From the NCBI GenBank assembly GCA_963969395.1, contig OZ017805.1:11966001-12030000 (forward strand): a stretch of DNA of 64,000 nucleotides, in the 5' to 3' direction. This document shows positions 1-64,000 of the stretch, one piece after another. The notes below the pieces were generated by a model. The model was given only the letters and a program-made list of their open reading frames with translations, did no database searches and was not told the DNA's origin. Source of the stretch: Pseudoscleropodium purum (taxonomy: Eukaryota; Streptophyta; Bryopsida; Hypnales; Brachytheciaceae). Both the position numbers and the translations under genes were made by a program. How positions within the stretch are numbered: the stretch's first letter is position 1; each line of letters opens with the position of its first letter.

Positions 1-282
1 TTTTGATTTTGATTTTTCTTATATTGCAATTGCGATTCAATAGAGTTGTATATCACTATTTATGTAAAAACTAAAATATGAAATATATTTTTAATTTTTT
101 TGTTGAATTTCATTTTGATTTAGAAACAAAATCACTTTAAAATCCAGCGAGATGTATATCATCAATAAACAAACAATTTTATAATAAAATGATTGAAGAA
201 ACCATTGTTATTTGTCAACATGAGCTCCATATATCATGAGCAACTAAACAATCAAACATCTAAATTCACATCTCCACAATTC

Positions 283-3200
283 CTATGGACGCCAATCCAC
301 ATCTCCTTTAACCTCAGCCCCACTACTCTCTCCTGCAGCTTTCCGTTCAAAATCTTCATTATCGAAGTCATCTTCATTGTTGGAATCAAGTATTGTTGTC
401 TCTTTCAAGTCTTCTCTTGAAGTAGGTTTACTCCCTTCTTTCGAATTTAATTTTTCTTTTTTTACTTTGACAGAACGATTAAAGGCTTTTTGAATAGGAA
501 CCTTTCTTTTCTTTCTATTTGACAAAGTAGCAACATTTTCATCAAGAGGGGTCCTATTCTTCACTGGAGAGATAGCAAAAGGTTGCATTTCTCTTTTCGC
601 TTTCACGTTACTCGATTCTTGAACCATCAATCTCGATGTAGGGTCGACATGTCCATGAACAGTTATCTCCACTTTGGCTTTCTTTTGAAGTAATAGAGTG
701 CCGTTTGTTGATTTGATGGGTTCTTGCGCCATTCCTTTTCCTAAAATGCGAGCACGCAAAGATGCCAATGGCATCCAATCACTATCCGTATTACTTAGGC
801 TTGTAGGAGATGACGCTACTTTCCGTAGATTACCGCCTCTAGAAATTTCTTTGGAAATGTTCATTAGGCGTTTTCCATATCCAAAGCTTCGAGAATCATT
901 CAATCGTGTGCTAACAAACTTCAACGGTATTGGTGGAAGAGCACTAGATCTCGGTACTTCAAAAATTGACTTCATTGGCTCCTTTCCTTTATCACTCTTC
1001 ACAATTGCCGAATTTGTGACTGCCATCCCAAGTGAATCATTATTTTTCTGTACCGCAATATTTGGTTCCCCCTCATCACCACTATTGTTGCCCACATTTT
1101 TTGAAACGTCCACCTCCATGACCACATCTTCTCTTCTGTCGTTTCCTTGCACTACATTTAATGCCACAAATGGAGATTGAGAAATTAAAACTTCTTCATT
1201 TCTCCCATCATTACCAATAGCATTCTCATTGATTTTTACCTCTTTGGCAATAGCGTTTGCCTTTTCCAATAGAATGTTTTCGCTATTCGACAATTCCATT
1301 CCATTGCAATATGCAGCTAAAGGAGGTAGATTCTCCTATACCTCTACATTGTCCACGTCTTCACAAAAAGTATATGCATCGTTTGCATTGTCGGGAACGA
1401 CATCCTTGCAGTTTAGATGATAATCATGCGTATCATTCACCAAATCGGGAAAGTCTTCCATAACGTCTTCATCTCCCCATGCTGTCGCACGATTGAAGTC
1501 ATCTCCGCCATCTACAACTGAAAGGGCCCTTTCCAAATCCTCGTCATCATCGTCATCATCGTCTTCTAACGTCGGCCTATCTGAATCTTCTGATTCCATC
1601 GAATCCACATTATCATTATACCATTTTTTTTCATCTTTTTCCTTTGATGCGTTTAATACTTTGGAATTGGTATATACGTACACCAAATCCGCTGCTCTCT
1701 CTGGCTTCAATTTATTTCGAGATTTGTTGTGAACAAAAGAATAGTTGTTCCAATTCCGTTCACATGAAGATGATGACACCAGTTGAGCCAATATCCTCTT
1801 CGCTAATGGAGCTATAAACTTGCCACATGCACCTTCAAAATCCCACCAAGCATGCGCGAACAACATTTGTTCTTCTGGATTCAACATATTGTGGAATGGA
1901 GGTTCTTTGTGCCGAAAAGCCACAAATTCCTTCACCACTGTTGCATATTCATCCAGTTTACATATTCTCTCCAAAGCTTTCTAATATCCTGACATTGCAT
2001 CTGCGTCATACGCTAGCTCTTTGTCATGAAAAAGGTATGGATTCAAAAGAGTTGCGACTGATTGGAGATCATTGTTCACCATTCTTCTTCGGGCATAAAA
2101 AAACTGTACCAATGGAATTACAAGTTCTTCTAGCAAACAACATGGTGGACTTTGTAATCCGTTCACATGTTTCTTTAACTTCCTCATGATATGCAACACC
2201 TTCCCCATGCATGATGATTTTGAATCCAAATTGCGGAATGCACATATGATTGGTTCAACCATCTCCACATAATTGATGGACCGATTCCAAAACTGGTCAT
2301 CAAGAACAATTTTCTTCACCACTAAGGCCAAGTCTTTTGGTTGGACTTTGGCTCCACATTTCTTTTTGAGAGTGTGTACATACTCAACCCATTGCGGATC
2401 TAGCACCGTTTGTTCCAATGCTCCTCTCAATTTTGTTAAACGCTCCATCATAATAAATTTAGAGGCGAACCTTGTATCCCCAAGCATCAAGAGACCAAGA
2501 TTTGGTGAATACTTTCGCAATAGAACTAGCGGCATATGTCTCTTCCTGATAAATTTAGCTACAAGAACTCTTTTATCGAATTTGGAAGCAATTCATTTCT
2601 ATGCAGCCCAATCCTTCAACATCAAATTCAATGCATATACCACGCACCCTTGGTAAAAAATATGAGGATATTTTGCAGATATTACATCCCATGCGGACGG
2701 ATTCATGGGAGCATTATCCGTAGTTATTAACACGATGTTCTTGGACCCCACTTGTTCAATGAACTTTTCCAACACAGCTGCCAAGTACTCCGCATTTTTT
2801 TTCACAACCACTTATATCCACAGATCCAAGAAATTCTTCACCTGCGGATGATACAAGCATGGCATTGATGAGAGGTCGATTAGTCACGGAGCTCCATCCA
2901 TCAATGGACAATGTTGCTCCAAATTTTCGAATGCTATCTTCGGTCCGTGCATTCAACTGTGTCTGAATATTGGTCTTCACCTCATTCAACAATTTGTACC
3001 GAAAGTCGTGGTATGAAGGAGGAATGTATGGCCTATCGAACGCAGCCGTTTTCTTCACTATTTCCTTAAAAGTTGGATTTCGAGCCACGGAAAATGGTAT
3101 GTTTGTCGAATAAAAAAAATTTGCCTACACTGAATGTAATTTGTGTCTATGACCTTCTTCAAACCCATTCACTAAGTTGCCTTGCCTCTGAGGCCTAGAA

Positions 3201-3631
3201 CTTGATGCCTTCGGGATTTCACGTTCACCAGAAGCTTCTGTACTCAAAGTCACTTCAGTTGTGGCACATACCATTGATATCAATTCTTTGGACGCTGGAC
3301 AAGAGTCTTCGTAGTCAGAATGTGACATAGCCTTTCCGGCTGAAAACTCTTGGACATCTGAAGGGCCAGGGTTGCCATCCACATTGTCCATTACAACGGG
3401 TTTTGGAAAAACTCCTTCGCAATGCCGAAATAAATCTCGAACTGCCATTGGTAATCGTAGACAAAGACTCACCCCTTTATCACGTATACTTGTAGGCCCA
3501 GGATAGCCTAAGTGGCTCAACATACGGCCGAGCTTCCTTGCCATGACCGCCTTGCAAAGCCTACATTCTACTTTACCATCCTGTGGCACACTATACCAAG
3601 GAGAAAAATCCCTTGTCGGTTTGGCCCCCAT
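283..3631 (-). pseudogene. hAT-family transposase (BED, DUF659, hAT dimerisation), decayed
   Basis: This is a cut-and-paste DNA transposase gene of the plant hAT superfamily, acting in the nucleus. A BED-type zinc finger (two Cys and a His at about 3512-3565) comes first. The DUF659/RNase H-like core at about 3030-2640 has the LSIDGWSSV and TTDNAP motifs. The dimerisation region at about 1810-1660 has SSCERNW and RNKLKPERAADLVYV. An acidic run and a long basic tail of over 300 residues follow. The first in-frame ATG is at 3629-3631. The frame is broken by TAG at 3125, about 2597, about 1978 and 1333, by a TGA near 2591, and by a one-base slip in an A8 tract near 2800. The conserved His of the CxxH motif is Tyr (CVVYALN). 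The missing pieces all read in register, so no large exon is lost. It was probably the element's own transposase. Confidence 0.88.
1537..1570 (-). repeat. GAT/GAC microsatellite coding poly-Asp
   Basis: A run of TCATCATCG-type triplets reads as seven Asp residues on the minus strand inside the transposase pseudogene. A similar run occurs on the plus strand at 9108-9126 in the third gene of the element. Confidence 0.8.
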
Positions 3632-3944
3632 ACTAACAAGTGTATGTTTTACCCCAATTTCAAAAGAAACCAATAGAATGTTTTAAATTTGAAACCCACA
3701 ACGTGACAATGTATACAATATCAATGAAATTAGTCATACAAAGCTTTAAAAATCAAAGCCCCCCCGTTCACCGGATTATGCATTACCAAGCAAGAAACAC
3801 AATAAATTGAAGCTTATAGCCCTTGGAAATCTTAGCGTTCGGTTTTTCAAGAGTGAATGCAAAAGCTTCTCTTCTAACATTTATAATCCCCTCCAGAAAA
3901 TTTAGGGTTCATTTTTTAGGGTTTACATTCAAAAACAACCAACG

Positions 3945-4081
3945 GCGCGAACAGGGCTGAAGCGGATGGGAGGACGGGGCGGTTGGTCAGACGGGTCGGA
4001 CACGGCGGTCGGACGCGGCAGATAAGGCGTTTGGACGAAGCGGTCAAGCGGACAAACCAGACGGGGCGGACGGGGTGGACT
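3945..4081. repeat. GC-rich GGCGGAC array upstream of transposase gene
   Basis: A sharp GC-rich island in AT-rich DNA, made of imperfect GACGGGGCGGACGG-type units. It begins about 310 bases upstream of the transposase ATG. The same motif forms the arrays before the other three genes and the right tip of the element, so it may be promoter DNA, transposase-binding DNA, or both. Confidence 0.7.
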
Positions 4082-4382
4082 TCGCATTGCCATTAGTCAT
4101 TCGAAAATTTTATATTGTTATGTAATTTGAATGTTACACAATAAAAAATGAATGCATCCACGTAAAATAAGATGTACATATAAAAATATTTTTTTATGCA
4201 AATGAAAATATAACATCTTTATATATAAATATATATGTATAAACAAAATACATGAAAACATAGTTCCAATATCACTATTGAATTCTATACGATCTTTTTA
4301 AGATCTAAATCTTTCACATTCTTTTTTGTTTTTAAACAATGAAAGGACCATTGTTTTTAAAAAACAAAATTCTGCTCAAATC
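4082..4382. other. AT-rich spacer
   Basis: The stretch between the GC array and the end of the RING gene is AT-rich with no open frame or repeat that I recognise. It would contain the 3' end of the RING-gene transcript. Confidence 0.5.
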
Positions 4383-7267
4383 CTACTTTCCACTGGATGG
4401 ACCACTACCTTCTCCCAAAACAAAAGGAAAATCTGCTGTACCGAGGAGTTTAGCAGATGATTGACGAGTTGACCGTTGTTGACTTGGACGGACTATTCGC
4501 CCTTTAGATTGAACTTCGATGTCCACCTTATGAAATTGTTTCTTGGTTTCCGGAGAGAAGTCATCGTCCTCTTCACACTTCCTTTTTTGTTTTCTTTTCG
4601 GTGATAAATCGACTTCGTCTGCCTTCAAGGTTCTCAAGTTGCTCTCCACATGATCTACCATCGCTTGAACAACTTCATCATCTCCTTTCCCTTGCCATAC
4701 TGTGAGGCAGTCTCCATCCAATAGGAAAGCCTTTTAATGCCCTATAATATCGCCAATGCGCCTATCAAATGCTGCTGCCACATCAGCACGAACTTTTGCA
4801 GCCTCTTATAACTTCGACAATAGAAGGGCCCTACCTACGAGGGTGTGGTCGTATGCCTTATACTGCTCATCGAACTCTTTTCCATGGTTCACCTCCACCC
4901 AACTGTCTTCTGGTCCTCTCTCCACTTTTTTATCTGGAAAACGAAAGAACTTTTCGTGTTGCAAGCTCCAGTGTCCTCCCATGTTGTGACAAAACATTTT
5001 ACGGGCTGCGTCATCTACGATTCCTTGAGCCCGCAATTCCACCTCTCTATTGTGAGTCATCCACACATCCAAATCCAATGGTTGCTGAGATTCCTCGTAC
5101 AAATCATGCCTCTGTTCATTTGCATTCCATCGGATTGGCTTCCCCCAATGTTGATAATTTTGGAATTTGTACGGCGCTTGATCAAGAGGAAGATTCCAAC
5201 GATTGTACTGGTGGCCTAGAGGCATAGCTTCCAAGATACCAAACATTTCGTAAAACCTAGCACTCAATGGACTACGACACTCGGCACACACCGAACGAAT
5301 GAGTGATGCTTTCACAATGCAAGTGACATGGAAAGTGTGGCAACATTGGCCCATGGTTACCGCACCTTTTGGTCCGAAGAGGCCTTGGCAAAGGCTACAA
5401 CAACCATCCAAGATTGGAGAGGCTGGATCACAAGCATGCACCACTCGCTTGTCTTTCACATTGATGTATGCTAAAAGTGTGTTGTAAGGGACCCATCCTT
5501 CCTCTACTTCCAAGGCCCAATTGGTGGGTGGAGCTTGGTCCTTCTATGTGTGGTTTAACCGCTCAAACATGGCATTCATGTCTCCCCAACATGTGATCTC
5601 CGTATATCCCTTAGAAGGATGTTGGTCAACATAATCTTGAACCAACTCAAAGAGCTTTGAATGGCATCGCAATTTTCATTCGACTCCATTACCAATGTTT
5701 GAAGACCTGCCATTGCTCGAGATACTACAGAGGGTCTGTCTTGGAGTCTTTGTACCCATGCTAACCATCGAGACTCCAAGCCGCTAGATGGCATAAACTT
5801 CTTCAAATCCAAGTACAATTGCAATCGATTCAACTTGGATTCAACGATTCCTTTTGCTTCAATTGCCTCCTCCAATTTATGCTTCAACTCTTCAAAGTCA
5901 CAACTCTCCGTTTGCGTCTCCGCATTCACGTAAACGGATGAAAGCTTTTCCATTGATGGTTGTTGTGTCGCTTTTAACATGCTCATGTTCTGACTTTCTT
6001 GTACATTCACAATGGCAGGGTTGTCGCTTGCTTCGGCCTTATCAAAAGGAAAAGAGAGCTTATCTTCACTCTCTTAAGTCTCTTGACTGTCTTCGAGTAC
6101 AATCACTAGTGAGATTACAACCTCACTTGGATTTTTGGAGGTCCCTTGTAATTCTGCAATCCGTTTACGCATCTTCATCAACTCCTCCATTTGCCTTGAT
6201 GATTGTTGATTTAAATGTTTAACCTCACTCTCCAAAGTCTTTAATTTCAACTCCAACACTTTGCACCTTGCTTCCACTCCTGCAAGGTCAACAATTTTTT
6301 TCTCATATTCCACCAATTGTAGTATGTGAACATCTCTTTCTTCGAAAAGTGGTCCGAAAGTCTTCGTGAGATTCTGAAATGCTATAGCACCTTTCAACAT
6401 CTCTGGTGCTATTAAAGAAAACTCCTTGGCCAAATTCATAAAAGTCGGAGCAGCTTGCGCTAAAAATTCAGCTGACATTGTCATCTTGAAAGCTGTATCA
6501 AGTATATGTGCAACATTCTTTGAATCTACAAGTGGACTCATTGGAACAGTAGTAGCACCATCATCGGGGTTAGACGATCTACCTATTTCTTCATGAAGGT
6601 TAGCAAACAGAACCGAGAGCTTCAAAAGATTTTCCAATTGTTTTGGATTGGACATGTCTTGCAAGGTTCGATGTAGAGGACTCGGCAATGCTACTGTAAA
6701 CGGGAACTCCTTCGCCCGCCTTTTACGCTCGGAACTCCATAATGAGGATATATTATCAATCGTCACGCCTTGTCCACGAGGCGTATGTACTTTGTCTTCT
6801 AAACTTAACGCTGGACTAGATTCAATACCTTGATGCATAGGCGGAGATTTGTAGACCAAACTATCAAAACAATTGTTGGCTATCAGACTATCAATTGTAG
6901 CATTAGCCTTTGCCACTTTCTCCGCCAAGACTTCGTCTACTTTACTTTTTGAAGTTTCCCCGCGTTCCGTGCAAACCTTGCCTTCGTTTACAAACTCCGT
7001 TTGCATTTGTGCCGCAACATTTGGTGTAAAGGTCAAACGCGTTGGAGCTGTGGAAAAGACTTCACCCTACTGCGCCTCTACATCTTTCTCCACATCTTTC
7101 TCTATTTGTTTATCTATTTTTTGGCAACAAATGGAGAAACCATCTTTGTCTATATTTGCACATGCACTCTTATTTGATTGATGAAGAATAGATCTATGAA
7201 ATATATAATCATTGATTTGTTCATGTTGATTTATATAATATATTTTATGTATATATATATATATCAT
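4383..7267 (-). pseudogene. Coiled-coil RING-H2 protein carried by the hAT element, decayed
   Basis: A long minus-strand frame of about 950 codons with few breaks. The N-terminal two thirds is helical and coiled-coil-like (heptad-rich Leu/Lys/Glu around 6350-6130 and 5930-5800). A RING-H2 finger at 5277-5399 follows, with spacing C-x2-C-x14-C-x-H-x2-H-x2-C-x10-C-x2-C. A basic, Ser/Gln-rich tail ends it. RING-H2 proteins usually act as E3 ubiquitin ligases. Breaks are TAG at 7067 and about 5540, TAA near 6074, 4806 and 4740, and one frameshift near 5655. Most stops can arise from CAG or CAA by one C-to-T change. The true start is uncertain: the first ATG at 7267 lies in a TA repeat and the next in-frame ATG is near 7008. 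I do not recognise the family outside the RING. Confidence 0.7.
5277..5399 (-). other. RING-H2 finger segment
   Basis: All eight metal ligands are present: Cys39, Cys42, Cys57, His59, His62, Cys65, Cys76 and Cys79, counted from the methionine at 5513. The RING is therefore better preserved than the frame that carries it. Confidence 0.8.
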
Positions 7268-7736
7268 TAAAGGAGTATGGAAGACAAGATTGACAGATTG
7301 TGTTCGAATGTTGTTGATTTTGAAATGATTTAGTACTATATCATTTATAAGAATATTATAATAGTTTTATGTTATAATATTCCTAAAACAATTGCAACAA
7401 ATATTAAAATACATGCTATGTTAGGTTTGTTAACCTACCAATTGTTCATTAATAGACATAATTGAGTAGCCCCCTTAAATGAAACATTCAATATCTAATA
7501 TCTTACAATCCAAATGGTGGATTCGTCTAAAATTTTTTCCACATTTTTTCCAACTAATTTACTACAAGATCCTCTGGTTACATTGGCCCTAAAGTATTTT
7601 TCTTCTAAGACTTGATATTTGCACTACTATTGGCAGTTTTGAAGTGTTTTTAGTGAAAAAAACTTTAGGGGTTAAACATCTATACCGTGAGATTTTGAAA
7701 AAAGAACAATTTCCTTCATTAGGTTTAGGGTTTAAG
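7268..7736. other. AT-rich spacer with TA microsatellite
   Basis: AT-rich DNA between the RING gene and the next GC array, with a short TA microsatellite near 7250-7263. I see no coding sequence. Confidence 0.5.
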
Positions 7737-7900
7737 ATGAGCCGTCCGCCCTGTCCGCCCCATCCACCACGATATCCGTCCGCCCGTCCTCCGTCCGCCT
7801 TGTTCGCTCGATCTGGAGTCCGCCCTATTCGGCCCGACCGCCCCATCCGCCCCGATACCCGTCCGCTCCATCCTCTGTCCGCCCAGTCCGCCCCGTCCGC

Positions 7901-8236
7901 CAGGGTTGACAGGACGTCCGGACGCGGACGCTGTGTCCGCAACGTCCGCTGACATTCACGTCCTGGTAAACACAGCGTCCGCCTGTCCCCCGTCCACTTG
8001 TCTGCCCGTCCATCCGCCCGATTACGGCCGTCCGATCGACGCGCGGACTGATCTGGTCCGCACGATTTGGGCGTCCACCTCGGGCGGTCGGGCCGTCCGC
8101 CCCGCCCCGCCCCGCCCCGCCCCGCCCGTCCGCTTTCCGACGGCGGTCGGGACGCTGCGTCCGTTAGCGTCCGTGCGTCCGGACGTCCGGAAAACGGATG
8201 CTATTTTGGGGCGAATGTTGAAATTCGTCAACCTTG
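7901..8236. mobile_element. Short hAT-like element M1 (336 bp)
   Basis: Ends are CAGGGTTGAC and GTCAACCTTG. The flanking 8 bases are CCGTCCGC and CCATCCGC, a target duplication with one change. It carries no gene. The interior is GTCCG-rich with a core beginning CGGCCGTCCGATCGACGCG that M2 and M4 share. It is inserted in the GC array of the large element. Confidence 0.85.
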
Positions 8237-8335
8237 CCATCCGCCCTGATATCCATCCGCCTCGGTACGGCCGTCCGATTGACACGCGGACTGATGTGGT
8301 CCGCATGATCTGGACGTCCGCCTCGGGGCGTCCGC

Positions 8336-8346
8336 ATATATATATG
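8336..8346 (+). promoter_or_regulatory. TATA-like box before the BED-like gene
   Basis: CATATATATATGG is followed at once by GGGAGGCGGACGGC. The kinase gene has the same arrangement: a TTATAAGA box at 10742 followed by GGGCAGACGGGCC. Two genes of the element thus share a TATA plus GGACGG layout. Confidence 0.45.
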
Positions 8347-8569
8347 GGGAGGCGGACGGCTCATTCCGAACAATCGTTTTCTTTTGGAGTGGGCGGACCA
8401 GTGCATTGGAAGCTCTACGCGCGCCTTCCGCTTTGAGTGAATGATTGTTGTGGCATTGTTACAAATTTTCACAAAGTTCACGCTTGTAAAATTTTAATTA
8501 ATTAATTAAATCAAAATTTTGGTTCTTAAGCTTTCTAATTGTTTCATTCTCTTTGCTTCAGCTTCATAA

Positions 8570-9829
8570 TGTAGTAAGATAGAACACCCAAAAAAAATAG
8601 TCGAAAGGGAAGACCCCAATTGTTCGATTGGGATGCTTAGGCCGATCCATTGTGCATGGGTGAACCGGGATGGGAAGAGGAACCAACAAGAGTGGGATTG
8701 CTCAATGTGCAAGAAGTATGTAAAAATGACTCACATTCAAAAACTTTGGTGACGTGAACGTGTAGAGCACCAAGCGCCACGTTGGGAAGGATAAATGTCT
8801 ACGTGCCAAAGTAAGCACTTCAAACAACGATACACACAAGTGCATCGAGTTCTTGGCATTAAAAGCGCCAAACCAAATATAATGAATTATAATGTTATGG
8901 CAATGGTTTGGGCAGAGATTGTACTCCACAAGGACGTGGATTGGCGTACCGCTACAGGTCGCAATGTGGAGAACTATACGCGCACGGATGCCGTTATAGA
9001 TACATAGTGGAGGGGCGCAAGCGATTGCATGCCAGAGTGGTCCAATCGAGGTTATCTACAACAACCTTCAGTTGTTTTACGAGATGCTGAAGATGCGTGG
9101 ACAGATGACGATGATGACGATGATATGCAAGCGCCTATCACATTTGGAGTTAGACACGAGTGGGTAGAAGAACGAGAACAAATTGAATTCGAATAACAAA
9201 TGCAAGAGGCAACACGTAGAAGCCTTCAAGATCGTGGACGAGAAGATAGACATGGTGGGTCCTACGGACATGAACATGGAACGCGAGGATCTGAACAAGG
9301 AAGAGATGGTTCATACTCTGGTTACGATCCTCAAAATAGATATGAAGGTGGAAGAGGGAACTATGGATCCACGCATTATGGTGGTTCAAGTGCAGTTGGT
9401 TCTCGTTATGGCACTTCCCCTGAAATTGGCTCTCAAGGTGGGACAGGTAGCTATGGCAACACGCACTATGGTAGGTCTACTGAATCTGGTTCATATTATA
9501 CAACGCCCACTCAAGTGGGCTCCGAAGGGAGTGGAGGAAGCCATGTAACCCCGTAGTATAGTTGCTCTCTTCACGGAAGCGCCCAATACTATCCGAATTC
9601 AACTAGAAGTGATTCATATGGGCATCATGGGACCTCTTATTACGGGGCTTCAAATGAAAGAGTACCAGAGCCTACTACTCCGGTTCCTCCTCCCACTTTT
9701 GGAGGTTCAAATTATGAACAAGGAGGTACACCGAGTGGATATCACTGAAACTACGGAGGTGGTCCATTCATTGGAGTACAAACAAGAGGCAGCGGTCAAT
9801 AATTTGAGTCCGATTCAGATTCCGAATAA
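8570..9829 (+). pseudogene. BED-like protein with Tyr/Gly/Ser-rich tail, decayed and internally shortened
   Basis: The N-terminal part has a BED-like finger: NRDGKRNQQEWDCSMCKKYV at about 8655-8715, with trailing His residues. Stops and frame changes follow up to about 9000. From about 9005 one frame gives an acidic run (seven Asp at about 9108-9126). A low-complexity tail rich in Tyr, Gly, Ser and Thr follows at 9200-9830, with repeats such as GNYGSTHYGG and GSYGNTHYGR. The tail stays in one frame to TAA at 9827-9829, with stops only near 9190, 9555, 9747 and 9799. A BED finger followed by an acidic end suggests a shortened second hAT transposase, but I see no DUF659 core. The tail resembles prion-like, phase-separating domains by composition only. 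Confidence 0.5.
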
Positions 9830-10425
9830 AAAAACATACAAGTATATAGTGAGCATGTATTTGCTCGATTTTCTCATTTTTACTCTCACGACAAGTATAG
9901 AGCACTAGATTGGTAGAAGTAGTACAAAATTTTAAATGAATAGAACAATTTTGAACAACAATTTTGTTCACTTTTTCAAAAAGTGTTGTGTAATAGTGTA
10001 CACCAAGTATGTATGTAGGCAAGCATATTGTTGAAGACATCATTGTATTATTTTATAATAGCGTTGATGTATACGACTATAAACGACTTTGATAAATAAT
10101 AAAAATATGAAGAAGAAATGTAATTTTGTAAGAGCTATATTATGTCTATTTTTGAATTCAGCATTCGAGGTTAAATATGTACTAGCATGGTGTGTATTTT
10201 GAAATTATTGTTGTGTGTTTATTACATTTAGAAACTCGTAAATGATATAAATGTATTTCTAATTAATTTATGAAAGATTAAATTATTTGAATATTTGAAA
10301 TTTTTTTATTTTTCATTCAATGATTGCTATAAACTAAAATGATTTCTTATTCGTATGAAGAAATGCCCAAATTAGACAATTAGTGGTTCTTCTTTAGATT
10401 CTATTTTCAAATATGAAAACTAAAT
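9830..10425. other. AT-rich spacer
   Basis: No open frame or repeat of note. The AT-rich sequence separates the third gene's end from the next GC array. Confidence 0.5.
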
Positions 10426-10769
10426 CGGATCGGGCGGACGCTTGATTTGTCCTCCCGTGCCCGCCCGATCGCGCGGACGTGGCTGTAGGGTTTCGGGAAG
10501 GCGAACGGTTGATGCGTCCGCCAGCTGCGGCCCGTCCAATCAAGCGGACGGTTTGGGGCCATCCGATGGGGCGGACGGGCTGTCCGCCGCGACTCGTCGG
10601 ATCGGGTGGACGGCAGATTTGTCCGCTCGTGGCCGTCCGATTGGGCGGACGGGGCTCGAGGGTTTTGGGGAGGCGGACGACTAATGCGTCCGCCACCCCC
10701 GGACCGTCCGATCGGGCGGATGGTTTGGGGCCGTCCACGCCTTATAAGATGGGCAGACGGGCCGTCCAC
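10426..10769. repeat. Two 172-bp GC-rich direct repeats before the kinase gene
   Basis: Unit 1 is 10426-10597 and unit 2 is 10598-10769. Both start CGGATCGGG, contain GGGTTT or GGGTTTTGGGGAGGC and GCGTCCGCC in the same order, and end in CGGTTTGGGGCC-like and GGGCxGTCC sequence. They are full of GGCGGACGG units. The second copy runs into a TATA-like box, so the repeat behaves like a doubled promoter. Confidence 0.75.
10742..10749 (+). promoter_or_regulatory. TATA-like box before the kinase-like gene
   Basis: TTATAAGA lies at the end of the second 172-bp repeat, about 220 bases upstream of the ATG at 10965. GGGCAGACGGGCC follows it, as after the box at 8336. Confidence 0.45.
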
Positions 10770-10964
10770 ATTGTCACTTTTGCTTTACCCCTTGTGAATG
10801 CAAGGTGGAGCGGAAAGCTTGGTGGTTCATCCTCCATTGGCTCTTTTCCGAGGCAAGGCAAAAGTGGTTTATTGAGGCCCCCTTGTTGCCAATTTTTTGG
10901 ACATTTGCGCGTGAATTCAATTTCAAATTAAAAAATTTGATCTATATCAATTTCATTTGTCACG

Positions 10965-12452
10965 ATGCCGAAGGGGAAGAAGAAGGTTGCGAAGCTTAAA
11001 CATGGAGAGGGACCATCGAACTTGGAAGTAGCTCGCCAAAGTCCTTCGGAAGAATGCTAGAAATTCATGATCGAGCGCATCGTTCAATTTTTTGAATCGG
11101 AAACAACATTGTCTTTATACAATAAGTACATCAGATATCAAGAAGAGTGCGTGTCTAAATTCAAGGTAGACATGACACAGATGTTGTTGGATGCATTGAA
11201 TGTGACGAAGTGGCATGACGAAATGCATAAAACGTACTTCACTAAATGTTTGGAGAACAAGGTTCATGACGCTTTGTAGAATTCCAAAGTCATTTTGGTT
11301 AAATATGGCAAGGAATATCGACCCAATGACGCCCAGTTTGAAGTGATTCTAAAAGCAGACTTGTTTAGGGGGCGATGTGCTCCATTCGCCAAAAAGCACA
11401 ATCGAGTTGGTTCAATTGGTTGGTGGAAAAGCAATGATGGAGTTGCTGAAGCGAAAAGGACCAAACGACACCTCATAGCACTTCCAAATACAGCACGTGT
11501 GATTCCTGTTGATAATAGAACGATGAGAGGTGGATATGCAACGATTCGAAAGGTTCGTATTGAAGGATGTCCAGGAATGCTTCCTCATTGGGAGTTTGCG
11601 GCAAAGAAATCCATTCACCACCAAACTTGACCCGATCTTACAAAATTAGAACATCAAAACGAATCAATGGCTATTCGAATTCCACACGCGGGTGTGATAC
11701 GGTTTGCTGCGGTGCACGGAACGACGTGTGAAGGTTATGCGTATTGATGAAATGGTGGAACTTTTCGACAAATGTTGAATATGGATAAGGACTATCCAGA
11801 CAACATTCAAATCCGTTTGATGTATACGAATCCAACCGAAGAGGAGGTTGTAAAAGCTCACCGTTTAGGGCGATATCGGAAGAAGCGTACGGAGTTGACA
11901 TGGGCGTTTATGCATATAATGTATGCAATGCATCTTGCTGGACATTTGCACAATGATCTTTCTCCGGACAACATCTTGTTGCATTTTCCAGAGGATGAGT
12001 CACGTGTGTATATTGGGGTTTGCGATTGGGGCATGACCACCTTAGCTTCTCAGCCAATGAAGTCTTTGTACACATTCACATCAACAGATGAATTGAAACA
12101 GACTTTGCAGAGGAGATGGTAGGTGGATCCACGTATTGCATATTTGCATAAAGCAGGTGCAGATGTGGAAGTCATTCCAATGTATTCACGTAAGTCGGAA
12201 GAGTATGCCATTCGAAAAATTGCTCGGCGGATGAATGAAAACAACATGTCAGAGGTGTATTTCAACGTGCTACTTAAAACACCTAGTGCGACACAATTTG
12301 CCTTTCATGACTTTGCAAAAGTATTTCATGCTTATTTGAAGCGCATTTCTTCGAAGACTGACGATGAAAATACTAGTTTGGCCCATGTGATTACGCGATT
12401 TTCTAATAAATATCGTTGGCCGATGCCAAATGAACATTTCCACCATTTATAG
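10965..12452 (+). pseudogene. Protein-kinase-like gene carried by the hAT element, broken only by stops
   Basis: A single frame of 495 codons runs from ATG (10965) to TAG (12450) with no frameshift. Kinase landmarks are in order: a Gly-rich loop (MRGGYATIRKV, 11523-11555), the VAxK-type lysine (FAAKK, Lys at 11604), a hinge-like YxxNGGTFRQML (11742), the catalytic loop HLHNDLSPDNILL (Asp at 11955) and DWG in place of DFG (Asp at 12024). A basic start (MPKGKKKVAKLK) could direct it to the nucleus. In-frame stops are TAG near 11058, TAG at 11277, TGA at 11628, TGA TGA at 11745-11750 and TAG near 12120. Each fits one transition: CAG to TAG, CGA to TGA, and TGG TGG to TGA TGA in a site expected to read YWWNGG. 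The HRD arginine is Asn. It was probably a real kinase or kinase-like cargo gene; substrate unknown. Confidence 0.8.
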
Positions 12453-13555
12453 TAGATTGGTAGTGCAGAAGTAGTAGTTGAATAGGTTATATAGGCATTA
12501 AAAATTAGTTTAGAAATATAGAGTTGGAATAAAAAAAATTATATGTGCAATTAGCCAAATGTGCACACTATATGATATATGTAAATTTTTTAGTCCACAA
12601 TGTATGGTATTCTATATTAAATTCAATACATTTTACCCATATTGATTATGTTTGTATTTGTGTTGATCTTGATTTTTTGAATAGTATATATATATATTTG
12701 AAGTCACAAACTTTTTTAGTTTGCCTTTTGAAAATGAATTGGAATTTTTTCATAGTTTCAAGACTATCATGGACTCATGGTCAAACTTTATAATCTTTCA
12801 ACTTATAAGAGACATTGTTTTAATTTTTTTTCCTATGTGGTTGAATCCCTAGAGGACCAACATGTGTTTTTGGACAATATATAATTTTTGGGCATACGTG
12901 TGACTATAGATTTGCATATTTGGGCTGAAGTTTTTTAATAGAATGTGGGGATGAGGAATATCTTATATATGCACAAATTTCATAACATTTGAAAATATGA
13001 GTCAAAAGTTATTGCATAGTATCTTGTTTGTCACTTCAAAGTTTAAACGCTAATATCTTGCAATCTACATGGTGGAAATTTCTGAAATTTTTTCCACATA
13101 CTCTCAAATATATTAATACAAGATCATACCGTCACATCTGTCAAAAAATGATATTTTTCAAAATGTTGGTACTCGTACAAAAAAATGGTAGTTTGGGAGC
13201 ATTTTTAAAGAGAATAGAATCAAGGACCTTTAGGGTTAAAACTCACAGTTTTAAACTTGAAATAATATGAAATTAAGTATTCAATGAATGCATTTGAAAA
13301 TATATTTATTTTAGTTTTTAGTTTCTTAGTAGCCTTTTGCATTACAAATTTAGAAGTTTAAATTTTTTGGATATAAGTATATAACATGTCTACTTTGAAT
13401 TAGTAGGGTTACATTTCCCAAAAAATTAATATAACTCATGAAAATGGGTTTTTTTCCCTTTAATTCTAAGGAAACATTTTTTTAAATTTTTTTTATAACA
13501 AATCGCGAACCATTGCACTTCATTTGATATTTAATTGTTTAAGGATTAAGGGAGT
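12453..13555. other. AT-rich non-coding part of the large element
   Basis: AT-rich sequence between the kinase-like gene and the right GC arm. Short open frames here have no recognisable motif. A TA microsatellite lies near 12686-12697. Confidence 0.5.
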
Positions 13556-13755
13556 GACCGCGGGGTAGTTTGGATAGGGCGGTCGGGGGAAACAGGGCGG
13601 TCGAAGCAGACGGGGCGGACGGGGGGACAGGCAGACGGGGTAGACGGGGGGACAAGCGAACGAGGCGGTCCGGCGGATGCTGTATCCGCCGGGACCGCGA
13701 ATGTCAGCGGACGCTGCGAACACAACATCCGCATCCGAACGTCCTGTCAACCCTA
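13556..13755. repeat. Right terminal arm of the large hAT element
   Basis: A GC-rich arm of GGGCGGTCGG and GACGGGG units ends in GTCCTGTCAACCCTA. The last ten bases match the ends of the short elements. Read in reverse, it begins TAGGGTTGACAGGACG. It abuts repeat copy C exactly where C lacks its first part, so the large element probably inserted into C. Confidence 0.7.
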
Positions 13756-16700
13756 TACGCTACACTACAACTATAATAGAAATAGTCAGTTTTCGGGTTG
13801 CTAAAACCTTAAGTAACATTAAAAAAACAAATCCGATACGGATCCGGGATCAGAATAAGCATCGGATTTCCCAAACCTATATTCTAAACTTCCGGTCTAA
13901 GAAACTAGGAGACCCTTATGGAAACGGTCATCTACTTGTTCTCCACTGGGAACTGTTGGCTGCGTATTGGGTACTTGAATTCACCGCCACTCTTTTTTTT
14001 CCCTCTTTACTTGTTGAACTTGATAAATGTATAGTTGAGAGAAAGAATGGTGAGTTAATGACCAAAATAGGCGAGACGGAAGGAGTAGTACCAGATTAGG
14101 TTTCAAAGTTGTCGGTGATTCATGGCAGTAGTTGCCGACCCGGATATATGCAAATCTGGAATTGTAGCCTAGATGGTTTGTTCAACTATCCTTTTTAATC
14201 TGAGTCATAGAGCGCAGTTAGAAGAAGATCTCATGTGTATCCGGTGTGTTGGGTTGTTAGATAGGCCGTGGAGCATAAAGAACAAGGAGATGATTTAAGA
14301 ACTCATTTACGAAGTTCCAAACTAATACGAGTTGATAGTGAGAGGTCAACCTATAGCTTGAACAGAAGACATTTGGATGGATGTCTATTCATTTCAAAAG
14401 AATGGGCTCAGATTAGCCAAAAGAGTAGACAAGTACATGACCGGAAAGTTCCGGAGTCAAGCCCACTCAAAGGACGGTTTTGCCATTAGCGATTATAAAA
14501 ACGAGAGGCATAGACAGGTATTGAATATCCTTATTCTAATTTTGTATTCGGAAAAGCCTACCAACATTACGATCACGGTGGCCAATACCATTTTTGGGGC
14601 TTTTGAGGACTAGATCATCCATTGGGGAAGAGTGATTCAAGGAGTTGTGGATAAGCTAGTAGAGCATGTAGGCTGAGCAAAGCACAACCCTATCACTCCA
14701 TATCTATTCTACCTCTATCACCACAAGGAGGTCTTGAGTGTCAGGGAGATGATTGAGTACAACACTGGAGTTGAGATCCTAAAGTACAGCCTCATGGAAG
14801 AATTGGAGAAGGAGAAGAAGGAACCCAAAGAAGAGCAACCGAAAGAGGAAGAAGAAGTAGTTGACCAGAAATGAAGGAAGTCCACCGATCCGGCCACACG
14901 GGGGAAGGCGCCAACACCAAAATAGGAGGAACCGATACCAAATCCGGAACATCCCCAAGAGCTTGAATTCTTTGAAGCCGGAGTCTAATGGATGTAGTAG
15001 GCGAAACAAATGTATGGCGACTTGGAGGATCACATGATTCTTATCACAAACGAGTTCAAGATAGAGCTAGACCAAATTATGGAGGAGATTCGGAAATACC
15101 TGAATCCAGAAGAGTTCCGACAAAAGGAGGAACAAATTCGGAAGCTGGAGGAGGAAAGGAATAGCTTCAAGTCCCAATTCGAGTGGACGGAGGGGGAGTT
15201 GAATGTGGCGAGACGGAAGGAGACGAAGGCTCTTCAGCTCATCTACAACCTTAAAGAATTGGTCATGGTTCTAGAACATACAATGATCCGAGCTGAACTC
15301 TACATCGCTTGGTTGGCAAAGGATGGGTACATGACCGATCCAGAATGGTAAAGATCCTGGTCGACTTTGAAGCCCGAATGAGGATTGCTTTGAAGGACAT
15401 GTAGAAGTTGCCGGGGTACTTGGATTCGGAATGGGCCATCAACTTAGAAGGGTTTCCGGAAGTCCTCAAGAGCATATTCCGGGATACTCCAATTCGACAA
15501 ACTTCGATCCAACAGGCTTTGAGTGTCCCAATCCAACTACAATTGGAGGGACTGAAGTCTATCCTCACCCTAGTTGCAAGACCCTTAAGTAGCCAAATAC
15601 GGACTCCATCAAGACCAACGAGACCTGAGCCGAAGAAAGGGACGAGAAGGAAGTCTATTCCGATAGAATAAGCGCTTTTTGTCCTGATTTTCCCACCACC
15701 TGGGAAAGTCACGACCAAAAAGTTTATGGTACTCGAATTCATGGTTCATAGCAATCTCAATGCAAGAATTGGAATAATGACAAATCCGGCTCGATCTCAT
15801 CCGCAAGATTTCTCTCATATGTAGTAGTCGACGCCAAAACAGAATCGTACTAAGATTGGATTCAGTGAATCACTACAAGTCAAGGATCCAGAGATTGAGA
15901 GTTAGAAGAAGAAGTGCTGAAGTTTGGATCTAAGGAAGAGACAAAATCAGAAGACTCGCCTCCCAAGGTTTCATGAAAGCCCCAAACTCAATCATCAACG
16001 AAGAATATGCCAATGAAAGCTTTGGTGAAGATTCTGGGCAGTCAAAGTAGGAGCAGTTCCAAGAAGGCACAGTGGGGTAGATAGAGCACAAGTAATTAGG
16101 TAGGATTTTTATCCAAAACGGGATGTCTGAGCATGGATCTAGGTTCTGAATCATTCTAGGGATTCCAGTTTTCTCGAGACAGTTGGACTGTGGATGTTCC
16201 GATTATCCCGGGTTGTTCACTGGTTGGTTGCCCTAATTTCCGGGATGCCTTTTTGGCTTTTTAAGCATTGACTTTGGTTTTGATTTTGGTTTTTAAAGGT
16301 GGGGAAGTTTGTTACCCTCTCATTCCATCCTAGTAGTTATTTTGTTGTATTTTATTTCTTTCTTTAATTTGAGTCATTGGGCAAACCTTTTGGCTCCAAT
16401 CGTGTATCCGGATTGTGTTGGTTTGTTGTTTAAATGTTGAGGTGTGAGAAGGATGGGTGAGGAGGAATCCGGATTTCAGATAACTTGGTCGGACTAAGGG
16501 AGTACTATTTCTAATGATATTAGATACAAGACGAGGAAGCTGCACATGGTGCCTTTAATCTATAGGAATGATAATCTGGTTTTTAGTGAAGAGTGGTGTG
16601 AGTACAGATCCAAAATTAGAAACAATTTTGTATGGAGATTAGCAACCATTAAAGGGAACTCTCACTCACCAGAAGGTCTACCAAACTTAAGATCCATCTT

Positions 16701-17214
16701 ACACTTAGAAAGATTACCCCTCTTATCAGCTCCGGGCGTCTCAAATTTGTCGTTGTAGTAAGGAGGAGTGAATGCAGTCTTAAGTGACCTGCATTCTGAA
16801 TCGGCCATCCGGAATGTTGTGAGGATTCGGATCTACCTTTTGCGCTACAACATTTTGAGTACTTGGGTGTTTATTGTTTGTTTGTTTTTGTCTGTCTAGT
16901 GAATAGACAAGAGTGGTGAAGTCCCTACTCCTTGAAAGATCAATAGCGGACCCTCTAATGGTAAAACAAAGGAATTGAAAACCAATTTGTTAAAGGGCAA
17001 AACTGAAAAACTGGGTTAGATTGGATCTAGATTGGAATCTGGATAGTAGTGATTTCCGAAAAGAGAGTGAAAGAGAGTAGACAAAAGAGGAGGAAACGAT
17101 CATCTGGATATTGAAGTTTGGAAAGGCATCTAGAATTCTCTGGGACAATGATTCGTGTCATCTTACTACATTTTCGTGTATAAAGATACTTACGCCTAGA
17201 CTACGCGTGCGACA
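13756..17214 (+). mobile_element. TGTCGC-family long repeat, copy C (5' part missing)
   Basis: Homologous along its length to copies D and E in reverse orientation. It ends in GCGTGCGACA at 17214. The first 100 or so bases seen in D and E are absent because the hAT arm ends here. The remaining order is the same: leader, gag-like pseudogene, and a long 3' region with the CCCTCTAATGGTAAAACA block that aligns with A at about 34274. Confidence 0.8.
14231..16100 (+). pseudogene. Gag-like / transposon-protein-like gene in copy C, decayed
   Basis: The frame aligns with the intact gene of copy A from its MGCVGF segment onward. MDVYSFQKNGLRLAKR matches the MWRAVYGFRAGGLGMA region, and PTNITITVANTIFGAFED matches PTRVTITLGNTIFGALSG. 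A coiled coil follows at 15010-15350. Many in-frame stops occur, among them TAA near 14296 and 14326, TGA near 14356, TAG near 14611, and TAA plus TAG TAG near 14988-15000. The TAG TAG pair is shared with copy D. Boundaries are approximate. Confidence 0.7.
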
Positions 17215-17363
17215 GCTTTCATCTAAAGCAACTTCAGAAGATGCTTTGCATGAAATGGAATTATGGCTTGCATTTTTGGACTTTTGATATCGCCAATGGA
17301 GTGGCTTCATGCAAATGGTACTTTAATCAATCCTTAGTTTTTCTATTATATCTTTCGTAACAG

Positions 17364-17679
17364 CAGGGTTGACAAGACGTCCGGACGCAGACGCTGTGTC
17401 CGCAGCGTCCGTTGACATTCGCGTCCTAGCGGACGCAGCGTACACCTGTCCCCCGTCCGCCTATCCGCCCGTCCGTCCACCCGATTACGGCCGTCCGATC
17501 GACGCGTGGACTGATCTGGTCCGCACGATCTGGGTGTCCGCCTTGGGCGGTCGGGCCGTCCGCCCCGCCCGTCTGCTTTCCGACGGCGGTCGGGACGCTG
17601 TGTCCACTAGCGTCCGTGCGTCCGGACGTCCGGAAAACGGACGCTATTTTGGGACGGACGTTGAAATTCGTCAACCCTG
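17364..17679. mobile_element. Short hAT-like element M2 (316 bp)
   Basis: Ends are CAGGGTTGAC and GTCAACCCTG. The flanks CGTAACAG and CATAACAG are an 8-bp duplication with one change. The interior is GTCCG-rich and closely related to M1 and M4. It carries no gene; open frames through it are compositional. Confidence 0.9.
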
Positions 17680-17718
17680 CATAACAGTGCACTTGCATTT
17701 TATAATACCTTCTATAGA

Positions 17719-17927
17719 CAGGGTTGACAAGACGGTTGGACGTCCGGATGCGGACGCTGTGTCCGCAACGTCCATTGACATTCGCGGACGCCGTCCGCCC
17801 CGCCCGTCCACCCCGTCTGTCCGCCTTCCGACAGCGGGAGGAACGCTGTGTCCGTTGGCGTCCGTGAGGACGGACCTCCGGGTTACAAACGCTACATTGG
17901 GGCGGACGTACTGATTTGTCAACCTTG
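17719..17927. mobile_element. Short hAT-like element M3 (209 bp)
   Basis: Ends are CAGGGTTGAC and GTCAACCTTG, with a perfect 8-bp target duplication TCTATAGA on both sides. It is the type II form, with a GGACGTACTGATTT subterminal sequence shared with M5 and M6. It lies only 39 bases from M2. Confidence 0.93.
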
Positions 17928-18766
17928 TCTATAGAGATGAACTTGCATTTTTTTTCTTACATAAAAAACCAACCAAGGAAGATGGAACTTAATCAATATA
18001 GGGAATAGGTGACTTTGACCTCGGCAATAAGGAGAAACTTTGTCTCCTACCGCACATATCAACTTGACAGTGGTATGTTTATATCGGAAGTGTGTCTTCA
18101 TTCTTTTGGATGATTGCAATTTAAGCTTAACCACTCATTTCTTTCTTTACAAGGCTTGAATCTTGTGGAGATGGCAAACATGCCATCATGCAATTTATCC
18201 ACAACAATTCATAGTAGATCATTGCAATAATTAGGAAATTGCACTACAAGAAATCAAGGATAAATGTGATAACAAAATGCGATTGCAAAACAGTCATTCC
18301 AAACAAAAGTGATTAGAACATGATTGGAGGCCCTGCAATCATTCCGAACAAGTCATTGAATGTGACTAGGACATTGTAATATCACCATCCACTTTAGAAG
18401 ACAACTGAACGGATGAAGATGAAAAAGATCGTTGACATGGAAGAGGAAATTTTGGAAAAAGCTTGGGCAATTGCCCCTTTTTTGAGTGAATTTTGTTAAC
18501 ATCATTCAATGTCAGCAATCATGTTTCAAGCACATTTTAGTCATGACCTTATCTTATTCCAATTGATGTGGACCTCCATGTCAACAATATTTTGAAGTCA
18601 TTTTGTAGTTGCATTTTAGTTGCATTTTATTAGTGTTGAATGACATGTACATAGTCATTCTTCAATCGTGGAATTTGGAAAGCAAAGTCATTGTGTAGTT
18701 GCATGCGAGTAATGATTGAGTCATTTCAGAGTTATGTATTTGTCACCATCTTAGTTTGGCCTTGTG
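17928..18766. other. AT-rich spacer without recognised genes
   Basis: No open frame with recognisable motifs. Phrases built on CATTGCAATC/GTCATT recur in simple, diverged fashion, but I could not define a repeat unit. Confidence 0.4.
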
Positions 18767-19130
18767 CAAAATAGACCACATATAGTACATTTTACAATAA
18801 TATATCATACGTAGTACATCATACAAAATAGACCACATATAGTACATTTTACAATAATATATCATACGTAGTATATCATACAAAATAGACCACATATAGT
18901 ACATCTTACAATAATATATCATACGTAGTACATCATACAAAATAGACCACATATAGTACATCTTACAATAATATATCATACGTAGTATATATACAATATA
19001 TAATACAAAGTACATCATATAAAATAGACCACATATTGTACATCATACAAAATACACCACATATAATACTTCATACATATACATTGTATATCATACAAAT
19101 ACACCGTATATCATACAAAATACACCATAT
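18767..19130. repeat. 57-bp tandem repeat array
   Basis: Units starting CAAAATAGACCACATATAGT begin at 18767, 18824, 18881 and 18938, exactly 57 bases apart. From about 18990 the array decays into shorter, irregular ATACAAAATACACCACATAT phrases to about 19130. Because 57 is a multiple of three, the minus strand holds an apparent 91-residue repetitive open frame, which I do not regard as a gene. Confidence 0.92.
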
Positions 19131-19842
19131 TTGATAGCTATATTACATAGCTTCAAAGACCACTTAATGTGAATATTACACCTTGAGAAGACAAGATATT
19201 TATACAAGTGGGGTGGTAGGAGGTATGACAAATGATATAATATGTGTAAAATTTTAGACCACATTTAAGCATGGTTCATTGCCTTTTTCAAAAACTTGAA
19301 ACTAAAAAAAGTTGGGAAAACAAAAAATCTTTCATTTCCAAAACTTTGTTTGAGATTTCAAGCCTTAGATCTAAACTTATAAAGCCAATGTTGTCCAATT
19401 ATCGTAAAGCATAGAGGTTAAAGAGATCCTATTCATATTTGTTTGTATAGTAGTCTTTAAGTCACAATAGAGTTGTATGTCAGTCTTTTTTAAATCAATT
19501 TCTTGTTGCATGACTTCAATGTGATTAAAATGGAGTGATGTGGAAGTCTTCTTTGTGGGATGCATGTGCATTCTGTCTCTTGAGAGTTGTTTGTAGGCGT
19601 ATACTCATATAAAGTATATGCCTCTATTGATAATTATGTTTAATAAACAACTTAAACCTAAGTAAACAACCCTACTTTGATTATTTTGAAAAATAATATT
19701 GAATTATTCAAATTGTATACCACAATACTTACTAATGTAACAATTTACCAAAGAAATAACATGATGGATATGTTAGTATAAAATTGAAAACTAAATTGGT
19801 AGATATTAAAATCATTACAAGGATTTAACCTATTATTGTAAG
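19131..19842. other. AT-rich spacer
   Basis: I see no gene, repeat array or element end here. Confidence 0.4.
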
Positions 19843-20106
19843 TAGGGTTGACACGACGTCCGAACGCGGACGCAGCGTCCGCCCCGTCCGCCCGTCCATC
19901 CGCCCAATTACAGCCGTCCGATCGACGCGCGGACTGATCTGGTCCGCACGATCTGGGCGTCCGCCCCGTCCGTCCACCCCGCCCCGCCCGTCCGCTCTCC
20001 GACGGCGATCGGGACGCTGCGTCCGCTAGCGTCCGTGCGTCCGGACGTCCGGACGTCTGGAAAATGGACGCTATTTTGGGACGGACGTTGAGATTCGTCA
20101 ACCCTG
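19843..20106. mobile_element. Short hAT-like element M4 (264 bp)
   Basis: Ends are TAGGGTTGAC and GTCAACCCTG, with a perfect 8-bp duplication ATTGTAAG. It is type I, like M1 and M2, with the core CCGTCCGATCGACGCGCGGA. The first base of its left end is T rather than C. Confidence 0.93.
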
Positions 20107-21249
20107 ATTGTAAGTAATACTAATGTTTCTAAATCATAATAATTTTAGTTATTATAGGTTAAAGTAATCTTGTAATGCACTACTTTCTACAAAAATGTAC
20201 ATTTGGAAAATGACAGTTAAGTATTATGAAGTAATTTCCTAAATTCCAATTTCAAATAAAAAAACTAAATAATTAAAGTTTGAAATGGTGTTACAATAGA
20301 ATTCCTTGACTTTAACTTTTGTTACGGAATCCATACTTTGAAAGTTTCATAAAGTCAAATACATTTATTTTGAACAATATAAAAATAAATAATTTAAGAA
20401 GGTAGCTTTAAGATCTTTTAATTATTTTTCTAATTTTTCATATTTTGAGATTTTGGTAAAAAAAATATTTTTACAATTACGATGAAGCAATTGCTTTCCT
20501 AATATTTCATATTTTGAAGTTTTAGTAAAAATTAAAAATGGTTCTACAACTATGTCAAAGATTCATTTGCACAATTTTATCAAAATATACCATCCTCTTT
20601 TTTCCTCCCTTTAACTGCACTCCCCTATTTGTAACAAATATACTAGTTACGTTCTAATTGGCAGCGCAATGTGGTCTTACCCATTTGGACAGAGGCAAAT
20701 ATTGTAAAATTTAACAAATTGCCTATGACCCTATTACAAGTAACAATTGAGTTGTATTCCTATTGCATCCTAGTGCCCACGCTCAATCTATGTGACTTCA
20801 TGTTATTGCAATGTAACTACGAGAAGTTGGTGACCTTGAATAACAACAAGGAGCTAGCTATGTCATCACATTGCTTTCTAAGTCAGCCATCCTAAACCTA
20901 ATACTCAGTTGCACATTAGTTAGCATGAATCATGTTTAAGTGACATATGAGTGATAGGAAGTCATCTTTCGTAACTAAGTTCTCCATGCTATTCTCTACA
21001 TTCTCCTATCAATGGCGTTGTCAACGAAAAATTGCAAATGAAAAACAGACGTCATCACTGGTTCATCTCACAATTGTAGCACTAACTGTAGAGTGACTGG
21101 GACACTACAAGTTGCAAAATTATAGTACAATTATGGAGGAACCAATCACGTTCCAATCATTCTAGACACCCAATCACATGTGCCTAGTTACATTTACCCT
21201 CGATTCCTTATTGTGTCAAGGGAATGATTTGTTTGCTGCCACTTGTGAT
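20107..21249. other. AT-rich spacer
   Basis: No supported gene. Broken short frames may be the start of the pseudogene that follows. Confidence 0.4.
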
Positions 21250-22527
21250 GACTACATTTGAGCCTTTATGCAAATGACAAATTATCGAGCATTCTTAAAT
21301 GGCACAATATCAAGGTCCGGGCCATCAAAGAAGAGTTGAAGTTAAGAGGCACTAAACGCAACAAAGACCCAAAAAAGATTGCAAAGGCGTTGAATGATCT
21401 TCCTGGCTTCACTAACATTGGAATATGTATTCCACATTTGGAAGGTAAAGAGATATTTGATAGTAGTAAACGCAAGCTTGATGTCCCTATTGGTTTAGAT
21501 GGTGATTCTCATCATCCAAACAAGGTCAACTTCTCCTAGCGACGGCTGCAAAAGCGATCTACTTGTACACTCATTATGCCCTCCAATGAAGTAGATGTGT
21601 TGGTTAATTTTACACATGTACCACATATCACAACTGCAATGGAGAGTGATTTGTAACACTTTGCAATGGCATATTGCAAGACTACCCCATAAATCTAGCT
21701 GCAATGAAATGTCATGCCTAATAGAGAAGTACAAACATTCGTTGCATTGTAAAAATTGCAAAGGGATCGAAAGGCACTTCAGCCCGAACGTATCTGGTTG
21801 CAAAAAACAATATGGTGGGAACAAAGAGAACATGACTGACTTCTAATTTCGGCTTACAGATATTGAACGATGTGTATAAGGCTCTAAGTGTGCCTTAGTA
21901 ATTGACTGGCCTCAAGTTCTAGACATTTGGCTTGTACTTATTGACATTAGTTTGATGTGCTAAGAAATACTATTGTTGCAAGAAGTTGGCTTTCAACTCC
22001 AAGAGTGACCTGAATGTTTGTTCACAATGTCAAATGTTTTCAGTGCAATCCTTTAAGATCAACCTAGCCCTTTGCATATGGATACATATCCATCAACTCA
22101 AAGAAGCAAGGCAATTCAACGTATTGCAAGTGCTCACACTATAGAGCATTGCAATAAATCAAAGAGTGTTGGTAATGTCAAAGGAATGATCTTGGGGGTA
22201 ACAATGCTTTCCTTTCCCAGACGTGGAGCCATAATCTCCCTTCAATTTGGAACGGAGCCCACGTAGAAGGTTTATAGAATTACACTTGGCATATATTCCA
22301 AGTGCACTTGTCTCAATTATGTAGATATGAACATTTCAGTGATTAAACGACGCCATCAATACGTGAATTGCAAGCATCTTTACTATTTACTCCATCACTT
22401 TTGCAAAATGAATCTAATAGATGATAAGTTTATACATTCTTCAAGCTTCAGCTTCAATGAAGTGAAGCTTCTTTTCATTAGGGCTAGTATCATCAAGACT
22501 CCAATTGAGAATCTTGAACATGCCTAG
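21250..22527 (+). pseudogene. SAP-like / SWIM zinc-finger protein, decayed
   Basis: The first part (21258-21539) has a helix-rich SAP-like segment, KVRAIKEELKLRGTKRNKDP, which could bind nucleic acid. The last part (22072-22527) is one frame interrupted only by TAG at 22264. It carries a SWIM-type finger: Cys-x-Cys at 22303 and 22309 (YSKCTCLNYV) and Cys-Lys-His at 22369-22377 (VNCKHLYYLL). SWIM fingers occur in plant MULE-type transposases, FAR1-like proteins and unrelated nuclear proteins. The middle is broken by several stops. The order resembles a relic nuclear or transposon-derived gene; the exact family is not recognised. Confidence 0.5.
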
Positions 22528-25245
22528 AAGAGCTAGTGTTTTGAATGATAGATATTTGAGAGTAGAAGATTTTAGACTGAAATTAAATATATAGCAAAAG
22601 AAGTATCTATTTTTATTTGGACAAATATTATATTAGCTGACCTGTTAAATCTAATCTATTTTCAATCTCCATATGAGTTTATTGTGCTTTAATTATTTGC
22701 TTCTATTATATATTCTTTTGAAATTTTAAAAACTAAAGCAAAACCAAAATCTTACACAAATTGTATATAAGGACGGTTATAGATCTACAATCCTAGTTTC
22801 TATGGTAATGGATCCTTGTTCACTATTCCATGGTAATAAGTGTTCTAATTTACTAAAAATAGAAAGAATAATAAAATGTTTAAAATAGTGTCTATTTTGA
22901 AAAATATTTTTTACATTTGAAAATATTTTTCAAATTTCAGATCTCAATGCTTGTATAATCCCCACTCACCGCTCTTAGACTCATGCTCGCAAGCTTGTAC
23001 TTGCAAGCTTACAATCCAAACACTGTTGGGTTTGTGAGCAAGACAAGGGGATGTCATATATGCCTCTCGGTCCCGATAGGGCTTCTTATGGAAAACAATT
23101 CTTGCACCAAAGTCAAAAAAGTTTGATGTTGGATCATTTTAATGATTTTCTCATATGGATCTAGGTTTCACATTGTTGAAAGACATAGGCAGGGATGCAA
23201 GCCCTCTCAGTACCAAGAGATCTATTTATACATGCTTCCTTTTGCACTAAGTTGATAGATTTATGGATTATAATGTTGTACAAAATTTTTTAGTAGGTCC
23301 CTAGTAGCAGCCTTCATGGTAGGAATCCTTATGCATATAGTCTTTAGTTTCTATTACTTTATTCTTTAATTAAAACTTACATCTGTTGTGCTTGTTTGTT
23401 TTAGGTATTTCAAGTTTGAATTATATGCAAAGAAGGTTATACAAAAGGTGGACTTACTGCCATTCCTTACTACATGGCTAGACAAATCATCATCAAACTT
23501 CATGTTCTCTACAACATAGCTGCATTTGTGGACCACTCTCCACCTACAAGCATGCCTATGGTATATAGAATGCAACTTTAGCACCACACCACCCAAAGAG
23601 GAAGCATGGTTGATAGGGTGTCTAGACGTTAGGTCCAGGTTAGGTTTGCAGCGTCTTGTGGTATTTGAAAATATACAATAATAATAATAATCATTATTAT
23701 TATTTTGCCGTTTGCACCAATTGTCCACTCTACTATTTGCCTTGGCGTCTGCAAGATCTAATGACTTAGATTTGTTTGCATTTGTTGTTTGTAAGATTTA
23801 ATGGCCTAGATGTGTCCAACAGATAGGGTGGACGGCACCATTAAAAGGTGGACGACAATTTGGACACTACATCCGTAGCATTCGAATGTCCACATTTTGG
23901 ACGTGAATTTTGTCCAGATGTTCTATAGTCTGATTCTGAACCTTATTTTAGGCCAATTGGGGCTTTTGAGGTGTTAATTGGTAGTTTTATCAATCGGTAG
24001 TGTATCTTAGCGGCTTATTAATAGTAGTTATCAATTGGGATAGGGTTTGGTTGGTATAAGATCTTGAAGGCTGTGAACGATCGGTAGTTACGTTGCTAGG
24101 TGGTATTTTAGGTTGGAAACGATCGGTATTAGTTCAGTTGTCTTTGAGAGGAACAAGCACTCCTTCCAATCGCCGAAAGTAAAAACTATTGTGTGTAATT
24201 TTTGTGTTTATACAATGATAAGTTTGCTGATTGTGTGTGTAAGTGCGATTGTGTTTGAGATGTGTGTAGTTGTGTGATGTGGAGAATATGTGTGTAATAA
24301 ATGTGTTCAATTGGAAGTGTTGAGAATTTGTGGTAGTGTGTGTGTTGTGTGTGGAGACAATTGTGAAATTGTGAATGAATTGTGGAGAGAATCAATAGTG
24401 AAAGTATGTGAAGAAACTTATGATGGTCAATTGTGATAATTGAGTTGTTGAGTGAATTTAAACATTGAATTTGTGAAGAAGTTATCAAGTCGAATATGAA
24501 GACAGAGTCAATTGGGAGAAAATGAAATATTATAATCGAGTGGAAAATTTGTCTTGAGTATCTATGAAAATTGATTTGAAAGTGTCACATCTATTACCAA
24601 TTGGGAGATTGGAATACTATATATTCAATCGGGAATCTTTGAATAATAATTGCATACTACAAAATAAACTTGATTGGAATTTGAATAATTTTGTTTTAAG
24701 AAGAAAATAAAAAAATAGAAAATTAATAAGTAGAAAATTAATACAAATAAATACAAATGAAAGAATCAAGGATAAATAAAAATGGACAAAGATAATTTCA
24801 AGAAGAAGATAAAGAAGTGTCAATTTTGCAAAAGATTGAATAATATTACGATGGAGAGTAAGAATAAAGAGATAATTTCTATGAAGCAAAGTGAAAGAGT
24901 GCATGGAGAAAAGAAGATGGAAAAGCTTGATCAAGAGCATGCGGGAGCAAAGTAGTAAATCAAAAGATCAATTGGAGAAAAGAGGACCGAATCCTCATTG
25001 AGAGATCCGGCCAATTGATAAGTTAAACCTTGACCATATACTATTAATACTTATTGGAAAGTGATAAGGATTCATAAGCTTGCAATTGAACGAGAAATTA
25101 GAGAATTAGAATAATATTTATTCCGATAGGAAATAAAATACCTCCTAGCGTTCGAATCCTACTTGGGTTTATTTTTAAGAAAGGAATAGTAAAAACCTTC
25201 TTACACGTTCTAATTCATTAACCTTGAAAAAAGGCCTTCAAGAGA
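22528..25245. other. Low-complexity and AT-rich DNA
   Basis: No supported gene. It contains a TAA/TTA microsatellite pair around 23678-23705 (a self-complementary ATAATAATCATTATTATT), a GT-rich strand-biased stretch at about 24190-24480 and a purine-rich stretch at about 24660-24960. A short GGTGGACG-like phrase near 23828 recalls the hAT arms but has no element ends. Confidence 0.5.
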
Positions 25246-25701
25246 TTGAAGCAAACTACCAGCATGGAACCTAAGTTTGATGAATTTTCAGGACTCGAAC
25301 CTCAAGCACAAGCTAAAGCAATTGCAAAAAAAAAGGCAGCAAATAAGCAAAAAGAAGAGAAGAAAGAGGAAGCAAAGAAGAAGACGAAAAATACCAAAAA
25401 GAGGCACATGGAGGCCAAGTCAAAGAAGGAGGAGGAGAAGGCCAAGAAGAGAGGTACGAAGTAGAAGGTTGAGACACCCATATAAGAACCGATGACAAGT
25501 GTAGCAAATATGAAGGATATGTCTTCCAATTTTTCACTCAGGAAGGAAGGACTCATATACCATCTGACCTCGGTAGCTCTGAATATTGACCCTATTTCAA
25601 ATATTGACAAACGTATCTTGAACTTGCCTTTGGGTAGTCTTTGCGACCACAAGAAGGCACATCAAGATGTTGACACCTTCTTGGCAATAGTCAATTTGCT
25701 C
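25246..25701 (+). pseudogene. Lys/Glu-rich charged protein fragment
   Basis: A frame beginning MEPKFDEFSGLEPQAQAKAI (25264) has alternating Lys/Glu runs to 25461. It is interrupted by TAG near 25462 and TAA near 25481, then continues as MTSVANMKDMSSNFSLRKEG to a stop near 25701. Highly charged helical composition suggests a coiled coil or nucleic-acid-binding tail. I do not recognise it, and the run is biased enough to arise from purine-rich repeats. Confidence 0.35.
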
Positions 25702-26111
25702 TAGTTTTCTAAATGGCTTTTAATAAGCAATATCTTATGCACATTTGTAGTATTTTTTTAGCAATCCATTATTCAAATTGCACAAATAATAAAAGGGTTT
25801 AGGTGGTTCAAGGAACTCTAAAGTCTCATATGAATTTTATGTGTATTGCAATGGATGACCTTTGTAGCATTGAAGAGACAAGGATTGTTTTTTCAAAAAG
25901 AACAAGAGCACTCAAGATGTTGTCGACTTGATCATTGTGGACGTTTCTATAGGACTTCATGTGCCAACAATTTCTACACCACCTACACTAATTCAAAAGT
26001 GGAATGAATATGACAAACAGTGCCTTATTTCCATGTTTGACTTTGCTTAAGAGTACCTCCATGACTATGGTGGTTTGGTAGTAATATACCTTGTTTTTTC
26101 TAAACAACATT

Positions 26112-29100
26112 TGTCGCTCACATAGTCTAGGCATAAGTATCTTTACACACAAAAACATGGTAAGATGACATGAATTATTGTCCCAAGTAATTCCAAATGT
26201 ATTCCTAAACTTCAATATCCGGATGGTCGTTTTCTCTTCTATCGATTACTCTCTTCTACTCTTTTTCGAAATCAACTATTATTCAAATTCCAATCCGGAT
26301 CTAGTTTCATTCGGTTTCCAGTTACATCTCTTAATACACTAGTTTTCAATTCTTCTATTTTACCATCATAGAGTCCATTCTTGATCTTTCGAGGGGTAGG
26401 GACTTCACCACTCTTCCTCCAACTCACTACACAAGTAAAAACAAACAAATAAACAAACACACATCCACATAGTCAAGGTATTATAGCATAAAAGGTAGAT
26501 CCGAATCCTCACAACATTCTAGATGGCCAATCCAGAATGTAGGTCACTCAAGACTATGTTCACTCCTCCTTACTACAACGATAGATCTCAAGCACCCGGA
26601 ACTTATAAGGGGGTAATCTTTCTAGGTGTAAGACGGATTCCAAGGTTGACAAACCTTTCGATGAGTGGGAGTTTCTTCTGACAGTCGCTAATCTTCGCAT
26701 AGAATTGTTTCTAATACCGAATCTACACTCACACCACTCTTCACTAAAAACTGGATTATCATTCTGGTAGTTTAAAGGCACCACGCATAGCTCCTTCGTC
26801 ACAAGTTTAACACTATTACAATAGCACTTCCTTAATCTAATCCAGTTATCCAAAATCTGAATTCTTCCTCACCCGTCTTTCTTACATCTCAATACTCCAA
26901 GCAATAAACCAAAGCAATCCGGATATAAAGTCGGAGCCAGAATGTTCACCAAGTGACTCAAATTAAAGAAGAGGATGAAATACAATAAAATAATTGCTAC
27001 GATGGAATGAGAAGGCAACAAACTTGCCGGCCCTTAAAAACCAAAACCAAAGCCAAAGTCAATGCCTAAAAAGCCAAATAGGCACCCCAAAAGTCAAGGC
27101 AACCAACCAATGAACAACTTGAGATATTCGAAACGTTCACAGTCCAACTGTTCCTACAAATTTGGAATCCCTAAAATAATTCAAAACTCAAACCTACACT
27201 TGGAAATCTCGTTCCAGAATGAAAATCCTACCTAACTACCAACTATCTATCTACCCTACCATGCCTTCTTTGAACTTCTCTTGCTTTGACTATCCAAAGT
27301 CTTCATCGAAGCTTTCACTGGTGTACTCTTTGTTGATGACCGAGTTTGAAGCTTCTGTGAAACCTTGGCAGTGAGTCTTTCGATTCTATCTCTTCTTTGG
27401 ATCCGAACTTCAAAACTTCCTCTTTCGACTCCTCAATCTCCTCAATCTCTGGATCCTTGGCTTGTGACGACTCATTCAGTTCAATCATAGCACGATCTCG
27501 TTTCAGTGTCGATTGCTACATATGGGAGAAATCTTGCGGATGTGACCAAGCCCAATTCATTATTATTCCAATTTGTGCATTAAGGTTGCTGCAAACAACC
27601 AATCTGGATACTATGAACTTGTTGGCTATGATTTTCCCAGGTGGTGGAAAAATTGGGACAAAAACCCTTTGCTTTGCCAGAATAGACTTCTCACTTATCC
27701 CTTTCTCCGGCTCCTGTGCCATTGGTCTTGATGGAGTCTATGCATGATTGCCTGATGGACCCGCCATTGGAATAAGGACAGACTTCAATCCCTCCAATTG
27801 TGGCTGAATCAAACAACTAGAAGCCTATTGGATTGGAGTCTATCGAATTGAAGTATCTTGGAATATGCTCTTGAGGACTTTTGGAAACCCATTTAAGTCA
27901 ATGGCCCGTTCCAAATCTAGGTATTCCAGTAACGTGCACATGTCCTTTAAAACAATCCCCATCTGGGCTTCTAAATCGACCAGGATCTTTACCATCTTTG
28001 ATTCGTTCATGTGTCCTTCTTTCTCTAACCAAGTGGTGTAGAAGTTAGCTCGGATCATTGTATGCTCCGGAACCATGACGAGTTCCTTGAGGTTGTGGAC
28101 AAGTTGAAGAGCCTCCATCTCCTTCCATCTCACCACGTTCAGCTTTTCCTCCATCCACTCTAGTTGGGACTTGAAGCTATCCTTTTCTTCCTCGAAATTT
28201 TGGATCTGTTCTTCCTTCTATTAGAACTCTTCCAGATTCGGATGTTTCTGAATCTCTTCTAAATTTGGTCCGACTCCACCTTGAGTTTACTCGCGATAAG
28301 AAACACATGATCTTCCAATTCACCATACATTTGTTTGGTCTACTACATCTACTCGATTCCGGCTTCAAAGAACTCCAACTCTTGGAGATGTTTCGGATCT
28401 AGAATCAGTTCCTCTCGTTCTAGTGTTGACGCCTTCCCTCGTGCCGTCGGATCTGTGGACTTCCTTCGTTTCTAGTCCATTGCTTCTTCTTCCTCTTCCA
28501 ATTTCTCTTGTTTGAATTCCTTCTCCTCCTTCTCTAGTTCATCGGTGAGGCCGTACTTTAAAATCTCCACTCTGGCACTATATTAAATCGTCTTCTCTAC
28601 ACTCAAGACCTCCTTGTGGTAATAGAAGTGGAATAGATACGGGGTAGTAGGGCTATGCTTCACCCGGCCTACATGCTTTGCTAGTTTTCTCACTATTCCT
28701 TGAATCACTCTCCTCCAATGGATGATTCGGTCCTCAAAAGCCTTGAAAATGGTGTTGGCCACTGTGATCATAACCCAGGTAGGCTTTTTCGGATACAAGA
28801 TTGGAATTAGGAAATTCAATACCCGTCTATGCCTCTCATTTTTACAATTGTTGATGGCAAAACCCTCTTTTGAGTGGGCTCGACTCAGGAACTTTCTGGC
28901 TACGTATTTATTCGCTCTTCTAGCTAATCCAAGTCCATTTTTTTTAAACGAATAGACATCCGCCCAGATGTCTTCCATGCAAACTACAGGTCAACCTCTC
29001 ACTATCAACTCGTACTGATTTGGAACTCTGTAAATGAGTTCCTATATCATCTCCTCATTTTTCATGCTCCACGGCCTATCTAACAATCTGACACACCCGA

Positions 29101-29682
29101 TACACATGAAGTCCTCTTCTAACTAAGCTTGGTGAGCCAGATCGGAAGGAATAACTAGACAAACCATCTAGGCTACAACTCCAGATTTTTGTGCAGCCAG
29201 ATCGATAGCCGCCACCCTAAATCACTAACAATTGATAACCTATTCTGATACCGATCTTTCCGTTGTCTTCCTATCTCGATCACTAACTCACCACTCTTTC
29301 TCTCATCTATACGTTTACTAAGTTCAACAAGAAAAGAAGGAGAGAAAGAAAAGTGGCGATGGATTTAAGTACCCAGGGCGTAGTTGATAGTTTCCGGTGG
29401 AGAACGGGGAGAAGACCGTTCCCCTAATGGTCTTCTAGTTTCCTAGACCGATAAGTCTAGAACGTAGGTTTTAGGAATCCAATACATTTCTAGATCCCAA
29501 ATCCGTATCAGATTTGTTTTTGTAACGTTATTAATAGTTTTAGCAATCCAAAAACTAATTATTTCTATCATAGTCGTAGTGCAACGAAAATCTCTAGGGG
29601 TTACCACAAAAAATAAAATTTGTAAGTTATTTAATTCTAATTCTAGACTAATTTATCCGGTTTGAGTTTTCGTGCTCCGACA
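26112..29682 (-). mobile_element. TGTCGC-family long repeat, copy D (3571 bp)
   Basis: In element orientation it starts TGTCGGAGCACG at 29682 and ends GAGCGACA at 26112. It matches copies C and E throughout. Flanking five bases are ACATT and ATATC, only three of five the same, so the duplication is decayed or the end is off by a little. It carries a decayed gag-like gene and no second gene. Confidence 0.8.
27230..29110 (-). pseudogene. Gag-like gene in copy D, decayed
   Basis: This corresponds to the gene of copy A. DIWADVYSFKKNGLGLARRA and PTWVMITVANTIFKAFED mark the N-terminal domain, and MEEKLNVVRWKEMEALQLVH lies in the coiled coil. The ATG TAG TAG near 28340-28350 matches copy C but not copy E, which has CAG CAA there. 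Several further stops occur. Boundaries are approximate. Confidence 0.7.
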
Positions 29683-31365
29683 ATATCGAAGCCAACTTCA
29701 CAGATGCTGTAAGGTATACAAGTTTTGTGTACTTAACATGTACAATGGCAACAACCATCTTCATTGTATATCACCTTTAAATCTTACAAAGACAATAAGG
29801 ACTTTTCTACCATTATGTATGATTTTTTTGAACTTGCATTCTCTTCATATTGAATTCTAACAATTGATTTTTTGTAGACAAAGCACTTTTCCATCTCTCT
29901 ATTGGTAAAGAACTCAGGTCCAAAGATAGAGGATGATTTCCCCTTCCAAACAATTCCTTTTTTTGACGTAGTTGGGGTCATCGTGGATAGTGATGACATC
30001 ATTCTCAACTACAACTTCAAAGAAGACATCACCATGAATGGGGCTGTTCTGTAGCAAGGCCCTTGCGAAAAGCCCTGATAGTTCATAAAAATGTTAAAAG
30101 GGATGATGACAAAACCCACTGCCATTATCATTGATTATATAGCATCCATAGGTAATGCTATGTGACAAGTTGCTTCTACATCCACAGTATCATAACTTAA
30201 ACATCACATACAACATTATTTTTCCTAATGTTTTGCTTCCACGAATGCAAGGTCCAACATTTAAGCTTGTCGCTCCATGCATTAGCATATTATAGCTTTT
30301 GAAGAAGACAAAGCTATTTTTGAAGCCCTTATTGCTCCACTCCTTTGTAGTACTCCAATTGTTTGTGTACCACTACCACAACAAGTGGTAGCCGTAGAAG
30401 ATCTTGATGACGACAACGTACTAGAGTAGACTATTGTGAAGACATATTGTTTTAGTAAATAAGTTCTAGATTCAATTGCTTAAATGTTTGGGATGATGGA
30501 CTCAACTTTCTTATCTTCTAACATGTTATTTGATGTTGTTTGTAGGAAAGCCAAAGAACTGTGATCCTTTCAACATGTTCTATTTTTTGCCAATCCAAGT
30601 TTCTTCCCAAGCCCCCCAATATCATTTAAACTACCTTCGTATGTTGAGGCGATTTCTCAGGATTTTGTGATGGAGAACCCAAGACACACCTCTAGGGCCT
30701 CTTTGATAGATTTTTGTCTCTCTAGTTTATTGATGACTATGCCATTGAGTTAGATTTGCAAACTTCAGATAGTAAGGGTAGTTCAAATTGAGCCTAATAT
30801 ATTTGAAGTTCTAATATCCAAAATTCAATGTGGACTACATGTTTGTGCTTCATCTTCAAGTCTATTTTTTCCTATTGCATTTGTATATGAGAATCTTATT
30901 GGTTTCACTATGCAATTGATTCGATGGTTAGAGGTTTATGACTCTTTAGACTTGCATGGAAAGTTGTATAAGAGTAGAAACTATATGAAGTCAACCAAAT
31001 TCTCAAAATCTTGCAATAGTGTAATTAGAGTCTATCCAACCATCTCTTTTATGTAGTATGATTATTTCTATTGTTTAATGATTTTAATTTTGACTCATCA
31101 CATTGTAATCACAACATTGAATTTTGTTTTCTTATCTTACTTTCTTTTGAATGAAATCCATGTGAACATAATATTAGACATACCCTTATAAGAAGATTTT
31201 ATTTACAAAATTTGCTCATTTTTATATGATATGCTCACATGGATGACTCAATACACTCAAATGTGATTATGTCCATAATTTGATGTGTATGTAAAAACCC
31301 ACTCTCATCAAGTTCTTGATTTGAGGTTTTACGTTTCGGAATTATGGGGTAAGGTTCAAGGTGTC
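29683..31365. other. Region between copies D and A, with relic coding on the plus strand
   Basis: From about 29884 to 30430 one plus frame reads with only scattered stops, for example SGPKIEDDFPFQTIPFFDVV at 29920 and later TPIVCVPLPQQVVAVEDLDD near 30355. This suggests an old coding exon, but I do not recognise the family and the breaks are many. The rest is AT-rich. Confidence 0.3.
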
Positions 31366-31620
31366 TGTCGCAGCTTAGAATTTTGATTTTCTTAGTATAC
31401 ACCAAAATAGGAACGGAAACTAGTCATTAGCTAACCGGATCCGATTAGGTGGGGAAGGAAAACTCAGAATTAGCACGGAACGTGAAGTAGTGGGCTTCTT
31501 GGATCTAATCCGGTCAGGAGTAACTAACGACGAAAACGGAATGTAACACGGATTAGGTCTAGGACCGGATGATGATGATGAACCGGATTCATGATGACAA
31601 ACCGGAAAGGGTCCAGGGAC

Positions 31621-31629
31621 TATATAAGG
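31621..31629 (+). promoter_or_regulatory. TATA box for the copy A gene
   Basis: TATATAAGG lies about 190 bases before the ATG at 31811. Copy B keeps TATAAAAGG at the same place (43573-43581 on the minus strand). A one-codon upstream frame (ATG TGA at 31799) precedes the gene. Confidence 0.6.
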
Positions 31630-31810
31630 AGGAGCTTTCACTGTTGCACCCCCTTTTAGAAACTCGACCTTGAGCGCGCGCGGTTGAGTTTTTGTCGTTT
31701 GTGCGTCTGTGCGTTTGTGTTTTGTCTGTTTTGCTTCCGGTTGAGATCGGAGAGAGGAAGTGAGGAACGGGACGTGCGGCTAGGAGAGAGTGAGGTAGAT
31801 GTGAGTGGGA

Positions 31811-33469
31811 ATGCCTCAGCTACGTAGGTCGAGACAAGCGAGTCCCTCTGGAGGCGAGGTGAAGCTCCGGAAAGTCATTCCGGTTATTCCCTCCACAGAG
31901 CCGGAAAAGGCTGAACTCATGGATGATCTCAAATCCATGGGTTGCGTAGGGTTTGCCGAGAAACCTTGGGGTTTTAGGGAGGAGAGAATGGTCAAGGAGC
32001 TCCTCGGAAAGCTGTCCAACCAGTTTGACAACACTGTGAGGGGAGCTCCCGTCAGCTGGAACGAGGGGATGTGGAGAGCGGTTTACGGTTTCCGGGCAGG
32101 AGGTTTGGGAATGGCGAGCCGGAAGGATGAGTTTGTCCGAGGGAAGTTCAAGGGAGCCGTCAACCCGAAGGACGGATACGCGGTCGAGGATTGCTTGGAT
32201 GACCGACACCGTCGGCTCCTGCAATTCCTGGTTCCGGTTCTTCACCCGGAAAAGCCGACCAGGGTGACGATCACCCTCGGCAATACCATTTTCGGTGCCC
32301 TCAGTGGTACCCGGAAAGTGGATTGGGCACGGATCATTTCCGATCTCGTGGCCCAGCTTGTTAGTAGGGTTGGGAAGAAAAGGGCCACTCCAGTGTGCCC
32401 TTACCTCTTCCACCTCTATCGGGAGAACCAAGTCCTCACCGATACGGAGGAGAGGGCGTGGAAGACGCAGGAAGTGCTCCTGAAGTATGGGGAGTCGGAG
32501 ACAGATGACGAGGCCGAATCCGATTCCGGGTCAGACCGGGAGTCCAGCGAGGAAGAGGAGGAGCCGATGCCGCCGATCAAGCGACAGAAGTTGACGCCTC
32601 CACACAAGCGCGGGACGCCTCCCGGTCAAGACAAACCGGCCCCGGAGGAGAAATCAGAAGCCGAGAAGACCAATTCCGGGGGAGATCCGGATATGCAAGA
32701 TCCGTTCAACGGTCTGATCAACGTCCTCTGCAACATCAGGGCAGATTGGGAGGTCAAGCACAGGATGCTTGCGGCAATCGGCAAGTTGGTGGGTGCTGCA
32801 CCGGACAGCAACTTGGCGGAACAAGTGGCGCAATGCATCACGAATCCGGAAGAGACCCGGAAGCAGGAAGCCGAGATCCGCCGGTTGCAGGAGGAGGTAG
32901 ATAAACTGAAGGCAACACTTTTTGCCTATCAGGAAGACGTGACGGCCGCTCGGGAGATGGCGGAGGAGACTCGGAAGGTGGCCGAGCAGATCAAGGCGGT
33001 CCTGGGAGAGACCGGAACGGCAGCGGCCAAAGCGAAGCTCTTCGACGAGAAGATCCACGAAGAGAAGAAACTATCCGGTTCCCGGATGGTCCGGATTCTC
33101 GCGGACTTCGCCGAGCAGGTGGAGACGGCAATGGTGGAGGGGCGGAAGGCTGCGGACCGGATCGAGGAGAGCAGCCGGAAGCTGACCGGAGCGACGTGCG
33201 ACAAAGGTATTCACCTTTCAGATATCTCACTACCGGACCTCTTTCCGGATGCAACTATGGCGAAGGACAGGAAGGATTGGACTCCTGAGTCCAAGAAGTC
33301 TGCACGGACTGGGACTCCGGGCACGAGACCGGATATCACCATCGACCTGGAGTCTCCACCCGGACCGAATCCTGCGGAGGGGGAACGGGTCCGGAATTTG
33401 AGTGAAGTTTTCGAGGAGCTAGTCCCGGAGACCGGAAGCCCGACGATAGGATCTAGAGTTGTAGGGTAG
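31811..33469 (+). CDS. Gag-like / plant-transposon-type protein of the TGTCGC repeat (552 aa)
   Basis: The intact frame starts at ATG 31811 (the GTG six bases earlier is not a plausible plant start). Residues 1-220 form a conserved globular domain with PWGFREERMVKELL, VYGFRAGGLGMASRK, PTRVTITLGNTIFGALSG and CPYLFHLYRENQVLT. Its layout weakly resembles the 'putative plant transposon protein' domain found beside gypsy-type elements. Residues 230-260 are acidic and Ser-rich, 260-310 basic and Pro-rich, and about 345-480 a long coiled coil. There is no CCHC knuckle, protease or polymerase motif. Codon use is GC-rich compared with the surroundings. A role in particle assembly or in nucleic-acid binding is inference. 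Four other copies in the window keep the same domain order, so the protein was under selection or recently spread. Confidence 0.72.
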   Translation: MPQLRRSRQASPSGGEVKLRKVIPVIPSTEPEKAELMDDLKSMGCVGFAEKPWGFREERMVKELLGKLSNQFDNTVRGAPVSWNEGMWRAVYGFRAGGLGMASRKDEFVRGKFKGAVNPKDGYAVEDCLDDRHRRLLQFLVPVLHPEKPTRVTITLGNTIFGALSGTRKVDWARIISDLVAQLVSRVGKKRATPVCPYLFHLYRENQVLTDTEERAWKTQEVLLKYGESETDDEAESDSGSDRESSEEEEEPMPPIKRQKLTPPHKRGTPPGQDKPAPEEKSEAEKTNSGGDPDMQDPFNGLINVLCNIRADWEVKHRMLAAIGKLVGAAPDSNLAEQVAQCITNPEETRKQEAEIRRLQEEVDKLKATLFAYQEDVTAAREMAEETRKVAEQIKAVLGETGTAAAKAKLFDEKIHEEKKLSGSRMVRILADFAEQVETAMVEGRKAADRIEESSRKLTGATCDKGIHLSDISLPDLFPDATMAKDRKDWTPESKKSARTGTPGTRPDITIDLESPPGPNPAEGERVRNLSEVFEELVPETGSPTIGSRVVG

Positions 33470-33621
33470 ATAGGATTTTAATTTCAGTTAGGAGTAGGAG
33501 CGGATCCGGATCCGAATCCGGCTCAACAGTATTAGATTAGACCGGAAAATTAGATTAGGGTGGCGGCGGACCCCCACGGGTTTTCCGCTCCTTTTTGTGC
33601 TTTTAGGGTTTTGACCCTTTG

Positions 33622-33629
33622 TATATAAA
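33622..33629 (+). promoter_or_regulatory. Second TATA box, downstream of the copy A gene
   Basis: TATATAAA lies 153 bases after the gene's stop codon and is followed by a pyrimidine-rich leader (CTTCTATTCTCTTCG near 33682). Copy B keeps it (41575-41584, minus strand). In an LTR this would be the promoter that starts R, with the gene lying in U3. Confidence 0.55.
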
Positions 33630-34652
33630 TCGGTTCCTGCGATGGAAACTGGGAGTTGTTCATTTTGCAAACTTCTTGTACTCTTCTATTCTCTTCGTTG
33701 TGTATCTCTCTCCAGCGCGACAGGATTGTATGATGTGGAGTTAGGATAGTACGAGTTAGTTTGTGAGTGATTTCTCCCCTTGGTGTTTATTTTCCGATCC
33801 AAGGTGCATGTGAGTAGGTATCGAAGAGTTGGGAGTGAACTTAGTTCCTCAGCACGTCTAGAGTTTGAGATTCCGGGTGAGAAAGCCGTTGTTAGGCTAG
33901 GCGGGTAGGGAGGGATTCCTTAGCTGCGCTAGAACTCCCGGGTGGGAAATCCGGTTGAGTGTCCGATCTCCTGTGAGGTCTCACCACCCGTATGGGTAAC
34001 GGAAGAACTTTAGTTGATGTTGGAACGGACGGGTGCACTTGTAACCACCTATCTTCGCACGGATTGGAAGTAGCATCAAGGTCGTTGTAGTACGAGAGGG
34101 TCGAGTGTGGGGTCTTTGTGTGACCTACAACCCGGATTGCTATCTGGGTTGTTGTGAAGGACCAAACCGGATCCGGATTAGCTTAGGAGTTTAGAAGGTA
34201 GGATAGTGGGTCTTCAGCCACTATAAGTCACGGAAGGAGTGGTGGGCCTACCACTCTCAAATGTAAGCGGCGACCCCTCTGATGGTGAAACAGAGGCAAA
34301 ACTAAACCGGATAGGATTACGGGTACAGGATGACCATCCGGACCGGATTGGTCAGGACGGATTTCCAGGATCGGAAATTGTGAGATCCTGGGATTTGGGT
34401 ATTTGTACGGACCGGATAGTTAGTAGGACCGGAAGAAGGAGTAATCCGGTCTGTAGTTATCCGGTGTGGTGGTATTTCTGGTTCTAGATCTAGGACCGGA
34501 AAGTAAGATTGGGATACTAACTGAGCTTAACTGCTTAATAGAGCTAGATACTTCACAGGATCTCGTGGGTTCGATCTTTAGAGTCACTTAGTTATACTCT
34601 AGAGCGATTTTTGTGAGTATAATGGGGAATTGACCTGCCCTGTACTGCGACA

Positions 34653-36762
34653 GTGTCTAATTCCAATCAATGCTAGAAGGGTCATCATTTACTTGATGTT
34701 CTACGCTAGGATGGAGGCTATAAAAGGGGAAGTCGTTTGGACTTTTCATTCTCTTTTGACCCTCTTGAGTTTGTTGTTTCTTTTTGCAATCTCACTTCCT
34801 ATCTTGTGTGCTTATTCTAGATTCCTTTACCATGTTTTACCTTCCTAAGTTGAAGTGTGAACTTAGGGATTACCTTAATCGGGTTGATCAGGAAGTAGAG
34901 TAGCATAAATGGAAGCTTTTGTTATTTGATACTAAAACAATTAGGAAGCTTCTAAGTCAACGTGGTGGAGAAAACGTGGAATGGACGAAAAAGGCAAATT
35001 TGAAATTCTGCCAAGTGGAGATATGCACAGGTCTAGAATTTCAAGCGATATTCAACACAAGGCCTTGAAAAAGTAAGTAGGAAGCTCAAGTGGATGATTG
35101 GATTTATTGTCACTCAATAGAACATGAGAACTAGCTCAAATCCAAAGTCGCTCCTTCACATCACACGATGTATTTCCACTACCTTGTGGTTTAGAAAACA
35201 ATTGTAGATAGCAATGAAATGCCACTTGTAGAGCAAAACCCAGATTCAACACTGAATCAATTGGAGCAGAACTACTCAAACCCAAATCAACTGGAGTCCA
35301 TCAATGAAGAAACTGACTACAATGGTCCTCGTTATTAGGGATTCAATGCCATTCTAGTAGTATGTTTTGAGGAAATTTAGGAAAGAGTAGGTGACTGGTA
35401 ATGTACATATTTCTTAGCGTAGAACTAAGCATGAACAATAGTACTCATTGCAAGTAGCATATCTTGGGATCTTATTTTGCAAACTTAGTTGGAATTCAAA
35501 ACTCTCCATAGTTTTAGTCCTATGAATTTGACCACTCAAGTATAAAATTTTCCATTGAATTTCTATTTTAAGTTGTTGCACTTGTAGTGTGTCCACTTTT
35601 GAAGCTTTAAGTACTTTGTCACCATTCCCAACTAAAGTAATGTGTTTACTTTTGAAGCATTGAGTACTTTGTCACCATTTCCAATCATGGAATTGTTTAT
35701 TTTTCTTGACATTGCTAATTTGAAGGAATGCCCATGGTGAAGGGCAGGGTTACCTCCTTTGTGCTACCCTGCCTGTAGTGGGGGAAAACATCCATTTTTT
35801 CATTGACTTTATCATCCAAAATTTTTATCCACTTCCATTCATATCTTTTATGCACAAGCATCCCAAATTTTCAACTGATTTCATACAAATTTTTATGTAC
35901 TTTCATCCATATCTTTATTTCATAGTTGCCCAAATTTTTCATCCACTTTCACTTGATTTTTGTATCCAATTTCATCTAAAATTTTCATCCACTTTCATCC
36001 ATATTTTCGTCCCTTTTCACTTATATTTTTCATACATTCATTCATACTTTTCATCTATTTCTTCCATCCATTTCTTCCAATTTTTGTCATTAATTTCCTC
36101 CATCCACTTTTTTTCATTTTGTTAAACAATTTCAAAAACTTTTTTATGAAATTTCATCCATTTTTTCTTCAACTTCAGTCACTTTTTCCATCCATTTTTT
36201 AAACTTTTTTTTGTTTTCCTTATAATATTTTTGTTCTCCACTCACCGCTCACCACTCTCGACTCATTCTTCAACATTCTCCCAAGAAGAAGTGGATAGTT
36301 TCTAATTGTATCGTGTTGACAACTACCCATATGTAACTGCTTGTTGTAGAATAGTGTAGATTTTGAAATGGACAATAGTTAGCACTTGTATAGTATCAGC
36401 TAGTGCTAAACTACCATTCTACCAAAATATATTATAAATTATTTTTGAATAAATTTCCGTGGTACATGTTTAATAGACTCCTGTCTAATGAGCTAACATT
36501 GTCAATGTTTGTATCCAATCCAAAGAAGTTAGAGGTATAAATTGTCCATTGACTCTCAACTAATCACTTAATGGAGAGGTTCTGCAATTGCTTAGTAGGA
36601 TTTGTGTTCTTACCTGTTTAATGGATCTACTCATTCTACGTTTCAACAAGTAATTACATTTCTCTTGTATTTTGTTTTGATCTTGTAGTGTTCGAAGGCC
36701 GTAGAAAGAGTCTACTGTGGTGTGTGTCCTCTATAGTTCTTCAAACGAGATAGAAGTGGTTG
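34653..36762. other. Flank of copy A with a TATA box and pyrimidine-rich DNA
   Basis: TATAAAAG at 34719-34726 lies in GGAGGCTATAAAAGGGGAAG and looks like a promoter, but no convincing gene follows. From 35790 to 36215 the plus strand is pyrimidine-rich, built of diverged CATCCATTTTT/CATCCACTTTC phrases. The rest is AT-rich. Confidence 0.45.
35790..36215. repeat. Diverged CATCCATTT-type pyrimidine-rich repeat
   Basis: Phrases such as TTTTCATCCACTTTCATCC recur about every 12-40 bases with strong strand asymmetry. The apparent Phe/His/Ile-rich open frames on the plus strand come from this composition. Confidence 0.7.
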
Positions 36763-37530
36763 AATCTCGTATTGAATTTGAACAAAGTGCTTTGTCAATG
36801 CCTCCATAGGTTGTCAATTAAAGGGAGGTTGTCATACACGACCAATGACGATATATTTAGCAATAAGATTCCCACTGCCATTGGATCAAAAGTTGTGTAT
36901 GTTTGTCCAAATGTGAAGGAATTCCTAGATGAGCTATGTAAGACCTCTCATCGCATTATAGTCTAGAATTTAATGTATAAGAAGACTATGGAGCTTATAG
37001 CTGCATTTTTGTTCTAAAACTACAAATCGCCCTTCGACATCCTAGAACAAGACAAGAGCTGAATGATAGAAGTTTCTGAGGGAAAATTCCTTTGTATGAG
37101 TGGGAACAAGCATGAGCCTCTCCTTCTCAAAGTGATGGGAGACCACTTGTTCTTGGATCCAAATGATTGCACAATTTTTGTAGAGACAAAACGGTCCTCA
37201 TTGACAACTCCCTTTAAAGAGTGTTTGCAATGAGAACAAGAATGTGATATTCCTTCAAAGTTGGGATTGTTTTCAATAAGGAGGCAACTTCCTCATAGAA
37301 AGCCTCATCCTTTGGTTGAAGCAACTCCATAAGGAGTGTCAACCCGACCACCTAAGAGAGTATGTAGAAACAAACTAGATTGGTATACTTCCTTTTACAA
37401 CTTCTACGAATGTAACTGAGGATATTTTGGACGGATTCAAAAAGTTTGCAAAGAATTTTGGTCACATTCTGTGTTGCCTGGAATGAAATTAGTAATAGTG
37501 CTTGAAAGGCCTAATGAAAGATAATCTCCT
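36757..37530 (+). pseudogene. FCP1/NLI-type HAD phosphatase-like relic
   Basis: One plus frame has the layout of the FCP1 homology fold. LVLNLNKVLCQ stands where the DLDxT/V motif should be (the Asp pair changed to Asn). VVYVCPNVKEFLDELCKTSH matches the 'RP..xEFLxxL' strand and helix. KHEPLLLKVMGDHLFL matches the 'KPLLLK' segment before the 'iDD' strand. Stops are TAG near 36963, TAA near 37015, TGA near 37060 and TGA near 37234. FCP1 family members remove phosphate from the polymerase II tail. Loss of the nucleophile and several stops make this copy inactive. The match is by pattern only. Confidence 0.45.
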
Positions 37531-40009
37531 CCCTACACGGTCCATTGTGAAACTCAACCTCCATAGTATAAATATAGATTTCTATGTATATTTCATTCAT
37601 TTGTATAAAATAGTTTTGAATTTGAATTTCAACTTCATTTTGTGACTTCTATAGATGGGTGCTATTGTGTCTAATATTTGTAATAATATTTTGTCTTTGT
37701 AAAGTGTCTAATTACCCTAGGATCAAGGATAATGTATCCATCTAGTGTCTAATCTAATGTTGCTCACATTAAAGGATTTATCTTGCACCTAATGTAGTGG
37801 AGGGAGCCACTTACCAAAAGCTTATTTTCCGAATCCGAGACCTCATTTTCCACTAGGTTTGACTTCAATGGAAGGAGTTGCTTGCCTTCCCATTATTTGA
37901 GGCTTCAAATATTGTACTTTGTCACTAACGTAGCTTCAGCAGTCATCGACTTTTCCAAGGGAAATGTAGAGGAAGGGATTGTGGGTAGCCCTCCAAGTTG
38001 AAGACTAGGCAAGATCCCTATTTTCTTGCCATTCCTTTTGAAGAGAACAACCTCTACACTAAGTCGATTGCATTTACAATTGCCAACTCCATGTACAAAG
38101 ATCACACTATTGAGGAAACTCTGTGGATGACAAAGGAATTCTTAGGGATCTTTATATTGAGGATAGAGGTCGATCGCTAACTACATCAAGGTGTCTTCCT
38201 CCTCAAAATAACTACCCTAAAGAATATTTGACAAGGGACAATTGTAAAAAGAAGATGTCTTTGGGTGTATTCAATACAAGTCAAAGGTCATGTATCATAG
38301 GCACTGCTAGGTCCTCACCTTCAAAATTTATAAGAGGTCAATCTTTGCCATCTTCTATACTTGTTTCTAGCCAAGCATTTCCTTAAGACTTGATGTGGTC
38401 TAACAGTTCACCATTAACTAGAACTACAAATTTCGACATGAGGATATTTTTAGAGTATATGCAAAATTGAAAGTTCTAAAAGAAACAAAAGAAGTAGAGA
38501 AGAGTAGTTCTTCTATAAAAAAAAACCAAGGGATAATGCCATATTTAAGTACTTTTGGACAATTGAAAGTCCAAAATTTAGTAAATGCCCAAATTTCCCA
38601 ATGCATGCAATTATGCAATGCATCGAGAGATGTCTAGATATAGTGTGAAGTTTACATTATATAAAAGTGTTTAGGGAGAGTAGTTCCAAGGCTTAGAAAT
38701 TAGGCTATAAAGAGCTCCAACTTATTCTGAGGATATTTGATAGACCATTCATGTGAGCAAGGGAATTTTGAAAAGATAGTATTAGAAAAGTATTTAGGGT
38801 TAGTCTAGAGAAGACCGTTGTATGAATCCATGTCCATGCTTATGATGATAGAGAATCCATCTAGAGATCTCTTGATAAATGTGTAGAATATCCGTGAACT
38901 TCCTTTAAAACATGTATGATTTCAATGTGAGATTTTATAATGTAATGTAATAGAATGTGAAAGTTTAGAATTTTTCTTATTACTATGCTATTGTGTGAGT
39001 TTGATACCTAAGAGAATTCATACTCAAATATGTGCCCAGTTCTCTAGAACAAATGTTCTACATGAAGGGTGAAATGGTACCCCAACAAGTTACATAGGTA
39101 CATGTCAAGAAAGGAAGAATTTGTAATTAATGATTGCTTACACTACCACTTACAGTCGAGGCTCCAAAGGAAAGGACTAACCAGAAATCCCCTGATAGAG
39201 AACTAAGTAAACTTTGGAAGATAGGCGGGTTCATTATTAATACCATGCACAATGCATGCTATGCATCTTATGTCCTTATTTGTTTGTTGCATGGAGAGTA
39301 AAAACGAAAACTTACAATGCCTTCTTCCATATTCATGCTATGGATGGCTACAATTTTTAAAGCTAGTAGAAAGTACAATCTAGAAAATTAGGAAAAAAAG
39401 GTCACAAATAGTAGAAACAAGGAAATTAAGAATGATATTAGGAGTAGTAACACTACAAGCAACAAAATTGTCTTATAACAATGTCATTATCGTCATCGCT
39501 TACAAGATCCACAACAAGAATGTAAAGTCAGAATAGTGACTGAAGGTAACAAAGCCAAAGCATTTGCTACGACTAGCAAAAGAAATTTGGTGCTCGTCCT
39601 AAACGTGAGAGCTCATTCTACATTTCCAACAAAAATAAACTAAAAAGACGTAGAAAAATGTGTACGAGAAAACTTGACAATGCAATTGTGATATTGGACA
39701 AAGATTGCATCCGGAGATCTCCTGTTGGCTATAAACCGCAAGACCTGGTAATCAATTAAGGGTCCACTTGGTTTGCTCTACTCAAATTCACGAGAGTAGC
39801 CTCTCGACTTCTCTTAGGAATAGTCCGTAATTTAGGGTGGACTATTTTGGACCAAATTGCGTATACTCCACAAGATTCATCCACCCGTGTGGGCAGAGTT
39901 TCTTCAACAATCCATTTTTTGTGCCAACAATTTCGGTACCTCAAAACCAAAGTACTTTTTGAATTGTCAAGTCTCTAATATTAGAGCATGAACATCCCGT
40001 TCTTCTCAT
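37531..40009. other. AT-rich DNA with scattered relic frames
   Basis: A broken plus frame at about 37915-38200 and short frames elsewhere suggest old coding DNA, but nothing is recognisable. The first copies of the GAGATCTC palindrome appear here (38866-38886 and 39706-39727). Confidence 0.35.
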
Positions 40010-40552
40010 GTCCTAGCTCTCTGCATACTTCGGACAATGCTCTTTCTTGCTAAATAGAACAGATTGAAGGGTCTAAGGGTCTGAGAAGAATCCATGAGCC
40101 TAGGCAAATGTCAACCCAAGGATTGAAGCTTTCCCTTGGTGCTTCATTCATAAGGCCGCAATAAGGTTCCAGATCCACTTCCTTTGGAATTGTATCAACC
40201 TGATTAACCCTTGGTCCTCAATGAAGGGTTTCATCATCTGTCACCCTCCAATCGTGCTTTGACCAGAAGCCTTCTACCAACTCTAAAAGACATATAGGCA
40301 GTGGTTCCTTTAGCTCGCATAGAACACACTTCGAATACTCCACGTATGGACCAAATGCAGTTGCAAATCCCTAGCATTTTGTCATTCCATTCCACTAGTA
40401 CCGAATGTGCTTCTCTTGTCCTAACAATATAAAACCTTTATTCACAGTAGCTTGGTATGCCTTCTCCCTAGCCTTCTCTTGATTTCCTATTAGATCTAGA
40501 ACTTCACTACTCTAGACGGGCTTGAATGGGGTAGGCTTTGTAGGGAGCACGG
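40010..40552 (-). pseudogene. DUF7869-type transposon gene, distal part (split by copy B)
   Basis: When copy B and one 5-bp duplication are removed, this frame joins that at 43837 without a shift. It continues through KAREKAYQATVNKGFILLGQ, FGPYVEYSKCVLCELKEPLP and DLEPYCGLMNEAPRESFNPW, with TAG stops near 40504, 40417 and 40393, a TGA near 40225 and a TAG near 40058. The 3' limit is approximate. Confidence 0.6.
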
Positions 40553-41803
40553 TGTCACAGCACAGGGCAGGTCAATTCCCCATTATACTTACAAAAATTA
40601 CTCTAGAGTATAACTAAGTGACTCTAAAGATCGAACCCACGAGATCCTGTGAAGTATCTAGCTCTATTAAGCAGTTAAGCTAAGTCAGTATCCCAATCTT
40701 ACTTTCCGGTCCTAGATCTAGAACCAGAAATACCACCACACCGGATAACTATAGACCGGATTACTCCTTCTTCCGGTCCTACTTACTATCCGGTCCGTAC
40801 AAATACCCAAATCCCAGGATCTCACAACTTCCGATCCTGGAAATCCGTCCTGACCAATCCGGTCGGGATGGTCATCCTGTATCCGTAATCCTATCCGGTT
40901 TAGTTTTGCCTCTGTTTCACCATCAGAGGGGTCGCCGCTTACATTTGAGAGTGGTAGGCCCACCACTCCTTCCGTGACTTATAGTGGCTGAAGACCCACT
41001 GTCCTACCTTCTAAACTCCTAAGCTAATCCGGATCCGGTTTGGTCCTTCACAACAACCCAAATAGCAATCCGGGTTGTAGGTCACACAAAGACCCCACAC
41101 TCGACCCTCTCGTACTACAACGACCTTGATGCTACTTCCGATCCGTGCGAAGACAGGTGGTTACAAGTGCACCCGTCCGTTCCAACATCAACTAAAGTTC
41201 TTCCGTTACCCATACGGGTGGTGAGACCTCACAGGAGATCGGATACTCGACCGGATTTCCCACCCGGGAGTTCTAGCGCAGCTAAGGAATCCCTCCCTAC
41301 CTGCCTAGCCTAACAACGGCTTTCTCACCCGGAATCTCAAACTCTAGACGTGTTGAGGAACTAAGTTCACTCCCAACTCTTCGATACCTACTCACATGCA
41401 CCTTGGATCGGAAAATAAACACCAAGGGGAGAAATCACTCACAAACCGGCTCGTACTATCCTAACTCCACATCATACAATCCTGTCGCGCTAGAGAGAGA
41501 CACACAATGAGGAGAATAGAAAAGTACAAGAAGTTTGCAAAATGAACAACTCCCAATTCCCATCGCGGGACCCGATTTATATACAAAGGGTCAAAACCCT
41601 AAAAGCACAAAAAGGAGCGGAAAACCCGTGGGGGTCCGCCGCCATCCTAATCTAACTTCCGGTCTAACCTAATACTGTTGAGCCGGATCCAGATCCGGAT
41701 TCGCTCCTACTCCTAACTGAAATCCAAAATCCTATCTACCCTACAACTCTGGATCCTACTGTCGGGCTTCCGATCTCCGGGACTAGCTCCTCGAAGACTT
41801 CAC

Positions 41804-43393
41804 TCAAATTCCGGTTCCGTTCTCCCTTAGCAGGATTCGATCCGGGTGGAGACTCCAGGTCGATGGTGATATCCGGTCTCGTGCCCGGAGTCCAGTCCGT
41901 GCAGACTTCTTGGACTCAGGAGTCCAATCCTTCCTATCCTTCTGAATGGTCGCGTCCGGAAAGAGATCCGGTAGAGAGATGTCCGAAAGATGAATACCTT
42001 TGTCGCACGTCGCTCCAGTCAGCTTCCAGCTGCTCTCCTCGATCCGGTCCGCAGCCTTCCGCCCCTCCACCATTGCCGTCTCGACCTGCTCAGCGAAGTC
42101 GGCAAGAATCCGGACCATCCGGGAACCAGATAGTTTCTTCTCTTCGTGGATCTTCTCGTCGAAGAGCTTCGCTTTGGCAGCGGCCGTTCCGGTCTCTCCC
42201 AGGACCGCCTTGATCTGCTCGGCTATCTTCCAAGTCTCCTCCGCCATCTCCCGGGCGGCCGTCACGTCTTCCTGATAGGCAAAAAGAGTTGCCTTCAGTT
42301 TATCCACCTCCTCCTGCAACCGGCGGATCTCTGCTTCCTGCTTCCGGGTCTCTTCCGGATTGGTGATGCACTCCGCCACCTGTTCCGCCAACTTGCTGTC
42401 CGGTGGCGCACCTACCAACTTGCCGATCGCCGCAAGCGTCCTGTGCTTGACCTCCCAATCCGCCCTGATGTTGCAGAGGACGTTGATCAGACCGTTGAAC
42501 GGATCTTGCATTTCCGGGTCTCCCCCGGAAACGGTCTTCTCGGCTTCCGATTTCTCCTCCGGGGCCGGTTTGTCTTGACCGGGAGGCGTCCCGCGCTTGT
42601 GTGGAGGCGTCAACTTCTGTCGCTTGATCGGCGGCATCGGCTCCTCCTCTTCCTCGCTCGACTCCCGTTCTGACCCGGAATCGGATTCGGCCTCGTCATC
42701 CGTTTCCGACTCCCCATACTTCAGGAGGACTTCCTGAGTCTTCCACACCTTCTCCTCCGTGTCGGTGAGGACTTGGTGTTCTCGATAGAGGTGGAAGAGG
42801 TAAGGGCACACTGGAGTGGCCCTTTTCTTCCCAACCCTACTAACCAGCTGGGCCACGAGATCGGAAATGATCCGTGCCCAATCCACTTTCCGGGTACCAC
42901 TGAGGGCACCGAAAATGGTGTTGCCGAGGGTGATCATCACCCTGGTCGGCTTTTCCGGGTGAAGAACCGGAACCAGGAATTGCAGGAGCCGACGGTGTCG
43001 GTCATCCAAGCAATCCTCGACCGCGTATCCGTCCTTCGGGTTGACAGCTCCCTTGAACTTCCCTCGGACAAACTCATCCTTCCGGCTCGCCATTCCCAAA
43101 CCTCCTGCCCGGAAACCGTAAACCGCTCTCCACATCCCCTTGTTCCAGCTGACGGGAGCTCCCCTCACGGTGTTGTCAAACTGGTTGGACAACTTTCCGA
43201 GGAGCTCCTTGACCATTCTCTCCTCCCTAAAACCCCAAGGTTTCTCGGCAAACCCTACGCAACCCATGGATTTGAGATCATCCATGAGTTCAGCCTTTTC
43301 CGGCTGTGTGGAGGGAATAACCGGAATGACTTTCCGGAGCTTCACCTCACCTCCAGAGGGACTCGCTTGTCTCGACCTACGTAGCTGAGGCAT
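41804..43393 (-). CDS. Gag-like / transposon-type protein in copy B (529 aa, frameshifted end)
   Basis: Same protein as in copy A, with few substitutions up to KKSARTG. A single G is missing there (GGGACTCC in A, GGACTCC in B, near 41897), so the last 35 or so residues differ and the frame stops about 20 residues early at 41804. The globular domain, acidic and basic linkers and coiled coil are complete. It starts at ATG 43393 and may still make a stable protein. Confidence 0.68.
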   Translation of the reverse strand: MPQLRRSRQASPSGGEVKLRKVIPVIPSTQPEKAELMDDLKSMGCVGFAEKPWGFREERMVKELLGKLSNQFDNTVRGAPVSWNKGMWRAVYGFRAGGLGMASRKDEFVRGKFKGAVNPKDGYAVEDCLDDRHRRLLQFLVPVLHPEKPTRVMITLGNTIFGALSGTRKVDWARIISDLVAQLVSRVGKKRATPVCPYLFHLYREHQVLTDTEEKVWKTQEVLLKYGESETDDEAESDSGSERESSEEEEEPMPPIKRQKLTPPHKRGTPPGQDKPAPEEKSEAEKTVSGGDPEMQDPFNGLINVLCNIRADWEVKHRTLAAIGKLVGAPPDSKLAEQVAECITNPEETRKQEAEIRRLQEEVDKLKATLFAYQEDVTAAREMAEETWKIAEQIKAVLGETGTAAAKAKLFDEKIHEEKKLSGSRMVRILADFAEQVETAMVEGRKAADRIEESSWKLTGATCDKGIHLSDISLPDLFPDATIQKDRKDWTPESKKSARTGLRARDRISPSTWSLHPDRILLRENGTGI

Positions 43394-43572
43394 TCCCACT
43401 CACATCTACCTCACTCTCTCCTAGCCGCACGTCCCGTTCCTCACTTCCTCTCTCCGATCTCAACCGGAATTAAAACGAACAGAACACAAATGCACAGACG
43501 CACAAACGACAAAAACTCAATCGTGCGCTCAAGGTCGAGTTTCTAAAAGGGGGTGCAACAGTGAAAGCTCCT

Positions 43573-43581
43573 CCTTTTATA
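43573..43581 (-). promoter_or_regulatory. TATA box for the copy B gene
   Basis: TATAAAAGG on the minus strand, at the same place as TATATAAGG in copy A. Confidence 0.55.
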
Positions 43582-43836
43582 CTCCCTGGACCCTTTCCGG
43601 TTTGTCATCATGAATCCGGTTTACCATCATAATCCGGTCCTAGACCTAATCCGTGTTGCATTCCGATTCCGGCGTTAGTTACTCCTGACCGGATTAGATC
43701 CAAGAGGCCCACTACTTCCCATTCCGTGCTAATTTTGAGTTTTCCTTCTCCACCTTATCGGATCCGGTTCCCTAATGACTAGTTTCCGTTCCTATCTTGG
43801 TGTATACTAAGAAAATCAAAATTTTAAGCTGCGACA

Positions 43837-46150
43837 CATGGGTTGTCTTCTAGAGTCTTTCTTCCATAAGCATTGAGAAGGTCTATCAAATGATAGCCAC
43901 TTTGAATCAACTGTAGACTTTTTGAACTTCATAACAGGGACTCCATCATTGTCCATGTAGAACTTAAAGAGATGCATCTCCTCCAAACCAATTATATGAG
44001 ACATGCCCCTATATAAGAAACCCTTAACAAAGGACTTGAAGTCCCCCACCTCTTATATAAACTCTAGCAAAAAAAAAAGTTCTTAAGACTCCATGAAGAC
44101 TTTCATGAGATTGGCCACAACAAAAGTGTTTTTGTTCTTAAAGGACTTTGAGAGGTGACTAAAGTAAGAATTGATGTCCTTATGAGTATGTCCTACAAGT
44201 AGAAATCCAACTTGAATTTCTTTGAAGATGCCTTGTGCAGTAAACAAAGACAAAAATGCCATGAGGTACTGGTTCTCGTTATCCTTGATAAAGTTGTCAA
44301 GTTGCAAATAAAGATTCTTGGAAAGAAGAAGAGATCCATGTCAAAAACTTCGTTCAATGAGGTTCAAAGTGTCCATACATTTGGATTTTCCTCTAAGTAG
44401 CACTTCAAGCAAAGCATTTAGTAGTGCATACGGAAAGAGGTCACTCGTCTCTTGAATTAGTACCACCTCTAGTCGGTGAAAAAGTCTAGCCAATAAAGAA
44501 ATCCTGAAGTTTGAGTCTCTTCGCCAACATGATGGAGCATAATGCATGTATGCACCATCACCATGCCCATGAGCTACCATTCTAATTACACTCATGGAAA
44601 ACTGACCTAATCCTTGTGTGGCCTTTATTGTAACCCACATTCTAGGTAGAGCCGTCTTATAAGTGTCCATCTTGTCATGAATAATGCACAATATTTCTTG
44701 AGGGTTCCTTTTGGATTCTTCACGCCACGAGGTATACAAACGACGATAGGATGCTTGATGATTTAGATGTTCAATTCACTGCTTTGTGAACTCAATGTAC
44801 TCCGAGCCTCCTTTAAGTGATTTGAAGATGAATTGTTGCAAGTCATTGCATGTAGTGTATTTTACAAATTAGGTTTCAAAAAGCTTTATAGAAACATTGT
44901 TAAAGTGCTCCTTCTTGATACTATCGATGTAGACTGGCTGACGATAGGAAGGCCATAATCCATATTCAACTATAGACAACATTACAAAATAAGTAAGCGA
45001 TGAATTCGAAGGGATTGTAAGAACGCCCAGAATAGTGAGACCATACACAAGACTTATATCATTGATAAATGACTATGGCCTAAACCATTGGAAGATCTCC
45101 TGATGAAACAATTTATTAGGAGATTTTCCAATAAATGGAGTTATTTACAAAACACCCAATGAAAATGGAAATGGGCAAATTTCCAAGTGACCACAAGTAT
45201 AAGTTATAACCGCAAGTATTAGTGTATTACTTCATTGGCATCAGCCTGAACGCACTTCCAATTGTTCCCCACAAGTAGATATTTAAGTGTATTTACTCTC
45301 CCGTTTCTAATCATTCTCATCTGATGGGGCATTTGGTCAGAGTTGCTGTCAATGATTGCTTTCATTATTCTAGTAACCTAAATAGTGCGCATTTTGAGGC
45401 ACTTAATTCCCTTGTTCATGTGTGTAGTTGAAACTACGCCTTGTTTATACTTCTAAACGTAATTGTAATATGTCAACTTCAGAATCCCATGAATAATGTA
45501 CCACACCATGCCACATACATTCACTCCTTCTAATGTGATATATTTTTGCTTCCAATTACCATCTACGGCATATAATTGTTCATCGATAGTAATCTCGTAT
45601 TGTCGGCACTCCTCAAAAGACTTCAGCTAGAATAATTGTCTAATTTTCAAGGTCTTCTCCAATAGAAAGAATTGGCAGCATTGACTATTGCAGCATCTCT
45701 CGGAACTAACCTTCCGAATTTGTCATTTGTTGTTTTTCGGACGTAAGGTGAATCCCTCTACTGAAGACTAGGCCTTCGAAAGATGAAGCAAAAAGGTGCC
45801 TTTGCTCTTCCACCAAGGTAGGCAAGCAAGTCTTGTAGATCCAGAAGGGATGTAAAGTGGTCCATTGTTTCTTTTAATGATTGACCGTCTAGGAACCAAT
45901 ACTTCGACATGTGCCATCAAGTATGCATCATGATATCCTCTTTGTTACCCACGAAAACATCCAAGACTATGACACCGATGTGGTCCTCACCAAGTGTACT
46001 ATTTTAGAAATGATCATTTGCCCTCCAACAATTTATTCGACCCAAGGAAAGAAGTACACCTACACAATCCCTACGGTGCACCTCCATTTCCGTCCACTCA
46101 TCATAACAAATACACAGACGCATATCCATCGAGATATCTTCCGATGATTT
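43837..46150 (-). pseudogene. DUF7869-type transposon gene, proximal part (split by copy B)
   Basis: Minus frames at 44739-44341, 44307-44083 and 44049-43837 are in one register, separated by TGA near 44320 and TAA near 44068 and 44044. Landmarks are CIIHDKMDTYKTALP, MVAHGHGDGAYMHY, QLDNFIKDNENQYLMAF and FLLVGHTHKDIN. These match the DUF7869 family, an RNase H-like domain common in transposon-derived genes of mosses, algae and invertebrates. The Asp of QLDN and the GHTH-x-D cluster are the likely metal site. Upstream of 44740 the frame is more broken but continues to about 46150 (for example HFTSLLDLQDLLAYLGGRA). The 5' limit is not defined. Confidence 0.72.
45080..45140. repeat. GAGATCTC palindrome, two diverged copies
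   Basis: CCATTGGAAGATCTCCTGATGA at 45085-45106 and TTAGGAGATTTTCCAATAAATGG at about 45116-45138 belong to the dispersed palindrome family described at 46740-47400. Confidence 0.55.
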
Positions 46151-46739
46151 GACATTGTCGTTGACTCTTCATAGAATTGTTCGCTCTATCGCATCAATCA
46201 ACATCATCAAACCCCTTTGGCAAGGGTTCAATCTATAATGCTATGCTTCTGAAATGAACAAATGTGGCCGTAAGAGAAGAAACACCAAAGGATTCATTAG
46301 CATGGCCACACCAAGCCATTTGCCTTGAAGGCGAACCTCTACAACTAACCCTACTCCTACTTCACCCAATCCTTCAATGAACAGTTTAATAGAGTCACCA
46401 TCATTGATGGATGAAGTTATACCACAAGACTCCTAGGAATCACCCTCCTCTTAGACCCTACCAATGTATGGAGTAATTGCATCATTGAGGGACTTAAAGC
46501 ATAAGTACATTGTATCAAACCCGACTTCCTTGGTAACCATGTCTTAAAACCTAATATTGAATGAAAAACCTTGCAAATGACATAATTGCCCTACATAGTT
46601 AGGCACCCAATTTCCAAGATTCAAAGCTCATGTTTAGAAGGGTAGGAGTAAGTTGTACTTGAAATTCTTCAAATAAGGTACCTATGTCGAATGAACATAA
46701 CTATTTTAGGAAAATGAATATAGAACATTGTTTACCTCC

Positions 46740-47400
46740 ATCTAGAGATCTCCCGATACAAATACGGAATATCCTCATTCAATGCAGATGCAAGACAAAG
46801 CAAGCAATAGTGAGGTATGAAGCTTTCTATATGTACAAATTCCATATGATGCTTCATACAAGCGTGCGTGTAACATATGGTAGCCATGATTTCAGAAACA
46901 AGATTCACAGCAAAAAACCTATAGTTTTAGAAAGGGTTATATCCAATAGATGATGACCGCATGTTCACACATAGGTACCGAAATATGAACATTCATCCGG
47001 AGATCTCTCGACGACATCACAAGCGATTAATTCACATGAAAATAAGTATATCAATAAATTTTTTTGCCCTGAAAGATGCTTCTTCTTGTATTTGGAGATC
47101 TCCCAATGAATGCCTCCAAATCTCTATTGCATTATGCAAAGAACCAATTGGTGTTGTACAAAAAACTTTGTAAATACAAATAGGTTCATCCAGAGATCTC
47201 CCGATGTCCAAACACACAGAAGTTTGTAATTGACCATTGGGAACTCTCCCAATGGCCGCATTAACTACATCTCATGTGTAATTATCATAATATGTCATAT
47301 TCATGCCATCATAAGATCTCCGAATGGATCATTCTCACAAATGCGATAGAACTACAATTAAGTATTGCACAATATATCCAATTGAAGATCTCCCGATACA
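46740..47400. repeat. Cluster of seven dispersed CATCSGGAGATCTCCSGATG palindromes
   Basis: Copies centre near 46748, 47003, 47098, 47196, 47245, 47316 and 47389. The copy at 47234-47255 has nine-base arms CCATTGGGA and TCCCAATGG. The others keep AGATCTC with a CATC/CATT arm on the left, a GATG/AATG arm on the right, or both. Spacing is irregular (about 50-255 bases). The function is unknown. Confidence 0.7.
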
Positions 47401-50400
47401 AAAGGTTCTACTTCACTATCAAGTATGGCTTGGCATATATGTATTTTACAAGTACGCGTGTTCTTAAATATACCTTACATTGACACATATATTCGAGATG
47501 CACTTCTTCACCAACTATGACTCCTACTCTCCTAAGTATTACTAGAGCCCAAAGTTTGATTTTCCAATCAAAAAGACCACTCTCACAGCAGCTACTACCC
47601 TTAGGAATTCCCTATTGCAACACATATATCACTCCACATTACACCTCACCAAAGGATGATGATCCACACTGGTTTACCTTTGCTATCTACAATTTCTATT
47701 CCAAGAACTACATTGGCTTTGCAATAGGACTATGGTAACTATGTAGATCATTCAATGATCTCATGAAAGGATGCAAGTCCCTACATTTCGACATGCACAA
47801 GAAAAGACTAATAATGCTACTATAAAATGAATCACTCCCATTAAGTGCATATTGTATGTGTCACTTCAGAGCAATCACATGAAGAAATAATCGTCTGCAA
47901 AATACTGCACTTGGATTTAGTGTAGTGTGAGGATGTCAAACCTTACAATCGAAAGAGATCTTGATCTACATCTCCATGTGCGTCAACCCAGAGATAACGG
48001 CCATGTCGTAAAATACGTCTCTCAATTGCTATACGTCCACAACTCCCTTACGTGTGCAAAAGAGTGAACTCTAGGTTGGTTTGAGGTTATGGCAGATCAA
48101 CTTCTGATACACGAGCTCTAGTTTCCCGCCAGGAATTGTATAAGGTTGTATAGTTTTGCATTTGGAATTTGGAATGCATTCTTCTAGTTCGTGCGCAAAT
48201 ATGGACAGAATCTGTAGAAGCTGATCCACCTTCCAAATGTTGACTTCATTCTCGAAGACCGTGCAACTCTGACCAATTGAAATCAAACATGTAGGACTTC
48301 AATTCACGTGCTCAATTTATGGTCACATTATACAAATTCTAGACCTCCAATATGGAAAGGGATGTACATGCGGTCTTGAAACTCGAATCTCCTTCGGATT
48401 GCTGGAATTCACAACATTTAAGGTTGGTATTGTCCCAAGCACCTTTACCACTTCCTTCTCGTGCTTTGGAAGCGAATCTAACATTAACCGCTAAATGCCC
48501 AAGGCCTACTTTGAGCCTCTAGAAATTTGCTCGAAATTGAATAAAAACTCAACAATCTAATAAGTTGTATCAATTTTTTGGAAATGTATCCATACAAATT
48601 CAAACTAGACTTGTTAGAGATCACATAGGGTAAAAAAAAACAATATCACTTAGAAGTTGGAAGATTATAATGTTTCACCAAGAAGGTGTTAAGCCTATGA
48701 AAAATTTTTAATTCACTTTTTGCATATCAATTTTAAAAAGTTGGTCACCAAAAGAATATGAGGTTAGAGGACCTAAGTTGATTTTAAATGAGTTTCTAAT
48801 GTGATTTTTCCTCCAAGTCCAACTAGATTTGAGGCTCATTTCCAAGAGCCTTCAATACTACAAAAAGTTAAAAATGCAATGGATATTCTTGCACAAAATC
48901 TTGAATAGAAAAATTAGAATCATTGGTTTTCAAAATTGCATTTTTTATGCAAAAACTAGATTTCAAGATAAATCTTTCAAAAATATAAATTACTAAAAAT
49001 AGCAATGTAGATAGGTTTTATTTAACTTTAAAGTACTATCACAACCACTTTTAGGTCCCTTGGGCCTATAGGGATTAACCTTATGAGGATGAGCCTTCTA
49101 CTACTAATTCCAATCCTCCACTGTCAAAGACCTGTTTCTTGCAATTTGTGATTGGACAAGAATGAAAACTTATAAATTCATTTTTCAAACATGAAGATAT
49201 ATGTCTATTACAATTCACCCAATTTTCAAATTTACAAGGAAGATTTAAAATACCTATGTTTCTCAAGAAAAACTAAAAAAAGTTATTAATGTGTGTTGCA
49301 AAATATATCCAAATGAATGCAATTTAATCATTCATACAAATTGTATTTCCGAATAGTGGATTTAGTTGTTTCCTAGTCACTTTTAAGTCGTACATTACTT
49401 GTTTGCTAGTCGTTTCTTAGTATCTTAGGTGGATGGGAGGTACATTATTCTACAAGGCTATTCCTACCAAGTTTATGAAAGGATTCTAAAAGTAAGCATC
49501 ACTTTTTTTAGCAAACCAAATAATAACTACTAACACTAGGATTTAGGGTTTAGGATCTAGGGATCACAGATGAAAGGCTTAGGATTCATAATATCATGAT
49601 GTGGGCCGTATCGTGTGAGTCCACATCTTTAACAGTAGCTGTTGTAAACTATAAGTATCTAAACACTTAAACATTTTCCACCCTAAATGTACACTACAAT
49701 AAGGCATCATGAATGAACAATCATTCAATAATAACCTTCTTAAACACTCAAAGCTAGCTTCTATTTTTGCTCAATTGGATTAGTCTTGCAAAATCATTCA
49801 TATGAATCAAGGAATAACACTAGTAAAGATTGGTATAACAACCAACCATCATTATACTTTGTGCTCTAATTCCTTTCAACTCATAAACTACAACACATCC
49901 AAGACTTGAAGAGAATGAAGCAAAGGGGCGGCCAAGGGTTATAACCACCCTCAAGGCACCCCAAAACGACTCTGTTCACACCTCTAACAATCCCCAAACA
50001 CTAATTTTGCCCCCTAGTGGTCAATACATGGCTATTTTGGCTATACTAAGTCTATAATCACCTCCTACCACGGCTTACAAAGCCTAACAACTAATCTTTA
50101 TGAAATAACATGATAGCTATCTTTTAACTGAACTTAGGCACTTGTTATCATTAAGGTTGGATCCAAGCTTTGAAGAGAAGGTTAGGTGGTTAGGTAGGTA
50201 GCTTCATTGTGAAATGACTTTCTTTTGGGATTTGGCCTTGTTAGGAGTTTAGGACTTAGAAGGGGTTAGTCTTGTAAAGAGGTTATATTAGGGAGGGGCA
50301 TTAATTTGTTAAAGTATTCCAAGGTTCGGGATTGGCAATTCATTGAGTACACTTTGTAGCTTTGGGAGTTCTAATTTTTTGGGTTTTCAGAATTTGATTA

Positions 50401-53400
50401 TTGAAGATGCCTATTGAGCTACTATTAGTGCCAATTGCTGAATGAAAATTATTAGTTCATTATGCAAGAATAGTTGTGAACAACAAATGTCAAGGATATG
50501 TCATGAATATATCATGTTTGTTGTTCTTTTTTTCGAATGTAGCTGCACGTTTCAGTTTTGCACATCACTATTTTTTTTTCCACAAAACTTGCCTTTTGTT
50601 GTAGGGTTTCTATCCTATAATTTCCTAATTTTACTAGATTTTGTCACCCTTTCTTCAGTTTTACCTAGGCACCGTAAGACTTATAATTTAGATACAAGAT
50701 TGAGGCCTCTATATTTTTTCCTAGAAGTTGGATTCTTTTCCACCTTGCATATTCTTTCCTACACTCTATAATTATTTATGTATGGTATCTATAATTGTTT
50801 ATACCTTCTAGACTTGTTTTCACTCTTTGTATTTGCAACGACGCTAGAATGTGAGCAGGAAGCAATGAGTGTTGAGCAATAAGCATTTAGTCTTGAACGT
50901 TCACTAAGACTATTTTTATTAAAAATAGACATATTAGATTCATGAATAGTAGTGTTAGAACTAAAAATAGTAATGTCAAAATTATCAAAATAAAAATTAT
51001 TATATTTTTTTTTCAAAAAATCAATTTATTGTTAAAAAAAGTTTAATTGAAGGTAGTTCTTTAGCACTTAAATGTTGTACATGGGGTCAAAAATGATAGC
51101 GTAGCCTCTCCAACAACATAGAAGGTACTACCCTTGACGTGATGAATAGATGAATTTCATCCATGACATCCATTCCGTGTTTGGAATAATTGAAAAAAAA
51201 TTCCAAATACTATGACAATCGATGAATAAAAAAAGATATCTTTTATGTAGAAAATGGCTCATTGCCAAAAGACCTTCATTCTATTAATTTGAAGGATTAT
51301 TTGGATTGTGATTTAAAAGAAAAAAGACACAAAAGAATTTTTTTTCAAATTAAGTTTTAATTAAGTTTTTGGATTAATTTTTTCAATTCGTTTATTTTAA
51401 TTCATTTTTTTTTGTCAAATTCTAAATTATTTTATAATTAGTAAATGGTTCCTCGGTCCTAAGGAATAATTTCTTGTTGCTAGAGGCACCTGCCCTCTAT
51501 TAATTTAGATAATATTTTAACTGCAATTTATTTTCAAAAAAATAAAATTATTTAATTCAACGTTCTTTGGAATCCAAAGAGCCTTCTTCAAGCTCCAAAA
51601 AGCCTTCCATTGGTGCAAAGAGACGTTTACAAAGAACTTCAAGCCTTTAAATAACCTCCAAACAACTTTTTTTAGTACCTAAAAAGGGCTCCTTGAAATC
51701 AAATAGGCTTTTCTTGGTAGTTGGCATTGGCATAGAGGGCTACTTGGAATCCAAGGAGTGTTCCTCGGATTCTAAGGAGCCCTAATTAAAAAATATATAT
51801 TAAATTCTTTTAAGAAAAAAAATTTTGAAAAAAAAATTTGAATTCTTTTTCTTAAAATTAGTTTAAATTTTTTCCAAATTAATATGGGAGGGTGCCTTTG
51901 GCAACAAAAAAAACCCACCTTAAATTCGAGGAGCCATCTATTGAATTTAAAAAATATATATTATTATTTTTTAATTTTAATTTTAAAAAAAATTATTTTG
52001 AAACTTTGAAATTTCAATTTCAATTTCAATAAATTCCCAAATTAATAAAAGAAGAATTCTTAAATAACTTACTTCTTTAATTTTAATTTGGGGTACTTAG
52101 ACATTAATTCTTATCTTAAACAACTAAGTTTTTAATGCCATTCAATAGTCATTCATCATTCAGTGTAATGACCAATAGATGTATTTCATCCAACAAATTG
52201 AACTACAAAAAATTCATGTAAATCCTTTCATCTCCATTCATCTTCATTCATCTTCTTTAATTAATTTATAGCTATATACGTTTATCCTTAACTATAGATA
52301 TAGGCATCTTATGGTGAAAATTTTTTTAAATTTTTACAAGATTTTTTTTAAATGGTTGTTGTTCAACGGTCATCACTTGTTGCTCAATGCTCAACGCTCA
52401 TTGATCCCTATTCATACTTTAGAAACCCTCTCTGTATTTGTTTCCACCCTCTATTTTTGGGTGCACTTTCTATATTTTTTTTTTACCTCTACATTTTTTT
52501 CCACCTTCATTATATATTTCATGGTTTCCACCCTCCAGATTTTTCCACATTATATACTTGTTTGGCACATTTGAAATTGTTTTCACGAACCTAAATTCTA
52601 TAGTTGTTTCGACCTTGGCTCCATGTTTTTGTACATCTTCTATATTTTTTTTATCCTTGAACCTCTATATTTTTTTTGACACTGTACGTTTATCTCTAGA
52701 AGGTATCTATAGTTACCCTAAACCTCTAAATTATTTTCATTTCGCAGTCTATTTTATTTGTAGGATGATACTACATAAGGATATTTGAAACAAGCTATTG
52801 CTTCTTATATCTAAAATGAAGCTAAAAGGGACCCTATTTCTTTTTGTCAATGATGTCTTTAGTTTTAGTTGAGAGCTTTTCAATTCATGACAATTGCAGG
52901 ATATTGGTTTAGATTATTAGACTTATGTTGATAATCCAACTTCTACTTGTGATGGAATTGAAGGGTTTTCTCGAAACTGGATGAACATAATGGTACATAT
53001 ATTTTCATAGTCATAGGTACAATCTTTCAATATAATTATTTGTACCTTCATGTTCCAAAATGATACAATAAGAATCATATAATATGATTAGCACTTATGG
53101 TTTTGGGTGATTAATATATACAATATGATTTTTTTTTCTCTACATGATTCAGTGTGCAATTCCTATCATTAAATAATCATAAGTATCTATGCACATCTCT
53201 TCAAATTTTTGGTAATTATGAATTGATATTTGTCAATCATGTATTTTGGAAATGATGTACAGTGTCATTATTACAGCCCTCCATTGTAGTCCTAGTCTAT
53301 TTGTTAAATAATGGACTTAGGCGTATTTCAAAATAAATAAGCTTTATTGTATCCATATGAATTGTTTCCTTACTTCTATTACTACCTTTGTAGTTTTAGA

Positions 53401-56400
53401 AAATAAAGTAAACTACTCCCCCCTCAACCAAAATCATAATTAGGCTCTTGCACATTCATTAATTGGAATGTCTGAAACAAAGAGTAGAATTGTGCTCACA
53501 TTATGCTTGCATCTACTTCTCCCGTAATGGAATATATAACTAGAACTTTCTCAGTTGCATTTTGATCATTTTTTTGAATGCAATGCACTCACAACCATTT
53601 AACCAATTTTAGATCAAGTGAACTACAAACATGAGTAATGAGTACGGAATGAAATACTTAGTCATATAATTTGCTCTGAAAAATCTTGTTAATAATGTCG
53701 TAGATTAATTCTTGTGAACTCACTATAATTTCTATAATTATGGTTGTTCAGTGTTATGTTACTAATACTCTTATCTAAACTTTAAGCACATGCACTCTAA
53801 GTTTCAAGTGCAGGGCATCTTGTACAAATTGTGTTTAGCACCCTTTCATTCATAATTATATTCAGACTTCTACTTTTTTCATGGCAATTTGATGAAATAA
53901 TATGTAATGCTAATTGTAGTTCAATAAAAAATTTATATTCTATACTTCAAAAATTTGTCCTTAAGTCATTGTAAGATGATTTACCATGACTCTTGACATT
54001 TATTGATGTGCAAGGCTTATTAATATGTGAGCTTAAGAGTGTAAGCCCATGAGTTTAGAAGATTGTACACCTACATTATAAATATCTATACAGTATGAAT
54101 CTTCTATAATTATAGAATAACTATATTTTATTATAGGAGTTTATACTATTAATAAGCACATTCTATAGTAGTAAAACACCTATTTATGTATTCTAAAGGC
54201 TCACATTTCACATATTCATGCTCACATAGTAGCACCGTTTCCTAATGTGCTTTGTAATGAGTGTTGCCAACATTAAGGTAGTCTACTCTAAAAGTGTCCC
54301 TCCACTTTAAATCAATCCTATAATTAGATATAGAATAGAAAAAAGGTGCTTTCTAACAAATAAACATGTTCACCATTGCATACATAAAAAAAAATAGGGT
54401 TATTTTTTTTAATGAGCCAAATAATCATTCTTTTTGTTTCTTTACATCTCTTTACAAGTTGCAAGACGATGGATTATGGCCTGAAGACCCACAAGTCACA
54501 AACTAGTGCATGTAATAAAATCTTTGAAAATTCATAAGTAATTTAATAATGATTCCAAAAATATGAAACCACTTGTATTACATTTACATCCATTTCTCTT
54601 TCTTTGACCAATTAAGTAATAATATTTTTGTCCACAAAGATCTATGGAAAAAGGGGATTAGTCCTTCAAGTTTGGCTTCTAGAGCATACTACCTTAATCC
54701 ATAAATGTTGAGGTTGACAAAAAACGTTCAATGAATGATATAGGTTCTTTGTTTGTAGGACCAAAGAGCAACTATTCATCCTCAAATTTTGTTGTGGAAA
54801 GGGAAGGTCATCTATAGCAATATGATTTCTAATCAGTGCATATCTTGCCAAAAAACTACAAATTAAAAGAAAATCTTGAATGAAAATAATAGCCAAATTG
54901 TTGATGAGAACAAAATCATGGTTGCCTAATATCCATGAATGTGAAATTTTCTGTCCACTATATGAATGAATATTGAAATTTGAAGCAACACTATAATATT
55001 TAGTAGTGCTACTTTGGCATTTCTTAAAAAATGAAAACTGAAACCTGGTTCACATGGTCTCCTAAATGGCTGATTTTCACCTTTACTAGTCCATTTGGTA
55101 AAGATTAAACAACATGATTACTTGTTGTTGGCCCCTTAGTCAAGGGTCTTCTCCACCCTGTTAAGTGCCGAAGGTGGTAGTGGTGCCATCATTGTTTGTG
55201 CGAGTAGTTTGGGCTCCACCTAGCTTCCCCCCCTTCCCATTGGCTCCTATCCCTCCCGATAGTTTTGAGCATCTGGTTTCTCCCATCACTACGTCGCTTT
55301 CTTGGAGGTTCTTGAATTGGCCCATTTGGAGGTTTTTTTTGGCAGGCAACATGAGAAGTTGGAAGAGGGAGAAAAGAGTCATAGTGTTGGGTGAAGGACA
55401 AGGAGGGAGGTGTTCATTTGCATGACTTCTATCATGAGTGGCGCCTTGACTCATGATAGTAGTTTTCTGCAAGTTAGAGGTTGCCAGACTAAAGCTGGGC
55501 TTAGACGACTGGCGCGCTTGATCAGCTGGGAGGTATGTTTGTCTACAATTTTCTTCTTCAGGTATGTCATTCCCCTTGACCTCTTGTAATGTACTATTTG
55601 CAACTACTTTGCATGAGTTTAGGAAGTTCAGTACTATAATGAGAGGTCTTGTATGTTGATTTTAGAATACTAGGTTGTTAAATAGGGTCATGATCGTTTA
55701 CAAGACATAGAAGTTGTGCTTTGTGTTTAGCCACGGCCCACAAATGATGTTGTAGGCATTGTAGCACATAACAATTTAGGATCCATTAGTAGGTCATTAT
55801 CATTGTATGTGAGATATTAGGTTTTAAGATTGGAAGAGCCTAGATGTAGTAATTTGTTCAAGGTGTAGTATATGAACTTGTAGTAGATGCCAAATGAATT
55901 ATGGAAGAACCCAAATGCAATTTCAAATCTCCTCCATAGATTGACTGTGTATGTTGTCTAGGATTTTGTTTTGAGACAGTCACTGATTGTATTGTTCACT
56001 GGAATTTGTTACTCTACAAGAACAAATTGGAAGTCCTAGTGTCGGGAAGGAGGGTGTAAATTGCAATAGAGTAGAATGGAGACCTCTATGGACCATGAAG
56101 AAATCTTTCGTGAATAAGACAACCTGTAAATTTTAATGTTTGTGCATTTGTAGTGCTAGTTGCTTGAAATGTCATAGAATTATAGCTTTTATATAAGAGT
56201 GAGAAACAAAAGCATAATCTAAGACCTGTAGGTGATAGAGAGAGAAGTATGTATAATATTAGAGTATATCCATGTGCCTCATAGGTTAAGGATAGGCTAT
56301 GGGAAATCTCCGAATGCCATGGTGTCGCGCATTCAGAGATTTCATGAAAAAAAGGCACCTTAGTTTGTAATGTGTATGAAAACCATTGGAATATCTCCCA

Positions 56401-56510
56401 ATAGTAACTCGAATGTATTGACTGAGTAAATGGAAACCTAACTTAATTTAGGGTTAGATGGTTCTATTCGGAGATTTCTTGACAGAATGTAAAAATTTGC
56501 AATATAGTAA
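47401..56510. other. Long AT-rich region with no recognised gene
   Basis: Scanning both strands shows only short frames without motifs. Very AT-rich blocks lie at 51170-51560 and 51780-52080, and a pyrimidine-rich block at 52310-52700. A perfect short hairpin lies at 55429-55459. Palindrome-family copies appear at 56300-56345, 56384-56402 and 56465-56485. No tRNA-like fold or element end was seen. Confidence 0.45.
55429..55459. other. Perfect 11-bp hairpin
   Basis: CTATCATGAGT and ACTCATGATAG are separated by the nine-base loop GGCGCCTTG. Its role is unknown; it is too short for a microRNA precursor. Confidence 0.6.
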
Positions 56511-59500
56511 TGTCGCATGCACAATCTAGGCATAAGTATCTTTACACATGACAACATGGTAAGATGACACGAATTATCGTCCCAAAGAATTTTACATGCC
56601 TTTCTAAACTCTAATATCTGGATGATCGTTTCCTCCTCTTCCAACTACTCTCTTCCACTTTCTTTTCTGGGATGATTACTATCCGGATTCCAATCAGGAT
56701 CCAGTATCATCCGATTTTTTCTGGTTTCACCCTCTAACAAATTGGTTTTCAATTCCTCTATTTTACCATCAAAGGGTCCACTTTTGATCTTTTGAGGGGT
56801 AAGGACTTCACCATTCTTGTCTATTCACTACACAGACAAAAACAAACAAACAACAAACACCCAAGTACTCAAGGTGTTGTAGAACAGAAGGTAGATCCGG
56901 ATCCTCACAACATTCTGGATGGCTGATCCGGAATGTAGGTCACTTAGGACTGCGTTTACTCTTCCTTACTACAACGACACATTTTAGACGCCCGAAACTA
57001 ACAAGGGGGTAATCTTTCTAGGTGTAAGACAGATCCTAAGGTTGGTAGACCTTCCGGTGAGTGGAAGTTTCCTCTGATAATCGCTAATCTCCATACAGAA
57101 TTGGAAACAATTCTGGATCTACACTCACACCATTTTTCACTAGAAATTGGATTACCATTCTAGTAGTTTAAAGGCACCACGCGCAGCTCCCTCATCTCGT
57201 ATCTAACATCATTACAATAGTACACTCTTAGTTCGATCAAGTTATCTAAAATTCGGATTTTTCTTCACCTATCTTTCTCACATCTCCACATTTAAACAAC
57301 AAAGCAATACAATCCAAATACACGGTTGGAGCCAGAAGATTCACCAAGTGACTCAATTTAAAGAAGGGAATGAAATACAACAAAATAACTGCTAGGATGG
57401 AATGAGATGGCAACAAACTTACTCGCCCTTAAAAACCAAAAACCAAACCAAAATCAACGCCTAAAAAGCCAAAAAGGCATCCCGGAAATCAAGGCAACCA
57501 ACTAGTGAACAACCTAGGATAACCGGAACGTTCACATTCCAAGTGCCTCTACAAGTCCGAAATCTCGAAAATGATCCGGAACTCGGATCCATGCTTGGAA
57601 TTCCCGTTCCGGATAAAAATCCTATGTAACTACCTACGCTCTATCTACCTATGCTCAATCTACCTTGCCGGACCTTCTTTGAATTGCTCTCACTTTGATT
57701 GCCCAGAGTCTTCACCGAAATCTTCACTAGCGTATTTTTCGCTGATGACTAAGTTTGGAGCTTCCGTGAAACCTTTAGAGGTGAGTCTTTCATTTCTGTC
57801 TCTTCCTAAGATCCAGACTTTAGCACCTCTTCTTCCGATTCTTCAATCTCTTGAATCTCTGGGTCTTTGGCTTGCGGTGATTCATTTTATACAATCTCAG
57901 TACGATTCCGTTTCAGAGTCAACTACTGCATATAAGAGAAGTCTTCTGGGTGAGAGTGAGTCGGATTCGTCATCACTCCAATACGTGCATTGAGATTGCC
58001 GCAAACCGTCAATTCAAGTACCCTAAACTTTCTAGTTGTGACATTTCCAGGTGGTGGGAAAATCGGGACAAAAAGTGCTTGTTCTATCGGAACAGACTTT
58101 CCACTCACCCCTTTCTTTGGCTCAAATCTTTTTGGTCTTGATGGAGTCTGTACTCGGCTACTTGAGGGTCCTACAATTGGAATGAGAATAGACTTCAGTC
58201 CCTCCAATTGGGGTTGGATTGGGCCACTTGAAGCCTGCCGGATTGGAGTTTGTCGAATCAGAGTATCCCGGAATATGCTCTTTAGGACTTTCGGAAACCT
58301 TTCTAAATCAATGGCCCATTCCGGATCCTAGTACCTTAGCAACTTCCACATGTCCTTCAACACAATCCCCATCCGGGCTTCGAAGTTGACCAGAATCTTC
58401 ACCATTTTGGATCTGGTCATATGCCCTTCCTTCGCCAACCAGGCGATGTAAAGCTCAACTCGGATCACTGTATGTTTTGGAACCATGACGAGTTCCTTGA
58501 AATTGTGGACGAGCTGGAGAGCCTTCGTCTCCTTTCGTCTCGTCACGTTGAGCTCCCCCTCCGTCCACTCGAGTTAGGACTTGAAGCTGTTCCTTTCCTC
58601 CTCCAACTTCCGGATCTGTTCATCCTTTTGTCGGAACTCCTCCTAATTTGGACGTTTCTGGATTTCCTCTAAAATTTGCTCTAGCTCTACCTTGAGTTCG
58701 TTTGCAATAAGATGCATGTGATCCTCTAAGTCGCCATACATTTGTTTGGCTTGCTGCATCCACTGAATTCTGACTTCAAAGAATTCGAGCTCGTGAAGAG
58801 GTTTTAGATCGGGTATCGGTTCCTCCCGTTCTAGTGTTGGTGCCTTCCCTCTTGCCACCAGATTTGTGGACTTCCTCCGTTTCTAGTTGATTGCTTCTTC
58901 TTCTTCTAATTGCTCTTCTTTGGATTCTTTTTCTTCCTTTTGTAGCTTTTCTGTGAGGCTGTACTTCAAGATCTTGACTCTAGTGTTGTACTCAATCGTC
59001 TTCCCAATACTCAAGACCTCCTTGTGGTGATTGAAGTGGAACAGATATGGCATGATGGGGCTGTGCTTTTCTCGACGTACATGCTTTACTAGCTTGCCCA
59101 TGACTCTCTGAATCACTCTTCTCCAATGGACGATCCAGTCCTCGAAGGCACCAAAAATAGTGTTTGCCATTGTAACCGTAACGCGGGTAGGCTTTTCCAG
59201 ATATAGAATTGGAATAAGGAAATTCAATACCTGTCTATGCCTCTCATTTTATAGTCGCTAATGGCAAATCCCTCCTTTGAGTGGGCTTGACTCTGGAACT
59301 TTCTGGTCAAGTACTTGTCCGTTCTTTCGGCTAGTCCAAGCCCATTTTTCTTAAATGAATAAACATCCGTCCAAATGTCTTTCGTCCAAGCTACGAGTCG
59401 ACCTCTCACTATCAACTTGTACTGATTCGGAACTCTATAAATGAGTTCCTAAATAATTTCCTCGTTCTTCATGCTCCACGGCCTATCTAACAATCCGACA

Positions 59501-60089
59501 CATCCGATATACATGAGGTCCTCCTCTAACTGTGCTCGGTGACTTGGATCGGAAGGAATAATCAAACAAACCATCCGGGCTATTACTCCAGACCTTCGTG
59601 TAGCTGGATCGGCAATCACTGCCATAAATCACCGACAACTTGCAAACCTAATCCGATACTAGTCCTTTCGTCTTGTCCTATCTTGGTTACTAACTCACCA
59701 CTCTTTTTTTCAACTATATATTGATAAAATTCAACAAGCAAAGAGGGAGAAACAGAGGAGTGGCGATGGATTTAAGTACCCGGCGTGCAGCCGACAATTT
59801 TCAGTGGAGAACGGGTAGATGACTGTTCCCCTAACGGTCTCCTAGTTTCTTAGACCAGATGTCTAGAATGTAGGTTTGGAGAATCTGGTACTTTTCTGGA
59901 TTCTGGATCCGTATCGAACTTGTTTCCGTAATGTTACTTAAGGTTTTAGCAACCCAAAAACTAACTATTTCTATTATAGTTGTAGTGTAGCGTAAATTTT
60001 TAGAAGTTATCAAAAAAATTGAAATTTGCAAGTCTATCTAATCCTAATTTTAGACTAACTTATCCGGTTTGAGTTTTCATGCTCCCACA
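56511..60089 (-). mobile_element. TGTCGC-family long repeat, copy E (3579 bp)
   Basis: In element orientation it starts TGTGGGAGCATG at 60089 and ends GCATGCGACA at 56511. The five flanking bases AGTAA and AGCAA are a duplication with one change. It is homologous to copies C and D throughout. It carries a decayed gag-like gene that lacks the paired TAG stops of C and D. Confidence 0.83.
57650..59500 (-). pseudogene. Gag-like gene in copy E, decayed
   Basis: The best preserved of the older subfamily. DIWTDVYSFKKNGLGLAERT and PTRVTVTMANTIFGAFEDW represent the globular domain. WMQQAKQMYGDLEDHM and a coiled coil follow, then a C-terminal segment FVPIFPPPGNVTTRKF that copy A lacks. Stops are mostly TAG (near 58884, 58647, 58329 and 57927) with some TAA. 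One frameshift lies near 59224. Boundaries are approximate. Confidence 0.7.
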
Positions 60090-60099
60090 AGCAATATGG

Positions 60100-60410
60100 A
60101 GTTCAACATTGGGCGATCTCTTGATTTAAGATAACTAGTCATAGTGAAGAACTCTACAACTAATCATTGGAAAATCTCCCAATACAATGCTAAAGGCCCT
60201 AGTAAAGCAATCTCAAGTTAATCATCTAGAGATCTCCCAATAGAAACTCAACTCGTGTACAACAATGACTTACAAAATGAGAAGAAATGCCTCATGTTCA
60301 CTACCTAGATGGGATCAACGTGTCAATAAGTGCCAATAGGAGATCTCTAGATGACAACAATTTGGTGTCCAACTCTAGGCAAATAAATTCATGGGGATGT
60401 CTCTAAATAG
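60100..60410. repeat. Second cluster of GAGATCTC palindromes
   Basis: Copies near 60114, 60173, 60233, 60344 and a weak one near 60399. Examples are TCATTGGAAAATCTCCCAATAC and TCATCTAGAGATCTCCCAATAG (within 60163-60243). The first three centres are about 59-60 bases apart. Confidence 0.6.
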
Positions 60411-60422
60411 TTCTGTGTCACA

Positions 60423-60893
60423 TTGTGCAGTGACAATATCATCAAGAACTGGCCCACTGAATACTCACCAAGAAAGCTATCATCTTTTGCCAACGGGATC
60501 GTACACACATTCCAGTACAAAGGAAATTTTTTCCCACCACCAATTTTCCGATGTAATAAGAAAGTGAAAACGTGGGGTCTAGAGTGGGTGGATGTAATGG
60601 ACTAAAAAGTTATCATATGATCCAAATTGGACTACTTAAGAAAGAGTCACGCTACGACGAGATTAGACGTGCTAGAGGTGCAAGGATTGGATGACTCGAC
60701 TATGCTTTTGGTATTTTAGGAGGTAATTCCCAAAGCCAATGAATTAATCAAATATAGATTCATCCTCGATTATGGAAAAATGAGGTTGGAAATGTGCGAG
60801 ACCATCATATACAAGGGAATGTTGAACAACTAGGACGACTCCCCTTTCTAGAGTCTTGATGAAATAAACAATGAATGGGACATCATTGATGAG
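60423..60893 (+). pseudogene. Unknown decayed gene, part 1, interrupted by M5
   Basis: The frame from 60423 (NIIKNWPTEYSPRKLSSFAN) reads through stops near 60603, 60618, 60717, 60831 and 60849 to IINNEWDIIDE-type sequence ending at 60893. There the short element M5 begins. Removing M5 and one 8-bp duplication keeps the same frame into 61537. I do not recognise the product. Confidence 0.4.
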
Positions 60894-61528
60894 CAGGGTT
60901 GACTAGGGTTGACAAGACGGTCGGACGTCTGGGACGTTCGGACGCGGACGTTGTGTCCGCAGCGTCCGCTGACATTCGCGGACGCCATCCGCCCCGTCCG
61001 CCCTATCCATTTGCCCCGTTCGTCCGCCTTCCGACGACGAGCGGGACGTTGCATCCGCTGGCGTCCGTGAGGACGAACGTCCGGGTTACGGACACTATTT
61101 TAGGGCGGACGTACTGATTTGTTAACCCTAGGGTTGATAGGACGGTTGGACGTCCGGGACGTCCGGACGCGGACGCTATGTCCGCAGCGTCCGCCGAGAC
61201 CGCCCGTCCGCTTCGACCGCCCTGTTTTAGCTTTTACATAAATAGTGATAAACAACTCTATTGAATCGCAATTGCAATATAAGAAAAATCCAAATCCAAA
61301 TGACTTCACTCTCAATCTCTCATTGGTGAAAACAATCAAAACAAAAAACCCAAAACGGGTTTTCTAAGCCGCCCCGTCCGTCCTTCCTGTCCGCCCCGTC
61401 CCGCCCTGCTCGTCCGCCTTTCCACGGCGGGCAGGATGTTGCGTCCGTTGGCGTCTGTGAGGACGGAGGTCCGAACGTCCGGGTTACGAACGCTATTTTG
61501 GGGCGGACATACTGATTTGTCAACCCTA
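60894..61528. mobile_element. Short hAT-like element M5, deletion derivative of the large element
   Basis: Ends are CAGGGTTGAC and GTCAACCCTA, with a perfect 8-bp duplication TTGATGAG. Without the nested M6 it is about 400 bp. Its left arm (61139-61224) copies the right tip of the large element (13556-13755 reversed, shared TTCGACCGCCCTGTTT). Its middle (61225-61303) copies window positions 1-75 reversed. Its right arm is GC-rich again. This is the structure of a Ds-type internal deletion. Confidence 0.9.
60904..61130. mobile_element. Short hAT-like element M6 nested in the terminal repeat of M5
   Basis: Ends are TAGGGTTGAC and GTTAACCCTA, 227 bp. The 8-bp duplication is GGGTTGAC and GGGTTGAT, which is part of M5's own terminal inverted repeat. 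It is type II, closely related to M3. Confidence 0.87.
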
Positions 61529-61536
61529 TTGATGAG

Positions 61537-63995
61537 TAGTGGCACCAATCTAGTCCATTTGTTGCAATAGTCACAGGTCAGACGTTGAAGCCTTCTCTTA
61601 TTAAGAAGAAGGGTGCAAAAAAAAAGTCTACTACTAAGCATCAGGAGATGAGGAGTAGATTGAGGTAGACAAGAAAGGTAAGAAGGCCAAAGGTACCCCA
61701 CTACTGATTATTCATAGAGCTATAAATATGACGGATGTAGAAGTTGACAAGCTCAAAGTGGTGGAGATGAAGGCTATGAGCAAATTGTACAAAGACACCT
61801 TCACGCCATTGTACAAGTGGAGGAAAAAGTCACTTACTAATGCAAATGGAGAACTGATGCGTGTGCACTACAAGTACCTATACAAAGCTCCTTCTTGAAG
61901 ACTTGTCTACAAAAGAATCAAGAGGAGTCAACTCAAGAAAATTAGCAACCAAATTCTTGTAGATGCTGACTACGTGTCGGAGAACAAATACAATACTGTT
62001 TGCCCTCAAGTAAGGTCCATACGGTGCGAACGGGAAGGTTGCGTTCTGGAACTCGTTCCCGAAGAAGACAAGTCTAATTGAGAAGTCACACTACTACATG
62101 ATTAAGGGGCAGCATACTATGGAAGCCCACAAAGAACTCATTGAAAAAGGCGACATCCTAGAGAGTGACAAGGCATTTGTGTCCATGTTTAACATCATTC
62201 TAATATGGCAAAAGTATGACTTGAAGAAGAATGACATCGTGCACTTGTTGAAGTCCCTGAACCAGAACATCATTGGAGAGCAAAAAGAGTAGAGTTTCAT
62301 GGAACAACTCCTTCATATGGGTATAAGGTAGATGGACATGGAAAAACCGCAACCTTCCTACGGTGGAAGGCTGTGCTCAACCAAGTACAACGTAAGTGAA
62401 ACTCTAATTACATTGTCTAATTGCAGCCAATTAGAATCCTCAAATGCTATTAGAATCATGTTGTTAGGAAGAAGCTTATAGTGACCAAAGAAAGATCTCT
62501 GGATGACCCCATGCCCATGTTGATTAACAGGAGATCTCTGGATGATCACATGCCAACGATGATCAATAGGAGATCTTCGGGTGACCGCGTGCCCATAGTA
62601 ATCAACAAGTGATCTCTAGATGATGACATATTCAAGATAAGTAACTGATTTTGTGTAATTACACTACAGGCATTTTATCTAGTGATATGTACAATCTTTG
62701 TTGGTGGGAAGGGCAATAGCAAGGACACTCTAAAGGTTAGAATCTTGCTTTTCTTCATGGAGAATGATGTTGACGTAAACAGGTGGTTCAAGATAGAGGA
62801 GAGATTCATCAACTATGACCTACTACATGGTATAGGTCCAGATTCAAAGGCAAAGCAAAAGTCGTTCGTGGCACAGGACTTGAAGCCGCTATATGGACTC
62901 TGACTTGAAGACATCAACTACTTGACGGGCTTGGTAGAAGAGGGAATTGTTTGCATGAAGAATTTGAAGGTTATGAGGGACTTCATAGGAAAGCAACTAA
63001 TTTCAATCTAAGAAGTTGGAACCAGGGAGAAGAAGATTTGAGCCATGAAGAATGAATTCATGTATCACTACAAGGGACATCCTCTTCTAAGCAAAAAGTG
63101 AGGGTACTACTCGTATATAGTTGATGAGTTTAATAAGTTTGTAGTGAAGGAAAAAATCACTCGTGCAAAACTAGAGCTATAGGTGGATAAGAGCTTGGCA
63201 ATAGAACTTGGAAAGGAGCAGTTAGAAGGGCGAACAAAGGCCTTGACCAAAACATTTGACCTAGATAACTGTCCAAATGTGGGAGAAATTCATAAACGCC
63301 CATGCGGAGGAGACTATAGATACAATCAATCATCTAGAGTTTGAGGCGGAATTCTGTTGCAAAATTTTGGATAGTCGGACTTGGGACATTAGCAGTATTC
63401 TTGCGGATTCCTTGGTCAAGTCATAGCGTGGTGAGAAGAAGACGTACATATATTTTTGGTTCCTTTTTAAGGTCACCAATGCGAGAGCGCGAGCAATTAG
63501 ACTGGAGAGTCATAAGTTGAAGAGGGTGTTTGACACCCTCAAGTACCTTGCTTCAAAGTAAAGGAGTGCTGGAAGCCTAGTCACTTGTAGTACTCATCAC
63601 TAATGCTCAAGGATTCCATGATGTTCTCTATCACTTGCAAAAACAGTAGGAGGAGGCTAAAGTCAAGGTCTGAGATTGGCATGTCATAAATTACATTTGG
63701 GACAAGACGTATAGTTTTTCCACACTAGCTGCAAATAGGTCAAATTACGATGTCTTCCTTGTTTTTTTCTTTGCTTACAATATGGACCAAGATGCCCAAA
63801 CTTGCTTCTATAGATTCTTCACAAGGCCTAAACCTCTTCATGTCGTGTACCAGTCTCAAGACATGGAGGAAATGGAAGCCTACTAGAGGCGTTGACCAAT
63901 GCCTTGGTTTTCCATTGCCGCAATGTTGGAAATATTCACTGATTATATGATTGACAATATAGTGATAGTAAATGTCAATGGCGGTCCGGAGTTTA
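61537..63995 (+). pseudogene. Unknown decayed gene, part 2
   Basis: Relic coding continues in changing frames. Segments are TGQTLKPSLIKKKGAKKKST (61591), KLYKDTFTPLYKWRKKSLTN (61784), a frame 62098-62292 with ELIEKGDILESDKAFVSMFN, a frame 62682-62903 with ILLFFMENDVDVNRWFKIEE, then INHLEFEAEFCCKILDSRTW near 63330 and VFLVFFFAYNMDQDAQTCFY near 63753. The pieces share spacing and style but no motif I can name. Introns or indels could explain the frame changes. The window may end inside the gene. Confidence 0.35.
62485..62650. repeat. 39-bp tandem array of the GAGATCTC motif, four copies
   Basis: GAGATCTCTGGATGAYC-type units start at 62492, 62531, 62570 and 62609, exactly 39 bases apart. CATGCCCATGxTGATCAAC fills the rest of each unit. 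It is the only regular tandem form of the palindrome that is otherwise dispersed at 38.8-60.4 kb. Confidence 0.88.
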
Positions 63996-64000
63996 CTTAT

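Follow-up and report, generated by a model that had tools for sequence, protein, structure and literature searches.

Four genes in one large hAT-type element of the moss Pseudoscleropodium purum

Four genes found in a 64,000-nucleotide stretch of the Pseudoscleropodium purum genome (contig OZ017805.1, positions 11,966,001 to 12,030,000; hereafter the window) moved as one unit, a single hAT-type element. The genes code for a hAT transposase, a RING-H2 protein, a zinc-finger-like protein (G3) and a protein kinase (Table 1). We consider it very probable that they arrived in a single insertion of a large transposon of the hAT superfamily, one whose family is abundant and modular and carries several genes. 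The window copy itself is dead: its frames are interrupted by stops and frameshifts, it contains a nested MITE, and a deletion has removed 2.9 kb.

Table 1. Features of the element and of its derivative (window coordinates)
Feature	Position	Strand	Basis or remark
hAT-type element	1..13755, plus 198 bp further left with the left tip (L011:1803-2000)	.	tips and TACGCTAC on both sides
hAT transposase	286..3673	-	Pfam, relatives up to 1123 aa, motif places; broken by stops and a frameshift
Transposase C-terminal tail	286..1335	-	ends SSGAEVKGDxD[YW]; full-length relatives run through
GC island separating the transposase module from the RING module	3923..4102	.	element coordinates minus 198
RING-H2 gene, coiled-coil middle	4383..7123 (7123-4383)	-	broken by stops and a frameshift
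Module X remnant, no long frame	7088..7866	.	joined to RING by the 2.9-kb deletion, relative to RING-kinase copies
GC island upstream of G3	7723..8362	.	includes the MITE and a CGTCCGC cluster
336-bp MITE nested in the element, of the same tip family	7901..8236	.	tips, 7/8 duplication CCGTCCGC/CCATCCGC
G3	8578..9826	+	N-terminal domain paralogous to the RING N-terminus, then an acidic, Gly/Ser/Tyr-rich low-complexity tail; broken
GC island upstream of kinase	10423..10782	.	8 CGTCCGC sites
Protein kinase, 495 codons	10965..12452	+	helical N-domain and kinase domain; 6 stops
Right terminal GC island	13543..13742	.	
Right tip TAGGGTTGAC	13746..13755	-	sequence match
Target-site duplication TACGCTAC	13756..13763	.	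second copy outside the window, L011:1795-1802
Internal-deletion derivative with both ends of element type	60894..61528	.	duplication and end matches; nested MITE 60904-61130

Boundaries of the element

Once the genome sequence left of the window was added, the insertion measured 13,953 bp from tip to tip. The left tip, CAGGATTGATGAATC, lies at 11965803, 198 bp left of window base 1 (L011:1803 = G000:C49:11965803), so that the leftward extension proposed in the first-pass annotation did recover the missing end. The sequence TACGCTAC stands directly before the left tip and directly after the right tip with an 8/8 match, and both flanked tips sit in one host repeat, of which the counterpart near 59,990 (reverse strand) has a single, unduplicated TACGCTAC. 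Because the same 8-bp duplication borders both tips in one host repeat, all four genes entered as one insertion, as the first-pass annotation had suspected. We regard it as very improbable that two or more elements, side by side or nested, merely appear as one. A MITE with both of its tips does lie inside, and smaller tip-bounded elements with these genes exist, but a chance match of the outer duplication is expected about once in 65,000 (4 to the 8th), and the internal tip-like 9-11-mers, the MITE's own aside, lack the terminal pattern. The internal MITE matches another at 17364-17679 by 89-93%. Positions 7901 and 8236 were rejected as ends of the element, their tips belonging to the MITE; the direct repeat 7495/13050 was rejected as the end of a second element, the same similarity being present inside single RING-kinase elements.

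An 8-bp target-site duplication is characteristic of hAT elements. The hAT TIR pattern [T/C]AGNGNNG, taken from a plant survey (PMC6027215), is fitted by the right tip (TAGGGTTG) and by CAGGGTTG in other copies, and the left tip of the window copy, CAGGATTG, deviates from it at one position. The sequence CAGGGTTGAC is counted 3361+3359 times in the genome vs. 146+118 for the reversed control, and 16 sites at ≤1 mismatch are present in the window vs. 3.25 expected. Of the thousands of tip sites in the genome, many probably belong to this family.

The derivative at 60894 is bordered on both sides by TTGATGAG. Its interior at 61225-61300 is the reverse complement of window 1-76 (95%), and 61203-61227 is that of 13590-13614 (24/25; the next best in the window is 18/25). 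Closer to the tip the similarity is undiagnostic, since MITEs also match the right end, by up to 24/25. As both ends of the element are matched, it is a derivative with an internal deletion that retains the two ends, and it ties the two tips to one element, in agreement with the earlier proposal.

Genes of the element

The transposase, read through its stops, comprises a possible BED-like finger, DUF659 (Pfam E 2.8e-29) and Dimer_Tnp_hAT (E 4.9e-7), and the DUF659 core together with the dimerisation domain is typical of hAT. The N-terminal zf-BED match is at E 0.026 (15 bits vs. a cut-off of 20.6). The D, D and E motifs, which we take to be the catalytic residues, are present at 2911-2888, 2727-2707 and 1776-1750, and are found in 13, 13 and 12 of 15 relatives, respectively; the motif that ends the C-terminal tail is kept in 12 of the 15. 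The ORF 1299-283 (338 aa) was rejected as a separate gene, since full-length relatives continue through it as the transposase tail.

The RING-H2 protein is a putative ubiquitin-ligase-like protein, judging from its sequence. Its gene is 5′-truncated: about 196 N-terminal residues are missing, having been taken by the 2.9-kb deletion. All eight RING zinc ligands (C3H2C3) are present in the window copy and in 15/15 relatives. The predicted structure of the RING protein, with a pLDDT of 41.8, was left out of the analysis. G3 had been described earlier as a BED-like protein gene; a zinc-finger-like gene is indeed there, but its identity is that of a paralogue of the RING N-terminal domain. Module X was considered as a possible gene; no long frame is common to the copies read, although it may be a spliced one.

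The kinase of the window copy retains its catalytic residues and the motifs RGGYATI, AAKK, HNDLSPDN and CDWG, where HND and DWG are variants of HRD and DFG, and it has the two-lobe kinase fold. The catalytic Lys, the Glu, the catalytic-loop Asp/Asn and the metal-binding Asp, all present in the window, are invariant in 32 aligned relatives. The window protein scores 20.8 bits with Pfam Pkinase, below the gathering score of 31.7 bits, and 29/32 relatives are matched at E ≤0.001. DW[G/A] and WWNG occur in 34/34 relatives of at least 470 aa, and the strict catalytic-loop pattern in 31/34. Identity to the first sequence among diverged relatives ranges from 28 to 80% for the kinase and from 31 to 71% for RING, many of them being full-length frames.

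Numerous in-frame stops interrupt otherwise good frames, which might suggest that TAG, TAA and TGA are read as amino acids and that the copy is intact. Relatives, however, show W, K, E, R, Q and others at the stop positions, and other copies are open under the standard code. The mixed residues refute recoding, and we give it practically no credence.

Family in the genome

The genes belong to an abundant modular family and move in different combinations. The genome contains no fewer than 43 loci for the transposase, 41 for RING and 86 for the kinase, the scored transposase loci being the best 43 of 1302 candidates. Eight other copies were compared, all with hAT tips; their duplications match 8/8 in four, 7/8 in two, and 2/8 and 1/8 in the remaining two. 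Six of them have a RING-kinase layout of about 11.9 kb without transposase (8/8, 8/8, 8/8, 7/8, 2/8 and 1/8; the 2/8 copy lacks G3), with the tip about 0.5 kb past RING, where the transposase would stand. The other two have a transposase-kinase layout of about 9.7 kb (8/8 and 7/8), and neither RING nor G3 was found in either of them. The six comprise every RING locus that has a scored kinase no more than 15 kb away (6/41) and the two were taken from 10 such transposase loci; as copies were chosen for a scored kinase, its presence in 8/8 is by choice. The first-pass annotation had reasoned that tips and duplications lying between these genes elsewhere would make them separate elements: smaller tip-bounded combinations do occur, and the window copy is still one unit.

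Scored pairs within 15 kb number 10/43 for transposase-kinase and 6/41 for RING-kinase, against chance expectations of 0.35 and 0.34. At 33/43 transposase and 35/41 RING loci there is no scored kinase within that distance. In other sources, transposase and RING matches fall on equal-sized contigs of 17,649 and 8,444 bp, and transposase and kinase matches on equal-sized contigs of 27,639 bp, the identity of the contigs being assumed from their size; none of 20,000 simulations reached three such size coincidences between gene matches.

Profile scans of viral contigs with the kinase, transposase and RING alignments yielded no relative, nor did the plasmid database scan or the genome-contig database scan with the kinase alignment. 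The genome-contig scan with the transposase gave two short matches on bacterial/archaeal MAG records, probably contaminants. The tRNA and Rfam scans of the sequence gave no match.

Constraint on the genes

Between copies, NG86 dN/dS is 0.42-0.68, while the 0-fold/4-fold ratio, 0.67-1.07 over all sites, becomes 0.96-1.68 once CpG sites are masked. Silent changes are thus in no clear excess between copies, and in view of the CpG-masked ratios a claim of selection from dN/dS alone was dropped. In favour of RING and kinase being captured host genes and passive passengers, the CpG-masked ratios show no constraint between copies; transposons often acquire gene pieces, and just 1/41 scored RING loci is free of internal stops. 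Nevertheless, diverged relatives keep the catalytic or zinc residues, all three genes have many scored copies, and the linked pairs lie on opposite strands in 16/16 cases, so we hold the passenger explanation to be unlikely.

GC islands and the origin of the four-gene layout

CGTCCGC occurs at 20 sites in the part of the element within the window outside its MITE; elsewhere in the window there are none once MITEs and the derivative are set aside. The junctions between layouts fall in GC islands or within about 0.4 kb of them, and GC islands also form the tips. Exceptions are the 2.9-kb deletion of the window copy, which lies outside the islands, and the transposase-kinase copies, where the module X match stops about 0.4 kb short of the island.

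Up to about base 4,220 the element agrees with transposase-kinase copies (93%); from about 4,223 its blocks of RING, G3 and kinase agree with RING-kinase copies (91-96%), the junction falling in a GC island. The window copy may therefore be a chimaera, in which a transposase-kinase element contributed its left tip and transposase module, recombination in a GC island joined these to a RING-G3-kinase element, and the product then transposed as a unit, the four-gene layout being secondary and not ancestral or standard. The first-pass annotation proposed looking for other copies with the four genes in this order; at 0 of the 43 scored loci did another copy in the genome have RING within 15 kb of the transposase. 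Those loci are, however, the best of the much larger candidate set given above, and the equal-sized contigs of 17,649 and 8,444 bp from other sources, where the two matches would fill 6,456 bp of the 8,444-bp one, suggest that the transposase-RING adjacency is old. We rate a chimaeric origin as a serious possibility, a little short of even.

Under the single-insertion reading, the transposase would bind the CGTCCGC-rich GC islands and cut at the tips. The islands may double as gene promoters and as sites of module deletion or exchange. The transposase-kinase copies would be the probable autonomous ones, with the RING-kinase copies mobilised in trans. Kinase and RING-H2 most likely serve the element and not the plant, perhaps through modification of the transposase or of host proteins for silencing and the cell cycle.

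Comparison with known systems

The element resembles the hAT superfamily (Ac, Tam3, hobo) in its CAGGG-type short TIR, 8-bp duplication, DUF659 transposase with a C-terminal dimerisation domain and short tip-bounded relatives. It differs in being 14 kb long, in having three extra genes and interchangeable modules, and in the transposase tail, which is about 350 residues long and ends in a conserved motif. Plant hAT elements are typically small, one-gene elements. The 276 plant hAT sequences of a 2018 survey range from 110 to 7,144 bp (PMC6027215). The literature search of open-licence papers for giant, moss or kinase/RING-bearing hAT elements found none.

VANDAL elements are of another superfamily, the Mutator-like one, and are not known to contain a kinase or RING. 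Starships use a tyrosine recombinase, unlike the hAT element here, and Lanisha elements are reportedly known from another moss, Ceratodon purpureus. Fungal hAT7 and IS3EU elements carry TET/JBP and alpha-kinase genes, whose order and orientation are conserved in some families (PMC12730594). They too are DNA transposons of eukaryotes that encode accessory enzymes, among them a kinase, but they are fungal, carry TET/JBP and alpha-kinase instead of kinase and RING, and have 7-bp duplications in hAT7. Lanisha elements, also cut-and-paste DNA transposons, belong to the CMCT clade and have 2-5 bp duplications and, mostly, 5′-CA..TG-3′ termini (PMC12730594); the 8-bp duplication and hAT transposase set our element apart. 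VANDAL elements encode VANC anti-silencing proteins and have short motifs clustered in non-coding regions (PMC10398659). An element-encoded accessory protein and clustered short non-coding motifs are features of both; of VANC-type anti-silencing, the sign observed in the present element is motif clustering. Starships, giant cargo-carrying transposons of eukaryotes as the element is, are fungal (PMC11623301). A check of a moss genome paper (PMC9247546) for three words gave no match.

Implications

We tentatively propose, with clearly less than even confidence, that mosses host a large, old modular hAT family in which a kinase and a RING E3 ligase are standard and used to control host silencing, the cell cycle or the transposase, with modules exchanged at GC islands that are at once tips, promoters and recombination joints. 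For gene annotation, the family's kinases and RING proteins can pass for host genes. Gene gain and loss in transposons may have a physical basis in the repeated GC islands. As it combines a kinase with a ubiquitin-ligase-like gene within the same tips and has many open kinase copies in one genome, the family would offer a direct system for testing whether a DNA transposon manipulates host signalling or silencing.

Boundaries and insertion site

In genome G000 (313 Mb, 52 contigs), which holds the window at C49:11966001-12030000, the right tip of the hAT-type element at 13746-13755 adjoins a host repeat, another copy of which, near 59,990 on the reverse strand, shows the site uninterrupted with a single TACGCTAC. 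In L011, the sequence left of the window, the same repeat ends in TACGCTAC and is followed by the tip at L011:1803, CAGGATTGATGAATC. This settles the point left open by the first-pass annotation, whether all four genes lie in one element, and gives an element of 13,953 bp with an 8/8 target duplication. The same annotation had tied both tips to one element through the internal-deletion derivative at 60894, a claim independently supported by the derivative's two end matches and its own duplication, TTGATGAG. Its left part agrees with the element's right end at 24/25 positions across 13590-13614, against 18/25 for the runner-up in the window, and its right part corresponds to window 1-76. Nearer the tip, MITEs resemble the element's right end as well as the derivative does.

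Layouts and junctions

Copies were fetched from all six RING-kinase places and from two of the ten transposase-kinase places. The RING-kinase copies have tips at both ends in 6/6, with duplications of 8/8, 8/8, 8/8, 7/8, 2/8 and 1/8. Each carries RING and kinase; five (11,651-11,904 bp) also carry G3, a paralogue of the RING N-terminal domain, which is missing from the sixth (9,722 bp). No transposase was found in these six. The two transposase-kinase copies measure 9,646 and 9,903 bp and have target duplications of 8/8 and 7/8, respectively; they contain transposase and kinase, and neither RING nor G3 was found in them. The window copy matches the transposase-kinase type in its left tip and transposase (93% identity) and the RING-kinase type in its RING, G3 and kinase blocks (91-96%).

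GC islands (at least 60%) lie at the tips and between gene modules in 9/9 elements. Layout junctions fall in these islands except in the transposase-kinase copies, where the match to module X stops about 0.4 kb short of the island. Module X, about 2.4-2.8 kb with no long frame, is common to both shorter layouts; it is AT-rich, diverges by 2-5% between them, and could have a regulatory role, represent a spliced gene, or just be CpG-poor. Relative to the RING-kinase copies, the window copy lacks 2.9 kb outside the GC islands, a stretch that takes in most of module X as well as the N-terminus of RING. It also has frameshifts in transposase, RING and G3, and in-frame stops in all four genes, at positions where relatives carry W, K, E, R, Q or some other residue.

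Features of the window and genome
Feature	Location	Remark
MITE	7901-8236	336 bp, inserted in window copy; 7/8 or 8/8 duplication
MITE	17364-17679	7/8 or 8/8 duplication
MITE	17719-17927	7/8 or 8/8 duplication
MITE	19843-20106	7/8 or 8/8 duplication
MITE	60904-61130	7/8 or 8/8 duplication
Transposase-tail motifs	301-327 (-), 541-582 (-)	each in several relatives
Inverted pair	31366-34652 with 40553-43836	94-97%
554-codon frame	31805-33466 (+)	in inverted pair; no clear Pfam family
531-codon frame	41807-43399 (-)	in inverted pair
Module X, RING-kinase copies	L021:1710-4069; L024:1911-4270	2.4 kb
Paired matches, genome G000	C46:298689/325330; C44:13712546/13728076	examples
Paired matches, genome G000	C1:12222392/12239544; C49:12644663/12671475	examples

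Family size and relatives

Only the best first-look candidates were scored (kinase 86/1541, RING 41/1659, transposase 43/1302). Internal stops are absent from 36/86 scored kinases, 1/41 RINGs and 5/43 transposases. A scored kinase lies within 15 kb of 10/43 scored transposases and 6/41 scored RINGs, every time on the opposite strand, and a scored RING within 15 kb of 0/43 scored transposases; with only best candidates scored, all these counts are lower bounds. Several gene matches are paired, with equal or near-equal scores on opposite strands 11-27 kb apart; these and the window's inverted pair are large palindromes, real or assembly-made. Exact CAGGGTTGAC sites number 6,720 genome-wide vs. 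264 for the reversed control, and the MITE family that shares the element's tips is probably very large.

In other sources, transposase and RING matches fall on contigs of identical size (17,649 and 8,444), as do transposase and kinase matches (27,639). A jitter null (sizes of at least 5 kb) expects 0.0087 shared sizes and gave three in 0/20,000 trials; equal sizes, rather than contig names, thus argue strongly for co-location of transposase with RING and with kinase. Most relatives of the kinase are unnamed, but P0023 and P0038 come from the moss Ceratodon purpureus, which makes a moss the likely host of the window sequence as well. P0038 represents a cluster of 126 member sequences, and its locus tag, KC19_VG, suggests a place on the V sex chromosome.

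Selection between copies

NG86 dN/dS between copies is 0.42 for kinase (36 pairs), 0.63 for RING (21), 0.66 for G3 (15) and 0.68 for transposase (3). Across ten pairs of RING-kinase copies, the JC divergence of module X is 2.5%, less than that of either silent or replacement sites of RING in the same copies. The 0-fold/4-fold ratio is 0.67-1.07 over the full set of sites; once CpG sites are excluded, it is 0.96-1.68. Constraint is not evident from these within-genome ratios, and the case for function therefore rests on catalytic and zinc residues conserved between diverged families.

Known elements and proposed mechanism

In a 276-sequence survey of plant hAT elements (PMC6027215), the longest consensus, 7,144 bp, comes from a green alga, and Physcomitrella, a moss, yielded none. 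Searches of the open literature brought up no hAT element that carries kinase and RING genes.

In the hAT superfamily, it is well established that the transposase moves elements by cut-and-paste. With MITEs and the derivative set aside, CGTCCGC occurs 20 times in the portion of the element that the window covers and 0 times in the remainder of the window. Judging from position, the transposase would bind the CGTCCGC islands, which would also act as promoters and at which gene modules would be exchanged. The transposase tail carries PFAxSPxK...PLD, which resembles a CDK site, and a C-terminal SSGAEVKGDxD[YW], which resembles a SUMO site; both are possible handles for host enzymes.

There are precedents for accessory genes on DNA transposons: fungal elements with TET/JBP and alpha-kinase (PMC12730594), and VANDAL, whose accessory anti-silencing gene VANC targets motif-rich non-coding sequence (PMC10398659). 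In the element described here, the kinase and RING accessory enzymes probably act on the element's behalf.
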